From: Halanaerobium salsuginis
GTDB taxonomy: Bacteria > Bacillota > Halanaerobiia > Halanaerobiales > Halanaerobiaceae
Direction: 5' to 3'
DNA length: 64,000 bases
NCBI RefSeq assembly: GCF_900114545.1
Contig: NZ_FOTI01000002.1
Location: 62,001-126,000, forward strand
Below are positions 1-64,000 of this stretch, piece after piece. Below the pieces are notes generated by a model. The model was given only the letters and a program-made list of their open reading frames with translations. It was not told the DNA's origin and searched no databases. Each line of letters opens with the position of its first letter. Position 1 is the stretch's first letter. The position numbers and the translations under genes are program-made.

Positions 1-796
1 CTTCAATTAAATTAACCTGACAGTCTAAATTTGCTAGATCAAGTGCTGCTTCTAAGCCAGAATTACCACCGCCTACTACTGCAACTTCTTCTCCTTTATA
101 AAGAAAGCCATCACAACTAGTACAATAGTGAACTCCCTTACTGGTAAATTTATATTCCCGTTCAAGACCAAGCTGACGTTTTTTAGCTCCAGTAGCTATA
201 ATTACACTATTAGTTTTATATTTTTTCGCATTATCAGTCACAACTATTTTTTGTTTGTTTTCTGTTTCAATAGCTACTGCTTCTTCCCCAATGACAGTTG
301 CTAGATCATATTTAGCCAGATGCGACCAAAAATCACAAATTAATTTCTCACCTGTAGTTCCTGCTTTGCCAAGGTAATTATCAATTTCATTTGTATTTAT
401 TACCTGACCACCAATATCTTTGGTTAACAATAATAATTTAATTCCTTTGCGCGCTGCATAAAGAGCAGCGTTAAGAGCTGCTGGACCAGCCCCCAGGATA
501 ATCAATTCCCATTCCTGCTGAGAATAATCAACTGATTCTCGCCCAATTAGAGGGTTAAACTCTCCTTTTTTTTCTAACGCAATAATATCATCATACCCCC
601 CCAGACTTTGACCATTAATAATAATTTGGGGTACAGTCTTATTGCCTGTTCTCTGCTGCATTACTTTATAGTTATCAGCCTGATTAATATCAATTTCCTG
701 ATATTCTAAGCCTTTACTCTGTAAAAAAGCTTTAGCTTTTTTACAATATGGACACCATTCTTTGGAATAAACTTCAATTTTTAACTGAATTGACAT
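1..796 (-). CDS. Glutaredoxin / AhpF-like thioredoxin reductase fusion (partial)
   Basis: The gene runs off the left edge; 265 codons are visible from an ATG at 796 with an AGGAGG ribosome site at 805-810. Residues 1 to about 85 form a glutaredoxin domain with the redox motif CPYC and the cis-proline stretch TVPQIIING. From about residue 100 a pyridine nucleotide-disulfide reductase domain begins with the FAD motif GAGPAA. It continues to a second redox pair, CTSCDG, and an NAD(P)H-binding GGGNSG. The GVHYCTSCDG...GGGNSGLEAALDLA context resembles the C-terminal part of AhpF more than plain TrxB. A likely job is passing electrons from NAD(P)H through FAD and the CTSC pair to the fused glutaredoxin, then to a peroxiredoxin or other disulfide. 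The partner is not in the window. Family is clear; the physiological substrate is inferred. Confidence 0.85.
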   Translation of the reverse strand, partial: MSIQLKIEVYSKEWCPYCKKAKAFLQSKGLEYQEIDINQADNYKVMQQRTGNKTVPQIIINGQSLGGYDDIIALEKKGEFNPLIGRESVDYSQQEWELIILGAGPAALNAALYAARKGIKLLLLTKDIGGQVINTNEIDNYLGKAGTTGEKLICDFWSHLAKYDLATVIGEEAVAIETENKQKIVVTDNAKKYKTNSVIIATGAKKRQLGLEREYKFTSKGVHYCTSCDGFLYKGEEVAVVGGGNSGLEAALDLANLDCQVNLIE

Positions 797-847
797 AGTT
801 AAGTCCTCCTATTTAAGTTAAATTTGACAGAAGTAATTATCAATGTT

Positions 848-861
848 ACCATAGGTATGGT
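848..861. promoter_or_regulatory. Small palindrome in the divergent glutaredoxin-reductase / ylbF region
   Basis: ACCATA-GG-TATGGT is a perfect 6+2+6 inverted repeat between two divergent genes. It lies just upstream of a plausible minus-strand promoter (TTGATA at 838-843 and TAACTT at 815-820 as read on the minus strand, 17-nt spacer). It could be an operator for a redox regulator, but no family motif is recognised. Confidence 0.3.
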
Positions 862-906
862 TGTTTACAGGTAAAATTACGAAAATAATTTAATGAGGTG
901 AATTAA

Positions 907-1251
907 ATGGCAACAGTAATGGATCAAGCTGAACAATTAGCAGGTGCAATTGTTGATTCGCAAGAATTTAAAGACTTAAAAGCAAAAGAAGAAGTTATGG
1001 TAAATGATGAAGAAGCTAAATCAATGCTCGATAACCTGAATGCTAAGTATCAACAAGTACAAATGATGCAGCAAAATGGTAAAGAAATAAGTGATGAAAA
1101 GAAACAAGAATTACAAATGCTGGAGCAACAAATGAAGGAAAATGATAAAATATCAGAGTTTTACGAAGCTCAAAATCATTTTAACCAGCTAATGAATTCT
1201 GTTAATCAGGTAATTACTAATAAACTTCAAGGTCAAAATCCTGAAGCATAA
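907..1251 (+). CDS. YlbF/YmcA family protein
   Basis: This 114-residue, highly charged, all-helical protein is of the Com_YlbF type (former DUF964). In Bacillus, YlbF, YmcA and YaaT form a complex that modulates RNase Y mRNA processing and affects competence, sporulation and biofilm. The N-terminal AEQLAGAIVDSQEFKDLK and the central Gln/Met-rich helix fit the family, and the length matches paralogs of about 115-150 residues. It starts at ATG 907 behind GAGGTG at 894-899. It is a single-gene unit, divergent from the redox flavoprotein and followed by a strong terminator. Which paralog (YlbF, YmcA or the YheA subfamily) cannot be decided here; the RNase Y role is inferred from Bacillus. Confidence 0.75.
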   Translation: MATVMDQAEQLAGAIVDSQEFKDLKAKEEVMVNDEEAKSMLDNLNAKYQQVQMMQQNGKEISDEKKQELQMLEQQMKENDKISEFYEAQNHFNQLMNSVNQVITNKLQGQNPEA

Positions 1252-1283
1252 TTTTTATAATAATTAAAAAAACAGATTGTTTA

Positions 1284-1319
1284 ATAACCGCAGCCAATAA
1301 CAGGCTGCGGTTATTTTTA
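1284..1319 (+). terminator. Rho-independent terminator after the ylbF-type gene
   Basis: A 12-bp perfect stem (ATAACCGCAGCC with GGCTGCGGTTAT) and a 7-nt loop are followed by a T run at 1314-1318. It ends the single-gene plus-strand transcript. Confidence 0.9.
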
Positions 1320-1357
1320 GTTGAATTTAAATAATCTCAGTCTGTACTTTTATTGTA

Positions 1358-2575
1358 TTATAAATTATTGCCTGCTTTAAAGCCTGTTGCAAAAGCAATT
1401 TGCAGATTAAAACCACCAGTTAAAGCAGCTACATCAATTATCTCTCCAGCAAAATAAAGTCCACTAATTAAACTGGACTCCATCGTTTGAGGATTAATTT
1501 CTGCTGTAGAGACACCACCTCTAGTAATAATAGCTCGTTTAAAACCTTTTTTTTCTTTTAATTTTAAAGTCAACTTTTTAAATAATTTTAACAGATCTTC
1601 TCGTTCAGCTGCAGTTATCTGGTTTACTGTCTTTTGATAATTAATTTTAGAACGAGAAATGATAACCGGAATTAATTTGCTTGGTAATAAATCGGCTAGA
1701 CTATTTGCAAAATATTTATTACTATATTTTGCAAAGTCCCGCAGCAGACGTTGATCCAGAGTATTATAATCTAAAGCCGGTTTTAGATCTAAAACTAGCT
1801 CATACTCAGCTGGATTATGGTCAATAAACATTGAAGCAGTAATAATTAAAGGACCATCAAGATAACCGTCTCTAATCTCTAACTCACCAAAACCACTATA
1901 AATTACTTCCGTGTTTCGTAAAAGTTTTAATTCTACATTCTTCAACTTAAGTCCAGCTGCCTGATAGATCCAATCTTCTGCTGTTAAAAGTCCTGTTAAA
2001 CCTGGCTCTGGCTTAATAATTTGATGGCCAAGCTGTGCTGCAAGTAGGAATCCATTTCCATCAGAACCAGTTTGAGGATATGATTTACCACCTGCTGCTA
2101 AAATTATCTTATCTGCTGCTTTAAAGCCTCCATACTTAAGCTGTACTCCTTCAATTTTAGAATCAGAACTAAGTATTTTTACAACTTCATCCTGAATTAA
2201 ACTAACTTTATTTTTTAGCAGCTCTCGCTCCATAATCTTTAAAACATCAGCTGAACGATTAGAAACCGGAAATACTCGATCTCCTCGTTCAATTTTTAAT
2301 TTTAGGTCCAGATTCTCAAAAAAATAATAAAGCTGATAAGGATTAAATTCAGCTAATGAACTATACATAAACTCAGGATTATCAATGATATTTCTAATAT
2401 GTTCTGCTGTATCCGAATAATTGCTTAAATTACAGCGTCCTTTACCTGTTATTAATAATTTTTTACCAGGACGTTTATTTTTTTCAATTATTTCAACTTG
2501 ATTTTTGGCCCGGGCAGCCTGTAAAGCTGCCATCATTCCAGCTGGACCACCACCAATAATTATTACTTTTTGCAC
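1358..2575 (-). CDS. BaiN/HI0933-like flavoprotein (NAD(P)/FAD-dependent oxidoreductase)
   Basis: This 405-residue protein has an N-terminal dinucleotide-binding motif GGGPAGMMAA, then the family stretch RPGKKLLITGKGRCNLSN. Near the end come ITRGGVSTAEINPQTMES and GLYFAGEIIDVAALTGGFN. These are hallmarks of the HI0933/YhiN/BaiN family. Family members bind FAD; one clostridial member, BaiN, reduces bile-acid intermediates, but most, including those in non-gut bacteria, have no known substrate. The gene starts at ATG 2575 and lies 17 nt after the upstream aminotransferase gene, so the two are probably cotranscribed. The length is normal for the family. Function beyond flavin-dependent redox chemistry is unknown. 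Confidence 0.8.
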   Translation of the reverse strand: MQKVIIIGGGPAGMMAALQAARAKNQVEIIEKNKRPGKKLLITGKGRCNLSNYSDTAEHIRNIIDNPEFMYSSLAEFNPYQLYYFFENLDLKLKIERGDRVFPVSNRSADVLKIMERELLKNKVSLIQDEVVKILSSDSKIEGVQLKYGGFKAADKIILAAGGKSYPQTGSDGNGFLLAAQLGHQIIKPEPGLTGLLTAEDWIYQAAGLKLKNVELKLLRNTEVIYSGFGELEIRDGYLDGPLIITASMFIDHNPAEYELVLDLKPALDYNTLDQRLLRDFAKYSNKYFANSLADLLPSKLIPVIISRSKINYQKTVNQITAAEREDLLKLFKKLTLKLKEKKGFKRAIITRGGVSTAEINPQTMESSLISGLYFAGEIIDVAALTGGFNLQIAFATGFKAGNNL

Positions 2576-2592
2576 ACTAATCCTCCATTCAA

Positions 2593-3807
2593 TTAATTAA
2601 GTTCTGACAAGGCTTTTTTTAACTGCTTTAAGGCAGTTTTAATCCGCTGACGAGGGCAGGCCAGATTTAGACGCATAAACATACTGCCAGCTCTGCCAAA
2701 CCAATTGCCTTGATTCATACCTAAACCAGCCTCTTTAGCTATAAATTTACTTAATTCTTGATCAGATTCAAAAGATAATTGACGAAAATCAAGCCAGGCC
2801 AGATAAGTTCCTTCTGCTCTGCTTAATTTAAGTCCCGGTATTTCCTGCTTAATAAAATCACGGCAAAATTGATAATTTGCAGTTAAATAATCAAGCTGAG
2901 CTTCTAGCCATTCTTCACCATTTTGATAAGCAGCCTGTAAAGCTAACAAGCCAAAAGGACTATTACCAGTTGCAAATCCTGCTTTAGCAGCTTGATATTT
3001 ATGTCTTAATTTGGGGTCAGCAATAATGGTATAAGAAGTATGTAAACCAGCAATATTAAAAGTCTTACTGGCAGCCATAAAAGCAACTACCTGATTTTGA
3101 TAATCTTTTAAATTTTTTTCTTCAGCTAATAATTTTAAAATAGGATAATGTTGGTAACCTCTGTAAATTAAGTCAGCATGAATTTCATCAGTTAATAGAT
3201 AAATTTTTTCTCGCTGCAGTATTTTAATTAATCTTATTAATTCATCCCTTTTCCAGACTCGACCAACCGGGTTATGTGGACTGCAGAGAATAAAAGCTTT
3301 TAAGCTACCCGGTTTTTCCTGCCAATTGGCTATAATCTCTTCCAGACCAGCAAAATCCATTTGATAATAACCATCTTCCTCTACTAAGGTGTTCTCAACC
3401 AATAAACAGTCATTATTTTTAACTGATTCAAAGAAAGGTCGATAAACCGGCGGCTGAATAATCACTCCATCACCAGCTTCAGTAATTGCCTTTAAAGTAA
3501 AATTAATTGCCGGAACAACTCCAGTATCATATTGCAGCCAATCTGAAGCAACTGTTAAATCAAATCGTTTTTTTAACCATTCCTGGATAGAATTAGTTAT
3601 CTCTGCTGTAGCAAAACTGTAACCAAAAATCCCTTCTTCTGCCCGGGAAATCAATTCATTTTTTACTGCTGGAGCAGTCTGCCAGTCAGAATCAGCAACC
3701 CACATTGGAATAAGGTTCTGAGTGCCAAAAATCGCCTCTCTCTGATCCCATTTAGCAGACATTGTATTTGTTCGATCCTCTAATTTATCAAAATTATAAT
3801 TATTCAT
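2593..3807 (-). CDS. MalY/PatB-type aminotransferase (cystathionine beta-lyase family)
   Basis: This is a fold-type I PLP enzyme of 404 residues. It shows the N-terminal family signature MWVADSDWQTAP, the SPHNPVGRVW motif, the PLP-anchoring TDEIHADLIY, and the Schiff-base lysine in AASKTFNIAG. MalY/PatB enzymes cleave cystathionine or cysteine-type C-S bonds, giving pyruvate, ammonia and homocysteine or sulfide. I place the start at ATG 3807 because GGAGG lies 9-14 nt upstream; an in-frame ATG 27 nt earlier lacks such a site. A perfect terminator-like hairpin at 3851-3882 separates it from the aminopeptidase gene upstream. The C-S lyase role is inferred from the family; aminotransferase activity is the alternative. 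Confidence 0.85.
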   Translation of the reverse strand: MNNYNFDKLEDRTNTMSAKWDQREAIFGTQNLIPMWVADSDWQTAPAVKNELISRAEEGIFGYSFATAEITNSIQEWLKKRFDLTVASDWLQYDTGVVPAINFTLKAITEAGDGVIIQPPVYRPFFESVKNNDCLLVENTLVEEDGYYQMDFAGLEEIIANWQEKPGSLKAFILCSPHNPVGRVWKRDELIRLIKILQREKIYLLTDEIHADLIYRGYQHYPILKLLAEEKNLKDYQNQVVAFMAASKTFNIAGLHTSYTIIADPKLRHKYQAAKAGFATGNSPFGLLALQAAYQNGEEWLEAQLDYLTANYQFCRDFIKQEIPGLKLSRAEGTYLAWLDFRQLSFESDQELSKFIAKEAGLGMNQGNWFGRAGSMFMRLNLACPRQRIKTALKQLKKALSELN

Positions 3808-3850
3808 TTTTATTACCTCCACTAAAAAATTCAAAAATAAAATTATTAAA

Positions 3851-3882
3851 AAGCTGTTTAATCCAGCTGGATTAAACAGCTT
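3851..3882 (-). terminator. Terminator between the M18 aminopeptidase and malY-type genes
   Basis: A 14-bp perfect inverted repeat (AAGCTGTTTAATCC / GGATTAAACAGCTT) with an AGCT loop is followed on the minus strand by TTTAATAATTTTATTTTT. It lies 36 nt beyond the stop of the M18 aminopeptidase gene. Confidence 0.85.
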
Positions 3883-3917
3883 AAATATTTAAATTAACTT
3901 AATTTAGTAATTTAGTA

Positions 3918-5219
3918 TTACAAAGACCGATAAAATAAGCTCATTAGTTTAATCATAGCTAAATGATCAGCTACTCCTCCTAATTCTCGAGCAGAATGCA
4001 TTGCTAAAATAGAATTACCAAGATCAAGACTCTTAATTCCAAGCTGAGTTGCACTAATCGGTCCAATAGTAGAACCACCTTTTTTGTCTGTACGATTAGT
4101 ATAATTTTGATAAGATATCTGATTAGCCTGCATTAAGTTTATTAAAATAGCAGCTGTACTAGCATGAGTTGTATAGTTAAGATTGGCATTATATTTTAGT
4201 ACAGGACCATGATTCAATTTTACTTTATTTTTAAGATCATATTGATCAGCAAAATTTGGATGAACAGCATGTGCCATATCTGCGGACAGTAAAATAGACT
4301 TTTCTAAAAGCTGATAATATTCTTCACTATTAAGCCCAAAATTATCCGCTATTCTTTTAATTAAATTAGTTACAAAAGGTGAATCAGCTCCCTGAGGAGT
4401 ATTGCTGCCAATCTCTTCATTATCATAAAAAACAGCCATTTGAGTCCATGGTTTAACATCTGCTGAGCTAAGTGCTGTTAAAGCTGTATGAACCATAGCC
4501 AAATTATCCTGTCTACCAGCAGCAATATATTCTTTATTACTACCAATTAAACGAGCTTTTTCGACCGGATAAAGATATAAGTCTGCAGCCAAAATTTTAT
4601 CAGGATCTAATTGGCAAAAATCAGCAATTAATTTATTTATATTCGGTTTATTATCATTTTCAGCTGATTCTACTGCAAGCGGCTGGCTAAAAATGGCACG
4701 CAGTCCTTTTATCTTGTCAATTTTAGCTTGATCATTAATTTCTCGATTAAGATGAATTGCCAGGTTAGGAATAACTGCTATTGCTTCTTTAAAATCAACC
4801 AATTTTTCTGTAACTGAAAAAGCAGTTTTATCTTTAAGTACAACTTTACCTGCCAGAGATAAATCACGATCATACCAGGTATTAAGAATAGGACCACCAT
4901 AAACTTCAGTATTTAGTAAATATTGTTCTTCTGCTTCTATAATTGGATCTGGCTTAATCTTTAAAGCCGGACTATCAGTATGAGCAGCAATTATTCTTAA
5001 TTCTTTAGTTCTAATTTTACTTCCTGGGATAAAAGCAATTAAAGCAGATTTATTTCTTACTACAAAATATTTTCCTCCTGCTTTAAGCTCCCAGTTTACC
5101 GCAGGATTAAGTTCTGTAAAACCAGCTTTTTGCAGTCTTCTTTTACTTTCTGCTACTGCATGATAGGCAGTCGGTGAATTATCAAGAAATTCTAAGTAAT
5201 CAGTAAGATTATTATTCAT
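3918..5219 (-). CDS. M18 family aminopeptidase
   Basis: This cytosolic dinuclear-metal aminopeptidase has 433 residues from ATG 5219. Visible metal and active-site motifs are AHTDSPALKIKP near the N-terminus, YDNEEIGS in the middle, LSADMAHAVHPN, and KGGSTIGP with GNSILAMHSARE near the C-terminus. M18 enzymes (ApeB and aspartyl aminopeptidase types) remove N-terminal residues from peptides. The ATG at 5219 is preferred over an in-frame one 24 nt earlier because GGAGG sits 9-14 nt ahead of it. It overlaps the stop of the preceding dipeptidase gene by 8 nt (ATGAATAA), which indicates translational coupling in a peptide-salvage operon. Confidence 0.9.
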   Translation of the reverse strand: MNNNLTDYLEFLDNSPTAYHAVAESKRRLQKAGFTELNPAVNWELKAGGKYFVVRNKSALIAFIPGSKIRTKELRIIAAHTDSPALKIKPDPIIEAEEQYLLNTEVYGGPILNTWYDRDLSLAGKVVLKDKTAFSVTEKLVDFKEAIAVIPNLAIHLNREINDQAKIDKIKGLRAIFSQPLAVESAENDNKPNINKLIADFCQLDPDKILAADLYLYPVEKARLIGSNKEYIAAGRQDNLAMVHTALTALSSADVKPWTQMAVFYDNEEIGSNTPQGADSPFVTNLIKRIADNFGLNSEEYYQLLEKSILLSADMAHAVHPNFADQYDLKNKVKLNHGPVLKYNANLNYTTHASTAAILINLMQANQISYQNYTNRTDKKGGSTIGPISATQLGIKSLDLGNSILAMHSARELGGVADHLAMIKLMSLFYRSL

Positions 5220-6627
5220 CACTACTACCTCCAGCAATATCAATTATGGCCTGGGCATAAATTGCTGCACTTTTTACTAAACTATCAATTTCAATATATT
5301 CATCACGCTGGTGAGCAAGTTCTGGTTCACCTGGAAATAAAGGTCCAAAAGCAACTCCCTTTTTTACATTTCTGGCATAAGTACCTCCACCAATTGCAAT
5401 CGGTTGAGCATTATCGCCGGTAAATTCTCGATAAGCATGCATTAACTTAAGCAAAAAGGGATCATCTTCGGCTATATAAAGTGGCGCTGAATCGCTCAGT
5501 TGAGTGACTTTTACTAAATTGTCAGCAGTATTTTGTTTAATTGAATTAATTACTTTTGCAGCAGTTGATTTAACAGGGTAACGAATATTAACTATAAATT
5601 CAGCTTTATCAGCATCAATTTTTATAACACCTGTATTAAAAGTAAGTTCAGTTGGAATATCATCCTGATCTTTACAACCAATTGATTTACCATCAGTTTC
5701 TAAACCAATTTTTTGCCGATAAAAAGCTAAAAATTGATTAAGTTTAGTGTTTTTGAATTCAATTTCTGCCAGTAAATTTAGTAATTGAGAAATAGCATTT
5801 TCACCTACTTCTGGAGTACTTCCGTGGGCAGATACACCTTGATAGTTAATTTTTAGACCAGCTGTTGTATTAACAAGCTTTAATTTCTCAGGTTTATAAT
5901 CAAAGTTTATCAGTTTTTCTTTTAATTCAGCTGCGCTAAGTCCACTCAAAATAGCTTCTGCTGAATCAGGAACCATATTAGCAGCATTACCTCCTCTAAG
6001 TGAAATGAGGTCTGGCATTCCTGTTTTAGTCTCAGCTGCAGTCAAATCAGCCGAAAACTTTAAGTTCAATATTCCTTTTTCAGCATTAATCACCGGGAAA
6101 CTAGCATCAGGGCTAAAAGCTAAATCAGGCATTTCTTCATGTTTTAAATAATATTCTAAAGCAGCCATTCCTGATTCTTCATTAGTTCCTAAAATAATCT
6201 GCACCCTTTTTTTCAAATCTATATTCAAAAGATCAACTATTTTGAGAGCATAAAGAGCAGCTACAGCTGGTCCTTTATCATCAATAGTGCCTCTTCCATA
6301 AATCTTATTATCATGAATTTCAGCTGCATAAGGTGGATAAGTCCAGTCATCACCTTCAGGAACAACATCAAGATGACAGAGCATAGCTAGAGTTTCTTCG
6401 CCACTACCAATTTCTATTTTTGCAGCTTGATTATCTATATTTTTAGTTCTAAATCCTAGTTTTTCAGCTATTTCTAAGGCTTTTTCTAAAGCCAAATAAA
6501 CATTTTTACCATAAGGATAATTCCCTTCTGCTACAGCTTCAACACTGGGAATTCGGACTAATTCTTGAGTACTTAAAATCATGTTATCTCTTAATGAATC
6601 AGCAACTTCAATAATTTTTTCCTTCAT
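5212..6627 (-). CDS. pepV: M20 dipeptidase, PepV/Sapep type
   Basis: This zinc dipeptidase of 471 residues carries the M20 motifs in order: MLCHLDVVPEGDDW (first metal ligand), GRGTIDDKGP (bridging Asp), GTNEESGMAALEYY (general base Glu-Glu), SPDASFPVINAEKG, and AIGGGTYARNV near the end. These are typical of PepV/Sapep dipeptidases that hydrolyse Xaa-His and other dipeptides. The start ATG at 6627 is unusual. The only good ribosome site (GGGAGGTG at 6663-6670) lies 35 nt upstream, and the gap is filled by a perfect 26-nt palindrome. An out-of-frame ATG at 6634 would give an eight-residue peptide. It is the first gene of a two-gene unit with the M18 aminopeptidase. Confidence 0.92.
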   Translation of the reverse strand: MKEKIIEVADSLRDNMILSTQELVRIPSVEAVAEGNYPYGKNVYLALEKALEIAEKLGFRTKNIDNQAAKIEIGSGEETLAMLCHLDVVPEGDDWTYPPYAAEIHDNKIYGRGTIDDKGPAVAALYALKIVDLLNIDLKKRVQIILGTNEESGMAALEYYLKHEEMPDLAFSPDASFPVINAEKGILNLKFSADLTAAETKTGMPDLISLRGGNAANMVPDSAEAILSGLSAAELKEKLINFDYKPEKLKLVNTTAGLKINYQGVSAHGSTPEVGENAISQLLNLLAEIEFKNTKLNQFLAFYRQKIGLETDGKSIGCKDQDDIPTELTFNTGVIKIDADKAEFIVNIRYPVKSTAAKVINSIKQNTADNLVKVTQLSDSAPLYIAEDDPFLLKLMHAYREFTGDNAQPIAIGGGTYARNVKKGVAFGPLFPGEPELAHQRDEYIEIDSLVKSAAIYAQAIIDIAGGSSDE

Positions 6628-6634
6628 AGAACAT

Positions 6635-6660
6635 AGTTTAATAGTTTTAACTATTAAACT
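6635..6660 (-). promoter_or_regulatory. Perfect hairpin between ribosome-binding site and start of pepV
   Basis: Two 12-nt arms (AGTTTAATAGTT and AACTATTAAACT) are separated by 2 nt. The hairpin lies exactly between GGGAGGTG and ATG 6627. Without it the site-to-start distance is 35 nt; with it looped out the distance is 9 nt. Alternatively it is a DNA operator. Confidence 0.5.
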
Positions 6661-6737
6661 TTCACCTCCCCATAATTTATTAAATTATACCTTTGATTAT
6701 TATTCTATCACTTTTAATTCTAAATTCAAAATAAATA

Positions 6738-6755
6738 AGCTGACTTTTGTCAGCT
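6738..6755. repeat. Short hairpin in the divergent pepV / esterase region
   Basis: AGCTGAC-TTTT-GTCAGCT is a perfect 7-bp stem located between two divergent genes, upstream of both. It is not placed to terminate either gene. It may be an operator or attenuator, but nothing assigns it. Confidence 0.3.
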
Positions 6756-6833
6756 CATTTAATAATTTTTGAATTTAATTTTATTTTAAGATAAAATTTA
6801 CTTAAAGTTAATTTAAATAAAAGGTGGTAAAAA

Positions 6834-7661
6834 ATGAATTATAATCAATTTACAACTACAACTGAGATTAATCCCCTTGGTAAAGAATTAAGATTCGGAT
6901 TAAGTGATAATAATAAATTAAATAAGAATCAAAAAAGAAATTCAGCTCATCAAAAAGCAGTTTTACTTCTGCATGGTTTTGGAGGGAAAACTACTAATTG
7001 GCAGTTTATTGCTAAAAAAATTTATAGTAATTTAGAACTACCAGTATATATTCCCCGCCTGCCAGGACATGGTACCAATTTGAGTGATTTTTTAAATAGT
7101 AATGCTGAGCAGTGGTTACGTAAAGTTGTTGATAGTTATCTCTATTTGAAAAGTAATTACACTGAAATTTATGTAGCTGGTTTATCAATGGGAGGATTAC
7201 TTGCTACTTTACTAGCTGCTAAATTTAAAGTAGCAAAATTAAGTCTAATCGCCCCTGCATTTTTTACTAAAAATAAATTTATTGTTCTAACACCTTTTTT
7301 GAAATATTTTCGTTATCAAAGAAAAAGTAATTTTGAGTTACCTGCTGAAGATAAGCTTAGCCCAGAACAATTTAACTATCACCAAAATTATAGTCGTAAT
7401 TATTATGCTCAAACTCTGGCTGAGCTATATAAAATAATGCGGTTGGCTAAAAAAAATGTTAAAAAAGTAAACTGTCCTACTCAGTTAATTCTTACTCAGA
7501 ACGATCAGCAGGTAAATACTGCTCAAATCAAAAAATTTCTACACAAAAAAATAGGACAATTTTTGATATCAGAAAAAACATATCAAAAATCATCCCATGT
7601 TATTATTAATGATCTAGAAAAAGAGCGCTGTGCAGATGATATAATTAATTTCTTAAAGTAA
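6834..7661 (+). CDS. Alpha/beta hydrolase, carboxylesterase/monoacylglycerol lipase type
   Basis: The protein is a 275-residue alpha/beta hydrolase. Visible are the oxyanion-region motif LLHGFGGKTTNW at about residues 46-57, the nucleophile elbow GLSMGG, and a C-terminal KSSHVIINDLEKE that supplies the catalytic histidine. The aspartate is probably in LTQNDQQVN. This pattern matches Est30-type carboxylesterases and monoacylglycerol lipases, which hydrolyse short-chain or monoacyl esters in the cytoplasm. There is no signal peptide. Translation starts at ATG 6834 behind AAGGTGG. The stop overlaps the stop of the converging pepF gene by 9 nt, and no terminator hairpin lies between them. Confidence 0.82.
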   Translation: MNYNQFTTTTEINPLGKELRFGLSDNNKLNKNQKRNSAHQKAVLLLHGFGGKTTNWQFIAKKIYSNLELPVYIPRLPGHGTNLSDFLNSNAEQWLRKVVDSYLYLKSNYTEIYVAGLSMGGLLATLLAAKFKVAKLSLIAPAFFTKNKFIVLTPFLKYFRYQRKSNFELPAEDKLSPEQFNYHQNYSRNYYAQTLAELYKIMRLAKKNVKKVNCPTQLILTQNDQQVNTAQIKKFLHKKIGQFLISEKTYQKSSHVIINDLEKERCADDIINFLK

Positions 7662-9449
7662 TTCTTTAAATTGAGCTAGATAATCAGCAAATTTGGCAAT
7701 AGCATTTTCTATTACAGCTGGTTTTTCCATATCAACTCCAGCTTTAGCCATTAAATTGAGTGGATAGTCACTACCACCCGCCTTTAAAAATTCCCGATAA
7801 TTTGCTGCAGCTGTTTCGCCTTCCTGCAAGATCTTTTCAGCCAGAGCAGTTGCAGCAGAATATCCAGTAGCATATTTATAAACATAAAAGTTATAGTAAA
7901 AATGCGGAATTCTAGCCCATTCATAATCAAGCTTTTGATCAATAATTAGCTGTTCGCCAAAGTATTTACGATTAAGCTTCCTATACAGCTGTTTCATTCT
8001 TTCAGCAGTCAGACTCTCTCCTTTTTCTACCTCACTATGAATTATTTTTTCAAATTCAGCAAACATTGTTTGCCTGTATACTGTAGCTCTAAACCCTTCT
8101 AAAAAGTAATTTAATAGATAAAGTTTTTCTTCTCTAGTAGCTGCATTTTCTAGTAAATAACTAAGCAGCAAATTTTCATTTGTTGTTGAAGCAACTTCAG
8201 CCACAAATATTTTATAATCTGCATAGAGATAGGGTTGAGTCTGGTTAGCATAATAACTATGCATCGCATGACCCATCTCATGAACTAAAGTAAAGATATT
8301 ACTAATATCTTCGGTATAATTTAATAATATATAAGGATGAACTCCATAACATCCGCTAGAATAAGCTCCAGATCTTTTCCCTTTATTTTCATAAACATCT
8401 ATCCAGCCTGCTGAAAAAGAATCATTAACTATTTTAACATAGTCCTTACCTAAAGGTTTAAGTGCAGCCTTAATAATCTCTTTAGTTTCTTCATATTTAA
8501 ACTTTAAATCAGTTTCTTTAATTAAAGGTGTATAAATATCATAAACATGAAGCTCATCTAAGTTTAGTGCCTGCTTTTTTAAAGCAATATATTCCTGTAA
8601 TGGCTCAAGATTAGCGGAAACTGTATTAATTAAATTTTGATAGACATCAGGAGTAATATTATCATTATCCAGAGAAGCTGTCAGGGAGTCAGGATAATTT
8701 CTGGCCCGGGCATAAAAAACATCACTTTTAACATTAGTATCAAGTACAGAAGCAAAAGTATTAGCCAGTTTTTCATATTCTGTGTGCATAGCCTTAAAAG
8801 CATCCTTACGGAGCCGGCGTTCAGGACTTTTAAGAAAATCAATATACCTACCATGAGTTAAACGTTTTTCATCACCATTCTCTGTTTTAAGCAAAGGAAA
8901 TTCTAAATCAGCATTATTTAACATACTAAAGATATTTTCTGCTCCCTGAGTAACTTCACCTGCCAGAGCCAATATTTTTTCTTCTCCCTCAGATAAAAAA
9001 TGAGCTTTTTGTCTTAAAATATTAGCAAAAAAATGATCATAAAATTTAAGTTTTTCTTCCGTCTGACAATATTTTTTTAATTTTTCTGAACCAAGCTTAA
9101 TTAAAGCTGGCACCATAAAAGAAGTCTGGCTGGAAAGCTGATTATAACACATTAAAGCTTTATTTCTATAACCTTGATACTTATCAAGTGCTGTGTTTTG
9201 ATCATACTTTAAGTGAGCATAAGTATATAAACGAGCAACTTTTTTTTCTATCTGGATTATTTTTTCTAAAGCAGTCAATAAATTTTGGGCACTAGCAGTA
9301 AATTCAGCTTTTAAATCAGCTATATTTTTTACAGCAGCTAGAGCTTCATTTAATTCTGATTCAAAATCAGCATCACTACTATAAATAACAGTTAAGTCCC
9401 ATTTATATTTTTCAGCAATTTCTTTGCGATCTTTAAGTTCCTTAGACAA
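7653..9449 (-). CDS. pepF: Oligoendopeptidase F (M3 metallopeptidase)
   Basis: This cytosolic zinc peptidase of the M3B family cleaves oligopeptides. The zinc motif HEMGHAMHSYY lies within the usual context FTLVHEMGHAMH, and the C-terminal region shows QTMFAEFEKIIH and HFYYNFYVYKYATGYSAA, typical of PepF. I choose the TTG at 9449: AAGGAAG lies just upstream, and it gives 598 residues, close to the family's usual 600. An in-frame ATG 48 nt earlier would add residues unrelated to the family. The TTG overlaps the stop of the alkyltransferase gene by 8 nt, so translation is probably coupled. It is the last gene of the asnS unit. Confidence 0.92.
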   Translation of the reverse strand: MSKELKDRKEIAEKYKWDLTVIYSSDADFESELNEALAAVKNIADLKAEFTASAQNLLTALEKIIQIEKKVARLYTYAHLKYDQNTALDKYQGYRNKALMCYNQLSSQTSFMVPALIKLGSEKLKKYCQTEEKLKFYDHFFANILRQKAHFLSEGEEKILALAGEVTQGAENIFSMLNNADLEFPLLKTENGDEKRLTHGRYIDFLKSPERRLRKDAFKAMHTEYEKLANTFASVLDTNVKSDVFYARARNYPDSLTASLDNDNITPDVYQNLINTVSANLEPLQEYIALKKQALNLDELHVYDIYTPLIKETDLKFKYEETKEIIKAALKPLGKDYVKIVNDSFSAGWIDVYENKGKRSGAYSSGCYGVHPYILLNYTEDISNIFTLVHEMGHAMHSYYANQTQPYLYADYKIFVAEVASTTNENLLLSYLLENAATREEKLYLLNYFLEGFRATVYRQTMFAEFEKIIHSEVEKGESLTAERMKQLYRKLNRKYFGEQLIIDQKLDYEWARIPHFYYNFYVYKYATGYSAATALAEKILQEGETAAANYREFLKAGGSDYPLNLMAKAGVDMEKPAVIENAIAKFADYLAQFKELL

Positions 9450-9981
9450 AAGACATCTTCCTTTCCAAATTATTAGTTGTATTATTTTCATGCTCAAGAA
9501 GCCATCTTTTACGCCAAATCCCTCCTTGATAACCAGTCAACTTACCACTTTTAGCAATTACTCTATGACAGGGAATTATAACTGAGATTGGATTGCGTTC
9601 ATTAGCCTGCTCCACTGCTTTAACTGCCGTTGATTTACCGATTGCAGCTGCTATTTCAGAACAAGAACTAGTTCTGCCAAAAGGAATACTACTTAAATAT
9701 TTCCAGACTTTTAAGTCAAAACTACTTCCTTTTAAAGCTAAAGGAATATCAAAATCCGTTCTCTTTCCCATAAAATATTGATTCAGTTGATCAAAGATTA
9801 AATTATAAATAGCCAGCAATCTGGGATCTTCATAAAAATTCTGCTGACAATTATTTTTAACTTCACGTAGCTGATCATCAAACTCTACTTTTAAAAGAGA
9901 CTGCTGATTAAATTCAATTTTCAAAATCCCAATCGGGGAAGGATAATAGGTAAGATAGCTTAAATCATTCAATTTATTCAC
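9442..9981 (-). CDS. ogt: Methylated-DNA-[protein]-cysteine S-methyltransferase
   Basis: This suicide repair enzyme moves the alkyl group from O6-alkylguanine to its own cysteine. The acceptor motif IPCHRVI is present. The helix-turn-helix region reads FGRTSSCSEIAAAIGKSTAVKAVEQANERNP, with the usual arginine-finger position replaced by Lys-Ala (AVKAVEQAN). The N-terminal RNase H-like domain brings the length to a normal 179 residues. The longest start is GTG 9981, overlapping the upstream stop by 8 nt. TTG at 9972, 6 nt after AGGGGTG, is an equally good alternative and would shorten the protein by three residues. It lies between an exported flavoprotein and pepF. Confidence 0.9.
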   Translation of the reverse strand: MNKLNDLSYLTYYPSPIGILKIEFNQQSLLKVEFDDQLREVKNNCQQNFYEDPRLLAIYNLIFDQLNQYFMGKRTDFDIPLALKGSSFDLKVWKYLSSIPFGRTSSCSEIAAAIGKSTAVKAVEQANERNPISVIIPCHRVIAKSGKLTGYQGGIWRKRWLLEHENNTTNNLERKMSFV

Positions 9982-11812
9982 CCCTGATAAATTTCAGATA
10001 TTCTGGAGTCGGAAAACGGTCTAAAAAATGAGCAGCTAAAATAATCATTTCACTGCGCTTTAATTTTTTATCATGATTAAATTCAGCCAGCAATGATGGA
10101 GGAATTAAATTCAATTCTACTGCTTTTTGATAGTATTCTGCAACTGGTATTTCTAAAACACGCTGACTTTCTGCTGCTAGAAGTAATTTTAAAGCATTAG
10201 TTGTAGTTAATAATTTATCTTTGCTGCTTAAAGTTTCCAGACTACCTGGTACCCACTCATAAAGAGTAGCAGCCTCTTTTTTCTGCATTATTTTCAAAAT
10301 AACTGCTGTAAAATTTCTTTCTGTTGGAACTTCATTTAACTTAAAGTCATTATTATAACCACCAATCATTATTCCCCATGATAAAAGTTTTATTAAATCA
10401 TCATTAACTTTTTCTAACTTAACAATTGGCAATTTAGCGGGAAGCTCTGTTAAATTAAGTTCTAATTGCTGTTGAATTTTATTAATACTCCTAGAATCAG
10501 CTGCCACTGCTAACAAAGGCTTTGCTTTGCTTATTGACTCCGCTGCTGCAACACCTGCTGCCTGCCCAGTATTAATTCCTACTGGTAAAACACGGGCACT
10601 TGCTGCTGCTAACGAAGCATAGCCACTACTTCTACCTACAATCATTAAATTATCATGATGCCGAGCAATTAAAGTACGGAGAGGAATTGTATAATAGCCA
10701 GGATTAAAAAGCACAAATCCTGGATATTTAATTCCTGCTGCTTGATAATCAAGCGGATAAGAAGCAATGGTTATGGCATCTGAGAAAACTCTCTGTTCAA
10801 ATAAATCAGCTATTTTAAGCTGGTAGTTAGTTAAAAAGTGACGGCTTTCTCGCCGATATAACTCTGGCGGCATAGCTGCTAATTCTGCATTTTCAAAACC
10901 AGCTAGACCTTCTTTTAAATAATTTAAAATATATCGAGCTTCCTGATGAGCAATCTTTTTAGCCTGTTCTCTCGAGTCATCAGAAAGCGGGTTAACTCCA
11001 AACAATAACAGGGCATTAATATAAGCAGTATATTTTTGCTCTCCATCTCTTACAAAAACAATATTTAAACCTCGCAAGCGTAGATTAGGATTATGGCTTT
11101 GATAGGACTTACCAAAATTAGAAAAACCCCAGGCATGATCATCTTTAAAATAACTCTGCTGATAATTTTTTATTTTTGCTTTTAATTTATTTGGATTAAC
11201 ATGTTCAAACTTCAAAATTTGAGTTGAAGCCATCCAGCTATTTTTAAGATTCATATCAGCTGTACCGACAAAAAAATCTTCCCCAGCTTTATAAGCTAGA
11301 TCACCGTCCTGAGAAGCATCAATAAAAATATCAGCTTTAACTAAATATTTCTTTCCATTACGTTTAATTAAAAGACCTGTTATATTTTGATCTTTGCTAT
11401 TTACCTGTTCAAGTCTAACTAAATTAAGTGTTTTTAGATTTTTTTCAGCTTTAATTAAATTAAGAAAAGCATCTTCAGCCTGACGGGGATCAAAAGAAAT
11501 ACCTCCCCCAACTTTCTGGTGCCATTCATGGAAAATCCCCCGATTAATATTACGAGAATAACTATCATAATTTAAATCAAGAAAGTTTAAACCAGCATAA
11601 GTCATTAAACCACCAGGCTGTGATCTGCTCAAAAGAAGCAAAGTTTTTTTACCTTCACGAGCTGCAGCTACTGCTGCTGCAACACCTTCCGGCTCTCCTG
11701 CATAAATAACTATTTCTGCCTGCAACTTTTCTGGCTGATCAGCTAAAACAGCATTCGAACTTCCTCCTAAAAAAAGAGCGATAATTAAAGTTAATAATAT
11801 TGTTTTTTTCAT
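9974..11812 (-). CDS. Exported FAD-dependent oxidoreductase with S-layer-homology-like tail
   Basis: A 612-residue protein begins with a Sec signal peptide (MKKTILLTLIIALFLGGSSN, cleavage probably near VLA-D). The FAD-binding region has an altered dinucleotide motif, YAGEPEGVAAAVAA. The sequence also shows GGLMTYAGLNFLD, DASQDGDLAYKAGE and VGRSSGYASLAAASARVLP, as in the FAD_oxidored (PF12831) family, whose substrates are mostly unknown. After about residue 470, the segments LLSWGIMIGGYNNDFKLNEV and LKRSEMIILAAHFLDRF look like degenerate S-layer homology repeats. These could tether it to the cell wall or outer envelope. A FAD protein exported by a Sec-type signal is noteworthy. It follows asnS by 8 nt with a GGGGGG ribosome site. 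Confidence 0.75.
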   Translation of the reverse strand: MKKTILLTLIIALFLGGSSNAVLADQPEKLQAEIVIYAGEPEGVAAAVAAAREGKKTLLLLSRSQPGGLMTYAGLNFLDLNYDSYSRNINRGIFHEWHQKVGGGISFDPRQAEDAFLNLIKAEKNLKTLNLVRLEQVNSKDQNITGLLIKRNGKKYLVKADIFIDASQDGDLAYKAGEDFFVGTADMNLKNSWMASTQILKFEHVNPNKLKAKIKNYQQSYFKDDHAWGFSNFGKSYQSHNPNLRLRGLNIVFVRDGEQKYTAYINALLLFGVNPLSDDSREQAKKIAHQEARYILNYLKEGLAGFENAELAAMPPELYRRESRHFLTNYQLKIADLFEQRVFSDAITIASYPLDYQAAGIKYPGFVLFNPGYYTIPLRTLIARHHDNLMIVGRSSGYASLAAASARVLPVGINTGQAAGVAAAESISKAKPLLAVAADSRSINKIQQQLELNLTELPAKLPIVKLEKVNDDLIKLLSWGIMIGGYNNDFKLNEVPTERNFTAVILKIMQKKEAATLYEWVPGSLETLSSKDKLLTTTNALKLLLAAESQRVLEIPVAEYYQKAVELNLIPPSLLAEFNHDKKLKRSEMIILAAHFLDRFPTPEYLKFIRGE

Positions 11813-11820
11813 TTGCCCCC

Positions 11821-13212
11821 CTAAAATTTGGCAGAACCAGGAGTTCTAGGAAATGCTATTACATCTCTAATATTTTGCATACCAGAAAGATACATTAGCA
11901 ATCTTTCAAAGCCAAGTCCAAATCCAGAATGAGGAACTGAACCATATTTTCTAATATCTAAAAACCATTGATATTTTTCCAGGTCCATTTCAAGTTCTTC
12001 CATTCTTGCTTTTAAAACATCATAACGTTCTTCCCGCTGACTGCCACCAATAATTTCACCAACTCCAGGCACCAGGCAGTCAACAGCTGCTACTGTTTTT
12101 TGATCTTGATTCATTCTCATATAAAAAGCCTTAATTTCTTTGGGATAATCTGTTACCATAACTGGTTTCTTGAAATATTCTTCAGTTAAAAAGCGCTCAT
12201 GTTCTGACTGTAAATCGATACCCCAACTAACTGGATATTCAAAATCAGCTTTGCTTTTTTCCAAAATATCTACTGCCTCAGTGTAAGTAATCCGTCCAAA
12301 ATCAGCTTCTACAATATCAGCAATAATTTGCTGTCTACCTTTATCTATCCATTTGTTAAAAAATTCCATTTCTTCTGGTGACTGCTGAAGAGCAAAATTA
12401 AACAGATTTTTAATAAAGTCTTCCATTAGTGTCATCATTTCAGTTAAATCGCAAAAAGCCATTTCTGGTTCAATCATCCAGAATTCAGAAGCATGTCGAG
12501 AAGTATTAGAATTTTCAGCTCTAAAAGTAGGGCCAAAAGTATAAACATCTCCTAGAGCTGTTGCCATTAATTCAGCTTCAAGCTGACCACTAACAGTTAA
12601 ACCAGTCTCTTCACCAAAAAAATCCTGAGTATAATCAATAGCTCCCTGATCATTCTGAGGTAAATTTTTAAAATCAAGTGTAGAAACTTTAAAAACTTCT
12701 CCTGCTCCTTCAGCATCTCCAGCAGTAATTATTGGAGTATGAATATACTTAAAATCATTCTTGTAAAAATAATCATGAACCGCATAAGACATCTTACTCC
12801 GAAAGCGGTTAATAACACCAAAAGTATTAGTTCTTGGTCTTAAATGAGCAATTTCTCTTAAAAATTCAAAACTATGTCTTTTTTTCTGCAATAGATAATC
12901 TGCTGGAGCCTCACCAATGATCTCTAACTGCTCTACTTTCATTTCAACAGACTGCTCTCTTCCTTCAACTTTATCAATATAACCTGTAACTTTAATACTT
13001 GAACCGGTATTTATCTCAGCCAGAGGAAATTCTTCTGGTTCCAGGATTACTAATTGTAAATTTTTAAGACAACTGCCATCATTAATCTCAATAAAGGCAA
13101 TGTTTTTAGAAACCCGTTTAGTTCTAACCCAACCCATAACAATGATATCATTATATTGTTCAATTTGATCAGCCAAAATATTTTTTATTTTTTTTCGTGC
13201 AAAATAATTCAT
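11821..13212 (-). CDS. asnS: Asparaginyl-tRNA synthetase
   Basis: This class IIb aminoacyl-tRNA synthetase charges tRNA-Asn. The 463-residue protein has an N-terminal OB-fold anticodon-binding domain (about residues 15-110). Class II motif 2 is FRAENSNTSRHASEFWMIEPE and motif 3 is SGFGLGFERLLMYLSG. The TFRAENSNT signature and the C-terminal AFPRTPGSAKF are typical of AsnRS rather than AspRS. The start ATG is 13212 with GGAGGT upstream. It heads a minus-strand unit with the exported flavoprotein, ogt and pepF. No T-box leader is visible upstream, although asnS is a T-box gene in some Firmicutes. Confidence 0.96.
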   Translation of the reverse strand: MNYFARKKIKNILADQIEQYNDIIVMGWVRTKRVSKNIAFIEINDGSCLKNLQLVILEPEEFPLAEINTGSSIKVTGYIDKVEGREQSVEMKVEQLEIIGEAPADYLLQKKRHSFEFLREIAHLRPRTNTFGVINRFRSKMSYAVHDYFYKNDFKYIHTPIITAGDAEGAGEVFKVSTLDFKNLPQNDQGAIDYTQDFFGEETGLTVSGQLEAELMATALGDVYTFGPTFRAENSNTSRHASEFWMIEPEMAFCDLTEMMTLMEDFIKNLFNFALQQSPEEMEFFNKWIDKGRQQIIADIVEADFGRITYTEAVDILEKSKADFEYPVSWGIDLQSEHERFLTEEYFKKPVMVTDYPKEIKAFYMRMNQDQKTVAAVDCLVPGVGEIIGGSQREERYDVLKARMEELEMDLEKYQWFLDIRKYGSVPHSGFGLGFERLLMYLSGMQNIRDVIAFPRTPGSAKF

Positions 13213-13290
13213 TCATTCTACCTCCATACAATTAACTTTATTATTAAACTTAATCTTATAATTTCTACTAATATATAAACTTCTCGTAAA

Positions 13291-13319
13291 GCAGATTAAA
13301 TCCTGCTCTGAGATTTAAT
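13291..13319 (-). promoter_or_regulatory. Two overlapping alternative hairpins in the asnS upstream region
   Basis: On the minus strand, ATTAAATC (13319-13312) can pair with GATTTAAT (13302-13295). The same GATTTAAT also lies in the loop of a second hairpin made by GCAG and CTGC (13306-13303 and 13294-13291). Both lie about 85 nt before asnS. It may be a leader structure or a chance AT-rich repeat. Confidence 0.25.
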
Positions 13320-13353
13320 TAAAAATCAAAAAAATAATTTTAAGCAGTTAAAA

Positions 13354-13376
13354 GCCCGGAGCTTAAGCCCCCGGGC
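13354..13376 (-). terminator. Terminator after the desulforedoxin gene
   Basis: A GC-rich stem (GCCCGG...CCGGGC, extended by GC/GC after one mismatch) with a TTAA loop is followed on the minus strand by TTTT. It lies 34 nt beyond the desulforedoxin stop and isolates that gene from asnS. Confidence 0.85.
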
Positions 13377-13409
13377 CATTTAAATTATTCTCACTTAATT
13401 AAGTAGTAG

Positions 13410-13535
13410 TTATTTTTCTTCTAAAGTCATTGGTTGTCCACAGCAAACTAATTCGCCACCGCCAACTTCTTTTACTTCAACTACATTTCCACAAACTTCA
13501 CAGCGATAAACTTCCCCAACTTTTTCTACATTCAT
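13410..13535 (-). CDS. Desulforedoxin-like small iron protein
   Basis: A 41-residue protein that short-ORF filters would miss. It has four cysteines in the desulforedoxin arrangement: CEVC (residues 12 and 15) and an adjacent pair CC (31 and 32) in [10 protein letters not shown]. In that family they bind one Fe(SCys)4 centre per subunit. As a free polypeptide this is desulforedoxin; the same fold is the N-terminal domain of class I desulfoferrodoxin (superoxide reductase). The start ATG 13535 has AGGAGG 7-12 nt upstream, and a terminator follows. It is most likely a small electron carrier in oxygen or superoxide defence in an anaerobe. No superoxide reductase catalytic domain is fused or adjacent. 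Confidence 0.88.
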
Positions 13536-13622
13536 AGTTTAGCCTCCTTTGCATGTTAAAATTTGCTAAGCTGAATAAAAGCTCTAAAATAATTATATTG
13601 CAAATCTGTAATTATTTCAATC

Positions 13623-14846
13623 TTAATTATTTATCTGGTTAAGGCGAAATTCCTTATGTAAGATATTTAAAGCCTGATCTGCCTGTTCTTTAGCAATTAA
13701 ACATGATATTTTTATTTCAGAAGTAGTAATCATTGCTATATTAATATTATTTTTACCAAAAGCAGAAAACATTCTAGCAGCAATACCTGGTGTAGACTGC
13801 ATTCCAGCTCCTACTATAGAAATTTTAGCTACATCACGATCAATATGATAATTATCAATATTAAGTTCAGGATTAATTTTTTCCAGAACTTTAACTGCCT
13901 TTTTTTCCTGCTCCTGATTTATAGTAAAAGTAATATCATTTAATTCATCTCGCTGTAAATTCTGAATAATCATATCAACATTTACCCCTTCAGCAGCAAG
14001 AGCATTAAATAGTTTACCAGCAATACCTGGTTCATCAGGAACTCTTTCTACAGTAATTTTTATTTCGCCCAGATCACTGGCCGCACCAACTACATTTTTT
14101 TTACCTTCCATCTCCTCATCTCCTCTTACAATTGTGCCTAAAGTATCATTAAAACTTGATGCAATATATAACTCAAGGTTATAACTATTTGCTAACTCCA
14201 CTGCTCGCGGATGTAAAACATTAGCCCCTAAATTCGCTAATTCCAACATTTCATGATAAGAAATATAATCAAGTTTGCTAGCATCAGTAACTATTCTAGG
14301 ATCAGCAGTATAAACTCCATCTACATCCGAATAAATTTCACAGCGATCAGCTTCAATAGCAGCTGCAACTGCAACTGTTGTTGTATCAGAACCACCTCGT
14401 CCTAATGTAGTAAAATCATGATTTTTATTAACTCCCTGAAAACCAGCGACTATTACAATCTTATTTTCAGCTAATTCCTTTTTTAAACGAGTCGTATCAA
14501 TGTCTGTTATCATAGCCTGATTATGCTTTTCATCAGTTTTTATTTCAATCTGACTACCAGTTAGAGAAATTGCTGGATAGCCACAGGCATGAATTGCCAT
14601 TGTCAAAAGAGCAATCGAAACCTGCTCTCCAGTTGTTAATAACATATCTACTTCTCTGGGATCAGGGTCATCTGTAATCTTGCCCATTAAATCAATCAAA
14701 TGGTCTGTAGTATCACCCATTGCTGAAACTACTACAATCATTTGGTTTCCTGCTTCATAGCCTTTAATTACTCGCCTGGCAACATTTTTAATTAATTCAG
14801 GTGTTGCGACAGAACTTCCTCCATACTTTTGTACTATTAGTGACAC
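13623..14846 (-). CDS. lysC: Aspartate kinase
   Basis: It phosphorylates aspartate, the first step towards lysine, threonine and methionine. The 407-residue protein has the amino-acid kinase motif VQKYGGSSV at the N-terminus. The substrate and ATP motifs are TLGRGGSDTTTVAVAAA and CEIYSDVDGVYTADPR. Two ACT domains at the C-terminus (from about residue 265) usually bind lysine or threonine for feedback inhibition. The start is a GTG at 14846 behind GAAGGTG. It is the last gene of a thrB-hom-lysC unit, 33 nt after hom. The catalytic motifs look intact, unlike those in the adjacent hom. Confidence 0.95.
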   Translation of the reverse strand: MSLIVQKYGGSSVATPELIKNVARRVIKGYEAGNQMIVVVSAMGDTTDHLIDLMGKITDDPDPREVDMLLTTGEQVSIALLTMAIHACGYPAISLTGSQIEIKTDEKHNQAMITDIDTTRLKKELAENKIVIVAGFQGVNKNHDFTTLGRGGSDTTTVAVAAAIEADRCEIYSDVDGVYTADPRIVTDASKLDYISYHEMLELANLGANVLHPRAVELANSYNLELYIASSFNDTLGTIVRGDEEMEGKKNVVGAASDLGEIKITVERVPDEPGIAGKLFNALAAEGVNVDMIIQNLQRDELNDITFTINQEQEKKAVKVLEKINPELNIDNYHIDRDVAKISIVGAGMQSTPGIAARMFSAFGKNNINIAMITTSEIKISCLIAKEQADQALNILHKEFRLNQINN

Positions 14847-14879
14847 CTATTTCACCTTCCCTATACTTAGTTAAAATAA

Positions 14880-16172
14880 TTACTTTTCTTTGATTGGAAT
14901 AATATTATTAACTGTTAAAACTCCTGCCAGAGACTCTATTTTGGTCAGCAATTCCTCCAGATGGCTTTCTTTAATGTTCTTAGTTTTAATTATTAAGGGC
15001 AATAAAGGAGTTTCAGTTAAGCTATCTTTTAAAAATAACTCTGCTAAGTCCTGTTTAGTAAAAATTTGTTTTATCTTATTAATAAGTTCATCACTTTTTT
15101 CAATCTGCAGTCTAACATAAAAAGACTGCTCTATCTCACAATCAAGATTTTTAATTTGATAAGTATGCTCTTGTTTAGTATATTTATTACCCTGGGGAAG
15201 AACACAATCCTGCTGTAAAAATCTTATTGCTCGTATCAGATCGGTAATTATGTTTTGGGCAACTGGCTCACTTGAAGTATTATTAATAGTTAAATTAATC
15301 TTTTTACTATATCGAGCCAGTAATTCAATCCCACTGTTATTTCCAGAAACTGAAGCTAAATACTTATCTTTTTTAATCAAACGCGGTCTAACTGCAAGTT
15401 CAAGCTTATTATCTACTTTAAGTACAGTAGCCACTAGTTTTATTTTATAACCCAACTCAGCTGCATAAATCAAGTCATAACTAGTTATTCCCTTGATTCC
15501 TTTTACTGGTATTAGTTCAGGCTCAACTACTGTATTAAAAAAGCGATTACAGAGTAAAGCCAATCTAGCTGCACTGGCATATCCTTCTAAATCATAATCA
15601 GGGTCATTAAGTATATAATTAAATTCTTCTGCCCGGGCCAGAGTTTCCTTTAAGCTAATTGTCTTAGCTTCCATAACTGAAAGAATATAATTAGTAGTTC
15701 CATTCAAAATAGCATCAAATTTAATTACCTCATCTGTTAGCAAATATTGATCAAAACTAGTGCTGGCAAAAAAAGTTGGCAGCACACTGTTATCAAAAAA
15801 CAAATTACTCTGGGCAGCTGTAGATTTTTTCACTAGTTTAACAAAATTATTGGCAATAGCACGGCAATTATTACTCACAACCAATTTATTGTTTTGTAGT
15901 GCCTGCTGACAGTAAGTTAAAGATAATTCACTTTTAGCAGTTAAGTCAATTACAATATCCAATTCGGGATCATTAACTATTGTCGAAAAATCATCTGTTA
16001 ATATTTTACTGCTTTTTAACTCAGGATGCAAGTCTTGTACTGACTCAAATAATAAATATTTTAATTTGATTCCAGATTCAGTTAAATTAGTTAACTCTGA
16101 CTGCTTTTTTTCAAAAATATTTAAAAATGTTCTAGCAATCTTCCCTGTGCCAAGTAAAGCTATATTAATCAC
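14880..16172 (-). CDS. Homoserine dehydrogenase family protein lacking the catalytic residues
   Basis: The fold is that of homoserine dehydrogenase: a nucleotide-binding GTGKIA near residue 8, the NGTTNYILSVME motif, a DPDYDLEGY segment, and a C-terminal ACT-like domain (from about residue 330). The length of 430 is normal. However, every residue that carries out catalysis in studied enzymes is changed. The lysine of the usual 'ANK' motif is Cys103 (SNNCRAIAN). The glutamate before the DP motif is Leu188, the catalytic aspartate is Ala199 and the neighbouring lysine is Arg203. The reading frame is intact and sits between thrB (8-nt overlap) and lysC, so it is expressed with threonine-pathway genes. 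It is either a pseudoenzyme/regulator or an enzyme with other chemistry. Start is GTG 16172 behind GGAGGAGG. Confidence 0.8.
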   Translation of the reverse strand: MINIALLGTGKIARTFLNIFEKKQSELTNLTESGIKLKYLLFESVQDLHPELKSSKILTDDFSTIVNDPELDIVIDLTAKSELSLTYCQQALQNNKLVVSNNCRAIANNFVKLVKKSTAAQSNLFFDNSVLPTFFASTSFDQYLLTDEVIKFDAILNGTTNYILSVMEAKTISLKETLARAEEFNYILNDPDYDLEGYASAARLALLCNRFFNTVVEPELIPVKGIKGITSYDLIYAAELGYKIKLVATVLKVDNKLELAVRPRLIKKDKYLASVSGNNSGIELLARYSKKINLTINNTSSEPVAQNIITDLIRAIRFLQQDCVLPQGNKYTKQEHTYQIKNLDCEIEQSFYVRLQIEKSDELINKIKQIFTKQDLAELFLKDSLTETPLLPLIIKTKNIKESHLEELLTKIESLAGVLTVNNIIPIKEK

Positions 16173-17085
16173 TATCTAGTGCCTCCTCCTGAACTAACTG
16201 ATAAGTATTTTTATTATATCCTTTTAAGATATAAGAATTAACTGCTATTTTATGCCTTTTAAAAACAGCCTCCATAGCAGCTGCAATTTCAGCTGCTTTA
16301 CTGCTAGTAATAGCAAGAAAAGTAGGTCCAGCACCACTTAAAGCTGCTCCCCAGGCCCCTGCATTATAAGCATTAGCTATTACCTGCTCAAAACCAGGGA
16401 TTAATTGCTTGCGATAAGGTTGATGAAGCATATCATCCATACCAGCCTTAAGCAGCTGATAATCAGCAGTTAAAAATGCAGCAGTCAATAAACTAATTCG
16501 ACCCAAATTAAAAACGCTTTGCTGATAATTTAATTTAGCAGGTAAAACTGATCTTGCTTGAATAGTTTTTAATTCAAAATCAGGAATAACAGTAACAAAA
16601 TCAAGTTCAGCTGCTAATTTGATCTTTAAATATTTGTCAATATTATTCTGTTTATAGTTAATAATCAGACCACCTATCAGAGCAGGAACTACATTATCAG
16701 GATGTTTTTCTAACGCAACTGCTAATTTAATAAATTCACTTTCGGAAATAAAATGTTTTGACATTAGAGCAGCTGCAAGCAGTCCCCCGATTATTGCAGC
16801 AGAACTACTGCCTAAACCGCGCGCCAGAGGGGTTTGCATTTTTTCTATAATTAGAGCTGGTACTGGTGGCTCTTTTATGTAATTAAAATAATAATGATAA
16901 GCTTTTAAAATCAAGTTATCAGATTGTAAAATATTTATTTCCTTTCCAGTCAGATCAAAAACTTCAATTTTTAACTGCTCACTTTTCTCTACTTTAAAAT
17001 AATTAAAAAGATTTAAAGCAATTCCTACTGTATCATAACCAGATCCCAGATTAGCTGAGGTAGCTGGTACTTTAAATTCAGGCAT
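16165..17085 (-). CDS. thrB: Homoserine kinase (GHMP family)
   Basis: This GHMP kinase makes O-phosphohomoserine for threonine synthesis. Of its 306 residues, the N-terminal PATSANLGSGYDTVGIALN, the ATP-binding PLARGLGSSSAAIIGG, the KHPDNVVPALIGG motif and the C-terminal ALSGAGPTFLAI are all present and in the right order. The active site therefore looks functional, in contrast to the dehydrogenase encoded next. It starts at ATG 17085 with GAAGGG upstream. It is the first gene of the thrB-hom-lysC unit and overlaps hom by 8 nt. No threonine synthase gene is in the window. Confidence 0.92.
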   Translation of the reverse strand: MPEFKVPATSANLGSGYDTVGIALNLFNYFKVEKSEQLKIEVFDLTGKEINILQSDNLILKAYHYYFNYIKEPPVPALIIEKMQTPLARGLGSSSAAIIGGLLAAALMSKHFISESEFIKLAVALEKHPDNVVPALIGGLIINYKQNNIDKYLKIKLAAELDFVTVIPDFELKTIQARSVLPAKLNYQQSVFNLGRISLLTAAFLTADYQLLKAGMDDMLHQPYRKQLIPGFEQVIANAYNAGAWGAALSGAGPTFLAITSSKAAEIAAAMEAVFKRHKIAVNSYILKGYNKNTYQLVQEEALDSD

Positions 17086-17124
17086 AAAAATTTTCCCTTC
17101 TTCCTAACATAATTTAAACTTTAT

Positions 17125-17565
17125 CTAGACAGAGCTGACTCCTGTATGACCAAAACCACCTTTTCCCCGTGAACTTTCACTTAAATCATCAACTTCTTCC
17201 CATTCGATTAAATTAACCTGCTGAATAATTAATTGAGCAATCCGATCATTAAATTTAACTTTAAAATCAGCCGGACCATGATTAATTAAAATTACTCCTA
17301 TTTCACCTCGGTACCCGGAATCAATTACTCCATCTGCATTTAAAACAGTTATTCCTTTTTTTAACGCTAACCCACTTCTTGGATAAACAAATGCTGCATA
17401 TCCACTAGGTACTGCTATTTTTAAACCTGTTTTGATTAATTTATATTCACCAGACTTGATAGTCAATTCTTCTGCTGCATGAAGATCAAGACCAGCGTCT
17501 TCACCATAGTGCTGATATTCTGGTAATTTAACTGCTTCATTTACCTTTTCTACTTTAATTTGCAA
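17125..17565 (-). CDS. dut: Deoxyuridine 5'-triphosphate nucleotidohydrolase
   Basis: This trimeric dUTPase hydrolyses dUTP to dUMP and keeps uracil out of DNA. The 146-residue protein has the conserved motifs: GEDAGLDLHA, PRSGLALKKGI, NADGVIDSGYRGEIGV, RIAQLIIQ and the C-terminal SSRGKGGFGHTG that closes over the substrate. The start is TTG 17565 with GGAGG 9 nt upstream, overlapping the preceding deacetylase gene by 11 nt. The length is typical. Confidence 0.95.
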   Translation of the reverse strand: MQIKVEKVNEAVKLPEYQHYGEDAGLDLHAAEELTIKSGEYKLIKTGLKIAVPSGYAAFVYPRSGLALKKGITVLNADGVIDSGYRGEIGVILINHGPADFKVKFNDRIAQLIIQQVNLIEWEEVDDLSESSRGKGGFGHTGVSSV

Positions 17566-18397
17566 GATCTTTTGCCTCCTTAAGTTGATATTGTAAACCT
17601 GTAACGGAACTTATCCGATAATTATTCTTATAGATTAGCTGATCAATTTTTACAAATTGATATTTTTCTTTTAAAATCGGAATTAATTTATTCAATATCT
17701 CTACTACATTAGCAGCATTATTATGAAATAAAATAATATCACCAGCAGTGATATTATTTTTTACTCGTTCAATTATATATTCCGGACCAGGATCCATCCA
17801 ATCATGTGAATCAAGACTCCATTGTACCACTTGATAACCAAGCTGACGAGCTATTCGAATAACTAAATTATTATATTCACCATAGGGTGGTCGAAAAAGC
17901 ATTGTTTTTTCCTCTCTCATAACATGTTCAGCCAAAATTTGCTCTGTTTTTTTTAATTCAGATTTAATTTCAACTGCAGTTAAAGAATTAAGATGAGGAT
18001 GAGTATAACTATGATTATAAACAGCATGTCCAGCTTTTAAGATCTTATCTAATAATACTGGATTTTTTTCTAACCAGATACCAGCAAAAAAGAAAGATAC
18101 TTTAATATCCTGCTGTTTAAAAAGTTCTAATAGCTGTTCTGTATGTTTGCTTCCCCAGGCACCATCAATTGTTAAAGCAATTTTATTGTCTTTACGCTCA
18201 ACTTTATAAATAGGTACCAGACGTTGTCCAGTATAATCATTGCTAAAATTAATTGAATCAACAGCTGCAGCTGCTGATTCAGCCTGACAGAAAAACAAAT
18301 TAAAAGTGAGCATAGTCAATAAAAAGCCCATAATTAAACTGCTCTGAACAAAAATGTTACTCTGCTGCAACTGATAATTAATTGTTTTATTTAACAT
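17555..18397 (-). CDS. Polysaccharide deacetylase family protein, membrane-anchored
   Basis: This NodB-type deacetylase has 280 residues, with an N-terminal signal or anchor segment at about residues 16-38 (SSLIMGFLLTMLTFNLFF). The domain motifs are ALTIDGAWGSKHTEQ (motif 1), HSYTHPHLNSL with the two metal histidines (motif 2), and LFRPPYGEYN (motif 3). Motif 1 normally reads TFDDG; here it is TIDGA, so the catalytic Asp (78) remains but the metal-binding Asp is a glycine, a variant seen in sporulation-associated members. It probably removes acetyl groups from peptidoglycan or another wall sugar outside the membrane. It lies next to a SleB-type hydrolase gene, which supports a wall or spore-cortex role. 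Confidence 0.85.
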   Translation of the reverse strand: MLNKTINYQLQQSNIFVQSSLIMGFLLTMLTFNLFFCQAESAAAAVDSINFSNDYTGQRLVPIYKVERKDNKIALTIDGAWGSKHTEQLLELFKQQDIKVSFFFAGIWLEKNPVLLDKILKAGHAVYNHSYTHPHLNSLTAVEIKSELKKTEQILAEHVMREEKTMLFRPPYGEYNNLVIRIARQLGYQVVQWSLDSHDWMDPGPEYIIERVKNNITAGDIILFHNNAANVVEILNKLIPILKEKYQFVKIDQLIYKNNYRISSVTGLQYQLKEAKDLAN

Positions 18398-18405
18398 AAG
18401 ATCAC

Positions 18406-19332
18406 CTATTTCATAAAGACATGATCACCTATTTTAGTAATTTTACGTCTGCCCCTAAAGAAACTTACCCGGGTAGCTGTCCGGGGATTGTAAAAATAGA
18501 GAGCACCTCCGGTAGGATCTATTCCCCGCAAAGCATCTCTTGCAGCACGATAAGCAGTCTGATTAGGAGCTAAATTAATCTGGCCATCCATAACTGCTGA
18601 AAACTGTCCCCGCTGATAAATGACTTCTGCAAAGGTGTTAGGAAACTGCCAATTTAAAACACGATTAATAATTACTGCTGCTACTGCAACCTGTCCCTGG
18701 TAAGGTTCACCTCTTGCTTCCCCATAAACTGCCCGGGCCAGCAAATCAAGTTCCTTTTTACTTACTCGATGATTAAGAACTTGGTGAGGAGTTAAGTTAT
18801 TAATCGGCAGTCTAATCCGCTCACCTACACGCAAATAATTATCACTTTTATTATTTAAAGCTAAAATAGTGCCAATAGTAGTACTAAAGTCTCGAGCCAG
18901 ATCATAAAGAGTATCACCTCTACCAACATAATAGTTAATAATTTTATCAGCCGGTATTTGATCAATATTAACTTTTTGTTTATTGACATTTATTCTGACC
19001 GCATAATGAGTATTAAGATCAAAATTTAATTGTTGATCTCTACTACTAAAAGCTGCCATTAAATCAGGTGTTTTTACAGTATTTGGGTCAGTATTTTTAA
19101 CTGGTATTACCAACTCATCCCCCATTTTGATTGCAGAATGTCCAACTAAATCATTAGCTTTAATCAGCTCACTAACACTTATACCATAGTCAGCAGCTAT
19201 TTCAGAAAGAGTGTCTCCCTGTTGAATTACATATAATAAATTTAAAGCGGGAGCTGCTGCTGAACTAATTGTTACAGCAATCATTAATAAAAATAAAAAA
19301 AAGCAGCTCAAATAAATAGCTCTATTTTTCAA
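18406..19332 (-). CDS. Two-LysM cell-wall hydrolase, SleB-like
   Basis: This is an exported wall hydrolase of 308 residues. The N-terminus is hydrophobic and ends in a SSAAAPA-like cleavage region. A first LysM follows (YVIQQGDTLSEIAADYGIS, about residue 34), then a second (YYVGRGDTLYDLARDFSTT, about residue 125). The C-terminal part (from about residue 195) is a SleB/Hydrolase_2 domain: LARAVYGEARGEPYQGQVAV with the catalytic glutamate, then INRVLNWQFPNTFAEVIYQ and GALYFYNP. SleB-type domains are lytic transglycosylase-like enzymes of the spore cortex or general wall turnover. The start is TTG 19332. With the adjacent deacetylase it forms a wall-remodelling pair, downstream of a DNA helicase gene on the same strand. 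Confidence 0.88.
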   Translation of the reverse strand: MKNRAIYLSCFFLFLLMIAVTISSAAAPALNLLYVIQQGDTLSEIAADYGISVSELIKANDLVGHSAIKMGDELVIPVKNTDPNTVKTPDLMAAFSSRDQQLNFDLNTHYAVRINVNKQKVNIDQIPADKIINYYVGRGDTLYDLARDFSTTIGTILALNNKSDNYLRVGERIRLPINNLTPHQVLNHRVSKKELDLLARAVYGEARGEPYQGQVAVAAVIINRVLNWQFPNTFAEVIYQRGQFSAVMDGQINLAPNQTAYRAARDALRGIDPTGGALYFYNPRTATRVSFFRGRRKITKIGDHVFMK

Positions 19333-19348
19333 ATTTGCTCACTACTCC

Positions 19349-21787
19349 TTACTCTATTTTTTCGATAATTTTCTGCTGGGTAGTCTCAATAACTGGACAG
19401 GAATCTGGTAGTGACTGCAAAAACATTTTACCATATTTTCTATCTTTTAATCGACGATCATATAAAATAATTAGTCCCTTATCTTTTTTAGATCTAATCA
19501 ATCTGCCAAATCCCTGCCGAAATCTAATCACAGCATCTGGTAAAGCTAAATTAAAAAATGGATTTAGCCCCTGTTTTTCCAACAATTTTTCTTTAGCTTT
19601 ATAAAGAGGTTCTCCTGGAACTGGAAAAGGAAGTTTTACCATAACTAAATACTTAAGTAAATCACCAGGTAGATCCACTCCTTCCCAAAAGCTAGAAGTA
19701 CCAAAAATAACTGTATTAGATTCAGTCTGAAACTGCTGTAGAATATAATTACGTGATAACTTAGATTGAGCCAGTAGTCTAATCCCCTGATCTTCTAGAT
19801 TAGCCTGCAGATTATTATAGCAGTAATTTAGCATATAATAAGAAGTAAATAAAACCATAGTTGAACCAGTGGTCTTCTTTAATAAAGCTGCTAAGCTGCT
19901 AACTAATTCTGGTAAAAATTCTTTTTTATTTGGCTCAGGAAAATCTAATGGGATTAGAAGCTGTGCCTGCTTTGCATAATCAAAAGGGGATTCTACTTTC
20001 AGCTCAGCAGCCTGTTTAATTCCAGTTTGTTGATAAAAGTAATTAAAAGATCCAGCTGTAGTAATAGTAGCCGAAGTAAAAATAATATTACTCAGACGAG
20101 ACCAGATTAAATCCGGTAGAAATTTCCCAACATCAATTGGTACTGACTTTTGTACAACTTGAGTATTACCTCTATAATAGCTTGATTCTAGCCAGAAAAC
20201 ATAGTTTTCATCTTCAGCAGCTAAATTAAATTCAACTCGTTTGATTAAATCCTGGCAGCGGCCAATTGTAGATTTTAATTTTAATTCATTCTCATCATTA
20301 CTCTCAGCTAACTCCAGGTAAAGATTCTCATAAATAATTTGCAGATAGGTAAGTTCATTTTTTAAGTAAGCAGCCAGATCTATTGCTGTCTGAAAAAATT
20401 CCTGCCAGACTGCATTATTTTTTACTTTTTCATTAACTGTAATTTTTTTATCTTTAAACTCACCAATTAAATCTTGTAATTCTTTAAAATATTGTGGAAT
20501 TAGATCTCTAATTTTCTGAGCAGTTGGAATTAAACGTTTATCAAGAATTTCTCTCATTCTAGCTTGATCACAGCCAATTGTAAAAGAAATATCCTCTCTA
20601 ATTTGAGATAAAAGCGAATTTTTTTCTCCACTTAACCTTTTTAACCAGCGGTCCAGCAATGATTGGTAAAGAGGATAGCCCAGGTGGGCAGTAGCAATCT
20701 CACCAATATTATGTGCCTCATCTATAATTAAATGATTAAAATTAGGTAAAATACCCCGACCTGCTGAACCAGTTTCAACTTTAACCCGGGCATCAGATAA
20801 AAGTAGATGATGGTTTACAATTAAAATATCAGCTCGATAAACTTCTTTTCTAGCCTGCATAAAATAACATTTATTATAAAAAGGACAGGCTGTTTTTAAA
20901 CAAAGATCACTTTCAGCAGCTATTTCATTCCAGACAGCTGCTTTAATTTGAAAATCAATTTCTGATTTTTCCCCAGTTTTAGTATTTTCTTTCCAATCAT
21001 TTAGTTCTTCAAATAACTCAATTGTTATTTCTGTCTCCTGCTGCTGATATTTTTGTTTAAAATTCTTATATTTACGCAAACAAAGATAATTATTTCTTCC
21101 TTTAACCAAAACTGCTTTAAAATCAAAGTCAAGGACTCTTTTTAAAATTAATAAGTCTTTATTGACTAACTGTTCCTGTAAGTTAATTGTATTGGTAGAG
21201 ACTACTATCTTAGCATTATTTAAATTATTATAAAAAAGAGCAGGTATTAAATAAGCAAAAGATTTACCGGTTCCAGTCCCGGCCTCAATAAAATCAATCT
21301 GATGCTGATTAAAAGAATCAATTATTTTTTCAGCTGTAATAAGCTGCTCTTTTCTTTCTGAAAAGTTCTCTAATTCCTGATCTAAATTACCCTCTTTTTT
21401 AAAATAATTTAAGATTTCTTTTTTGTTTAATTTTTTATTTACTCTGCCAGGTCCAGCTTCAACTACTACATAAATTTGCTCAGCTTGATTATTAATGATA
21501 GCAAAACCTATATCCCGCTCAGCTAATTTTGCGGCAAGTCTAATATCAGGTGCTGAAGGAGTTAAATCTCCAGAAGGATGATTATGAACAACCATTTCTC
21601 CAGCAGCCAAATTGTTAATTACTGCTGGGGCTGAGTAACTGTTACCCCGGGCTAAAACTTCAAACTCACTAATAATACCAGCTTCATCTAACTGAGTTCT
21701 AATAAAAATTTCATTTCCCTGTACTGCATCAATTTCTGCCTTTATATCCTTACCAACCCCGGCCAATAAGTCTCTACTAACAGCCAC
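19349..21787 (-). CDS. JAMM/RadC-like domain fused to a DinG/XPD-family helicase
   Basis: The 812-residue protein has two parts. Residues 1 to about 112 form a JAB/MPN domain of the RadC type with a complete JAMM motif: Glu26, then His68-x-His70, Ser78 and Asp81 in VVHNHPSGDLTPSAPD. Residues from about 145 form a superfamily 2 DinG/XPD helicase. Its motifs are Walker A EAGTGTGKS (168-176), an iron-sulfur cysteine set (CLRKYKNF, then CLKTACPFYNKCYF), the DEAH box LIIDEAHNIGEIA, and the C-terminal TSSFWEGVDLPG and FRQGFGRLIRSKKDKG. DinG helicases unwind DNA 5' to 3' and act on R-loops and replication conflicts. Many Firmicutes DinG proteins carry a DnaQ-like exonuclease at this position instead. 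The start is GTG 21787 behind GGGAGGAG. The role of the JAMM domain is unknown. Confidence 0.9.
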   Translation of the reverse strand: MAVSRDLLAGVGKDIKAEIDAVQGNEIFIRTQLDEAGIISEFEVLARGNSYSAPAVINNLAAGEMVVHNHPSGDLTPSAPDIRLAAKLAERDIGFAIINNQAEQIYVVVEAGPGRVNKKLNKKEILNYFKKEGNLDQELENFSERKEQLITAEKIIDSFNQHQIDFIEAGTGTGKSFAYLIPALFYNNLNNAKIVVSTNTINLQEQLVNKDLLILKRVLDFDFKAVLVKGRNNYLCLRKYKNFKQKYQQQETEITIELFEELNDWKENTKTGEKSEIDFQIKAAVWNEIAAESDLCLKTACPFYNKCYFMQARKEVYRADILIVNHHLLLSDARVKVETGSAGRGILPNFNHLIIDEAHNIGEIATAHLGYPLYQSLLDRWLKRLSGEKNSLLSQIREDISFTIGCDQARMREILDKRLIPTAQKIRDLIPQYFKELQDLIGEFKDKKITVNEKVKNNAVWQEFFQTAIDLAAYLKNELTYLQIIYENLYLELAESNDENELKLKSTIGRCQDLIKRVEFNLAAEDENYVFWLESSYYRGNTQVVQKSVPIDVGKFLPDLIWSRLSNIIFTSATITTAGSFNYFYQQTGIKQAAELKVESPFDYAKQAQLLIPLDFPEPNKKEFLPELVSSLAALLKKTTGSTMVLFTSYYMLNYCYNNLQANLEDQGIRLLAQSKLSRNYILQQFQTESNTVIFGTSSFWEGVDLPGDLLKYLVMVKLPFPVPGEPLYKAKEKLLEKQGLNPFFNLALPDAVIRFRQGFGRLIRSKKDKGLIILYDRRLKDRKYGKMFLQSLPDSCPVIETTQQKIIEKIE

Positions 21788-21804
21788 CTTAGCTCCTCCC
21801 TCAA

Positions 21805-22644
21805 TTAATCCCTTAATTTATGTAATAAAATAATATCATCATCTTTGTTACAATCATCAAAACTAGGTGTTTCCAGAATAAAAACTTTATCTTGCAGCTG
21901 AGGGTTATTAATAATCCGGGCAATTGCCTTTTTACCTAGCTTTCCCTGTCCAGGATGAGCATGCTCATCTTTTTTACTTCCAGAATCATGTTTTGAATCA
22001 TTAAGGTGAATAACTTTTAATTTATCTAGTCCAATTTCAGTTTTAAAGTCATCTAAAAGATGTTCAAATTCACTTTTTTTAGTCAGGTTATATTCAGCTG
22101 CAAAAGCATGACAGCTATCCAGGCAAACACCAATTTTCTCTGGTTGATCAAGTTTGTCTATTATCTGCCCCAACTGAGAAAATTTCGCTCCAATAGTTGT
22201 TCCTGCTCCAGCAGTATTTTCCAATAGAATCATCGTATCACTCTCTACTTCTGCTAAAATATCATTTAACGCCTGACTTATCCTGTTAATACCCGCTTTA
22301 AAACCTGATCCTGTATGACTACCAGGATGAAAAACCAGGTATTCAGCTCCTAATCTGTCACAACGTTTATACTCAGATTTGAGAGCTGAAATTGATTTTT
22401 CCCAGAGTTCTTGTTTAGGAGAGGCAAGATTAATCAGGTAAGCTGCATGAACTACAACTGGATTAATATTATATTTATTTCGTTTCTGCTTAAATTCTTT
22501 AATTTCGGCAGCTGGTAAGTCTTTATTTTTCCAGCCCCTTGGATTACCCACAAAAATCTGCATTGTATTACAGTCAATAGCAGCAGCCCGGGCTGGTGAC
22601 TCAGCAATTCCTCCAGCAATAGATACATGTTTACCTAAGATCAT
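21805..22644 (-). CDS. nfo: Endonuclease IV (AP endonuclease)
   Basis: This three-zinc TIM-barrel enzyme cuts DNA 5' of abasic sites. Visible in its 279 residues are GKHVSIAGGIAESPARA, VVHAAYLINLASP, YLVFHPGSHTG, ILLENTAGAGTTIG, CLDSCHAFAAEYN, VIHLNDSKHDSGSKKDEHAHPGQG and FILETP, which carry the metal-binding His, Glu and Asp residues. The length is normal. The start is ATG 22644. It is flanked by pnp and the JAMM-DinG helicase gene on the same strand with 17-28-nt gaps, so a DNA-repair grouping is plausible. Confidence 0.96.
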   Translation of the reverse strand: MILGKHVSIAGGIAESPARAAAIDCNTMQIFVGNPRGWKNKDLPAAEIKEFKQKRNKYNINPVVVHAAYLINLASPKQELWEKSISALKSEYKRCDRLGAEYLVFHPGSHTGSGFKAGINRISQALNDILAEVESDTMILLENTAGAGTTIGAKFSQLGQIIDKLDQPEKIGVCLDSCHAFAAEYNLTKKSEFEHLLDDFKTEIGLDKLKVIHLNDSKHDSGSKKDEHAHPGQGKLGKKAIARIINNPQLQDKVFILETPSFDDCNKDDDIILLHKLRD

Positions 22645-22672
22645 TTTCTTGAATACTCCTTTTTATTTACTC

Positions 22673-24763
22673 TTATTCCTTTTTGTCAAGCTCTTGCTTG
22701 GCATCTTTTAAAGATAAATTAATCCGGTCCTGTTTATCTATTTCAATAACTTTAACAGGTATTTCATCACCAACTGAAACAATATCACCAACTTCTTTAA
22801 CATGATGATCAGCTAACTTAGAAATATGAACTAAACCTTCTTTATTAGGCAAAATTTCAACAAAAGCACCAAAATTCATGATTCTTTTAACCTTGCCTTG
22901 ATAAATTTCTCCAACTTCAACATCTTTGGTTAAACGTTCGATCATCTGTTTAGCTTGTTCGCCTTCGGGCTGATTATCAGTTAAAATAGTTACTGTACCA
23001 TCATCATCAATATCAATTTTAGCATCAGTCTGGTCAATAATTTCATTAATTGTTTTACCACCTGGACCAATAACAAACCGAATTTTTTCTGGATCAATTT
23101 TCATTCTAATCATGGCAGGAGCATTTGGCGATAGTTCTGGACGTGGTTCGGAAATAGTTTCCATCATTTTACCCATAATATGTGCTCTACCCTGATTAGC
23201 TTTTTTTAATGCTTCTTCCAGAATATCAAAAGATAAACCCTGCAGTTTCATATCCATCTGCAGTGCTGTAATACCGTTTTCAGTTCCAGCTACCTTAAAG
23301 TCCATATCACCATGAAAATCTTCAAAGCCCTGGATATCAGATAAAACAACAACTTTATCATCTTTTTTCATTAAGCCCATTGCAATCCCAGAAACAGGCG
23401 CCTTAATTGGTACTCCAGCATCCATTAAAGCAAGAGTACTACCACAAATACTAGCCTGAGAAGAAGATCCATTTGATTCTAATACTTCCGAGACAATTCT
23501 AATTGTATAAGGAAAATCTTCTTCTGCTGGAATTACTGGTAAAAGAGCTTTTTCGCCCAGTGTCCCATGACCAATTTCTCTTCTACCAGGAGAACGCATT
23601 GGTCCAGTTTCACCAACACAAAAAGATGGGAAATTGTAATGATGCATATAACGCTTAGTTTCTTTTTCTCCTAGCCCAAATAAAATTTGTTCATCACTTT
23701 GAGCACCTAAAGTAAGTACACTTAAAGCTTGTGTTTCTCCTCTAGTAAAAACTCCTGAGCCATGAGCTCTAGCTACCAGGCCAACTTCTGACCAAATTGG
23801 TCTTACTTCATCAAACTTTCTGCCATCAGGTCTTACACCATCATCAAGGATTAAACTTTTCACAGATTGTTTGATCATTTTTTCAAAAGCCATTGCTAAC
23901 TGTTTAGCAATTTCTTCATCATCATCAGGATTTAGTTTTTCTTTTAATTCTGCTTTTAATTCATCCAGTTGAGAGTTTCTAGCCTTTTTAGACTGAATTT
24001 GAATTACTTCTTTCATTCTGCCGCCCAGAACTTCTGTTACCTGTGTTTTTATTTCTGGACTAACTTTTGGTGATTCAAAAACCATTTTTTCTTTGCCTGC
24101 TTCTGCTCTAATTTCTTCCTGAACAGCTATTATTTTTTTGATTTCTTCATGGGCTAATTTCATAGCAGCAAGGATGGTCTCTTCACTTACCTCATTAGCG
24201 CTTGCTTCAACCATCATAATAGCATCTTTTGAGCCAGCAATTGTAAGTTCTAAATCACTTTTTTCAATCTGTTCTGCATTAGGATTAACAATTAATTCAT
24301 CATCTACTAACCCAACTTTAACTCCCCCAATCGGGCCAGCAAAAGGAATATCCGACAGGGTTAAAGCTGCTGAAGCCCCATTTAAAGCAAGGATTTCTGG
24401 ATCATAATCATCATCTACAGATAAAACTGTAGCTACAATTTGTACATCATTACGAAATCCGTCAGGAAACAAAGGTCTAACTGACCTATCAATTACTCGA
24501 GCTGCTAAAGTCGCAGCATCTCTTGGCCTACCTTCTCTTCTCATAATACTGCCAGGAATTTTACCAATTGCATAAACTCGTTCTTCATAATTGACCAGTA
24601 GTGGAAAGAAGCTCATGCCTGGTCTTGGATCATCCATAGTAGCTGTAACCAATACTTGAGTATCTCCACTTCTGACTAGTACAGAACCATTAGCTTGTTT
24701 TGCCAATTTATTAGTCTGAATATTTAACTCATCACCGGCAAAATCTAATGTCCATTCTTTCAT
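22673..24763 (-). CDS. pnp: Polyribonucleotide nucleotidyltransferase (PNPase)
   Basis: This phosphorolytic 3'-5' exoribonuclease acts in mRNA decay. Two RNase PH domains are present: the first begins ANGSVLVRSGDTQVLVTA, and the second runs from about residue 310 with GVFTRGETQALS and the catalytic region QMDMKLQGLSFDILEEAL. They are followed by a KH domain (IGPGGKTINEIID) and an S1 domain (GEIYQGKVKRIMNFGAFVEI). The length of 696 is typical. The start is ATG 24763 behind AAGGAGGT. It is downstream of rpsO with a stable hairpin between them, as in many bacteria. Confidence 0.97.
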   Translation of the reverse strand: MKEWTLDFAGDELNIQTNKLAKQANGSVLVRSGDTQVLVTATMDDPRPGMSFFPLLVNYEERVYAIGKIPGSIMRREGRPRDAATLAARVIDRSVRPLFPDGFRNDVQIVATVLSVDDDYDPEILALNGASAALTLSDIPFAGPIGGVKVGLVDDELIVNPNAEQIEKSDLELTIAGSKDAIMMVEASANEVSEETILAAMKLAHEEIKKIIAVQEEIRAEAGKEKMVFESPKVSPEIKTQVTEVLGGRMKEVIQIQSKKARNSQLDELKAELKEKLNPDDDEEIAKQLAMAFEKMIKQSVKSLILDDGVRPDGRKFDEVRPIWSEVGLVARAHGSGVFTRGETQALSVLTLGAQSDEQILFGLGEKETKRYMHHYNFPSFCVGETGPMRSPGRREIGHGTLGEKALLPVIPAEEDFPYTIRIVSEVLESNGSSSQASICGSTLALMDAGVPIKAPVSGIAMGLMKKDDKVVVLSDIQGFEDFHGDMDFKVAGTENGITALQMDMKLQGLSFDILEEALKKANQGRAHIMGKMMETISEPRPELSPNAPAMIRMKIDPEKIRFVIGPGGKTINEIIDQTDAKIDIDDDGTVTILTDNQPEGEQAKQMIERLTKDVEVGEIYQGKVKRIMNFGAFVEILPNKEGLVHISKLADHHVKEVGDIVSVGDEIPVKVIEIDKQDRINLSLKDAKQELDKKE

Positions 24764-24787
24764 TATTTTACCTCCTTATTTAATTAA

Positions 24788-24810
24788 AGAGCGGGGAGAA
24801 TCCCCGCTCT
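24788..24810 (-). terminator. Hairpin terminator between rpsO and pnp
   Basis: A perfect 10-bp GC-rich stem (AGAGCGGGGA / TCCCCGCTCT) with a 3-nt loop is followed on the minus strand by TTTAATTAAATAA. It probably terminates part of the rpsO transcripts before pnp. Confidence 0.85.
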
Positions 24811-24825
24811 TTTATCGTCTGCATC

Positions 24826-25092
24826 TTAACCGCGAATTCCTAATCTAGAAATTAGATCACGATAACGCATAATATCATTATTTTTTAAATATCTGAGCAG
24901 TTTTCTTCTTTGACCAACCATTTTCAAAAGACCACGTCTTGAATGGTGATCACTTTTATGCTCTTTTAAGTGTTCAGTTAATTCAGCAATTCTGGCTGTT
25001 AATAAAGCAACTTGTACTTCAGAAGAACCAGTATCACCTTCCTCTAACTGATATTCCTTAATAATTTCCTGCTTTTTTTCTTTATTTAACAT
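24826..25092 (-). CDS. rpsO: 30S ribosomal protein S15
   Basis: S15 is a primary 16S rRNA-binding protein. The protein is 88 residues from ATG 25092, matching the family length. The start is chosen because GGAGGTG lies 9 nt ahead; a GTG inside that site, 12 nt earlier, is less likely. It has the typical [32 protein letters not shown] and RRKLLRYLK motifs. It has its own promoter and a structured leader, and is separated from pnp by a terminator. Confidence 0.97.
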
Positions 25093-25119
25093 TAAAAAAT
25101 TCACCTCCTAAAATTCAAT

Positions 25120-25170
25120 TCGCCATTAGCCAAGAAGACGTCGGAGATTCGCAATCCTAGCAAATGGTAA
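25120..25170 (-). promoter_or_regulatory. Candidate S15 autoregulatory leader
   Basis: In the roughly 90-nt rpsO leader, CCATT (25167-25163) can pair with AATGG (25127-25123), with nested GC/GC and a small GATT-GCG-AATC hairpin inside. This branched fold is of the kind S15 binds in other bacteria, where it represses its own translation. The fold was read by eye and not scored. Confidence 0.4.
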
Positions 25171-25188
25171 CTTAAAACTTACTTTTTA

Positions 25189-25217
25189 ATTTTAACATAA
25201 AACCTTTCTTGTGTAAA
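25189..25217 (-). promoter_or_regulatory. Sigma-A type promoter of rpsO
   Basis: Read on the minus strand: TTTACA (25217-25212), a 17-nt spacer, and TAAAAT (25194-25189). It overlaps the end of ribF and gives rpsO a separate start, about 90 nt upstream of its ATG. Confidence 0.65.
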
Positions 25218-26115
25218 GAACATCTTTTTTCATCTGTTGACTCAACTCAGTTACGTTATTAAAAGTTTTTTCTCCTCTAATATAAGCAAAAAAATCTACA
25301 CAGAGACGTTCTCCGTAAAGATCACCTTCAAAATCAAGCAAATAAATTTCAAAAGAAATTTCTTTATTTTTAAAAGTAGGATTATAGCCTAAATTAGCAG
25401 CACCAAGATATTGTTGGTCTTCATGATAAACTTTAACTGCATATACCCCCCGGGGAGGAAGTGTATAATTTGTTTCGGTTTTCAAATTAGCTGTCGGGAA
25501 ACCAAGTTTACGTCCCCGCTTTTTACCATGAATGACCTGACCACAAATTTGATAAGGTCTCCCCAGCAATTTACTGGCTGATTCTAATTTGCCTTTTTTT
25601 AATAATCTTCTAATTCTGGTACTAGAAATTCTTTCATCACTGGATTGCAGCTGAGCTAATATTTCAGTTTCAAAACCATTTAATTCAGCTAATTGCTGTA
25701 GAATTTCTACATTACCTTCATTTTTACTACCAAAACGAAAATCATCTCCTACAATAACTTTTTTAACTTTTAACTTTTTCACTAATATTTTTTCAACAAA
25801 TATTTCCGATTTTAAGCCAGCAAACTCAGGCGTAAACTGCTGTTCAAAATAGTAATCAACTCCCATTTTAGCCAGCAGATCAATTTTTTGCTGACGAGAA
25901 ATAACAGCCGGCGGCGGTGTTTTACCAGGTATAACCTGCTGAGGATGAGGATAAAAGGAAAGCACTCCAGCAGGACAACCGGCTTTTTCTGCTTTTTTTA
26001 CTGCCTTTTTAATTATTAGCTGATGACCTTGATGAAGACCATCAAAGGCTCCTATAGCTAAAAATGTATTATAATCTTGATAACTATTATAATCTTTACT
26101 ACTAATTACCTGCAT
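25192..26115 (-). CDS. ribF: Bifunctional riboflavin kinase / FMN adenylyltransferase
   Basis: It makes FMN from riboflavin and then FAD. The N-terminal nucleotidyltransferase domain shows GAFDGLHQGHQLII and the ISSTRIRRLLKKGK loop. The C-terminal flavokinase domain shows GRKLGFPTANL (residues about 205-215) and GVYAVKV. Its 307 residues are typical. The start is ATG 26115 with GGAGG upstream, 17 nt after truB. The order truB-ribF-rpsO is the usual Firmicutes order. Confidence 0.96.
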   Translation of the reverse strand: MQVISSKDYNSYQDYNTFLAIGAFDGLHQGHQLIIKKAVKKAEKAGCPAGVLSFYPHPQQVIPGKTPPPAVISRQQKIDLLAKMGVDYYFEQQFTPEFAGLKSEIFVEKILVKKLKVKKVIVGDDFRFGSKNEGNVEILQQLAELNGFETEILAQLQSSDERISSTRIRRLLKKGKLESASKLLGRPYQICGQVIHGKKRGRKLGFPTANLKTETNYTLPPRGVYAVKVYHEDQQYLGAANLGYNPTFKNKEISFEIYLLDFEGDLYGERLCVDFFAYIRGEKTFNNVTELSQQMKKDVLYTRKVLC

Positions 26116-26132
26116 TTTGATTTCCTCCAGAA

Positions 26133-27026
26133 CTAAATGAATACTTTTAACGGCTGATAAATTTCGTAATCATCTTTTATTTGATACTGTCCAATTGCCA
26201 GAAAATTGCCTGTTTCTGAGAAAAGTAAAAAATAACTATTCAACTGCAAATCAATTTTGGTTTCAATAAAGTTACTGGCAATAAGATAATTTCCATTTGC
26301 TGCTCTATCATAACATTCATTACTTAAAGTTAAACTAGGCAGCGTAAGTGGTGCCTGAGGAGGGAGCAAAATATCACTGCCCTTTTCTTCAATTTCTTCA
26401 ATTGTAACAGAATTACTTATTGTAAATGGACCAGATCTTGTTCGCAGCAAAAAAGTCATTACTCCTGCACTCCCGAGCCTATCTGCAATATCTCTGACTA
26501 AAGATCTAAGATAGGTTCCTCTAGAAACTGCTGCTCGAAATCGGATCAAAGGCAGGTCCACTTTTATAATCTCAAGTTGGTAAATTTCAACTTCCCGGGC
26601 TGGCCTTTCAACCTCTATTCCCTGTCTAGCCAGTTGATAAAGTCTTTTTCCTTCATGATGAATTGCCGAATACATTGGTGGAATCTGCATTTGTTTGCCT
26701 TTAAAACCTGTTATTACTTCAATTACATCAGCTGGCGTTAAATCAGTCCAATTTTTATCACTGGCAACAACTTCGCCTTCAAGATCAATTGTATCAGTAG
26801 CCAGCCCCAGCTTCATTTCACAAATATATTCTTTCTGATCATCTACCAGATAAGGAATTATTTTAGTAGCTTTGCCTAGACAGACCCCTAACACTCCTGC
26901 TGCAGCTGGATCAAGAGTTCCTGTATGACCAACTTTCTTTTCTTCCAACAGCCAGCGCAGTTTTTTTATTATAGCAAAAGAAGAAATACCTGGTGGTTTT
27001 AATAAATTAGCTACCCCGCTAAACAT
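26133..27026 (-). CDS. truB: tRNA pseudouridine-55 synthase
   Basis: It isomerises U55 in the T-loop of tRNAs. Of 297 residues, the N-terminal LLKPPGISSFAIIKKLRWL and the catalytic region KVGHTGTLDPAAAGVLGVCLGKATK (Asp in TLDP) are clear. YICEMKLGLATDTIDLEGE and RVSRGTYLRSLVRDI-like stretches follow, with the motif VSRGTYLRSL visible. The start ATG 27026 overlaps the nrnA stop by 8 nt (ATGTTTAG). The C-terminal part is short and poorly conserved, as usual. Confidence 0.95.
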   Translation of the reverse strand: MFSGVANLLKPPGISSFAIIKKLRWLLEEKKVGHTGTLDPAAAGVLGVCLGKATKIIPYLVDDQKEYICEMKLGLATDTIDLEGEVVASDKNWTDLTPADVIEVITGFKGKQMQIPPMYSAIHHEGKRLYQLARQGIEVERPAREVEIYQLEIIKVDLPLIRFRAAVSRGTYLRSLVRDIADRLGSAGVMTFLLRTRSGPFTISNSVTIEEIEEKGSDILLPPQAPLTLPSLTLSNECYDRAANGNYLIASNFIETKIDLQLNSYFLLFSETGNFLAIGQYQIKDDYEIYQPLKVFI

Positions 27027-27993
27027 GTTTTAGAGCTTCCTTAACAACTGACTCTATTGTTGTATTTAATTCCTGTTGAACTGTAGCTCCAGCTGCTCTA
27101 GGATGGCCGCCTCCCCCAAATTGAGCAGCAATCTTATTAACAGCAACATAAAAATTAGAACGAAAACTTATTTTTATTTGATGACTTTCTTCTTCAGTAA
27201 ATAAAATCCCGACTTCTACCCCTTCAATATCCCGCGCCAGGCCAACTAAGCCTTCTGTATAATCAGTTCCTGCTTCATGAATCATTTCTCTGCTTACATA
27301 AAGCCAGGCTACTTTTTTATTTTCGCTTCTTTTTAAAGTTGCTAATGCTTTAGACTTTAATAGCAAAGCCGGGTAACTAATTGATCCAAAGATTGCTTTA
27401 TTAATTCGATAAATACTAACTCCGCTTTCCATTAATTTAGCTAAAATACGCATTACCTGTGGGGTAGTATTTTCATAACGAAGTGCACCTGTATCAGTAA
27501 TAATCGCAGTTGCAATTGATCTGGCAATATTCTGAGGTAATGTACTTATTAATTTTTCTGCAATTAAATAGATAATTTCTCCAACTGCCGCTCGTTTTGA
27601 ATCAACAAAATTATATTTAGCAAATAAAGAATTATCTTCATGATGATCAATATTTATTACATATTGGGCAGCATTAAATAATTCTTCTGGTAAGTCAACT
27701 CTATCTCGACTGCCGCAGTCAAGTACAAGCAAAATATAGTCCTGATTTTTCAGCTCTACTGCTAAAGATTCAGTTTCAGTAAAAAAACAACTCTCATTAA
27801 TTTCTAAAAAAGCAAAAGGAGCCAGGGACTCTTTATTTAGATAAGCCCTGGCTGTTTTATTTTTTTTATTTAAAATTCTTGTTAAAGCAGTTACTGAACC
27901 TATACAATCACCATCAGCTCCAACATGACCCGCAATTAAAAAATTATCCTCTTTTTCTAAAAGCTCAATAATTTCATTAAGTTTATTCTGCAT
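27019..27993 (-). CDS. nrnA: DHH/DHHA1 phosphoesterase, NrnA-like
   Basis: This oligoribonuclease / pAp phosphatase of the DHH family has 324 residues. The metal-binding motifs are GHVGADGDCIGSV (residues about 20-32), VLDCGSRDR, NIDHHEDNS (the DHH motif) and ATAIITDTGALRYENT. The C-terminal DHHA1 domain ends in FGGGGHPRAAGATV. NrnA degrades nano-RNAs and dephosphorylates pAp; some relatives cleave c-di-AMP-derived pApA. It overlaps rbfA by 11 nt and truB by 8 nt, the common infB-rbfA-nrnA-truB arrangement. Confidence 0.93.
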   Translation of the reverse strand: MQNKLNEIIELLEKEDNFLIAGHVGADGDCIGSVTALTRILNKKNKTARAYLNKESLAPFAFLEINESCFFTETESLAVELKNQDYILLVLDCGSRDRVDLPEELFNAAQYVINIDHHEDNSLFAKYNFVDSKRAAVGEIIYLIAEKLISTLPQNIARSIATAIITDTGALRYENTTPQVMRILAKLMESGVSIYRINKAIFGSISYPALLLKSKALATLKRSENKKVAWLYVSREMIHEAGTDYTEGLVGLARDIEGVEVGILFTEEESHQIKISFRSNFYVAVNKIAAQFGGGGHPRAAGATVQQELNTTIESVVKEALKHV

Positions 27994-28360
27994 CAGAGTC
28001 AGACTCCTTTATCTCTCCTGATTCTTTAAGCTCATTGATAATTTTAGAAATATGAATTCCATTTTCAATTGAATCATCATAGCGGAATATTATTTCAGGT
28101 GTATGATGAATTTTAACTCTTTCACCAACCAACTTTCGGATAAAACCTTTTGCCTGTTCAAGTCCCTGCATGGTTTCAGCTCTCTCTTTTTCACTACCAT
28201 AAACACTAATAAAAGCTTTAGCATGTCTTAAATCTCCACTTACTACAACATCAGTTACTGAAACAAAGCCAATTCTTGGATCTTTCATTTCCCTAAGAAT
28301 AATCTGACTTATTTCTTCTTTTAATAATTCTCCTACTCGAACAGCTCTTTTTTTTGACAT
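27983..28360 (-). CDS. rbfA: Ribosome-binding factor A
   Basis: This 30S maturation factor binds near the 5' end of 16S rRNA. The 125-residue protein has the KH-like fold with RVGELLKEEISQIILREMKDPRIGFVSVTDV spread over its N-terminal half, and a charged acidic tail. ATG 28360 is chosen because GAGGTG lies 7 nt upstream; a GTG two codons earlier lacks such a site. It follows infB by 15 nt. Confidence 0.94.
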   Translation of the reverse strand: MSKKRAVRVGELLKEEISQIILREMKDPRIGFVSVTDVVVSGDLRHAKAFISVYGSEKERAETMQGLEQAKGFIRKLVGERVKIHHTPEIIFRYDDSIENGIHISKIINELKESGEIKESDSDAE

Positions 28361-28375
28361 TTTCACTCACCTCTA

Positions 28376-30409
28376 CTATAAGGATCTCTTAATTTCCCTA
28401 TAAGTGTAGAATTCTATAATATCTCCCTCTTTAATATCATTATAGTTTTCAATTCCAATTCCACATTCATATCCGGATTGAACTTCTTTAACATCATTTT
28501 CGAATCTTTTGAGAGAAGAAATTTTACCCTCATGAATTACAACACCATCTCTAAGCAATCTTGCTTCATAATTTCTATTAACATGACCATCATTAATATA
28601 AGCACCTGCAATTATACCGACATCTGGCACTTTAAATGTAGCTCTAACTTCTGCTCGCCCAGTAACTTCTTCTTTTAACTCGGGATCAAGCAGACCAGCC
28701 ATAGCATCTTTTATGTCTTCCAGCGCTTTATAAATAACTCGATAGGTTCTAATGTCTACTTTTTCCTTTTCAGCTACTTTTAAAGCATTATTATCTGGTC
28801 GAACACTAAAACCAATAATTATTGCATTAGAAGCACTAGCCAGATTAACATCAGTCTCATTAACTGCTCCTACTCCAGTATGAATAACATTAACTGTTAC
28901 TTCATCTGTACCTAAGCGGATCAGAGATGCTTTTAAAGCTTCAATAGACCCCTGAACATCAGCTTTAATAATAATATTAAGCTCTTTTACTTCACCTTCT
29001 TGAATCTGCTTATAAAGGTCTTCTAAAGAAACTTTAGCATCTTGCTGTAATTCAGCCTGTCTTTTCTTGGCCTGTCTCTCAGCAGCTATATCACGAGCTT
29101 GTTTTTCATCTTCAAGCACTTGAACAAAATTACCTGCGTCTGGTACATCATTAAAACCTAAGACTTCGACGGCTGCAGCTGGTCCAGCTAAATTAACATT
29201 CTCACCATATTCATTAAACATTGCTCTAACTCGACCACAAGTTGTGCCAGCCAGTAAAGTATCACCTACTTTAAGAGTCCCATTCTTAATTAAAATTGTT
29301 GCAACAGGTCCTCTACCTTTATCAAGTTCTGCTTCAATTACAATTCCTTCGGCCAATCTATCTGGATTTGCTTTTAATTCTTCCATTTCAGCTACTAGAA
29401 TAACCATTTCTAAAAGCTCATCAATATTTTGTTCCTGTAAAGCAGAAACTGGCACACAAATGGTATCACCACCCCAGTCTTCTGGTACTAAGCCATACTC
29501 AGTTAACTCCTGTTTAACTCTTTCTGGCTGAGCATTTGCTTTATCAATTTTATTAATAGCAACTATAATTGGTATCCCGGCAGCTTTAGCATGATTAATA
29601 GCTTCTTCTGTCTGAGGCATAATTCCATCATCTGCAGCTACTACTAAAATAGCAATATCAGTTATTTGTGCCCCTCTGGCCCGCATAGCAGTAAAAGCTT
29701 CATGACCTGGAGTATCAATAAAAGTTATTTTTTTATTATTTACTTCAGCCTGATAAGCTCCAATATGTTGAGTAATTCCACCAGCTTCACTGCCAGCTAC
29801 TCGACTCTGTCTAATTACATCAAGCAAAGTTGTTTTACCATGATCAACATGACCCATAACTGTTACAATTGGTGGTCTTAATTTTAAATCTTCTGCTTTA
29901 TCTGTAATTTCAGGCCCAACACGTTGTGACTCAGTCTGACTAACAGCAGACTTAAACTTAAGTTTAATTTCTGCTTCAGCAGCCAGTAATTCTAAAGTAT
30001 CTTGATCAAGGTTTTGATTAACATTTGCCATAACTCCCAAGTTCATCAAATCAACAATTAAACTATTCGGAGCTTTATCAATTTTTTCAGCAAATTCTTT
30101 AACTGTAATCGGAGTTTCAATTTCAATTATATCTTCTTTAGCTTCAACTTCTTCTGCAGCTTGAACAGAGTCATCTTGCTCTACAGCCTCAGGCTTAGCA
30201 TCCTCTACTGTTTGCTCTTGTTCAATAGTTTCTTCTGCTCCAGGTGATGTAGCACTATTATACATTTCCTTAACAAGCTCTGCTGTTTCATCGGTAATTG
30301 TACTCATATGACTGGAAACCTCAATATCCAGATCATTTAAAATATCTATTATTTCTTTACTATCCATATCCAGCTCATGTGCTAGATTATAAACTCTAAT
30401 TTTTCCCAT
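28376..30409 (-). CDS. infB: Translation initiation factor IF-2
   Basis: This GTPase brings initiator tRNA to the 30S subunit. The 677-residue protein starts at ATG 30409 (MGKIRVYNLAHELDMDSKE), with GGAGGTG 6 nt upstream. A TTG-initiated form 30 nt longer would contain this ribosome site inside the coding sequence and is rejected. The IF2 N-terminal helix domain occurs twice; an acidic Glu/Asp/Val-rich linker follows. The G domain shows VTVMGHVDHGKTTLLD (G1), FIDTPGHEAF (G3) and AINKIDKANA (G4). Domains II-IV complete the protein. The linker is acidic, consistent with other low-GC halophiles, but this is not diagnostic. Confidence 0.97.
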   Translation of the reverse strand: MGKIRVYNLAHELDMDSKEIIDILNDLDIEVSSHMSTITDETAELVKEMYNSATSPGAEETIEQEQTVEDAKPEAVEQDDSVQAAEEVEAKEDIIEIETPITVKEFAEKIDKAPNSLIVDLMNLGVMANVNQNLDQDTLELLAAEAEIKLKFKSAVSQTESQRVGPEITDKAEDLKLRPPIVTVMGHVDHGKTTLLDVIRQSRVAGSEAGGITQHIGAYQAEVNNKKITFIDTPGHEAFTAMRARGAQITDIAILVVAADDGIMPQTEEAINHAKAAGIPIIVAINKIDKANAQPERVKQELTEYGLVPEDWGGDTICVPVSALQEQNIDELLEMVILVAEMEELKANPDRLAEGIVIEAELDKGRGPVATILIKNGTLKVGDTLLAGTTCGRVRAMFNEYGENVNLAGPAAAVEVLGFNDVPDAGNFVQVLEDEKQARDIAAERQAKKRQAELQQDAKVSLEDLYKQIQEGEVKELNIIIKADVQGSIEALKASLIRLGTDEVTVNVIHTGVGAVNETDVNLASASNAIIIGFSVRPDNNALKVAEKEKVDIRTYRVIYKALEDIKDAMAGLLDPELKEEVTGRAEVRATFKVPDVGIIAGAYINDGHVNRNYEARLLRDGVVIHEGKISSLKRFENDVKEVQSGYECGIGIENYNDIKEGDIIEFYTYREIKRSL

Positions 30410-30439
30410 ACTTGCACCTCCAAAATATTCTACTGTCAA

Positions 30440-30700
30440 TTAACCATGGTTAATCTCCTCCGAAATTTTTTGATAAATTTCATCAGATATTTCTGCCCTT
30501 AAAGCTTTCTTTAAAGAATTATTTGCCACCGCTTTATCCAGACAATCCATATTCGGGCAAATATATGCTCCTCTTCCGGGAGTTCTACCACCTGGATCAA
30601 CCAGGATTTCGCTTTTATTATTAACAATTCTCAATAATTCAATCTTATCCCTTCTGGCACCACAACCCACACATTTACGAATAGGACTTCTGCTTTGCAA
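30440..30700 (-). CDS. rnpM: RNase P modulator RnpM (YlxR, DUF448)
   Basis: This 86-residue YlxR-family protein has the diagnostic IRKCVGCGARRDKIELLRI, DPGGRTPGRGAYICPN, and a C-terminal KKALRAEI helix. In Bacillus and Clostridioides the protein binds RNase P RNA and modulates its activity. The start is TTG 30700 with AAGGAGGA 8 nt upstream. It lies between nusA and infB. The L7Ae-like gene ylxQ, usually between ylxR and infB in Bacillus, is absent here: the stop is only 30 nt from the infB start. Confidence 0.93.
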   Translation of the reverse strand: MQSRSPIRKCVGCGARRDKIELLRIVNNKSEILVDPGGRTPGRGAYICPNMDCLDKAVANNSLKKALRAEISDEIYQKISEEINHG

Positions 30701-30781
30701 TCTTCATCCTCCTTAGAAATTAAATGTATTAAAAAACAAATTTTTAAGCTAAACTAAGCTTAAGCTGTTAATTAAAAATTA

Positions 30782-31936
30782 CTAATCATCAATTTCTGAC
30801 TTAGATTCAGTATCAATAGCTGCCTCTGTATCTTCTGCATCTTCAAATTCAGCTAACTTATTAGTCAAAGTTGCTGCTTCTGACCTGATTTCAGCTATAT
30901 TTTCAGGTATTTCAGATTCTTTTTTAATATCTACTTTCCAGCCGGTTAATTTAGCAGCCAGACGAGCATTTTGCCCTTCTTTACCAATCGCCAGAGAAAG
31001 TTGGAAATCCGGAACTACAACTTCAGCTATCTTTTCTGACTTATTAATATTAACACTAATAACCTCAGCCGGATTTAAAGCATTAGCTACAAAAACTTTG
31101 GGATCTTCATCCCACTTTACTATATCAATTTTTTCATTATTTAATTGATCAACTACCGCCTGAACTCTCATTCCTTTGGGTCCTACACATGCTCCAACCG
31201 GATCAACCTTACTGTCAGAACTTGCTACAGCCATTTTAGAACGCTGACCTGCTTCCCGGGCAATTGCTTTAATTTCTACCAATCCCTGAAAAATCTCTGG
31301 AACTTCTATTTCAAATAATCTCTTTAAAAGTCCGGGGTGAGTTCGAGAAACTAAAATTCTTGGCCCTTTATTGGTAGTACTAACTTCAACTACATATAGT
31401 TTAATTTTATTACCAATCTCATAGCGTTCTCCCGCTATTTGTTCTGACGGCGGTAAAAGAGCTTCGGTTTTACCCATATCAATTAAAATATTGTCATTAT
31501 GAAAGCGCTGAATAGTTGCTGTAATTAATTCATCTTCTTTTTCTTTGAATCTATCAAAAATCACATCTCGTTCAGCTTCTCTAATTCTCTGCATAACAAC
31601 CTGTTTAGCAGTTTGAGCTGCAATGCGGCCAAAATTAGCTGGAGTAACTTCTATTTCAACTATGTCTCCCAATTCAAACTTATTATCAATTTTTTGGGCT
31701 TCAGTTAAAGAAATTTCTGTATTTTCACTCTCAACTTCTGGTACGACTTCTTTCCGTGAGAACACTTTAACTTCTCCTGCAGCTGCTGTGATTTCTACCC
31801 TGACATTGTCTTTAGAGCCAAAGTCTTTTTTGTAAGCAGAAACCAGGGCAGTTTCGATTGCTTCCAGAAGTACATCTTTAGCTATACCTTTATCTTTTTC
31901 GATATCATCCAGGGCCTGAATGAACTCTAGATTCAT
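30782..31936 (-). CDS. nusA: Transcription termination/antitermination factor NusA
   Basis: NusA binds RNA polymerase and promotes pausing and termination. Its 384 residues have an N-terminal domain (FIQALDDIEKDKGIAKDVLL), an S1 domain (about residues 135-200, ATIQRFHNDNILIDMGKTEA), KH1 (VDPVGACVGPKGMRVQAVV) and KH2 (LAIGKEGQNARLAAKLTG), then an acidic tail. The start is ATG 31936 behind GGAGGGGG. It is in the standard rimP-nusA-rnpM-infB operon. Confidence 0.97.
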   Translation of the reverse strand: MNLEFIQALDDIEKDKGIAKDVLLEAIETALVSAYKKDFGSKDNVRVEITAAAGEVKVFSRKEVVPEVESENTEISLTEAQKIDNKFELGDIVEIEVTPANFGRIAAQTAKQVVMQRIREAERDVIFDRFKEKEDELITATIQRFHNDNILIDMGKTEALLPPSEQIAGERYEIGNKIKLYVVEVSTTNKGPRILVSRTHPGLLKRLFEIEVPEIFQGLVEIKAIAREAGQRSKMAVASSDSKVDPVGACVGPKGMRVQAVVDQLNNEKIDIVKWDEDPKVFVANALNPAEVISVNINKSEKIAEVVVPDFQLSLAIGKEGQNARLAAKLTGWKVDIKKESEIPENIAEIRSEAATLTNKLAEFEDAEDTEAAIDTESKSEIDD

Positions 31937-31955
31937 ATTAATCCCCCTCCATTAA

Positions 31956-32417
31956 TTAAATTTCAAATGTCAAATTTGCTCTGGCAATTAAATCTTTTTT
32001 AATTTTTACTGTTTTATCTGTTTTTAGTTTAAGTAAAATTTCATTGTTTTGATAAGCTTCCAAAATACCAACAAACTCTTTTTCTCCCTTTATCTTAGCA
32101 TAGGTAGTTACAGCTATTAATTCTCCCTGAAAGCGTTCAAAATCAGCTTCTGTTTTAAGTGGCCTTTCCAGACCTGGCGAAGAAACTTCAAGTATATAAC
32201 TTTTATCAATTGGATCTTCTTCATCAAGAACTGCGCTTAAAGCTCGACTAACTTTTTCACACTCTTCAATAGTTAGATCACCAGCTTGATTTTCAAGAAA
32301 GATACGTAAAATCCAATCACTACCTTCTTTAATAAACTCAACATCAATTAAATTTAAATCTTCAGTGTGGGCGATTGGTAACACATAATCAGTCACTATT
32401 TCAGCAACTCTCCCCAA
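31956..32417 (-). CDS. rimP: Ribosome maturation factor RimP
   Basis: This 30S assembly factor is 153 residues from TTG 32417, which follows GAGGGGTG by 7 nt. A GTG 9 nt further upstream lies within the ribosome site. Characteristic stretches are DLNLIDVEFIKEGSDWILRI, LTIEECEKVSRALSAVLDEE, YILEVSSPGLERPLKTE and the C-terminal Sm-like domain. It heads the rimP-nusA-rnpM-infB-rbfA-nrnA-truB-ribF unit, after the polC terminator. Confidence 0.93.
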   Translation of the reverse strand: MGRVAEIVTDYVLPIAHTEDLNLIDVEFIKEGSDWILRIFLENQAGDLTIEECEKVSRALSAVLDEEDPIDKSYILEVSSPGLERPLKTEADFERFQGELIAVTTYAKIKGEKEFVGILEAYQNNEILLKLKTDKTVKIKKDLIARANLTFEI

Positions 32418-32468
32418 AAAAAACACCCCTCTTTCTTATACTATATTTTCCTAAATACTATAATAAAA

Positions 32469-32490
32469 GAGTGGGAAGACATCCCCACTC
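32469..32490 (-). terminator. Terminator after polC
   Basis: GAGTGGG pairs with CCCACTC (32490-32484 and 32475-32469), with an 8-nt loop, followed on the minus strand by TTTTATTATAG. It separates the ispG-polC transcript from the rimP-nusA operon, 114 nt past the polC stop. Confidence 0.85.
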
Positions 32491-32603
32491 CTTAAAATCA
32501 ACCTAACTATTTATCAAAACCGTTTCCTATATAATTCTATCACAGCTTATTTATAGTTGCAAGTTTTTGCTTTGAAAGCAGTTATAGTAATAACAGTGTG
32601 TAA

Positions 32604-35600
32604 TTAACCTCCAAAAAGAGAAAGCTGATTCCTTTCTGGCATACCAGCAAGAGAGCCATGTTCTCTAAGCACTTCAATCACTGTTGAAGTAAGCGAAGTT
32701 CGATTGGCAAGCTCTTCAATTGAAGTAAAATCAGATTTCTGTCTTTCTACAACAACACTTTCAGCAGCACTTTTTCCTAATCCCTGTAAACTAATTAAAG
32801 GAGGTAAAAGCTGATTATCATTTATTTTAACAAAACGAGTTGCTTTTGATTTATAAATATCCACTGCTAAAAATTCTATTCCTCTAAGCATAGCTTCAAG
32901 GACAATTCTCAATACTGTTAAAGTTCCACTTTCTTTAGCAGTTAAATCATTTCCTTTAGCTTCTAATTCTTTAATAGTAAACTTTACTTTTTCTAGGCCA
33001 TTACAGGCCAATTGAGCATCAAAATCATCTGCTTTTATGGAAAAATATGCTGTATAAAAAGCTGCTGGATAATGTACTTTAAAATAAGCTATCCGATAGG
33101 CCATCATAACATAAGCTGCAGCGTGTGCTTTGGGAAACATATATTTTATCTTTTTACAAGAATCAATATACCAACCAGGCACATTATTTTCTCGCATAGC
33201 TTTTTCTTCTTCATCAGATAAGCCTTTACCTTTTCTAACATGTTCCATAATCCAGAAAGCTGTTGATGGTTCCAATTTCTTTTGCAATAAATAATTCATA
33301 ATATCATCCCGAACAGAGATGACCTCGGCTAATTCGGCCTGTCCTTTGCGAATTATATCTTGAGCATTATTTAACCAGACATCAGTCCCATGAGAAAGTC
33401 CACTAATCCGGATCAATTCAGCAAAAGTGGTTGGTCTGGTATCCCGCAGCATTTGCTGAACAAAAGAAGTTCCAAATTCAGGAATACCGAGTGTTCCAAT
33501 ATCTGTTCCTAATACTTCAGGATCAACGCCCAGATTATCTGTATTAGCAAAAATACTCATTGTATCAGGATCATCAAGTGGAATATCAGCTGGTTTAACT
33601 CCTGTCATATCTTGTAAAATACGAATAGTTGTCGGATCATCATGCCCGAGTAAGTCCAATTTTAAAATTCGACCACTAATAGAGTGATAATCAAAATGAG
33701 TTGTCCGAATATCTGTTTCTTGATCATTAGCCGGATGCTGAATTGGACTAAAATCAAAAATATTATTTGCCTTTGGTACAATCATTAAACCACCCGGATG
33801 CTGGCCAGTTGTTCTTCGTACTCCTGTACAGCCATTTACCAGTCGATCAATTTCTGCCCGTTTAACTTCTTTGTTTTTTTCATCAAGATAATTTTTAACA
33901 AAACCAAAAGCTGTACGATCAGCTATAGTAGAAATTGTTCCCGCTTTATAAACATAATCTCGGCCAAAGAATTCTTCAGTATATTTATGAATTTTGCCTT
34001 GATATTCTCCAGAAAAATTAAGATCTATATCAGGTACTTTATCACCTTTAAAACCCATAAAGACTTCAAACGGAATATCAAAACCATCTTTAATATATTT
34101 ACTTCCACACTCTGGACAAACTTTATCGGGCAGATCAACTCCAGTTCCAGCTGAACCATCTTCAATAAATTCGTAATTAGAACACTCCGGACAGCGATAA
34201 TGAGGCGGCAGTGGATTAACTTCAGTTATCTCGGTCATTGTTGCGACAAAGGAAGATCCAACTGACCCCCGTGAACCAACTAGATAACCATCGTCAAGTG
34301 ATTTTTTTACCAACTTGTGGGCAATTAGATAAATTACAGCAAATCCATTTTCAATAATGGAGTTCAGCTCTTTTTCCAGACGATTTATAACAATTTCAGG
34401 CAGACTTTCTCCGTAAAATTGATGAGCTCTAGCATATGACATCTGTCTAATTTCTTCTTCAGCACCTTCAATTTCAGGAGTATATAGTCCATCTGGAATT
34501 GGTTTAATATTTTCAATTTCTGCTAAAATACGATTAGGATTTTTAACAACAACTTCTTCTGCAATCTCAGAACCAAAATAATCAAACTCAGCCAACATCT
34601 CAGCCGTAGTTCTAAAATAAATTGGTGGCTGCTGATCAGCATCATTAAAGCCTTGACCAGTCTGTAATATTTCGCGAAAAATACTATCTTTAGGATCAAG
34701 AAAATGGGCATCAGTAGTAGCAACAACAGGCTTATTTAACTCCTGGCCAAGCTGATATATTTTCTTATTTATTTCCTGAAGATCAGTTTTACTATTAACT
34801 TTATCTGGAATTAAAAATGCATTATTACCCAGAGGCTGCAATTCTAAATAGTCATAAAGGCGAGCAATCTTTTTAATCTCACTCTTAGGCCTATTATTAA
34901 CAAAAGCCTGATAAATCTGGCCAGCTTCACAAGCTGAACCAATGATTAAACCTTCTCTATGCTGTAAAAGCTTGCTTTTTAGAATACGAGGTTTTTTATA
35001 AAAATTTTCTAAATGGGATATAGAAACTAGTTTATATAAATTTTCTAAACCAGTCTTATTCTTGGCAATAATAATTGCATGAAAAGGGCGTAAATCTTTC
35101 CAGTCGATTTTGGAAATTAAGTGATTTATCTCCATTAAACTGCTGCACTGTTCATTTTCTGCCAGCTCCAGTAAATTAGTTAAGACCTCAGCAGTTGCTA
35201 CTGCATCATCAAGTGCCCGGTGATGATTTTCTAAATCAACTCCAAAATATTTAGCCAGTGTATTAAGTTTATGATTTCTACTATCTTTAACTAGGGCTCT
35301 GGCGAGACCAAGGGTATCAAGTACTGTATAATCAGATTTTTCAATTGCCAATTTTTGTAATGCAGAACGAATAAAACCATAATCAAAATCTGCGTTATGT
35401 GCTACCAAAACTCCTTGATCTGCAAAGTTAATGAAATCATTAATAACTTCTTTTAAACCTGGGGCCCCTGCAACCATACTTTGATTAATCCCGGTTATTT
35501 CTGTTATTTTAGCAGGAATTTTTACTCCTGGATCAATAAACGAATTAAACTCAGCAATTTTTTTCCCATTTTTTATTTTAACAGCTCCAATTTCAATTAT

Positions 35601-36806
35601 TTCATGCTGAGAAGGATTAAGACCTGTAGTTTCTAAATCAAATACAACAAACTCTGTTTCTGTAAAATCAGCCGGATAAGGATTATGAATAATCGGCTCC
35701 CCATCATCAACTAAATAAGCTTCCACACCATAAATAATTTGAATACCATGTTTTTTACCCGCTTGATAAGCATCTGGAAATGCCTGCACAACTCCATGAT
35801 CAGTAATTGCTATTGCTTCATGCCCCCAATCAGCAGCCCGTTTAACAACATCTTTAACATTAATTACAGAATCCATTGCACTCATCTGGGTATGAAGATG
35901 CAGTTCAACTCTTTTCTGCTCAGCAGTATCTTCACGTTCAGTTTTGGGAAGAGTAGTAAGATCATTAAAGATAATACCCCATTCTTTACTATAGGGATCA
36001 AACGCTACTTTTCCTCTTATTTTAAGATGCTGACCTTTCTTTAAATTATCTAAAAAATCGTCTTTTTCATCACTAAAAGTTTTAGCAGAAATTGAACTAT
36101 CATAGTCAGTTATTTTTAAAATATAAAGATAACTGCCTTTTCTAGTTTTTCTAACTTCAATATCAAATAAGTCAGCTTCAACTATTACAGAAGGAATTTC
36201 AGTATTTAAATCTATTAAATCATGGGTTGACTGTCCTCTAATTACTCGACCATACCTTTTCGACTGCGGCCGTGATCTGCGCTTATTATGAGCAGGTGGC
36301 GCTTCTCTTTGAACAGTTTGCTGCCTATTTTGAATTTTTTCTGCTACTAAGTTCGAATTTTCTTCAATCTCAGCCAGAAAATCTCCATTATGCACAGCAA
36401 CTTTTTTAATTGCTGGTAAATATTTATTAATGTTATTTTCTAAAAATTTGATTACTTTAGGCTGAGATAATTCTTTTTTTGCCATTTTAGTTTCTAATTT
36501 AAGATGAAGCTGATCATCTTCCAAAAATAGCTGAGCTCTCTTAAGCCAATTACTACTAAAAGAAAAAGAAGCTTGAAAGTTATTGATAACCTGTGGCCAA
36601 ATTAAAAATAATTCTTCTTCCAGGCTTAAGTCAGTAATAATTTTAATATCATAGCCCTTTTCAGCCAGTTTTAAGTTATCTTCTATTTTAACTGCTAAAT
36701 TATGATCAGCTGCATCTGCAACACAATAAACAATTTTATCTCTTTTATTACAGATTAAATATTTAGCTAAACTATTATTTTTTTGCAGAGTTAGGGCTTT
36801 AACCAT
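32604..36806 (-). CDS. polC: DNA polymerase III, PolC type (Gram-positive replicase)
   Basis: The replicative polymerase of low-GC Firmicutes has 1400 residues here. Domains in order: N-terminal region, OB fold (about residue 200-280), PHP domain begun by VELHLHTQMSAMD, and an inserted DnaQ-type proofreading exonuclease. The exonuclease motifs are VVFDLETTGLNPSQHEIIEI, VAHNADFDYGFI and HHRALDDAVATAEVL. Then come the rest of PHP, the palm with catalytic VPDIDLNFSGEYQ, fingers, and a C-terminal SLFGG beta-clamp-like end. Exonuclease and polymerase aspartates are present. A zinc-ribbon CPECSNYEF...CPECGSKY sits between exonuclease and palm. The start is ATG 36806. PolC itself marks the genome as Firmicutes-type or a relative. 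Confidence 0.97.
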   Translation of the reverse strand: MVKALTLQKNNSLAKYLICNKRDKIVYCVADAADHNLAVKIEDNLKLAEKGYDIKIITDLSLEEELFLIWPQVINNFQASFSFSSNWLKRAQLFLEDDQLHLKLETKMAKKELSQPKVIKFLENNINKYLPAIKKVAVHNGDFLAEIEENSNLVAEKIQNRQQTVQREAPPAHNKRRSRPQSKRYGRVIRGQSTHDLIDLNTEIPSVIVEADLFDIEVRKTRKGSYLYILKITDYDSSISAKTFSDEKDDFLDNLKKGQHLKIRGKVAFDPYSKEWGIIFNDLTTLPKTEREDTAEQKRVELHLHTQMSAMDSVINVKDVVKRAADWGHEAIAITDHGVVQAFPDAYQAGKKHGIQIIYGVEAYLVDDGEPIIHNPYPADFTETEFVVFDLETTGLNPSQHEIIEIGAVKIKNGKKIAEFNSFIDPGVKIPAKITEITGINQSMVAGAPGLKEVINDFINFADQGVLVAHNADFDYGFIRSALQKLAIEKSDYTVLDTLGLARALVKDSRNHKLNTLAKYFGVDLENHHRALDDAVATAEVLTNLLELAENEQCSSLMEINHLISKIDWKDLRPFHAIIIAKNKTGLENLYKLVSISHLENFYKKPRILKSKLLQHREGLIIGSACEAGQIYQAFVNNRPKSEIKKIARLYDYLELQPLGNNAFLIPDKVNSKTDLQEINKKIYQLGQELNKPVVATTDAHFLDPKDSIFREILQTGQGFNDADQQPPIYFRTTAEMLAEFDYFGSEIAEEVVVKNPNRILAEIENIKPIPDGLYTPEIEGAEEEIRQMSYARAHQFYGESLPEIVINRLEKELNSIIENGFAVIYLIAHKLVKKSLDDGYLVGSRGSVGSSFVATMTEITEVNPLPPHYRCPECSNYEFIEDGSAGTGVDLPDKVCPECGSKYIKDGFDIPFEVFMGFKGDKVPDIDLNFSGEYQGKIHKYTEEFFGRDYVYKAGTISTIADRTAFGFVKNYLDEKNKEVKRAEIDRLVNGCTGVRRTTGQHPGGLMIVPKANNIFDFSPIQHPANDQETDIRTTHFDYHSISGRILKLDLLGHDDPTTIRILQDMTGVKPADIPLDDPDTMSIFANTDNLGVDPEVLGTDIGTLGIPEFGTSFVQQMLRDTRPTTFAELIRISGLSHGTDVWLNNAQDIIRKGQAELAEVISVRDDIMNYLLQKKLEPSTAFWIMEHVRKGKGLSDEEEKAMRENNVPGWYIDSCKKIKYMFPKAHAAAYVMMAYRIAYFKVHYPAAFYTAYFSIKADDFDAQLACNGLEKVKFTIKELEAKGNDLTAKESGTLTVLRIVLEAMLRGIEFLAVDIYKSKATRFVKINDNQLLPPLISLQGLGKSAAESVVVERQKSDFTSIEELANRTSLTSTVIEVLREHGSLAGMPERNQLSLFGG

Positions 36807-36837
36807 TAAATATTCCTCTCTCTTTCTATATATATTC

Positions 36838-37890
36838 TTAAAGTTTTTTAATTTCTTTAATTAGCTCTGGTAAAAGATCACTTTCTTTTACTTTTTTAAT
36901 AATTTTCCCTGATTTAAAAATTAAACCTTCATTTATACCGCCAGCAATTCCTATGTCTGCTCCTCTGGCCTCACCAGGTCCATTAACAGCACATCCCATC
37001 ACAGCTACTTTTATTTCTTTATTAATTTGGCTTAACTCTCGTTCTACCTGTTCAGCTAAAGCTATCAAATCAATATTAGTCCGGCCACAGGTTGGACATG
37101 AAATAATTTCTACACCACGTCTCCTAATCCCGAGAGAGTTCAAAATTTGCCAACCCACCTTAACCTCTTCTACCGGGTCTCCAGTTAGTGAAACCCGTAG
37201 TGTATCACCCAGACCTTGAGTTAACAAAGAAGCAATCCCGGCAGCAGACTTTATTGTTCCTCGCCAGGGAGTTCCCGATTCAGTAATTCCAATATGAAAA
37301 GGATAAGCAACCTGATCTGCCATTAATTGATAAGCAGCAAGAGTTGTTGCTATATTAGTTGCTTTCAGGGAAATTACAATTTGATCAAAGTCATTAGCTT
37401 CTAGAATTCTGACATTCTCCAAAGCACTTTCAACCAACGCTTCTGCTGTTGGTCCACCATATTTTTTTAATAAACTTTTAGCCAGTGAGCCAGAATTACT
37501 GCCCACCCTAATTGGTATTTTATTTTCCCGACAGGCAATAGCCACTTCCTTGACTCTCTTTTCATTTCCAATATTACCTGGATTTATTCTTAAAGCATCA
37601 ACACCATTTTCCACTGCTATTAAAGCAAGCTTATAATCAAAATGAATATCTGCTACTAAAGGCAGACTTATTTTTTCTTTTATTTTTTTTAAAGCAGCTG
37701 CAGCTTTTTTATCTGGAACTGCAACCCGGATAATTTCACAACCAGCTGCACTAAGTTTTCTAATTTGTTTTACAGTCGCTTCAACATCTTCTGTTTTAGT
37801 ATTACACATTGATTGAACAGAAATTGGAGCATCTCCTCCAATTGCTTGTTTACCAAAAAATACTTTTTTACTATTTCTGCGGTTAAACAT
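36838..37890 (-). CDS. ispG: 4-hydroxy-3-methylbut-2-en-1-yl diphosphate synthase
   Basis: This [4Fe-4S] enzyme catalyses the penultimate step of the methylerythritol phosphate isoprenoid pathway. The 350-residue two-domain form has a TIM barrel with PISVQSMCNTKTEDVEATV and the iron-sulfur ligands in SCPTCGRTNIDL and VMGCAVNGPGEAR. It has the short form without the plant-type insert. The start is ATG 37890. It sits directly after rseP and dxr, so two pathway genes (dxr, ispG) are close together. Confidence 0.96.
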   Translation of the reverse strand: MFNRRNSKKVFFGKQAIGGDAPISVQSMCNTKTEDVEATVKQIRKLSAAGCEIIRVAVPDKKAAAALKKIKEKISLPLVADIHFDYKLALIAVENGVDALRINPGNIGNEKRVKEVAIACRENKIPIRVGSNSGSLAKSLLKKYGGPTAEALVESALENVRILEANDFDQIVISLKATNIATTLAAYQLMADQVAYPFHIGITESGTPWRGTIKSAAGIASLLTQGLGDTLRVSLTGDPVEEVKVGWQILNSLGIRRRGVEIISCPTCGRTNIDLIALAEQVERELSQINKEIKVAVMGCAVNGPGEARGADIGIAGGINEGLIFKSGKIIKKVKESDLLPELIKEIKKL

Positions 37891-37926
37891 AATTCACCTC
37901 AATCTATTTTGCTAAAAATATAATTA

Positions 37927-39003
37927 CTAATTAAAGAAGCTGCGCATAACATCCTGATAAACTATAAAAATCATCAATACAATTAAAACTGCAAATCCAA
38001 TCATATGAACATAACTTTCTTTTTTGGGATCAACTGGTTTTCCTCTTAAAAGCTCAATAATTATAAATAAGATTCTTCCTCCGTCTAAGGCTGGGAAAGG
38101 CAGCAGATTAATAATTCCTAGATTAATGCTAATTACAGCTGTCCAGGTCATAACATTTAAAAGACCTGTTCTGGCAGCCTGACCAATTATAGAAGCTATC
38201 ATAATCGGCCCACCTAAATCTTTAGTTGAAGCATCTTTAAAAACTTGAACAAAACCCAGAATAGTCATTTTAAATACATAATAAGTCTGATAAGCTCCCA
38301 ACTTTATCGCCTTAAAAGGAGAAATTTGCTCTCTAACTAAACGAGGATAAACACCAATTACTCCCCGGCCATCTTCTTCATCAGCTCTAGTCATAACTTC
38401 TAGTTGACTAATCTGTCCATTACGCTGATAACTAATAGTTATCTTTTCTGCTGGATGACTAGCAATTATAGATGCCATATCTGACCAGCTGTTTACTTTC
38501 TGATCATCAATAGCCAGGATCTTGTCGTTAGGCCGCAAACCAGCTCGAGCTGCTGGCTGTTCCGGGATTATTTCTCCTAAAATTGCTCCCTGTTCAGTTT
38601 GAACAGGGATTCCAAAAACTGTAAATGCTAAAATAAAAATAATCAGAGCCAATAAAAAATTCATTACTGGTCCCATAAAAATTACTGCAAATCTTTTCCA
38701 GGCAGCTTTTTGAGTAAATAATCGACCAGCTGTTTTGGCTTCTTGATAAGTTTCCTGTTCTGATTCCGGCATGGTCTCATCAGCAGGAAATTCTCCTACC
38801 ATATTGCAGAAACCTCCCAGAGGAATAATTCTTAATGAATAAACAGTCTCTCCCCATTGACGCGAAATAATTTTAGGACCAAACCCAAGTGCAAATTCCG
38901 AAACCATAATATCAGATTTTTTAGCAGTTATATAATGACCAAACTCGTGAATAAAGACAAGGATTCCTAGTACAATTATAAAAGAAACAAAAGTTAAAAC
39001 CAT
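37927..39003 (-). CDS. rseP: Intramembrane zinc metalloprotease RseP (site-2 protease)
   Basis: This membrane protease cleaves anti-sigma factors and signal-peptide remnants. The 358-residue protein has the zinc motif VFIHEFGHYITAK in the first helix, a periplasmic PDZ domain at about residues 150-220 (AARAGLRPNDKILAIDDQKV), and the third zinc ligand in LLPFPALDGGRI. Four membrane segments are visible. It overlaps dxr by 10 nt. In Firmicutes its targets include sigma-factor regulators; in a diderm it may also serve envelope stress, but no sigma or anti-sigma gene is nearby. Confidence 0.94.
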   Translation of the reverse strand: MVLTFVSFIIVLGILVFIHEFGHYITAKKSDIMVSEFALGFGPKIISRQWGETVYSLRIIPLGGFCNMVGEFPADETMPESEQETYQEAKTAGRLFTQKAAWKRFAVIFMGPVMNFLLALIIFILAFTVFGIPVQTEQGAILGEIIPEQPAARAGLRPNDKILAIDDQKVNSWSDMASIIASHPAEKITISYQRNGQISQLEVMTRADEEDGRGVIGVYPRLVREQISPFKAIKLGAYQTYYVFKMTILGFVQVFKDASTKDLGGPIMIASIIGQAARTGLLNVMTWTAVISINLGIINLLPFPALDGGRILFIIIELLRGKPVDPKKESYVHMIGFAVLIVLMIFIVYQDVMRSFFN

Positions 39004-40145
39004 TCTTTAATTACCTCCACTGCTAAACTCCTTGCTCTATGATCAGCAGCTAAAATAGCTTCTAAATCAGGTTTAGTTATGTTTTGATGTTTATCTAACA
39101 CACTAGCTACAACTCTGCTGATTGCTAGAAATGGAATCTGCCCTTTTAAAAAACTAAAAACTGCTATTTCATTAGCCGCATTTAAAGCAGTTGGAAAAGT
39201 ACCGCCGGCTTTACCAGCTGTATAAGCATATTTTAGAGCCGGGAATTTATCACTATCTGTCTGGTAGAATTCCAATGCTGCTACATCTGCCAATGAAAAT
39301 TCTGCATGCTTATTATTTGCTTTTCTAGCCGGATAAGTTAAACAATATTGAATAGGCATTTTCATATCAGCTGGTCCCAATTCTGCTAGAATTGTACCAT
39401 CGACCAGACTGATTAAAGAATGAACTACACTCTGAGGATGAACCACAGTATCTATTTTTTCATAAGGACAGTCAAAAAGCCAGTGTGCTTCAATAACTTC
39501 TAAGCCCTTATTCATCAAAGAAGCTGAATCTATAGTTATTTTACTGCCCATTTTCCAATTTGGGTGTTGTAAAGCATCTTCAACTGAAACAGATTTAAGT
39601 TCTGATTTTGAATAAGCAAAAAAAGGTCCACCTGAAGCTGTTAGTAAAATGCGATCAAGATCGGCTCGATGACCTTCTAAGAGCTGAAAGATTGCATTAT
39701 GTTCACTATCAACTGGAAGTAATTTAATTCCTTTTTTGCGGACTAAATCCATTAAAATAGAGCCCCCACTGACCAGACTTTCTTTATTAGCTAAGGCAAT
39801 ATCATTACCAGCAGAAGCAGCAGCCAGAGAAGGTTTTAAACCAGCAAAACCTACAATAGCATTTAAAACAAGATCAACACTCTCCGCTGCTGCTGTTGTA
39901 AGTTCTGCTTGACCGCTTAAAACTTCAGTATTTGAGTCACTAAGTCTATTTTTTAAGTCGTCAGCTGCAGTTTGATCAGCTACAGCTACAAATTCAGGCT
40001 GATAAATTTTAATTTGTTTTTCTAAAAGATCAATATTCTGATTGGCAGTTAAAACTTTAACCTGCCAATTATTAAGCTGACTAATAACAGATAAAGTCTG
40101 TGTACCAACAGAACCTGTTGAGCCTAAAATACTTATCGTTTTCAT
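38994..40145 (-). CDS. dxr: 1-deoxy-D-xylulose 5-phosphate reductoisomerase
   Basis: The first committed enzyme of the methylerythritol phosphate pathway converts DXP to MEP with NADPH. Of 383 residues, the nucleotide-binding SILGSTGSVGTQTLSV, the LANKESLVSGG motif, LPVDSEHNAIFQ and GGPFFAYSKSEL, and the metal-binding MGSKITIDSASLMNKGLEVIEAH region (key motif ITIDSASLMNKG) are intact. The start is ATG 40145 behind GAGGTG. It is the usual cdsA-dxr-rseP neighbour, although here an AI-2E-type permease gene separates it from cdsA. Confidence 0.97.
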   Translation of the reverse strand: MKTISILGSTGSVGTQTLSVISQLNNWQVKVLTANQNIDLLEKQIKIYQPEFVAVADQTAADDLKNRLSDSNTEVLSGQAELTTAAAESVDLVLNAIVGFAGLKPSLAAASAGNDIALANKESLVSGGSILMDLVRKKGIKLLPVDSEHNAIFQLLEGHRADLDRILLTASGGPFFAYSKSELKSVSVEDALQHPNWKMGSKITIDSASLMNKGLEVIEAHWLFDCPYEKIDTVVHPQSVVHSLISLVDGTILAELGPADMKMPIQYCLTYPARKANNKHAEFSLADVAALEFYQTDSDKFPALKYAYTAGKAGGTFPTALNAANEIAVFSFLKGQIPFLAISRVVASVLDKHQNITKPDLEAILAADHRARSLAVEVIKEWF

Positions 40146-40180
40146 TTTTCCACCTCATATAAATAAAAAATAATCTCAAT

Positions 40181-41242
40181 TTAGTTTTTAATATTAATTA
40201 AATCAGAATCAGTAATAGCTTTAATTATTACCAAAAAAGCTGGGCCAACAATAAAACCAATTGTACCCAAAATTCTATAGCCAGCAAAAAGAGCAATCAT
40301 TGTTGCTAAGGGATGCAGGCCTAAATTTTTACCCATAATCTTACCTTCAGAAGCTGATCTAACAGCTGATAAAAACACATGTAAAAAGAAGAGAGCAATA
40401 GCTTGCCCAAAATTTGATGAAAGTATTGAAATAATTATCCAGGGATAAAAAAGCAAAGCAGGTCCAATAATCGGAATTAAATCTAATAAAGCTGCGGCAG
40501 CTCCAACAATTAAAGCATATTCATTACCAATAATTTTAACTCCGATTCCAGCTATAATACCTGTAATTGAAATTAACATTAGCATTGCTCTAATATAACC
40601 AATTGCGGAAAGATTTAGCTGTGTAAAAACATTGGCGATATTTGGCTGGACATCAGCAGGAAAAAGATCAATTAAAAATTCTTTAATTACATCCCTATCT
40701 CTACTAATAAAGAAAGTGGCAATAAAAGCAATAAAAAGTATAGTAAACATACTGGGCAATTTAGTTAAAAAATCAAGTACATAATTAATTATCGAAATCA
40801 AACCATCTCTAATCCCGTTATATAAAAGCTGGAAGTTACTATTAATAGCATCTTTTATCTGCTCAGAAATATCCCAATTTTCCAGAAAAGTTTCCAGCTG
40901 GTTGTTCTGCTCAGTTAACCAGCGCAGTTGAGTGTCTAAAGAGCGATAATCCGGTAAATTATGTAACAATCTTGTTAATTCAAGATAACCCTGTGCTCCT
41001 CCAATAATAATTAAAGTTATTAAAATAACTATAACTAAAATTAAAACTATTAAAACTGAAAAGCCACGATGAAGCGGCAGTCTTTTATCAATAAAATCAA
41101 CAATCGGATTAATTAAACTTGCTATTACAGCAGCTATTATAAAAGGGGTAAAATAAATAAAAACATGTTTTAAAACTATTAATCCCACCGTTAAAGCCAA
41201 AAACATGATAAAATATTTTATATACCACTTATCTAATGTCAT
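40181..41242 (-). CDS. AI-2E family transporter / putative permease
   Basis: An integral membrane protein of 353 residues with about eight hydrophobic segments in the PerM/YdiK/AI-2E arrangement. It has two N-terminal helices (about residues 12-45), a long soluble region (80-160), then C-terminal helices including FIVGPAFLVIIKA. Substrates in this family range from autoinducer-2 to Na+ or H+ antiport and are not predictable. ATG 41242 is chosen because GGGGTGA lies 5 nt upstream; a GTG three codons earlier overlaps the cdsA stop by 4 nt. Its insertion between cdsA and dxr is not the common arrangement. Confidence 0.8.
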   Translation of the reverse strand: MTLDKWYIKYFIMFLALTVGLIVLKHVFIYFTPFIIAAVIASLINPIVDFIDKRLPLHRGFSVLIVLILVIVILITLIIIGGAQGYLELTRLLHNLPDYRSLDTQLRWLTEQNNQLETFLENWDISEQIKDAINSNFQLLYNGIRDGLISIINYVLDFLTKLPSMFTILFIAFIATFFISRDRDVIKEFLIDLFPADVQPNIANVFTQLNLSAIGYIRAMLMLISITGIIAGIGVKIIGNEYALIVGAAAALLDLIPIIGPALLFYPWIIISILSSNFGQAIALFFLHVFLSAVRSASEGKIMGKNLGLHPLATMIALFAGYRILGTIGFIVGPAFLVIIKAITDSDLINIKN

Positions 41243-41247
41243 TTTGC

Positions 41248-42072
41248 TCACCCCAGTAAAATGTATAAGATATAATAGGTGAATGGAGCTGTAAAAATAA
41301 AGCTATCAAACCTATCTAAAATTCCGCCATGACCAGGAAGTATATTCCCGGTGTCTTTAATTTGAAAATCTCTTTTTAAGCAAGATTCAAATAGATCCCC
41401 CATTATTGCTACTATCGGAAACAATAAAGCAAAAAATATAAAATAAAAGTTTAAAATTCCAGTTAATAAACCTACAACAATTATAAAAATAGCTGTAGTT
41501 GCTATTCCACCTATAGCTCCAGCAATAGTTTTATTAGGGCTAATTAAAGGCGCCAGAGGGCGACTGCCAAATTTCTTCCCAATAAAATAAGCTCCTGTAT
41601 CAGTTAACCAGGTTGCAATTAAAACAAACCAGAGAGCTGAAGTGTTAAAAAATGGTTCAGAATTAAAATCTCGTAAAAAGACTGCAAAAGACAGTCCTCC
41701 CCCAATATAGATAATACCTAAAAATTGATAACTAATATTTTTAAAAAATTCATCTTGCTGGTAATTAGATATATTATAAAGATAAAGACAAAATAAAGTT
41801 AAAAATAAAATAGCACCATAAGGTAGATAATTATAATGATTACTAATTAAATAAGCATTAAAAACTATCAAAACAGCAGTTAGGTTTAATAAAAAATATA
41901 AAAGTTTGCTTTTCACTTCAATAATTCTAGAAAATTCTCTAATGCCAAGTATAACCAGAGCAGCAGCAGTCATAAAAAAAGTAAATGAACCTGAAAAAAC
42001 AAGAATTAATAATAAAACAATTCCAATCACTGCACTAATAACTCTTTTTTTAAGCATGGTTATCACTGGCAT
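41248..42072 (-). CDS. cdsA: Phosphatidate cytidylyltransferase (CDP-diglyceride synthase)
   Basis: This membrane enzyme makes CDP-diacylglycerol from phosphatidate and CTP. The 274-residue protein has eight or so membrane segments and the family signature near the C-terminus: GDLFESCLKRDFQIKDTGNI followed by PGHGGILDRFDS. It overlaps the uppS stop. ATG 42072 has GGTGG upstream; a second ATG at 42057 (MLKKRVIS) overlaps the uppS stop by exactly 8 nt and is an alternative. The gene lies in the standard uppS-cdsA cluster. Confidence 0.95.
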   Translation of the reverse strand: MPVITMLKKRVISAVIGIVLLLILVFSGSFTFFMTAAALVILGIREFSRIIEVKSKLLYFLLNLTAVLIVFNAYLISNHYNYLPYGAILFLTLFCLYLYNISNYQQDEFFKNISYQFLGIIYIGGGLSFAVFLRDFNSEPFFNTSALWFVLIATWLTDTGAYFIGKKFGSRPLAPLISPNKTIAGAIGGIATTAIFIIVVGLLTGILNFYFIFFALLFPIVAIMGDLFESCLKRDFQIKDTGNILPGHGGILDRFDSFIFTAPFTYYILYILLG

Positions 42073-42769
42073 TTAAGCCACCAAAGCGACGTTCTCTTGC
42101 TCTAAAATCAATAATTGCCTGATTAAAATCATTTTCAGTAAAATCAGGCCAAAATTTTTCAGTAAAATATAATTCAGCATAAGCAGACTGCCAGAGCAAA
42201 AAATTACTTAATCTCTGGTCTCCACCAGTTCTAATCATCAGCTCTACTTCCTTCAAATCTGAATTATATAGATATTTTGCAAAAGTAATTTCATCTATTT
42301 GTTCAGCTGAAATTTTTCCTGCCTGACTATCAGCTGAAATTTGCTTAACAGCATCAATTATTTCTGCTCTTCCCCCATAATTAAAAGCAATATTTAAAGT
42401 AAGCCCATCATTAGAACTAGATTTTGCTTCAATCTCTTCTATTTCATCTATTAACTTTTTAGTTAAAGCATTTTTACGACCTACAAAGTTAACCTTTACA
42501 TTATTTGCCAGCAAATCGCTAACTTCTTCCTGCAGTGTTCTTCTCATTAAAGCAAGCAAAAAACTCACCTCAGCTTGAGGCCTTTTCCAATTTTCTGTAG
42601 AAAAAGCATATACAGTTAGCATCTTCAGCTCAATTTGAGCTGCATATTTTACAATTTTTTTAAGAGTTTTTACTCCTGCTTTATGGCCTTCACGCCGCGG
42701 TAACTGTTTTTGCTGTGCCCAGCGGCCGTTGCCATCCATGATTATTGCAACATGTTTAGGCAGATACAT
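42050..42769 (-). CDS. uppS: Undecaprenyl diphosphate synthase (cis-prenyltransferase)
   Basis: It makes the C55 lipid carrier for peptidoglycan and other surface polymers. Its 239 residues include IIMDGNGRWAQQKQLPRREGHKAG (catalytic Asp in MDGNGRWA), YAFSTENWKRP, LNIAFNYGGRAEI and DLMIRTGGDQRLSNFLLWQ-like C-terminal motifs, visible as MIRTGGDQRLSNFLLWQSAY. The start is ATG 42769 with GGAAGG upstream. Length and motif order are typical. Confidence 0.96.
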   Translation of the reverse strand: MYLPKHVAIIMDGNGRWAQQKQLPRREGHKAGVKTLKKIVKYAAQIELKMLTVYAFSTENWKRPQAEVSFLLALMRRTLQEEVSDLLANNVKVNFVGRKNALTKKLIDEIEEIEAKSSSNDGLTLNIAFNYGGRAEIIDAVKQISADSQAGKISAEQIDEITFAKYLYNSDLKEVELMIRTGGDQRLSNFLLWQSAYAELYFTEKFWPDFTENDFNQAIIDFRARERRFGGLNASDNHA

Positions 42770-42797
42770 TAAACCATTCCTTCCAATTAACTAATTA

Positions 42798-42816
42798 CCC
42801 CCTCAAGACAAGGGGG
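42798..42816. promoter_or_regulatory. GC-rich hairpin between the small ORF and uppS
   Basis: CCCCCT pairs with AGGGGG (6 bp, 7-nt loop) in an otherwise AT-rich gap. There is no T run after it on the minus strand, so it is a pause or processing site at best rather than a clear terminator. Confidence 0.3.
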
Positions 42817-42823
42817 ATTAACT

Positions 42824-43036
42824 TTAACTATTATATTGAAAAGACCAGACTACTTCATAGATCTGATTTTTTAATTTTAATCTAAGTATTCTTTTTTGAC
42901 CAGGATTCTCTAACTGATCAATACTTTTTAATGGAGGTTTTATCTGAGTAAGGTGATAGTCCAGCTTATTTTTTTCTAAAAATTCAATTAAACTGTCCAG
43001 AGGAGCAGCTAAAAATCTTTCTGCTACAAAGTCCAT
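42824..43036 (-). CDS. Hypothetical protein of 70 residues between frr and uppS
   Basis: I do not recognise this protein. It starts at ATG 43036, one base after the frr stop, with GGAAG upstream, so it is probably translationally coupled to frr. It has two helical amphipathic stretches (MDFVAERFLAAPLDSLIEFL and a basic-to-mixed second half), a KPPLKSIDQLENPGQKRILR segment, and ends ...YEVVWSFQYNS. There are no cysteines, no signal peptide and no membrane helix. The coupling and clean frame favour a real gene; the position is normally empty in Firmicutes. It may be a lineage-specific small translation or cell-wall factor, but this is a guess from location only. Confidence 0.55.
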   Translation of the reverse strand: MDFVAERFLAAPLDSLIEFLEKNKLDYHLTQIKPPLKSIDQLENPGQKRILRLKLKNQIYEVVWSFQYNS

Positions 43037-43037
43037 C

Positions 43038-43595
43038 TTAAACTTCCATTAATTCTTTTTCTTTCTTTTCAACCAAATCATTGATCTTACCAATATGTTT
43101 ATCAGTTAGTTCCTGAACATTTTCCAGACCACGATGCAGATTATCTTCAGAAATTTCAGCTTCTTCTTCCAACATTTCTAGTTCATCATTGGCATCTCGG
43201 CGGATAGCTCTAATTGCGACTCTCCCTTTTTCTGCTTTATCATGCAGAACTTTAACCAGTTCTTTTCTTCTTTCTTCAGTCAACTGTGGAATATTAATTC
43301 TAATTACACTACCATCATTACTCGGATTCAAACCAAGATTTTCCTGTAAAATAGCCTTCTCAATTGTTTCAATATTATTTTTATCCCAGGGCTCAATTAC
43401 AATTTGTCTTGCTTCAGGCGCAACAACCTTGGCCATCTGTTGAATTGGCGTTGGAACCCCATAATTACTTGCCTTGATGTTAGCTACTAAAGAAGGACGT
43501 GCTCTTCCTGTTCTAATTGTATTTAAATCCTCTTTAGTTGATTCAATAGCTTTTTCCATCCTATTTTCAGTTTCTTTCATAACTTCTTTAAACAT
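43038..43595 (-). CDS. frr: Ribosome recycling factor
   Basis: It splits post-termination ribosomes with EF-G. The 185-residue protein shows the motifs NTIRTGRARPSLVANI, YGVPTPIQQMA, IEPWDKNNIETIEKAI, RINIPQLTEERRKEL and RRDANDELE. The start is ATG 43595 behind GGGGAGG. It is preceded by pyrH in the standard order. Confidence 0.97.
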   Translation of the reverse strand: MFKEVMKETENRMEKAIESTKEDLNTIRTGRARPSLVANIKASNYGVPTPIQQMAKVVAPEARQIVIEPWDKNNIETIEKAILQENLGLNPSNDGSVIRINIPQLTEERRKELVKVLHDKAEKGRVAIRAIRRDANDELEMLEEEAEISEDNLHRGLENVQELTDKHIGKINDLVEKKEKELMEV

Positions 43596-43632
43596 AATTA
43601 TGCCTCCCCTAAAATATTAATTAAATAATAAT

Positions 43633-44352
43633 TTAACTAACTGAAGTACCAATATTTTCGCCTAAAAGAACCCGCTTAATATTGCCTTCTTTTTTAACTG
43701 CAAATACTTTCAAAGGTATTTTATTATCCATACAGAGAGAAACAGCAGTAAAGTCCATTACCCTTAAAGAATTATTTAATAGATCGATATAACTGAGATG
43801 TTCATGTTTTTTAGCATCCTCATTTATTGCTGGATCAGAATCATAAATACCATCAACATTTTTTGCCATTAAAATTGCATCAGCTGAAATTTCTGCAGCC
43901 CTTAGAGCTGCTGTTGTATCAGTTGAGAAAAATGGATTACCAGTTCCAGCAGCAAAGATGACTACCCGACCTTTTTCCAGATGACGAATTGCTCTCCGTC
44001 TAATATAAGGCTCAGCTATCTGGCGCATTTCAATTGCAGATTGGACTCGAGTTTCTATATCAAATTTTTCAATAGCATCCTGTAAAGCCATTGCATTAAT
44101 AACTGTTGCCAGCATCCCCATGTAATCTGCAGTGCCGCGGTCCATCCCTTTAGCACTACCGGCAATACCTCTAAAAATATTACCTCCACCAACTACAACT
44201 GCCATTTCTACAGCGGTTGATTTAACAACATCACTAATTTCAGCAGCTATTTTTTTTATCATTACAGGGTCAATTCCAAAACCATTATTCCCTGCCAGAG
44301 CTTCACCACTAATTTTCAGCAGTATTCTTGAGTAAACTGGTTTTTCTGTCAT
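43633..44352 (-). CDS. pyrH: UMP kinase
   Basis: This hexameric bacterial UMP kinase makes UDP. Its 239 residues include [88 protein letters not shown] (the acceptor loop [11 protein letters not shown]) and [11 protein letters not shown]. The start is ATG 44352 behind GGAGGT. It lies between tsf and frr as usual, after a terminator that follows tsf. Confidence 0.97.
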
Positions 44353-44434
44353 TATTTAATTAACCTCCATTAAATATTATTCTCTAATCTTTAGCTAATT
44401 CCTTTATTTATTAAAAACAAATTTACTTAAAAAA

Positions 44435-44460
44435 AGAGAACACTACTGCCAGTGCTCTCT
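44435..44460 (-). terminator. Terminator between tsf and pyrH
   Basis: AGAGAGCACT pairs with AGTGTTCTCT (one G.U pair), 6-nt loop, followed on the minus strand by TTTTTTTAAG. It lies 10 nt past the tsf stop. Confidence 0.88.
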
Positions 44461-44469
44461 TTTTAATTA

Positions 44470-45369
44470 TTATTGATTTTTTGTTACAGCAGCTACCTCG
44501 GAAGCAAAATCTTCTTCCTTTTTCTCAATTCCCTCACCAATTTCAAAGCGAGCAAATTGTTTAACTTCCATCCCATTCTCAGCAAGAATATCAGCAACTG
44601 TTTTATCATCATCTCTAACAAAAGGCTGTTCCAGCAAGCAGACTTGAGTATAATATTTATTAATCTTACCGTCTACAATTTGATCAATGATTTTTTCCGG
44701 TTTACCCTCATTAACCATCTGTTCATGATAAATTTTCTTTTCTTTAGCAATTGCTTCTGCATCAACTGAATCACGATCTAAAAATTCAGGATTAATAGCG
44801 GCAATATGCATTGCAATATCTTTAGCTGTTTGTTCATTTGCTTCATCATATTCGCCAGCAAAATCAACTAAAACACCAATTTTACCGCCAAGATGAATAT
44901 AGCCATACAAATAACCATCAGTTTCAAATTTGGCAAATCTTCTTAAATTGATATTTTCACCAATGTTTGCAATTGCAGACTTAATAATATCATTAACTGT
45001 CTTACTATCATCTTTAAACCATTTTTCTGCACTAACAGCTTCAACATCTTCACTTGTGCTCTGCATTAAATGTTCTGAGATATCAGAAACTAGATTTTGA
45101 AAATTTTCGTTTTTAGCTACAAAATCAGTTTCAGAATTAACTTCAACCAAAATACCTTTTTGATGGTCTTCAGTTATATTTAAACTTACCAGACCTTCAG
45201 CAGCGACTCTGCCAGCTTTTTTAGCTGCAGCGGCCATTCCTTTTTCCCGTAAATGTTCAACAGCTGCTTCAATATCTCCATCAACAGCATTAAGTGCTTT
45301 TTTACAATCAAGTACTCCAGCACCGGTACGGGAACGAAGTTCTTTAATATCTTTCATTGTAACACCCAT
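44470..45369 (-). CDS. tsf: Elongation factor Ts
   Basis: This is the nucleotide exchange factor for EF-Tu. Its 299 residues begin MGVTMKDIKELRSRTGAGVL, then DCKKAL, and continue with a UBA-like helix pair, the VEVNSETDFVAKNENF dimerisation motif and the QPFVRDDDKTVADIL C-terminal domain. The start is ATG 45369 with AGGAGG 11 nt upstream; ATG four codons later is also possible. It follows rpsB with a strong terminator between them. Confidence 0.96.
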   Translation of the reverse strand: MGVTMKDIKELRSRTGAGVLDCKKALNAVDGDIEAAVEHLREKGMAAAAKKAGRVAAEGLVSLNITEDHQKGILVEVNSETDFVAKNENFQNLVSDISEHLMQSTSEDVEAVSAEKWFKDDSKTVNDIIKSAIANIGENINLRRFAKFETDGYLYGYIHLGGKIGVLVDFAGEYDEANEQTAKDIAMHIAAINPEFLDRDSVDAEAIAKEKKIYHEQMVNEGKPEKIIDQIVDGKINKYYTQVCLLEQPFVRDDDKTVADILAENGMEVKQFARFEIGEGIEKKEEDFASEVAAVTKNQ

Positions 45370-45484
45370 TTATTGAAAAACCTCCTTTTAAGATTAACTT
45401 AATTTATCGAATCTATTTAGTTCAATCAAGCTTCAGAATTTAACTTTAATGATTAAAAGTAATTAATTTTAAACTACAAAAAAA

Positions 45485-45513
45485 GCGCTGCAAAGCAAAA
45501 ACTTTACCAGCGC
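45485..45513 (-). terminator. Terminator between rpsB and tsf
   Basis: GCGCTG pairs with CAGCGC with a further AAAG/CTTT inside and a T-rich loop, followed on the minus strand by a run of T residues. It lies 17 nt past the rpsB stop and may set the rpsB:tsf ratio. Confidence 0.88.
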
Positions 45514-45529
45514 CCTTTATAATTCTTAA

Positions 45530-46264
45530 TTATTCAGCAGTATTTTCTTCAGCTTCAGTTTCTTCTACTTCAGCTTCCTGTTTACCCTGCTTGCCAGCAA
45601 GTACTGCATCAGAAATAACACTGGTGATCAATTTGACAGCTCTAATAGCATCATCATTACCAGGAATGACATAGTCTATTAAATCTGGATCACAGTTTGT
45701 ATCAAGAATTGATACAATTGGAATATCCAATTTTATTGCTTCAGAAACAGCAATATCTTCTTTTCTGGCATCTGTAATAAAGATTAAATCTGGTAAACCA
45801 TTCATATCTCTAATACCACCAAGGAATCTTTCGAGTTTATCGTGCTCTTTATTAAGCTCGATAACTTCTTTTTTAGGAAGGACTTCAAATACTCCGTCTT
45901 CTTCCATTTGCTCGATTTCTTCCAGACGATCAATTCTTTTTTTGATAGTATTATAATTTGTTAACATACCACCTAACCAACGCTGATTAACATAAGGCAT
46001 TCCGCATCTTTCAGCTTCTTTTTTTACAGTTTCCTGCGCCTGACGTTTAGTTCCAACAAAAAGAATTTTTTTACCTTGAGCAGCCTGTTCCTTGACAAAA
46101 TCATGTGCTTTATCAATTAACTTAACAGTCTGTTGTAAATCGATAATATAGATTCCATTTCTTTCAGTGAAAATATATGGTTTCATCTTAGGATTCCATC
46201 TTTTAGTCTGATGACCAAAGTGAACACCCGATTCGAGGAGTTGTTTCATATTAACAACTGACAT
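45530..46264 (-). CDS. rpsB: 30S ribosomal protein S2
   Basis: The 244-residue protein carries [63 protein letters not shown] and [26 protein letters not shown]-type motifs ([11 protein letters not shown] visible). An acidic C-terminal tail of Glu/Gln/Val follows. The start is ATG 46264 behind GGGAGGTG. It has its own strong promoter and a leader of about 105 nt. Confidence 0.97.
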
Positions 46265-46370
46265 AACTCCTGCACCTCCCTTCTGGTTTTAGCCTCCGAC
46301 AGCATCTTCTTTAAATACAACTGTAAAAACAGCACCAATATTTAAATCAACTGCCGTGTGTATTTTGCCA
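46265..46370 (-). promoter_or_regulatory. Possible rpsB leader RNA
   Basis: The 5' untranslated region between the rpsB promoter and start holds GC-richer blocks (ACGGCAGTTG, GGTGCTG...CAG, TGCTGTCGGAGGC) in an AT-rich background. It also has a second purine-rich CGGAGG ahead of the true GGGAGGTG. S2 binds its own leader in several bacteria. I could not define one confident fold. Confidence 0.35.
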
Positions 46371-46376
46371 CAAAAA

Positions 46377-46405
46377 AGTATACCATAGAACCATTTAATA
46401 ATCAA
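46377..46405 (-). promoter_or_regulatory. Sigma-A promoter of rpsB
   Basis: Read on the minus strand: TTGATT (46405-46400), a 17-nt spacer, and TATACT (46382-46377). Near-consensus, in the 217-nt gap between the codY stop region and rpsB. Confidence 0.8.
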
Positions 46406-46438
46406 GTCTTTTTATAAATACTTTTAAAAATAGCTAAT

Positions 46439-47221
46439 TTATGCTTTTAATTTTTCTAATTCATCTAATAAATTATTATTGAGAACTTTAATATAAGTTC
46501 CTTTCATTCCTAAAGAACGTGATTCAATCACACCCGCACTTTCAAATTTACGTAATGCATTAACGATAACTGATCTTGTAATACCAACTCTATCAGCAAC
46601 TTTACTTGCTACTAGTAAACCTTCTTCTCCATCAAGTTCTTCAAAAATGTGCTCAATAGCTTCTAATTCTGAGTAGGAGAGAGTGTCAATGGCAATTTGA
46701 ACTGCAGCTTTTTTGCGCGCTTCTTTTTCAACTCTTTCACTACGAGCTCTTAAAATCTCCATTCCAACTACAGAAGCTCCATATTCGACTAACACTAAAT
46801 CTTCATCTGTAAATTCAGATCCATATCTAGCCAGAACAAGAGTTCCTAATCTATCTCCACCGCCAATAACAGGTACAATAGTTGTTAATTTGTCTTCAAA
46901 TAGGCAATCTTCACCATCAGAAAATACACAATCACCATGTTTTTGCTCAATATTAGATTTTGTTTCTCTAATTCTTAGCAAACCTTTATTATATTCTTCC
47001 GGAAATTCACCATGATCGATTACTTCTTCTTCCATGATATCACATTCAAAATCATCAAGCAGGCTATATCCTAAAATTTTACCTTTTTTGCTAGTAATAT
47101 AAACATTACATTGAACTGCTTCTTTTAAAACATATGCCATATCAGAAAAATCAACAGCATTACCACCTGTTCTCTGTAATAAACGATTTATTTTTCTACT
47201 TTTTTCTAATAAACTACCCAT
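46439..47221 (-). CDS. codY: Global GTP/branched-chain amino-acid sensor CodY
   Basis: CodY represses nutrient-scavenging genes when GTP and branched-chain amino acids are high. It is 260 residues from ATG 47221 ([20 protein letters not shown]), the classical CodY start, with GGAGGAGA upstream; an ATG five codons earlier is unlikely. The N-terminal GAF domain spans about residues 1-155. The C-terminal winged helix holds [20 protein letters not shown] and [37 protein letters not shown] (core motif [17 protein letters not shown]). The hslV-hslU-codY order matches Bacillus. Confidence 0.96.
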
Positions 47222-47269
47222 TATTATCTCCTCCATGTTCGGTTTTAATTTTCAGTTATTAAGTTTAAT

Positions 47270-48649
47270 TTATAAAATATATTTACTTAAGTCTTTATCA
47301 GCTACAACATCTTTTAATTTTTCATTTACATATTCTAAATCAATTTCAATTGTTTTTTCATCCATCTCTGAAGCATTGAAAGAAAGATCTTCTAATAATT
47401 TTTCCATTATTGTATGAAGCCTTCTAGCTCCAATGTTCTCTGTTTCTTCATTAACATCATAAGCGAAAGAAGAAATTTCTTCTACAGCTTTTTCGCTAAA
47501 TTTAATTTCTATGCCCTCTGTATTTAAAAGTGCTTTGTATTGCTTAATTAAAGAGTTTTGCGGCAGTAATAAAATATCTTGAAAGTTTTGTCTGCTTAAA
47601 CTAGCCAGATTAACTCTAAGCGGGAATCTCCCCTGCAATTCTGGAATTAAATCGGCAGGAGAAGCAACATGAAAAGCTCCAGCTGCAATAAATAAAATAT
47701 GATCTGTTTTAACAGACCCGTGTTTTGTAACAACTGTTGAACCTTCTACAATCGGCAAAATATCTCTCTGCACGCCCTGCCTCGATACTTCAGGACCAGA
47801 TCCCGATTCTCTGCCGGCAATTTTATCAATTTCATCGAGAAATATTATACCATCTTCTTCTACTTTCTCAATTGCTTCTGCTTTTACTTGTTCCATGTCA
47901 ATTAATTTTTGGGCTTCAGCATCTTTTAAAATTTCCTTTGCCTGAGCTACTTTAACTTTCTTGCTTTTCTTTTTATTAGGAAAAATATTACCTAGCATAT
48001 CCTGAAAGTTAATTCCCATTTCTTCAACCCCTGAACCAGAAAATACTTCCATCATCTGGGGAGCAGTTTCTTCAACTTCAATTTCAATTAATTGCTCATC
48101 AAACTTGCCGGATTCAACTCGTTTAAACATTCTTTGTCGTCTAGCTGCAGTTCTTGCATCTAATTCATTACTTTTTTTATTTACATCATCTACCAGGTTA
48201 GAAAAATATTCTTCATCTTTATTTTTCTGAGTAGGAAGCATTGCATCTACTATCCTGGAAATTGCCATTTTTTCAGCTTCAGACTCAACTTCTGCTATTT
48301 TATCTTCTTTAATCATTCTAATTGCAGATTCAGTGAGATCTCTCACCATTGATTCTACATCTCTTCCTACATAACCTACTTCAGTAAATTTAGTTACCTC
48401 TATTTTTATAAAGGGAGCCCTGGCAATCTTAGCCAGTCTTCTGGCAATTTCAGTTTTTCCAACTCCTGTTGGACCAATCATTAAAATGTTTTTCGGAATA
48501 ATTTCCTCTTTCATTTTAGGATCAACTAATTTTCTACGATATCTATTTCTTAACGCAATAGCAACTGCTTTTTTAGCCTCTTTTTGGCCTATTATGTATT
48601 TATCAAGTTCAGTTACTATTTCTCTGGGAGTTAATTGTTTTTTATTCAC
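47270..48649 (-). CDS. hslU: HslU (ClpY) ATPase, unfoldase of the HslVU protease
   Basis: This AAA+ hexamer unfolds substrates for HslV. It is 459 residues from GTG 48649 ([20 protein letters not shown]), which aligns with Bacillus ClpY; a GTG five codons earlier is less likely. Motifs are Walker [19 protein letters not shown], Walker [14 protein letters not shown], and the C-terminal [17 protein letters not shown]. The intermediate I-domain is present at about residues 105-235. It overlaps hslV by 8 nt (GTGAATAA). Confidence 0.96.
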
Positions 48650-49211
48650 TTGCGTCTGGCTCACCTCCTGCTAATTCTTCAACTACGATATTATTATTGG
48701 TATAAATACAAATAGAAGCCGCTATTTGTAACGCTTCTCTGGCAATATTTCCTGCCTGCAGCCCCTGACTATGATTAGTCAAAGCAGTAGCTGCTGCCCT
48801 GGCATAAGGACCACCAGAACCTATAGCAGTAATATTGGCATCTGGCTCAATTACATCGCCATTACCTGAAATTATCAGAATTTCATCCAGATTTGCAACA
48901 ATTAGCAAAGCTTCAAGTTTTCTTAAAATTTTATCAGTTCGCCAGTCTTTCGCTAATTCAACAGCAGCTCTTTGCAGACTACCGTGATATTCTTCAAGTT
49001 TAGCTTCAAACTTTTCAAATAACGTAAACGCATCAGCAGATGTACCGGCAAAACCAGCTAAAATTTTTCCATTATATAGTCTTCTAACTTTTTTGGCTGT
49101 ACCTTTCATAATTGTATTACCTAAAGTGACCTGGCCGTCACCAGCCATAGCCATACAATTATCATGTTTAACAGCAACTATTGTAGTTGCTTTAAAGTCT
49201 GTGATTGACAA
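48642..49211 (-). CDS. hslV: HslV (ClpQ) peptidase subunit
   Basis: This proteasome-related threonine (or serine) peptidase works with HslU. I start it at TTG 49211 because AAGGAGG lies 7 nt upstream. The product, [20 protein letters not shown], gives 189 residues with the catalytic Thr at position 9 exposed by removal of eight residues. Family motifs are [39 protein letters not shown] (core [16 protein letters not shown]) and [13 protein letters not shown]. An in-frame ATG 93 nt earlier would block the N-terminal Thr with an unrelated extension. It is preceded by its own promoter. Confidence 0.94.
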
Positions 49212-49288
49212 TTTAGAACCTCCTTTACTTATAAGCTTATTTTTTAAATTGTCACATGATTCAAAATATTTTATTATATTTATTTTAT

Positions 49289-49318
49289 ATATTACCACAA
49301 TCAAACTAAAAAAGTCAA
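49289..49318 (-). promoter_or_regulatory. Promoter of hslV-hslU-codY
   Basis: Read on the minus strand: TTGACT (49318-49313), 18-nt spacer, TAATAT (49294-49289). It is the best sigma-A match in the 300-nt gap between topA and hslV. Confidence 0.7.
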
Positions 49319-49394
49319 GTTTTAGCTATTTATTTCACAATTTTTTTAATAATATAATAAAATAGTTAATAAAAATCTATTTTAAATAATCAGT

Positions 49395-49495
49395 GACTGG
49401 AAATCTCTGGAGAAAACGCTTTCTTAAAAAGCATTTTCAAACTTATATAAGTTATAATAATTATTATTTTAAAATACAAATCTTAATTTCCAGTC
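49395..49495 (-). ncRNA. Structured 101-nt element between topA and hslV
   Basis: A perfect 10-bp outer pairing (GACTGGAAAT at 49395-49404 with ATTTCCAGTC at 49486-49495) encloses several hairpins. The clearest is an 11-bp stem at 49412-49438 (GAAAATGCTTT / AAAGCGTTTTC on the minus strand) that needs a G.U pair on the minus strand but would be a C.A mismatch on the plus strand. The others are the palindromes AACTTATATAAGTT (49440-49453) and ATAATAATTATTAT (49454-49467). It could be a small RNA, a long topA 3' structure, or a MITE-like repeat with 10-bp terminal inverted repeats. No target-site duplication is evident. Confidence 0.4.
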
Positions 49496-49511
49496 TTAAT
49501 TATCAGTCTTA

Positions 49512-51590
49512 TTAATCAGCTTTTTCAATATGTCCACACTCTTTATTTGTACATTTATAATGCTTTCCCTTTGCCTTAGTTGTCTTTTCAACCATTAAAC
49601 TTCCACAATCAGGACAAGGTTTTTTAACAGGTTTGTTCCAGACCATAAAGTTACAATCAGGATAATTACTACAGCCATAGAAAGTTCGGCCTTTTTTGGT
49701 TGTTCTTTCAATAATCTCCCCATCTTCACAATCAGGACAATCAACACCTGTCTTTACCAAATAGGGTTTAGTATTTTTACACTCAGGATAGCTGGAGCAG
49801 GCCAAAAACTTGCCATACCTACCATATTTAACTACCATAGGACTGCCGCATTTTTCACATACTTCATCTGTTTCTTCAACAATCTGAATTTTTTCCATGT
49901 TTTCTCTGGCATTTTCCAGGCGCTCAAAGAATGGTTCATAAAAATCTCTTAAAACCTTTTTCCATTCTTCGCTGCCATTTTCTATTTCATCAAGCTGTTT
50001 TTCCAGACCAGCTGTAAATTCTACATCTGTAACATCTGGAAAATATTCGCTTAATAATTCAGTTACAGTTTCTCCTAATTCAGTCGGTTTTAAATATTTA
50101 CCTTCTTTTTTTACATAATCACGCGAAACTATAGTAGAAAGAGTTGGTGCATAGGTACTTGGTCGACCAATTCCTTCTTCTTCCAGAGTTTTTACCAAAC
50201 TCGCTTCCGAATATCTCGGCGGTGGAGTTGTAAAATGTTGTTCTGGATTTGTTTCAGTTAAATTATAAATATCCCCTTCTTTTAACTTAGGAAGATCTAT
50301 TTCATCTTCTTTTTCTTTGCCAGTTAAAATAAGATGGCCCGGGAATAATAACCGTGATCCACTTACCCTAAATTTATATTTATCTGCAACTAAAAACTGC
50401 GCTGAAATACTTTCGTAAAGCGCTGAACTCATCTGACTGGCAACAAATCTTTTCCAAATTAAATCATATAATTTATATTGATCTTCACTTAAAAAGGATT
50501 TTATACGAGCTGGAGTTCTTTCAGTATCAGTTGGTCGAATTGCCTCATGGGCATCCTGAGCATTTTTATTGTTTTTGCTTTTTCTTTTACTGCTGCGCAA
50601 AAACTTTTCACCGTAATTTTCTAAAATATGGTCGTGTGCTCCGGCCTTAGCTTCTTCTGACAGTCTTGTACTATCTGTTCTAATATAACTTATTAAACCA
50701 ACTGTTCCTGAACTGCCAACATCAATTCCTTCATATAATTGTTGAGCCAGATACATGGTTTTTTTGGCACTAAAATTAAGCAAACTGGAAGCGCGCTGCT
50801 GTAAAGTACTAGTTGTAAAAGGTGCTTTAGGGTTACGACGTCTTTTCCTTTTTTTAACTTTGATTATTTCAAAATCTTGCCCTTTTATTTCAGCAATTAT
50901 TTCATTTACAGCTGCCTGATTTTCCAATTTATATTTTTTGTTATCAATTCTATATAAATCAGCTTTTAAATTTTCTTTATCTTTTTGCAAAGTAACTTCA
51001 AGACTCCAATATTCTTCTTCATCAAAATTTCTGATTTCTTCTTCGCGAGCACAAATTATTTTTACTGCAACAGACTGAACCCTACCTGCACTCAAACCTT
51101 TTCTTACTTTTTTCCATAATAAAGGACTCAAACGATAACCAACAAGTCTATCCAAAAGTCTTCTTGCCTGCTGAGCATCAACAAGGTTTTTATCAATGGT
51201 TCTGGGATTTTTAATTGCATTTTTAATTGCATTTTTAGTTATTTCATTAAATTCAATGCGATTATTTTCTGCTTCAGACAATTTTAAAGCATGTGATAAA
51301 TGCCATGAGATCGCTTCTCCTTCGCGATCAGGGTCAGTTGCAAGATAAACTTCTTTGCTTTTTTTAGCAGCTTTACGCAGCTTATTTAAAGTTTTACCTT
51401 TACCTCTAATTGTAATATAATTTGGTTCAAAATCATTTTCAAGATCAATGCCTAACTTACTCTTGGGAAGATCAATTACATGTCCCATTGAAGCTTCAAC
51501 TTTATAGTTCCTACCCAAAAATTTCGCAATAGTTTTAGCCTTAGCTGGTGATTCAACTATAACTAAATTTTTACTTGTTTTTTTTGCCAT
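49512..51590 (-). CDS. topA: DNA topoisomerase I
   Basis: This type IA enzyme relaxes negative supercoils. Of 692 residues, the Toprim domain begins LVIVESPAKAKTIAKFLG with YLATDPDREGEAISWHL. The catalytic tyrosine lies in GLISYIRTDSTRLSEEA. ARRLLDRLVGYRLSPLLW and RPSTYAPTLSTI follow. Three four-cysteine zinc ribbons end the protein (CEKCGSPM...C, CPDCEDGE...C, CPDCGSLM...C). The start is ATG 51590 behind GGAGGT. It follows the smg-like gene and is followed by the structured element. trmFO and xerC, usually next in Bacillus, are absent here. Confidence 0.96.
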   Translation of the reverse strand: MAKKTSKNLVIVESPAKAKTIAKFLGRNYKVEASMGHVIDLPKSKLGIDLENDFEPNYITIRGKGKTLNKLRKAAKKSKEVYLATDPDREGEAISWHLSHALKLSEAENNRIEFNEITKNAIKNAIKNPRTIDKNLVDAQQARRLLDRLVGYRLSPLLWKKVRKGLSAGRVQSVAVKIICAREEEIRNFDEEEYWSLEVTLQKDKENLKADLYRIDNKKYKLENQAAVNEIIAEIKGQDFEIIKVKKRKRRRNPKAPFTTSTLQQRASSLLNFSAKKTMYLAQQLYEGIDVGSSGTVGLISYIRTDSTRLSEEAKAGAHDHILENYGEKFLRSSKRKSKNNKNAQDAHEAIRPTDTERTPARIKSFLSEDQYKLYDLIWKRFVASQMSSALYESISAQFLVADKYKFRVSGSRLLFPGHLILTGKEKEDEIDLPKLKEGDIYNLTETNPEQHFTTPPPRYSEASLVKTLEEEGIGRPSTYAPTLSTIVSRDYVKKEGKYLKPTELGETVTELLSEYFPDVTDVEFTAGLEKQLDEIENGSEEWKKVLRDFYEPFFERLENARENMEKIQIVEETDEVCEKCGSPMVVKYGRYGKFLACSSYPECKNTKPYLVKTGVDCPDCEDGEIIERTTKKGRTFYGCSNYPDCNFMVWNKPVKKPCPDCGSLMVEKTTKAKGKHYKCTNKECGHIEKAD

Positions 51591-51621
51591 TAAATTTATA
51601 CCTCCAGTAAACTTTTATTGC

Positions 51622-52110
51622 CTAGTTTACCCTTTGATATTTTAAAATACTACTATTAAATTCAGCAATTTCATCAGATATTAAGTAGAGTGTCTCATTA
51701 TCCTCAACAACATCATTAATAATTTCCCAGACCAGATCAGGTTTGAGTTCATTATAAACTGCAAAATTCATCATTCTAAATATTATAATTTCTAATTGGT
51801 CAGCACTTAAAATTCCTAATTTATTTAATTTAAGAATCAGTTTTCTAACATCATTATCAAAATATACTTTTTCAGTTTTAGTAAAAACTCTATTATAACC
51901 ACTCTTCATGGCATAATCTATATAAAAATCCTGATCACCTGCTGTAATGACTTCGTTAAAAACAACTGTAAAAGCTGCTTTAATATTCTCGATACTATAA
52001 CCACTATCTTCTAGTTCAATGATAATTTCATCCTGTTCTAACCAGAGATCCTGGTCATTCAACATTTTCTTAATTAAAATACTCAGTATCTCAATAACAT
52101 CTCTATTCAT
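51622..52110 (-). CDS. Smg/DUF494 family protein
   Basis: This 162-residue all-helical acidic protein lies between dprA and topA. The N-terminal MNRDVIEILSILIKKMLND, a middle LEDSGYSIENIKAAFTVVFN, and FDNDVRKLILKLNKLGILSA followed by EIIIFRMMNFAV fit the Smg (DUF494) family, which lies beside dprA in Proteobacteria too. The molecular function is unknown. The start at ATG 52110 has its only good ribosome site (AAAGGAG) 27 nt upstream, with a 16-nt hairpin in the gap. Family assignment is moderately sure, from sequence pattern and conserved neighbourhood. Confidence 0.7.
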   Translation of the reverse strand: MNRDVIEILSILIKKMLNDQDLWLEQDEIIIELEDSGYSIENIKAAFTVVFNEVITAGDQDFYIDYAMKSGYNRVFTKTEKVYFDNDVRKLILKLNKLGILSADQLEIIIFRMMNFAVYNELKPDLVWEIINDVVEDNETLYLISDEIAEFNSSILKYQRVN

Positions 52111-52116
52111 ATAATT

Positions 52117-52132
52117 CAGGCTTTTTCGCCCG
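52117..52132 (-). promoter_or_regulatory. Hairpin between ribosome-binding site and start of the smg-like gene
   Basis: CGGGC-GAAAAA-GCCTG (one G.U pair) sits between AAAGGAG (52144-52138) and ATG 52110. The linear gap is 27 nt; with the hairpin looped out it is 11 nt. This is the second such case in the window. Confidence 0.5.
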
Positions 52133-52173
52133 ATATACTCCTTTCAAAATAAAAATCTTTAACTAGTATATTA

Positions 52174-53319
52174 TTATATTGGTTTAATTAGATTTTGTAA
52201 ACCCTTAAAATGATATTTTTTACCTTTTAATCTAATTATAATCTTTAATAACTGTAACTTCAGTAAAATTTTATCAACTTTTCCACTCGATAAACCACTA
52301 TATCTTAAAATATCATCATAGTATAATTCTACTTCATGTTGAAATAATTTTAAAATCTTAATTTCATCTTTATCTAGGTCTGGGTAAACTTCATTTAATT
52401 CTTCTTTGCTTGTTAAATAATTATCATCAACTATTGTCCTTGATTTTAAATAATCAGTTAAATAGTCAATAATATCTTCAATCCCGGTGAAAATTGCTGC
52501 CCCTTTTTTTATTAACCTATTTGAGCCAACTGCAGTTGGTCGATCAATATTTGCAGGAACAGCCATAATATCTTTACCTTGATCGAGGGCATAATCAACA
52601 GTAATTAAAGTTCCACTTTTCGCTCCAGCTTCAACTACTAAAACTAAATCTGCCAGTCCACTAATCAAACGATTACGGCGAGGAAAATTAGCTGGTTTAG
52701 GAGCAACAGCAGGATTAAATTCAGTTAATAAAAGCCCTGAATGAGCAATTTTATTAAAAATAAGTTTATTTTGCGATGGATAGATATAATCAAATCCATT
52801 CCCTAAAATAGCAGTTGTAATACCTGAATCAATACTTAAAGCACCTTTATGGGCAGTTACATCAATTCCAGCTGCTAAACCGCTAATTATATTTATCCCT
52901 CGCTGAGCTAGAAGACTGGCAGTTCTAAAAGCAACTTTTCTACCATAAATTGTAGAATTTCTAGCTCCAATTATAGCAACTGCTGGCAGCTGAAAGTTTA
53001 TTTCACCACGATAAAATAAAACTGGTGGAGAATCATAAATTTCTTTTAATTTTGTAGGATATTCATCTTTTAAAATTGTTAAAATATTTATAGAGGATTT
53101 TTTTAAACTTCTACTAAGCAGTTCTGGTTGAAAACTATCTCTATTTTTTAGTAAGACTTTTATTTTACGTTTAGTTAAACCTATTTTCTGTAAAGACTGA
53201 TAATTTAACCGCCATAATTCTGCTAAAGAATTGGTCTTTTCTAATAAATTTAAAATAGTGATCGGGCCAAATCCAGTTAAGTTATTGAGAAAAACTATTC
53301 GCAGATCTTCTTTATCCAT
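52174..53319 (-). CDS. dprA: DNA-processing protein DprA
   Basis: It loads RecA onto incoming single-stranded DNA during transformation. The product is 381 residues from ATG 53319, with AAGGAGG 7 nt upstream; the extra 18 codons of the longer frame are in the promoter. The Rossmann core shows AIIGARNSTIYGRKVAFRTA, NIISGLAAGIDVTAHKGAL, TAILGNGFDYIYPSQNK, FPRRNRLISGLADLVLVVEA and KSGTLITVDYALDQGKDIMAVP. A C-terminal winged-helix domain follows. With comM at 61.7 kb this suggests competence for DNA uptake, though no uptake apparatus is in the window. Confidence 0.95.
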   Translation of the reverse strand: MDKEDLRIVFLNNLTGFGPITILNLLEKTNSLAELWRLNYQSLQKIGLTKRKIKVLLKNRDSFQPELLSRSLKKSSINILTILKDEYPTKLKEIYDSPPVLFYRGEINFQLPAVAIIGARNSTIYGRKVAFRTASLLAQRGINIISGLAAGIDVTAHKGALSIDSGITTAILGNGFDYIYPSQNKLIFNKIAHSGLLLTEFNPAVAPKPANFPRRNRLISGLADLVLVVEAGAKSGTLITVDYALDQGKDIMAVPANIDRPTAVGSNRLIKKGAAIFTGIEDIIDYLTDYLKSRTIVDDNYLTSKEELNEVYPDLDKDEIKILKLFQHEVELYYDDILRYSGLSSGKVDKILLKLQLLKIIIRLKGKKYHFKGLQNLIKPI

Positions 53320-53344
53320 TTTTTTCCTCCTTAATTTTAAAATT

Positions 53345-53373
53345 ATTATATATCCATTTATTGTAAATTTCAA
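53345..53373 (-). promoter_or_regulatory. Consensus-like promoter of the dprA-smg-topA unit
   Basis: Read on the minus strand: TTGAAA (53373-53368), 17-nt spacer, TATAAT (53350-53345). It lies 25 nt before the dprA ATG and explains the divergence from trkH. Confidence 0.85.
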
Positions 53374-53436
53374 CCTGTTTTCGTCTTTACTTAAAGGAAT
53401 AATTAAATTATTCGAGAAAATAATAATATGGATTTA

Positions 53437-53457
53437 ATTTAAATAACCTATTTAAAT
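53437..53457 (+). promoter_or_regulatory. Inverted repeat ahead of trkH
   Basis: ATTTAAATA-ACC-TATTTAAAT is a perfect 9+3+9 inverted repeat located 22 nt before the trkH start, between the divergent dprA and trkH genes. Its position suits an operator. No known factor is recognised. Confidence 0.4.
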
Positions 53458-53479
53458 AGCAGTAAAAGGGAGGTAATCT

Positions 53480-54967
53480 ATGCTCAGATCAACTAAATAT
53501 AATACGATCCTTTATTTTCTAAGTATATTAAGTTTTATTATTGGATTTATAATTATTATTCCTTTATTATTAGCAATTTATTTTAAAGAGGGGCAGCAAA
53601 TATATCAAGCTTTTTTTTATTCAATAATTATTGCTATTTTAATTGGTTTATTACTTAAATTACCAACTAAAAAAGAAAAACTTCAGCTTGATTTGTCAAC
53701 TTCAATGATTCTTTGCACTTTAGGCTGGATATTAGTTTCATTGTTAGGTTCACTACCTTTTATAATAGGTCTCAATAAAACATTTATTGATGCCCTTTTT
53801 GAAGCAGTAAGTGGTTTTACTACAACTGGAATTACTGTTTTTACTGGACTAGATTTTATGCCAAAATCTATTATTTTCTGGCGTAGTTTAATTCAACTCC
53901 TGGGTGGATTGGGAATTTTGACTTTCTTTTTATTGATATCTTCAAGAGCAAAAGGACAGACCTGGCAGCTATTTAGTGCAGAAAGTCATAAAATAAATGT
54001 AGCTCGACCTGTTCCAAATGTTTTTAAAACTGTTAAAATACTGTGGCTAATCTATCTGGGTTTTATGCTGCTAGAAACAATTATTTTAAAATTCCTTGGT
54101 TTATCATTCTTTGATGCCATGACTCACAGTTTTACTACTCTTTCTACAGGAGGATTTTCTCATTATGATGCCAGTATTGCTTATTTTAGGAACCATAACT
54201 ACAGTCATTATATTTTAATTGAATATTTGTTTATATTATTTATGTTTTTAGGAGGAGTAAACTTCTTGCTCCATTATAGATTTTTTACCGGTGATTTTAA
54301 AAATATAAAAAACAATAATGAGTTAAAGTCATTTTTAAAAATAATTATTACAAGCAGTTTATTTATAACTATTATTATAATAATTTTAAAAACAGCAGTT
54401 AATATTCCTTTAGAAGAAAAATTTCGAGATAGTCTTTTCCAGATAACATCAATTATTACAACAACTGGCTTTGGGACAAAAGATATCAATTCTGCTTTCT
54501 TTCCAGCAGCAGCCAGGCAAATATTTTTAGTTTTAATGTTAATTGGCGGCTGTGTAGGTTCAACTTCTGGTGGAATAAAAATAATGAGAATTAATATTTT
54601 GACTAAATTATTTAAGCGTGAAATTAAAAAAATATACTTATCAGATCAAGCTATTTTGCCTGTTACACTTGATAATAAAATTATAGAAAATGATGAAATT
54701 AATAAACTAGCAGGACTTTTTTACTGCTGGTTGATTATTATAGTTATAGGAGGAGTTATTACTTCTATATTTTCTGACTTAAATGGCTGGCAGTCCTTTT
54801 CAGGAATGTTTTCAGCTATGGGAAATATTGGACCATTTTTTTTCTCAGTAGAAAAAATGGCTTCTCTTTCGCCAATAATTAAACTTACTTATATAATTGG
54901 TATGTTAGCTGGTAGATTAGAGATTCTACCAATTATAGTTATCTTCAGCCGTAAAACATGGGAGTAG
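53480..54967 (+). CDS. trkH: Potassium uptake membrane subunit TrkH/KtrB
   Basis: This channel-like K+ transporter has four M1-P-M2 repeats. Selectivity-filter glycines are visible in EAVSGFTTTGITVF, FTTLSTGGFSHYD, SIITTTGFGTKDINS and FSAMGNIGPFFFS. Its 495 residues are of normal length. The start is ATG 53480 behind GGGAGG. The next gene encodes the regulatory TrkA subunit, 29 nt away. Potassium import is central to osmoadaptation in salt-in anaerobes, but that use is inferred. Confidence 0.94.
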   Translation: MLRSTKYNTILYFLSILSFIIGFIIIIPLLLAIYFKEGQQIYQAFFYSIIIAILIGLLLKLPTKKEKLQLDLSTSMILCTLGWILVSLLGSLPFIIGLNKTFIDALFEAVSGFTTTGITVFTGLDFMPKSIIFWRSLIQLLGGLGILTFFLLISSRAKGQTWQLFSAESHKINVARPVPNVFKTVKILWLIYLGFMLLETIILKFLGLSFFDAMTHSFTTLSTGGFSHYDASIAYFRNHNYSHYILIEYLFILFMFLGGVNFLLHYRFFTGDFKNIKNNNELKSFLKIIITSSLFITIIIIILKTAVNIPLEEKFRDSLFQITSIITTTGFGTKDINSAFFPAAARQIFLVLMLIGGCVGSTSGGIKIMRINILTKLFKREIKKIYLSDQAILPVTLDNKIIENDEINKLAGLFYCWLIIIVIGGVITSIFSDLNGWQSFSGMFSAMGNIGPFFFSVEKMASLSPIIKLTYIIGMLAGRLEILPIIVIFSRKTWE

Positions 54968-54996
54968 TTATTTAAGTAATAAAGGAGGAAATAATA

Positions 54997-55713
54997 ATGT
55001 ATATAGTTATTGCTGGTGGTGGGATAGCTGGGCGTAACTTGACCAAAAAATTAGTCCAGAATCATGATGTAATTGTAATTGAAAAAGAACAAAATGTTGC
55101 TGAAAAAATCTATAGTCGTTATGGAGCAATCACTATCTTGGGAAGTGCAACTAGGATTGATATTTTAAGGGAAGCAGGTATAGAAAAATGTGATGTAGCA
55201 ATTGCAGTGATGAGGGATGACGCCGCTAATTTATCTTTTGCCTTATTGGCTAAAAATTTTGGAGCTGAGAAAATTTTAGTTAGAATGAGAGAGCCAGAAT
55301 ATAAGCAGGCTTATCAAATGGCTGGTGCTACTAATATTGCTGCAACCATGGAATTAATGGTTGATAGCTTTGTCACAGATATTGAAGAACCAGAGGTTAA
55401 GAAAGTTGCTTCTCTTGGCGATGGAAAAGCTGAAGTATCAATTCTAACTATCCCTAAACAATCAAAAATTGCAGGGATGAAAATTTCAGAAGTTGTCAGT
55501 CAGCCTCATTTCCCTGAAAACTGTGTGATTGCTGGTATTTATGATAAAGCACAAGATAAATACATTGTCCCCCGGGGTAATAAAGAAATTTTTGTTGGTA
55601 ATCAAGTTTTTTTAGTAGCTTCTAAAGAAGATATGAAAGAAGCAGCTAAAATACTTCTAGCAAGTGAAAGTAATAATAAATTCTGGCAGTTAAAAAACAA
55701 ATCTCAATCTTGA
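54997..55713 (+). CDS. trkA: Potassium uptake regulator TrkA/KtrA (RCK domains)
   Basis: This is the cytoplasmic gating subunit of the adjacent TrkH. The 238-residue single-RCK version (KtrA length, half of E. coli TrkA) starts MYIVIAGGGIAGRNLTKKLV with a nucleotide-binding glycine motif. It continues VIVIEKEQNVAEKIYSRYGA and ILGSATRIDILREAGIEKCD, and ends in a RCK-C domain (from about residue 150). ATP/ADP or NADH binding regulates such subunits, and the RCK-C domain of some Firmicutes relatives binds c-di-AMP. The start is ATG 54997 behind AAAGGAGG. A strong terminator follows. Confidence 0.93.
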   Translation: MYIVIAGGGIAGRNLTKKLVQNHDVIVIEKEQNVAEKIYSRYGAITILGSATRIDILREAGIEKCDVAIAVMRDDAANLSFALLAKNFGAEKILVRMREPEYKQAYQMAGATNIAATMELMVDSFVTDIEEPEVKKVASLGDGKAEVSILTIPKQSKIAGMKISEVVSQPHFPENCVIAGIYDKAQDKYIVPRGNKEIFVGNQVFLVASKEDMKEAAKILLASESNNKFWQLKNKSQS

Positions 55714-55750
55714 TTTAAAAAACTGTTAAAAATTCAAATTTTAAGTATTA

Positions 55751-55785
55751 AAAACCTGAGTAATTAAAATAATTACTCAGGTTTT
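55751..55785. terminator. Bidirectional terminator between trkA and the SIMPL gene
   Basis: A perfect 15-bp stem (AAAACCTGAGTAATT / AATTACTCAGGTTTT) with a 5-nt loop sits between converging genes. Its ends supply T or A runs in both directions. Confidence 0.93.
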
Positions 55786-55823
55786 GATATTTATTAATAA
55801 ATTTATTTAAAATAAAATTTAGA

Positions 55824-56588
55824 TTAATAAAGTTCTATTTCAGCTGATAAAGAAACATTAATTTCTACATCTTCCTTAGCCAATGGAACTTCTGAAAATT
55901 CCTGACTATTATCTGCCCTACTGGCTGATTTCATTAAATTAACCCGATAAATATTTTGGTTACCAAAATTAATTTCTTTAATTCTATAATTTTCTTTACC
56001 TAAATTATCAGCCATAAACTTCGCTTTTTCTTTCAGACTATTAATAGCCATTGTTGTTACTTCATTTAGAGCTTGATTATTATCTCTTAAATCATAATTT
56101 AAACTCACTACTCTATTAGCTCCTGCATTTAATAATTGAGCAATTAAGACAGGCAATCTATCTAAATCAGAAGTTGTAAATTTAATCTGATTTGTCACAC
56201 GATAATAGACTGTCTTTTGATCATTATCATTATATCTTGTATAAGGATAAACTCTATATTGATCAGTAGCAACTTTTTCTAAATCATTACTTTCCAGCAA
56301 AGCCATTAAATTATTAACAACTTTGTTATTAGCTTCTACTGCTGTTGCCTGAGAAGCACTTTCATTTTCAAATCCAATTACAACATCAGCTATTTCTGGT
56401 ACATATTCTTTTGTCTGGTTAATACTCAAATTTGTCTTAATAGTATCTTCAGCAGAACTTAAATTATTATTTAACTCTGCTGTCTGTTCTTGACCAGCTG
56501 GATTATTAAAATATAAACCATTAACTACCAGAACTGATAACAAAATTAAGGCAATAAAGACTAATAATAAACCAATATTTTTATTCAT
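55824..56588 (-). CDS. SIMPL-domain (DUF541) exported protein
   Basis: The 254-residue protein has an N-terminal membrane/signal segment (MNKNIGLLLVFIALILLSVLV). An exported SIMPL domain follows, with VNNLMALLESNDLEKVATDQYRVYPYTRYND and DLDRLPVLIAQLLNAGANRVVSLNYD stretches. SIMPL proteins (YggE, BP26) form periplasmic oligomers or channel-like rings; their biochemical job is unclear, sometimes linked to oxidative stress. The start is ATG 56588 behind GGAGGG. A 221-nt gap separates it from exbD upstream, so it may be a separate unit; no strong promoter stands out in the gap. Confidence 0.75.
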   Translation of the reverse strand: MNKNIGLLLVFIALILLSVLVVNGLYFNNPAGQEQTAELNNNLSSAEDTIKTNLSINQTKEYVPEIADVVIGFENESASQATAVEANNKVVNNLMALLESNDLEKVATDQYRVYPYTRYNDNDQKTVYYRVTNQIKFTTSDLDRLPVLIAQLLNAGANRVVSLNYDLRDNNQALNEVTTMAINSLKEKAKFMADNLGKENYRIKEINFGNQNIYRVNLMKSASRADNSQEFSEVPLAKEDVEINVSLSAEIELY

Positions 56589-56809
56589 TTAAAATCCCTC
56601 CATTTTTACTTTTCTATATCTTGCTAAATAATAAAGATATCTTATAATTTAAATATAAACTAAATTAATTACCAGCCTAAGAAATTTAAAAAAATTAGCC
56701 GATTAATTATATATTTCTCATAAAAAAGTTAAAATCCTCTATTTAAAACTGCTTTTTTAAATTTGACAAAGAGTTTATTTATTATCTCAAAAAAATTCCA
56801 GCTCACAAG

Positions 56810-57208
56810 TTATTTTAAATCATGTAAAGTAAATGATATTTTAGTAAAACCACTTGTTTTTAATAGATCTATTAATTTAATTATTGCCGCAAATTCAGTC
56901 TTCTGATCAGCATAAATCTTAACATCTAACTTATCTTTCTGATTTAAATTTGCCAGAACCTTAATTAGCCCGGAACTGTTATAAGAATGTTTTTGATAAT
57001 AAATAACATTATTTTCATCTAGAAAAAAATTTAAATAATCATTATTAACCTGTTCTCCAAACTTCGCCTGAGGAATTTCTATCTGATAAACAGATTCTTC
57101 CCCCTGTAAAGTTGAGGCGGCAATAAAAAAAATTAATAATAAAAAAACAACATCAATTAAGGGAGCTAGATTAAAAAGTGATTTTTCAGGTTTAGGCTGA
57201 TACTTCAT
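56810..57208 (-). CDS. exbD: ExbD-type biopolymer transport protein
   Basis: This 132-residue single-span protein is of the ExbD/TolR family. The membrane helix carries the essential Asp in LAPLIDVVFLLLIFFIAAST. It is followed by a periplasmic domain whose end contains DVKIYADQKTEFAAIIKLIDLLKTSGFTKISF (core YADQKTEFAAIIKLIDLL). It overlaps exbB by 17 nt. With ExbB it converts the proton gradient into motion of TonB. It is the last gene of the btuB-tonB-exbB-exbD unit. Confidence 0.92.
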   Translation of the reverse strand: MKYQPKPEKSLFNLAPLIDVVFLLLIFFIAASTLQGEESVYQIEIPQAKFGEQVNNDYLNFFLDENNVIYYQKHSYNSSGLIKVLANLNQKDKLDVKIYADQKTEFAAIIKLIDLLKTSGFTKISFTLHDLK

Positions 57209-57872
57209 TAGTAGTCAGCTCCTCTTCAAATTCAGGCAAATCGGACTCAATTTGTTTACTTAAATCTATTTTCTTTTTAAAGTATGCTTCAATTTCTAAT
57301 TCTAGATTTAATAACTGATTACGTAATTTTTTAATTTTAGCATAGTAAAAATAATAAAACCCTGCAGCTGGAATAGAAATTAATAAACCAGCAGCAGTAG
57401 TAAATAAAGCCTCATAAATTCCAGTAGCAAGCTGTTCAGGATTAATATTGCTAGCCAAAATTTGAAATGTTTTAATCATCCCAGTGACAGTGCCTAATAA
57501 ACCTAGAGTAGGACTTATCTGAGCTAAAAAATATAAAAGTCCTAATCCCCTTTCCAACTCTGGCAGCTTTTTTATCTCTTCTGCTTCCAGATAAAGTTTA
57601 AATTCCTGCCAGGTAATTGGTTTTTTCTTTAAAACCTGACTGTAAATAGCTCCAGCCAGACCCTGTTTTTTTAAATAGTCACCTGGAGATAGCTGTTCAG
57701 ATTTTTTAAAATAAAAATTATTTAATAAGACTAAATAACTATTTTTTTTTAGCTGCCGATAATTAAGTAAAAAAAACAAGCCTCTTTCTATAATAATAAA
57801 TATAGTTAAAAAAGCTGTTATCAAAAGTGGATATGCAGTTAAACCTGCTTTAGCTATAAATTGACTTAACAT
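57192..57872 (-). CDS. exbB: ExbB-type motor protein (MotA/TolQ/ExbB family)
   Basis: This 226-residue protein has three membrane segments. The diagnostic LGLLGTVTGMIKTFQIL lies in the second, with the third beginning ALFTTAAGLLISIPAAG. The cytoplasmic region between TM1 and TM2 is Lys/Glu-rich. It forms the pentameric stator with ExbD. The start ATG 57872 is 14 nt after the tonB stop. Motor proteins of this type also serve flagella or Tol; the neighbouring tonB and receptor genes decide for the Ton role. Confidence 0.92.
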   Translation of the reverse strand: MLSQFIAKAGLTAYPLLITAFLTIFIIIERGLFFLLNYRQLKKNSYLVLLNNFYFKKSEQLSPGDYLKKQGLAGAIYSQVLKKKPITWQEFKLYLEAEEIKKLPELERGLGLLYFLAQISPTLGLLGTVTGMIKTFQILASNINPEQLATGIYEALFTTAAGLLISIPAAGFYYFYYAKIKKLRNQLLNLELEIEAYFKKKIDLSKQIESDLPEFEEELTTNEVSA

Positions 57873-57885
57873 TATTTACCTCCAT

Positions 57886-58908
57886 TCATTCCAACTTAAA
57901 AGTAATTGGTATTTTAACTTTTACAGTAACTTTTTGCCCGGAAAGTTGAGCTGGCTCAAAAACTATCTTATTAGCTGCCTCTAGTGCAGCCTGATCAAAT
58001 GCAGTGAAACCAGAACTTTTAGCTAACTCTGGCTTAATAGCTTGACCAGTCTTATCAATTATCAAACTAATAATTACAGTTCCCTCTATATTTCTTTTTT
58101 GTAGCTGTACAGGATAAGCTGGTTGTTTAAATTCTAAAACAGTTGGTTTCTGTATTGCACTATTTTGATTGCTAGTTAAGTCATATACTTTTGAAGCTTG
58201 ATCGGTAGATGATTTAGACTTTTGATTAGTTTTAGCAGCAGTTGAATTTAACTTTACAACATCAGATTTGAGCTCTTTTTTAAACTTATATTTATCATTC
58301 AATTTATTTTGCTGTTTTTTTACTATCTCATTATCCGGCTCAAGATCATTTTTATTTTGCTGATTAGTCTGATCTTTTTTCAACTCTGCTAAATATTGAG
58401 CAAGGTCAAACTTTTGAGAGTCAGTTTTAGCTTTATCCTTTTTAGCCTGGCTAATTTTGGTTTCAGTTTTATCATCAGCTTGCAGTTTTTTTTCAGGCTG
58501 CTTAATTGCTGAGCTTAGCTTTGAATTATTAGTTGTTTTTTTCTCAGATTTGTTAATTTTTAATTTATCGCTATTAGGCTCTGCTTCTTTATTTATTAAT
58601 TCAGCTGAATTAACAGAAGTCATCTTTGCTGGTGCTTTTTGCTGCTGGCTGGAGTTAGTTTTGAGTGGCATTTTATGTTCAACTTTAGCTGAATTATTTT
58701 CAGGTTGTTTAATTAATTTCTTTTTATCTGTTTTAGTTTTCTGCTGAATCTTATTTGCCTTTGATAATTGGAGCTGTAATTTAAGCTCTAATTTTATTGA
58801 ATATTTTTCTGCTGTCACTAATAAAGAAAAAGAATTTTTTTCTATCAATAAAAAAATAAACAGAGATAATAATAAAGCTACTATATAGATCAACTTATCT
58901 TTCTTCAT
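57886..58908 (-). CDS. tonB: TonB energy transducer with lysine-rich linker
   Basis: The 340-residue protein has an N-terminal membrane anchor (LIYIVALLLSLFIFLLIEK), a long charged linker (about residues 50-245), and a C-terminal TonB domain. That domain shows EFKQPAYPVQLQKRNIEGTV, then SLIIDKTGQAIKPELAKSSGFTAFDQAALEA, ending KIPITFKLE. In most TonB proteins the linker is proline-rich (EP/KP repeats). Here it is rich in Lys, Gln, Asn and Ser with few prolines, perhaps because of low-GC and AT-rich (AAA) codon bias. It follows the receptor gene by 25 nt. It should span the periplasm to reach the receptor's TonB box. Confidence 0.9.
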   Translation of the reverse strand: MKKDKLIYIVALLLSLFIFLLIEKNSFSLLVTAEKYSIKLELKLQLQLSKANKIQQKTKTDKKKLIKQPENNSAKVEHKMPLKTNSSQQQKAPAKMTSVNSAELINKEAEPNSDKLKINKSEKKTTNNSKLSSAIKQPEKKLQADDKTETKISQAKKDKAKTDSQKFDLAQYLAELKKDQTNQQNKNDLEPDNEIVKKQQNKLNDKYKFKKELKSDVVKLNSTAAKTNQKSKSSTDQASKVYDLTSNQNSAIQKPTVLEFKQPAYPVQLQKRNIEGTVIISLIIDKTGQAIKPELAKSSGFTAFDQAALEAANKIVFEPAQLSGQKVTVKVKIPITFKLE

Positions 58909-58933
58909 TATTATCTCCTTTCTTTAACTAAGC

Positions 58934-60742
58934 TTAAAAAGTAGTACTTAAGTTAAACATAAAATTTCTTCCAGGCATTGGATAGCCATTATTAATCTGG
59001 TAATCCCTGTCAAATAAATTATCAATACTTATTTTGAATTTATAATTATTATTAAATAACTGAATTTGTTTAATAATATTTAAATTACAAATTGTATAAT
59101 TATCTAGATCATCAACTCTGCCACTTACATGACTTATTTTAAAATTAATTGAATAATTAGCTGGCTGATAAATTAAAATCAGATTATTATAATTTTGATC
59201 TTCAAGTAATCGATCTGTGTTTTTATCTCTACTATCTAAATAAGTATGCTGATACTCAAGTTTAAACTTATCAGTTAAAGATTTACTTAAGTTAAGTTCT
59301 ATTCCATCTGCTTGAGCCTCATCGACATTACTAGGGCGCCAGATTTTATCATCTTGAGCCGCCCAATCAATTAAATTATCTGATTCTCGCCGAAAAAAAC
59401 TAAGATTTAAGCCAAATGAATTATAATTAGACTTATAACCAATCTCATATGATTTCGACTCCTCAGCCTCCAGATCAGAATTCCCTTCTGAATATTTGGT
59501 TTTAGGCCAGTATAAGTCATTAAAAGTAGGTGTTCTGTATGCTTCCCCATAACTAAAGAAAAGATTATTATGGCGATTTAATTTATAGACCAACCCAATC
59601 CGGGGACTCGTTGCTGAACCAAATTTTTCATGATCATCATATCTTAAACCCGCATTAACAGTTATTCTTTCTGCTAACTTAATTTTATCATTTAAATAAA
59701 CTGATTTAGTTACAAAATCATGCTTACCATTATCACTACTATCAATTTTATCTTTATTATATTCAACTCCATAACTTAATGTGTTTCTAGCAAAGTATTG
59801 AATTTGATTAAGATTGTAGCTTAGTTCTTTTGTTTTATGATCTGATTCACCAGAAATTGTTGTATCCTCATCATAAATCTGATTCTGGTCTTTATAATAA
59901 ATTACTAACTCCGTATCTTTATGGGCAAGCTGATTAAGCAGTTTGAGCTGATAAGTATTTCTTTTAGTTTCTTGTTCTGCCTCAGGAGTTGGGGTACTGA
60001 TAGTACCTGGTATATCTTTTTGAGAATCATGATAATTTAATGCAAAAAGTAGTTTAGTATTAGGTGTTAGTGATCTGTTAATTTTAGTGCTTAAAAAATA
60101 ACGATCTAGCTCATCATGATCAGTATCATCTCTAAATCCAGCTGAATTAAGGCTGCCAAAAGAAAATACTATATCCCCTTTATTTAGTCTAGTTCCATAA
60201 TTAAAAGAAGTCTGATAAGTATTAGCAGAACCCATCCCTAAAACAAGTTCTGATTTTTGCAGATCTGCAGCAGTCTTAGTAATTATATTAACTACACCCC
60301 CAAGAGCGTTGGCTCCATATACTGCAGAGGCTGGACCTTTAATAATTTCAACCTTTTTTACATTACCTAATAAAATCTGTGCTAAATCAAATTCACCGTT
60401 CTGACTACTATTTATTTTTTGACCATCAAGTAAAATAAGGACCTGACTAGCACTTGAACCTCTGACATGAATTGTTTTTTGACCACCAGGCCCACCATTA
60501 TCTTTAATTTGAATTCCAGCGCTATTTTTTAATAAATCACCTAAATTATTAGCTTGACTATTAGCTATTTGCTCCTCATCAATAATTTCAATGTTAATTG
60601 GAAGATCAAAACTATCTTCCTGATAACGATTTGCTGTTACAACTAATTGCTCCAGTTCCATAATTTCTGCTGCTGCTCCACTTACAGATACAATTAAAAT
60701 TAAAATTGCTGTAAGCATGACTAAAAATAATCTTTTAAACAT
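58934..60742 (-). CDS. btuB: TonB-dependent outer-membrane receptor, BtuB-like (cobalamin)
   Basis: A 602-residue outer-membrane beta-barrel with plug. A signal peptide ends near residue 25 (SVSGAAA). A TonB-box-like EQLVVTANRYQ follows at about 31-41, almost the BtuB box of E. coli. The plug (about 42-160) includes NLGDLLKNSAGIQIKDNG and HVRGSSASQVLILLDGQKIN, then GPASAVYGANALGGVVNI. The rest is a barrel ending in a C-terminal Phe (MFNLSTTF), the outer-membrane assembly signal. The gene lies under a cobalamin riboswitch, which makes a B12 or corrinoid substrate very likely. Its existence in a PolC-type genome implies a diderm. The inner-membrane BtuCDF genes are not in the window. Confidence 0.9.
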   Translation of the reverse strand: MFKRLFLVMLTAILILIVSVSGAAAEIMELEQLVVTANRYQEDSFDLPINIEIIDEEQIANSQANNLGDLLKNSAGIQIKDNGGPGGQKTIHVRGSSASQVLILLDGQKINSSQNGEFDLAQILLGNVKKVEIIKGPASAVYGANALGGVVNIITKTAADLQKSELVLGMGSANTYQTSFNYGTRLNKGDIVFSFGSLNSAGFRDDTDHDELDRYFLSTKINRSLTPNTKLLFALNYHDSQKDIPGTISTPTPEAEQETKRNTYQLKLLNQLAHKDTELVIYYKDQNQIYDEDTTISGESDHKTKELSYNLNQIQYFARNTLSYGVEYNKDKIDSSDNGKHDFVTKSVYLNDKIKLAERITVNAGLRYDDHEKFGSATSPRIGLVYKLNRHNNLFFSYGEAYRTPTFNDLYWPKTKYSEGNSDLEAEESKSYEIGYKSNYNSFGLNLSFFRRESDNLIDWAAQDDKIWRPSNVDEAQADGIELNLSKSLTDKFKLEYQHTYLDSRDKNTDRLLEDQNYNNLILIYQPANYSINFKISHVSGRVDDLDNYTICNLNIIKQIQLFNNNYKFKISIDNLFDRDYQINNGYPMPGRNFMFNLSTTF

Positions 60743-60810
60743 TTTACTCCTCCTTGTTTTTGGTCTTGCTCACAGCCAAACTTCGATAAAGACTAACCCT
60801 ATTATAAAAT

Positions 60811-60838
60811 AAAAAACACCCTACATTATTGCGGGTGC
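60811..60838 (-). terminator. Riboswitch expression-platform terminator before btuB
   Basis: GCACCC pairs with GGGTGT (one G.U pair) around an 11-nt loop, followed on the minus strand by TTTTTT (60816-60811). It stands between the cobalamin aptamer and btuB, where a ligand-controlled terminator is expected. Confidence 0.8.
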
Positions 60839-60889
60839 TTAATTAATAAATTAGCCCACAACCAATCCTGTCTCGAAGATGGCCGTTAT

Positions 60890-61062
60890 CTCTCCAGGCA
60901 GGTCTCCTGACTTTAGCAGCAATAATTATGACTACCAATTAACCTTCCCTGTAAATTATATACAAGTGGTTTTAAACTGGTTAACTGCTTAACAGTGGCG
61001 GACCCGTTCAGGAATTTCACCTGATTCCCTATTATCTTCTTTAATTAAGAAGCACCTAAAAA
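60890..61062 (-). promoter_or_regulatory. Cobalamin riboswitch aptamer
   Basis: Read on the minus strand, it has every conserved block of the cobalamin aptamer. A 5' AGGTGC lies at about 61056. A CTTCTT/AAGAAG hairpin (about 61052-61036) is followed by AATAGGGAATCAGGTGAAAT. TCCTGAACGGGTCCGCCACTG comes next, and a variable arm carries AACCAGTTTAAAACC. The 3' B12 box AAAGTCAGGAGACCTGCC lies at about 60917-60900. It controls btuB-tonB-exbB-exbD. The switch normally reduces expression when coenzyme B12 is abundant. The sequence match to the family is strong; the exact ends and ligand form are not known. Confidence 0.95.
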
Positions 61063-61076
61063 GAAAACATTATTCA

Positions 61077-61104
61077 CTTATACTACTATTATTTCTGGTT
61101 TCAA
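61077..61104 (-). promoter_or_regulatory. Promoter of the riboswitch-btuB transcript
   Basis: Read on the minus strand: TTGAAA (61104-61099), 16-nt spacer, TATAAG (61082-61077). It sits just upstream of the aptamer with an expected transcript start near 61070. Confidence 0.7.
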
Positions 61105-61154
61105 CTTAAAAAACCTCTATTTTTGCTTAAAAAAACAGTTCAAACTTAAATGTT

Positions 61155-61193
61155 CTTTTATTAATTAAATTTAAAAAATTTAATTAATAAAAG
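61155..61193. repeat. Long AT-rich inverted repeat between the B12 leader and yraN
   Basis: CTTTTATTAATTAAATTT (61155-61172) and AAATTTAATTAATAAAAG (61176-61193) form a perfect 18-bp stem with a 3-nt loop. It lies between divergent transcripts, so it does not follow a gene and is not an ordinary terminator. It may be an operator, cruciform or relic. Confidence 0.7.
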
Positions 61194-61252
61194 AGGTATT
61201 TCTATTTTTTTACATAATTATATAATATATCCTTTAAATAGAGGTGATAAAT

Positions 61253-61618
61253 TTGGCTTTTCATAATAAATTGGGGAAATTGGGTGAACAAATTGCCTGT
61301 AATTACTTATTAAAAATGAAATATTCAATTATTGAACAAAATCATAGAAATAAATTTGGCGAAATTGATATCATTGCCCGGCAGAAAAATCTACTTATTT
61401 TTGTAGAGGTTAAAAGCAGAAGTTCAGAGGAATTTGTTAATTTAAATTACAGCCTTCGCAAACAGCAAATAAAACATCTCAAAAAGGCTGGCAGCTATTA
61501 CTTTATCGAAAAAAAACTTAAGCTTTTAAATTATCGCTACGACTTAATTCTGCTTAAAATAGATTGCAAACAAAAACAAGTCACTAAATTTAGCCATTTA
61601 AAAAATATAATCAATTAA
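61253..61618 (+). CDS. yraN: YraN family endonuclease-like protein (UPF0102)
   Basis: This 121-residue restriction-endonuclease-like fold protein has the family pattern KLGEQIACNYLLKMKYSIIEQN, NKFGEIDIIARQKNLLIFVEVKSRSS (core GEIDIIARQ and FVEVKSRS, the PD-(D/E)xK-type residues), and a C-terminal RYDLILLKID. Function is unknown. TTG 61253 is chosen because AGAGGTG lies 6 nt upstream, and the product length then fits; GTG 61244 would start inside that site. It is followed by comM, as in most Firmicutes. Confidence 0.85.
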   Translation: MAFHNKLGKLGEQIACNYLLKMKYSIIEQNHRNKFGEIDIIARQKNLLIFVEVKSRSSEEFVNLNYSLRKQQIKHLKKAGSYYFIEKKLKLLNYRYDLILLKIDCKQKQVTKFSHLKNIIN

Positions 61619-61651
61619 AATTTATATATTATGGAAAGGTAGTGATACTTT

Positions 61652-63178
61652 ATGTACAGCTATTTATATTCTAGTGTAATCAGTGGTGTAAAAGCAGAAA
61701 TAGTTAGAGTAGAAATAGATATTTCACGGGGATTACCTGGTTTTAATATAGTTGGTCTAGCTGGCAAAACAGTCAAAGAATCTGCCCAACGAGTCCGTTC
61801 AGCGATTATTAACTCTGGTTTTGAATGGCCAGTTAAAAAAATAACAGTTAATCTTGCCCCAGGTAATATTAATAAATATGGTTCTCATTTTGATCTTGCT
61901 ATTGCAGCTGCACTATTAGAATGTTCAGGTCAAATTAAAATCATTGATAAAGCAAAAACAATCTTAGCAGGAGAACTCAATTTAAATGGTAAAATCAACT
62001 CTGTTAAAGGGCTAATCTCAATGTTAATTGAAGCTAAAAATAATAATTTTAAACAAGCAGTTTTACCTGCTGCTAATAAAACAGAAAGCTCTTTAGTTAA
62101 AAGTATTGACTACTATTTAATCGATCATTTAAAACAAATAAATAAATTTAATCACTATTCTTCAGATAATTCAAAACAAATTAAACAAAATAACTATACA
62201 GCAAAGAAATATCCCGATCTATCTGAGATTAAGGGTCAGAAAAATGCTAAAGAAGCAATTTTAACAGCTGCTGCTGGTGGCCATAATTTGCTTTTGATCG
62301 GTCCCCCTGGTTGTGGAAAAACAGTTCTTGCTCAATCAATAGTTAAATTATTACCGCCTCTAGATAAAAAGGAGTTTTTAGAAACAGCCTCTATTTATAG
62401 TATTTCAGATAATTTAGCTGAGTTAAATTTAAACAAACGCTATCGACCTTTTGTTGCACCACATCATTCAATAACAAGCGCAGCTTTAATTGGAGGTGGG
62501 AAAATACCAGCCCCTGGTGAAATATCACTGGCTCATAATGGAGTGCTTTTTTTAGATGAACTACCTGAATTTAAAAATAGAGTATTGGCTAATTTAAGAG
62601 AACCATTAGAAAATAAATCAATAAAAATTGTTCGTCAGCAGGGCAGTTTTTATTTCCCGGCCAACTTTCAATTCATTGCTGCAATGAATCCCTGCCCCTG
62701 TGGTTTTGCTGGAGTTAAAAACAGAGAATGTCGCTGCTCAGAAAGAGATATAATTCGCTATCAGCAAAAATTATCTGGCCCACTTAAGGACAGAATTGAT
62801 CTTCAAGTTGAGGTTCTTCCTTTAGCAAAAGAAGAAATTTTGAATAAAAATTCAGTTCAAGCAAAGATTAACTATCAAAGCAAAGTGAAAGACGCTCTGG
62901 CTAGACAGAATTTTCGCTATCAAAATACAAAAATAAAAAACAATTCCGAATTGGAATTACATGATTTAGATAAATACTGTAAATTATCAGAGACAAGCAG
63001 TTATCTGCTTGATCAAGCCTTTGCTGAATTAAAGTTAAGTATAAGAGGCTATATTAGATTAATAAGAGTTGCCAGAACAATAGCAGATCTCAATCAAAAT
63101 GAGAAAATTAAAGATGAAGATTTATTTAAAGCAATTGATTTTCGCTGGTATGCAGAAAAATCAGAAATGCTGCTTTAA
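61652..63178 (+). CDS. comM: ComM/YifB family Mg-chelatase-like AAA ATPase
   Basis: This 508-residue protein is a hexameric AAA+ helicase that promotes branch migration during natural transformation. Domains: an N-terminal Lon-like domain with EVDISRGLPGFNIVGLAGKT, then Walker A LLIGPPGCGKTVLAQS, a Walker B/sensor region VLFLDELPEFKNRVLANLREPLE (core LFLDELPEF) and the AAMNPCPCGFAG zinc motif. The C-terminal helical domain completes it. It ends at 63178, overlapping the convergent queT end by 18 nt. Together with dprA it supports recombination of incoming DNA. Confidence 0.92.
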   Translation: MYSYLYSSVISGVKAEIVRVEIDISRGLPGFNIVGLAGKTVKESAQRVRSAIINSGFEWPVKKITVNLAPGNINKYGSHFDLAIAAALLECSGQIKIIDKAKTILAGELNLNGKINSVKGLISMLIEAKNNNFKQAVLPAANKTESSLVKSIDYYLIDHLKQINKFNHYSSDNSKQIKQNNYTAKKYPDLSEIKGQKNAKEAILTAAAGGHNLLLIGPPGCGKTVLAQSIVKLLPPLDKKEFLETASIYSISDNLAELNLNKRYRPFVAPHHSITSAALIGGGKIPAPGEISLAHNGVLFLDELPEFKNRVLANLREPLENKSIKIVRQQGSFYFPANFQFIAAMNPCPCGFAGVKNRECRCSERDIIRYQQKLSGPLKDRIDLQVEVLPLAKEEILNKNSVQAKINYQSKVKDALARQNFRYQNTKIKNNSELELHDLDKYCKLSETSSYLLDQAFAELKLSIRGYIRLIRVARTIADLNQNEKIKDEDLFKAIDFRWYAEKSEMLL

Positions 63179-63607
63179 ATATTTAACTAATGGTATACCA
63201 AGAATAACCACTACAACCGCTTCACTGGCTCCAATCTGCAGGACAGTTAACCAATAAGGTAAAGAAAATAATAAATGTAGATAAATACTGATTAAAAAAG
63301 CATTAAAAAGAATTGGGCTTAAATAAGCAATTATGTTATTTCTATTCTTATAAGTAACATAAGCTGCTAATAAAGTAACTAAACTACCGCCAATAATGTC
63401 TACCATACCAAGGCCACCAATAATATTAGCCAGAAGTACTCCTAAAAATAAAGCTGGCACTGCTTCTGGAAAAATTATTGGCAAAACAGTTAGAGCTTCT
63501 GCTGCTCGGAACTGAATCGGACCAAAACTAACTGGAGCTAAGAAATAAGTTATTGCAATATAAAGAGCTGTAATAGCAGCTCCTCTTGCTAATTTTTTAG
63601 TCTTCAT
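63161..63607 (-). CDS. queT: QueT-type queuosine precursor ECF transporter S component
   Basis: This 148-residue membrane protein has about five hydrophobic helices. The QueT pattern GPIQFRAAEALTVLPIIFPE sits in the N-terminal third, preceded by GAAITALYIAITYFLAPVSF. QueT proteins are substrate-binding S components that use a shared ECF energy-coupling module to import 7-deazaguanine precursors of queuosine. It overlaps rnhB by 11 nt and is therefore probably cotranscribed with it. No preQ1 riboswitch is visible at its start, since the upstream region is rnhB coding sequence. The partner EcfAA'T genes are not in the window. Confidence 0.8.
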   Translation of the reverse strand: MKTKKLARGAAITALYIAITYFLAPVSFGPIQFRAAEALTVLPIIFPEAVPALFLGVLLANIIGGLGMVDIIGGSLVTLLAAYVTYKNRNNIIAYLSPILFNAFLISIYLHLLFSLPYWLTVLQIGASEAVVVVILGIPLVKYLKQHF

Positions 63608-64000
63608 TTAATTCATCCTTCCTAATTTTTCCTAACGGTACTTTAGCAAATGTCTGCCGATGAATTGGAGTTGCACCATATTTATTTAAAGCTGCAATAT
63701 GCTCAGCTGTTCCATAGCCCTTATTAGAAGCCAAATTGTATTCGGGATACTTTTTCGCATATTCAAAAATCAAATTATCTCTAGTCACCTTAGCAATAAT
63801 TGAAGCTGCTGCAATTGTATTAACTTTTGCATCACCATTTATGACTGCCTGCTGCTCAACTGAAATTCCCGGGATTACTGCATTACCATCAATTAATAAT
63901 AAATCGGGATTACACTTTAAATTGGGAAGTAAATCTTTAACAGCTCTCTTCATTGCAACAAAGGTTGCCTCTCTAATATTATATTTATCAATTTCTAGAT
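63597..64000 (-). CDS. rnhB: Ribonuclease HII (C-terminal part; runs off the window)
   Basis: The visible part of the protein (about 134 residues) ends at the stop 63597-63599; the start lies beyond 64000. It shows REATFVAMKRAVKDLLPN, LLIDGNAVIPGI, VNTIAAASIIAKVTRDNLIFEYAKKYP (core ASIIAKVTRD) and HIAALNKYGATPIHRQTF, typical of the C-terminal half of RNase HII. It removes ribonucleotides from DNA and RNA-DNA hybrids. Being divergent in orientation from yraN-comM, it shows a local inversion relative to Bacillus, where rnhB, yraN and comM are neighbours on one strand. Confidence 0.93.
   Translation of the reverse strand, partial: LEIDKYNIREATFVAMKRAVKDLLPNLKCNPDLLLIDGNAVIPGISVEQQAVINGDAKVNTIAAASIIAKVTRDNLIFEYAKKYPEYNLASNKGYGTAEHIAALNKYGATPIHRQTFAKVPLGKIRKDELNED

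Follow-up and report, generated by a model that had tools for sequence, protein, structure and literature searches.

The residues with which homoserine dehydrogenases (HSDs) hold their substrates are known from the Pyrococcus horikoshii structure, in which Lys116 and Lys215 contact the C4 hydroxyl of homoserine, Asp206 contacts the carboxylate, and the nicotinamide is kept in place by Gly296 together with Thr300 (PMC4495429). Bacillus subtilis HSD is a tetramer, an assembly ascribed to its ACT domain, and ACT domains, which aspartokinase also has, commonly dimerise edge to edge (PMC9728202). In other pathways, paralogues that have lost their catalytic residues are retained, as with the AdoMetDC prozyme (PMC5201418) and the TSB-like pseudoenzyme (PMC12727527). 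Full-text searches of an open-access library found no description of an HSD pseudoenzyme. Here we describe a candidate, homX, from Halanaerobium salsuginis, located within a window of 64,000 nucleotides (the whole stretch of DNA that was analysed).

The plus strand at 14880-16172 is full of stops, and the 430-residue open reading frame lies on the minus strand. Transcription runs through dut, thrB, homX, lysC and asnS, in this order; the first 8 bases of homX overlap the end of thrB, lysC begins 33 bases past the end of homX, and thrB, homX and lysC form one operon on the minus strand. We looked for an RNA switch for this operon, and found no Rfam family across window positions 9000-26000. With a dN/dS of about 0.10 versus 0.03-0.05, the operon thrB (16165-17085) evolves at two to three times the rate of lysC, and its identity with the thrB of the other Halanaerobium genomes is 55-58%. 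The features are:

14880..16172, minus strand: homX, degenerate homoserine dehydrogenase paralogue, 430 aa, GTG start
15873..16172, minus strand: former NAD(P)-binding domain, homX residues 1-100; GTGKIA present, Gly79-Gly80 lost
15864..15866, minus strand: Cys103, replacing the ANK lysine; P. horikoshii equivalent Lys116
15774..15779, minus strand: Pro132-Thr133, replacing Gly-Gly of the SVAGG motif; lost in every degenerate copy
15609..15611, minus strand: Leu188, replacing the active-site Glu (alignment to solved HSDs)
15576..15578, minus strand: Ala199, replacing Asp (alignment to solved HSDs)
15564..15566, minus strand: Arg203, replacing Lys; P. horikoshii equivalent Lys215
15273..15281, minus strand: Asn-Thr-Ser 298-300, replacing Gly-Ala-Gly near the nicotinamide; lost in every degenerate copy
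14883..15131, minus strand: C-terminal ACT domain, homX residues 348-430; most constrained part
13623..14846, minus strand: lysC, the genome's only full-length aspartokinase
16165..17085, minus strand: thrB, homoserine kinase; 8-base overlap with homX

Judged by similarity along its full length, homX is a homoserine dehydrogenase by descent. It matches PF00742 at 3e-35 in a profile search, scores 238.8 bits against NF004976 (cutoff 205), and also exceeds the cutoff for PF03447; its structural homologues, identified by sequence, are 4pg4, 3mtj and 6dzs. Residues 136-245 align without gaps to solved HSDs, so that the assignments at 188, 199 and 203 are sound, and the best-matching solved HSDs have the ANK lysine opposite Cys103. 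The initial annotation had proposed that the four classical residues (Lys, Glu, Asp, Lys) are replaced by Cys103, Leu188, Ala199 and Arg203, and the alignment to solved enzymes bears this out; the spacings equal those in P. horikoshii HSD, with Lys116 first and then Glu200, Asp206 and Lys215 (PMC4495429). Asp194, the equivalent of the carboxylate-binding Asp206 (PMC4495429), is retained. Beyond the classical residues, Gly79-Gly80, Gly132-Gly133 and Gly298-Ala299-Gly300 are replaced: homX keeps GTGKIA, and of the motifs around the nicotinamide, SVAGG reads SVLPT and GAGxxPT reads NTSSEPV. As a control we took 30 HSDs from elsewhere in the phylum, a set picked to take in second copies and the lowest scorers, and every one of the 30 keeps all five residues K/E/D/D/K. 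Nor did we find, judging the gap-free alignment by eye, any suitable residue at another position that could supply the catalytic groups. Assembly error or chance was ruled out as a source of the substitutions, given an intact frame, changes in four separate codons and degeneration throughout the clade. As far as its residues indicate, homX is an enzyme homologue with its catalytic residues lost, as in pseudoenzymes, and we hold with considerable confidence that it does not function as a dehydrogenase.

A true hom had been predicted elsewhere in the genome, and we found one, fully canonical, on another contig (G000:C45:23989-25257), about 28% identical to homX. Indeed, among the 38 genomes of the order that we searched, almost all from Halanaerobium carry two hom copies. 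In the phylogenetic tree the operon copies form one clade (support 100/99), and the canonical copies form the other, grouping with the hom genes of other families. The canonical hom is the active paralogue that supplies the reaction, with a single exception (G014, see below). Intact operon copies exist in the sister genus (G022), where this is the sole hom, and in two Halanaerobium genomes (G011 and G013). Since the only hom of the sister genus occupies the same site between thrB and lysC, the family's native hom was probably the operon copy. The intact operon hom of G011 (L035) and G013 (L037) stands alongside a canonical hom, an apparent redundancy stage preceding the loss of function in the sister lineage. 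The nine degenerate copies form a single clade (support 100/99); long branches were flagged in the tree, and the fine placement of the H. salsuginis and G014 copies is less sure than the grouping of the clades. The order dut-thrB-homX-lysC is conserved throughout the relatives, except that the operon of G014 has no thrB. Among 299 genomes of the phylum, we found no homX orthologue outside Halanaerobiaceae clearly closer to it than an ordinary HSD.

Sequence divergence is concentrated in homX: within Halanaerobium, LysC is 79-89% identical to the protein encoded in the window, versus 34-46% for homX. Of 90 positions invariant in canonical enzymes, 42-55 are lost in the degenerate copies compared, against 8 in G022 and 13 in G011 and G013. 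Eighteen of these losses, among them Gly79-Gly80, Ala101, Gly132-Gly133 and Gly298-Ala299-Gly300, are common to all eight representatives of the degenerate clade that we compared, and the residues are retained in the intact copies. This pattern suggests that inactivation most likely began in the common ancestor of the degenerate clade, and then continued lineage by lineage. The lineages differ in what they lost later. H. salsuginis homX lacks all four classical residues, with GTGKIA and NGTTNYIL present; in the other degenerate copies the GxGxxG loop is gone, and mostly the ANK lysine too, and NGTT reads NATT in all but one of them and NPNT in G014, while most retain Glu, Asp and Lys at 188, 199 and 203. 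Degenerate orthologues exist in related genomes, but the pattern of four substitutions is peculiar to this species. The initial annotation had noticed neither this nor the different losses in relatives, nor the probable native status of the operon copy.

Despite its divergence, homX is retained as a protein under purifying selection. Every recovered copy has an open frame, with zero frameshifts and no stop, whereas neutral simulation with 0.25 substitutions per site produces some 12 stops. The simple dN/dS method that we used saturates at deeper pairs, and we therefore relied mainly on close ones. Close pairs of degenerate copies gave dN/dS values of 0.20 (G016/G018), 0.12 (G017/G019), 0.23 (G010/G015) and 0.19 (G012/G017); the corresponding values were 0.03-0.06 in lysC and in canonical hom, and about 0.10 in thrB. 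Within homX, the same kind of pairs gave 0-0.13 for the ACT domain and 0.08-0.50 for residues 1-135. We also compared changes per site between homX and canonical hom over the same species tree, obtaining 2.46 versus 0.62 for the NAD domain, 2.09 versus 0.20 for the active-site segment (residues 101-135), 1.22 versus 0.46 for residues 136-240, 1.58 versus 0.28 for residues 241-316, 2.97 versus 0.42 for the linker, and 0.89 versus 0.52 for the ACT domain. The contrast of NAD domain plus active-site segment against ACT, in homX versus canonical hom, has a Fisher p of 4e-5, which serves as a guide only, because changes counted along a tree partly depend on one another. The ACT domain is conserved at 73-77% within degenerate copies, compared with 82% in the canonical enzyme. 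Constraint has thus moved to the C-terminal ACT domain and the neighbouring core, while the NAD domain and the active-site segment have collapsed.

The ACT domain of homX is itself unusual. It is 29% identical to the canonical one in degenerate copies and 25% in intact ones, and it lacks the DxPGV ligand turn of canonical ACT domains, reading KSDEL or KDEEI instead, intact members included; a threonine-binding role is therefore unsupported. The conserved motifs TETPLLP and GVLTVNN stand in for DxPGV. Since the intact members for the most part have these motifs too, the ligand of the domain may have changed before catalysis was lost. An AlphaFold model of homX, built from 3 sequences, had a mean pLDDT of 45.6 and is too weak for active-site geometry, its usable portions being the ACT domain and some of the NAD domain. 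The predicted ACT region (350-427) reached a pLDDT of mostly 76-86, and Foldseek matched it to the ACT domain of 3ibw (TMt 0.75). HSDs were also top-ranked by Foldseek, but with a TM of about 0.37, which adds little to the sequence evidence.

One genome, G014, separates homX from the homoserine branch. It is a single contig of 2.3 Mb, 99% complete, in which our searches found no canonical hom, no match over the family cutoff for thrB or thrC, and no metA; metX is absent from all genomes of the family, so that only MetA is informative. Nevertheless, homX persists there, flanked by dut and lysC, and its frame of 426 residues is open. Comparison of its ACT domain with those of the other close degenerate copies gives 69-72% identity, only slightly lower than the 73-84% found between most of these; the rest of the protein has diverged further than the ACT domain. 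Between G010 and G014, dN/dS is 0.15 (0.07-0.33) for ACT and 0.42 (0.30-0.58) for the whole protein, and this latter rise could mark the onset of decay. In these Halanaerobium genomes LysC is the only full-length aspartokinase, and it is still needed for diaminopimelate and lysine. The linkage of homX to the sole aspartokinase was thus kept after the other pathway genes had been lost, in this one genome. Such retention is explained if homX works with LysC, but not if it works with Hom alone.

Three genomes from other families of the order (G001, G024 and G026; 95-99% complete) present a different situation, with thrB and thrC over the cutoff, no PF00742 homoserine dehydrogenase, and only weak short-frame matches to PF03447 or none. 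Perhaps homoserine reaches them from an unknown source, or a non-homologous enzyme makes it.

We think it probable, on balance, that homX is a catalytically dead homoserine dehydrogenase retained as a non-catalytic regulatory or assembly subunit, with LysC as its likeliest partner. The initial annotation had left two choices, a pseudoenzyme regulating the pathway or a dehydrogenase for another substrate. We favour the former, with regulation being what we infer, because of the clade-wide loss of motifs, the shift of constraint to ACT, and the retention of homX without a homoserine branch. That homX still catalyses, either as a weak homoserine dehydrogenase or on another substrate, appears very improbable. 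The H. salsuginis copy does retain GTGKIA, NGTTNYIL, Asn102 and Asp194, Arg203 is a conservative change, and most relatives have Glu, Asp and Lys at 188, 199 and 203. However, both substrate-contacting lysines are replaced in H. salsuginis, the GG, SVAGG and GAG motifs are gone in all degenerate copies and the GxGxxG loop in most, and segment 101-135 is among the fastest evolving (2.09 versus 0.20), the opposite of what a settled enzyme with a new substrate would show.

The enzyme to which homX is paralogous forms oligomers (tetramers in B. subtilis; PMC9728202), and homX might instead be a dead subunit in mixed oligomers with canonical Hom, activating or restraining it, for which the trypanosome prozyme and its AdoMetDC set a precedent (PMC5201418). 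A canonical hom is indeed present in seven of the nine genomes with a degenerate homX, the other two being G014 and G019 (83% complete). Yet G014 has homX and no canonical hom, and the two proteins, about 28% identical, have unlike ACT domains (29% identity in degenerate copies, 25% in intact ones); by analogy with the prozyme, such an arrangement could occur, but we regard it as unlikely here. We find it similarly hard to believe that homX is a slowly decaying relic, relaxed after the second hom appeared, whose constraint stems from the harm of misfolding or from a translational link between thrB and lysC. Its fast evolution (34-46% identity versus 79-89% for lysC), the different residues lost between lineages and the 8-base overlap with thrB would all fit, but every close pair has a dN/dS well below 1, lowest in ACT (0-0.13), no recovered copy has a frameshift or any of the dozen stops that neutrality would give, and the ACT domain is nearly as conserved as in the enzyme (73-77% versus 82%), whereas translational coupling alone would not keep ACT residues. 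The choice of LysC as partner of a non-catalytic subunit has its own difficulties: since ACT domains self-associate, homX might be a homodimeric sensor with its site of action elsewhere, and we noticed no sign of a matching change in LysC.

The subunit hypothesis would imply the following history. The ancestral operon copy between thrB and lysC would have been the native hom; once a second hom was present elsewhere, an ancestor shared by most species would have lost the NAD(P) and substrate site of the operon copy, each lineage then losing further residues, up to all four classical ones in H. salsuginis. The canonical copy would make homoserine, while the homX protein, still encoded intact, would be selected mainly for its ACT domain and adjoining core, and would act without catalysis on LysC, which is the sole aspartokinase, also bears ACT and has its gene 33 bases downstream. 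Contact with LysC is plausible, because ACT domains dimerise edge to edge and aspartokinase has them. The lack of dehydrogenase activity, the contact with LysC and any ACT ligand are inferred, and we would put homX as a regulatory or assembly partner, with LysC the best candidate, at slightly under an even chance. More tentatively still, homX may be a dead HSD that now serves exclusively as a subunit of a monofunctional aspartokinase. The pair would be ThrA in split form, with the HSD half surviving in its regulatory role only, and this even in a species without the homoserine pathway.

The degenerate genes at this locus, though they score as homoserine dehydrogenase, are very probably not such enzymes, and will mislead metabolic models. 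The step at which lysine, threonine and methionine synthesis begins may also be under a further control that has gone unrecognised. One conserved operon offers a natural gradient between a working enzyme (G022; G011 and G013) and a non-enzyme (nine genomes), so that the steps from enzyme to pseudoenzyme are directly testable. A deposited cross-linking model (PDB 9a5i) places a homoserine dehydrogenase (DHOM) in complex with MTNK; HSDs may have unexpected partners.

Compared with the three-domain bacterial HSDs (B. subtilis Hom, Staphylococcus aureus 4pg4, T. denitrificans 3mtj; NF004976), homX has the same three domains, equal length, and the pathway neighbours thrB and lysC adjoining it; unlike them, it has both catalytic lysines, the Glu and one Asp replaced, and lacks the GG, SVAGG and GAG motifs as well as the DxPGV turn of ACT. 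As in ThrA and MetL, and in the family of paired Pyrococcus aspartokinase subunits (TIGR02078), an aspartokinase is paired with an HSD-derived protein, here through adjacent genes; unlike in ThrA and MetL, there is no fusion, the HSD-derived part would be non-catalytic, and a physical pairing is only proposed. With the AdoMetDC prozyme (PMC5201418) and the TSB-like pseudoenzyme (PMC12727527), homX shares the loss of catalytic residues in a retained paralogue. Those two are eukaryotic and biochemically proven, whereas homX is bacterial and its role is deduced; TSB-like acts on a different enzyme of its own pathway (PMC12727527), and we propose the same for homX.
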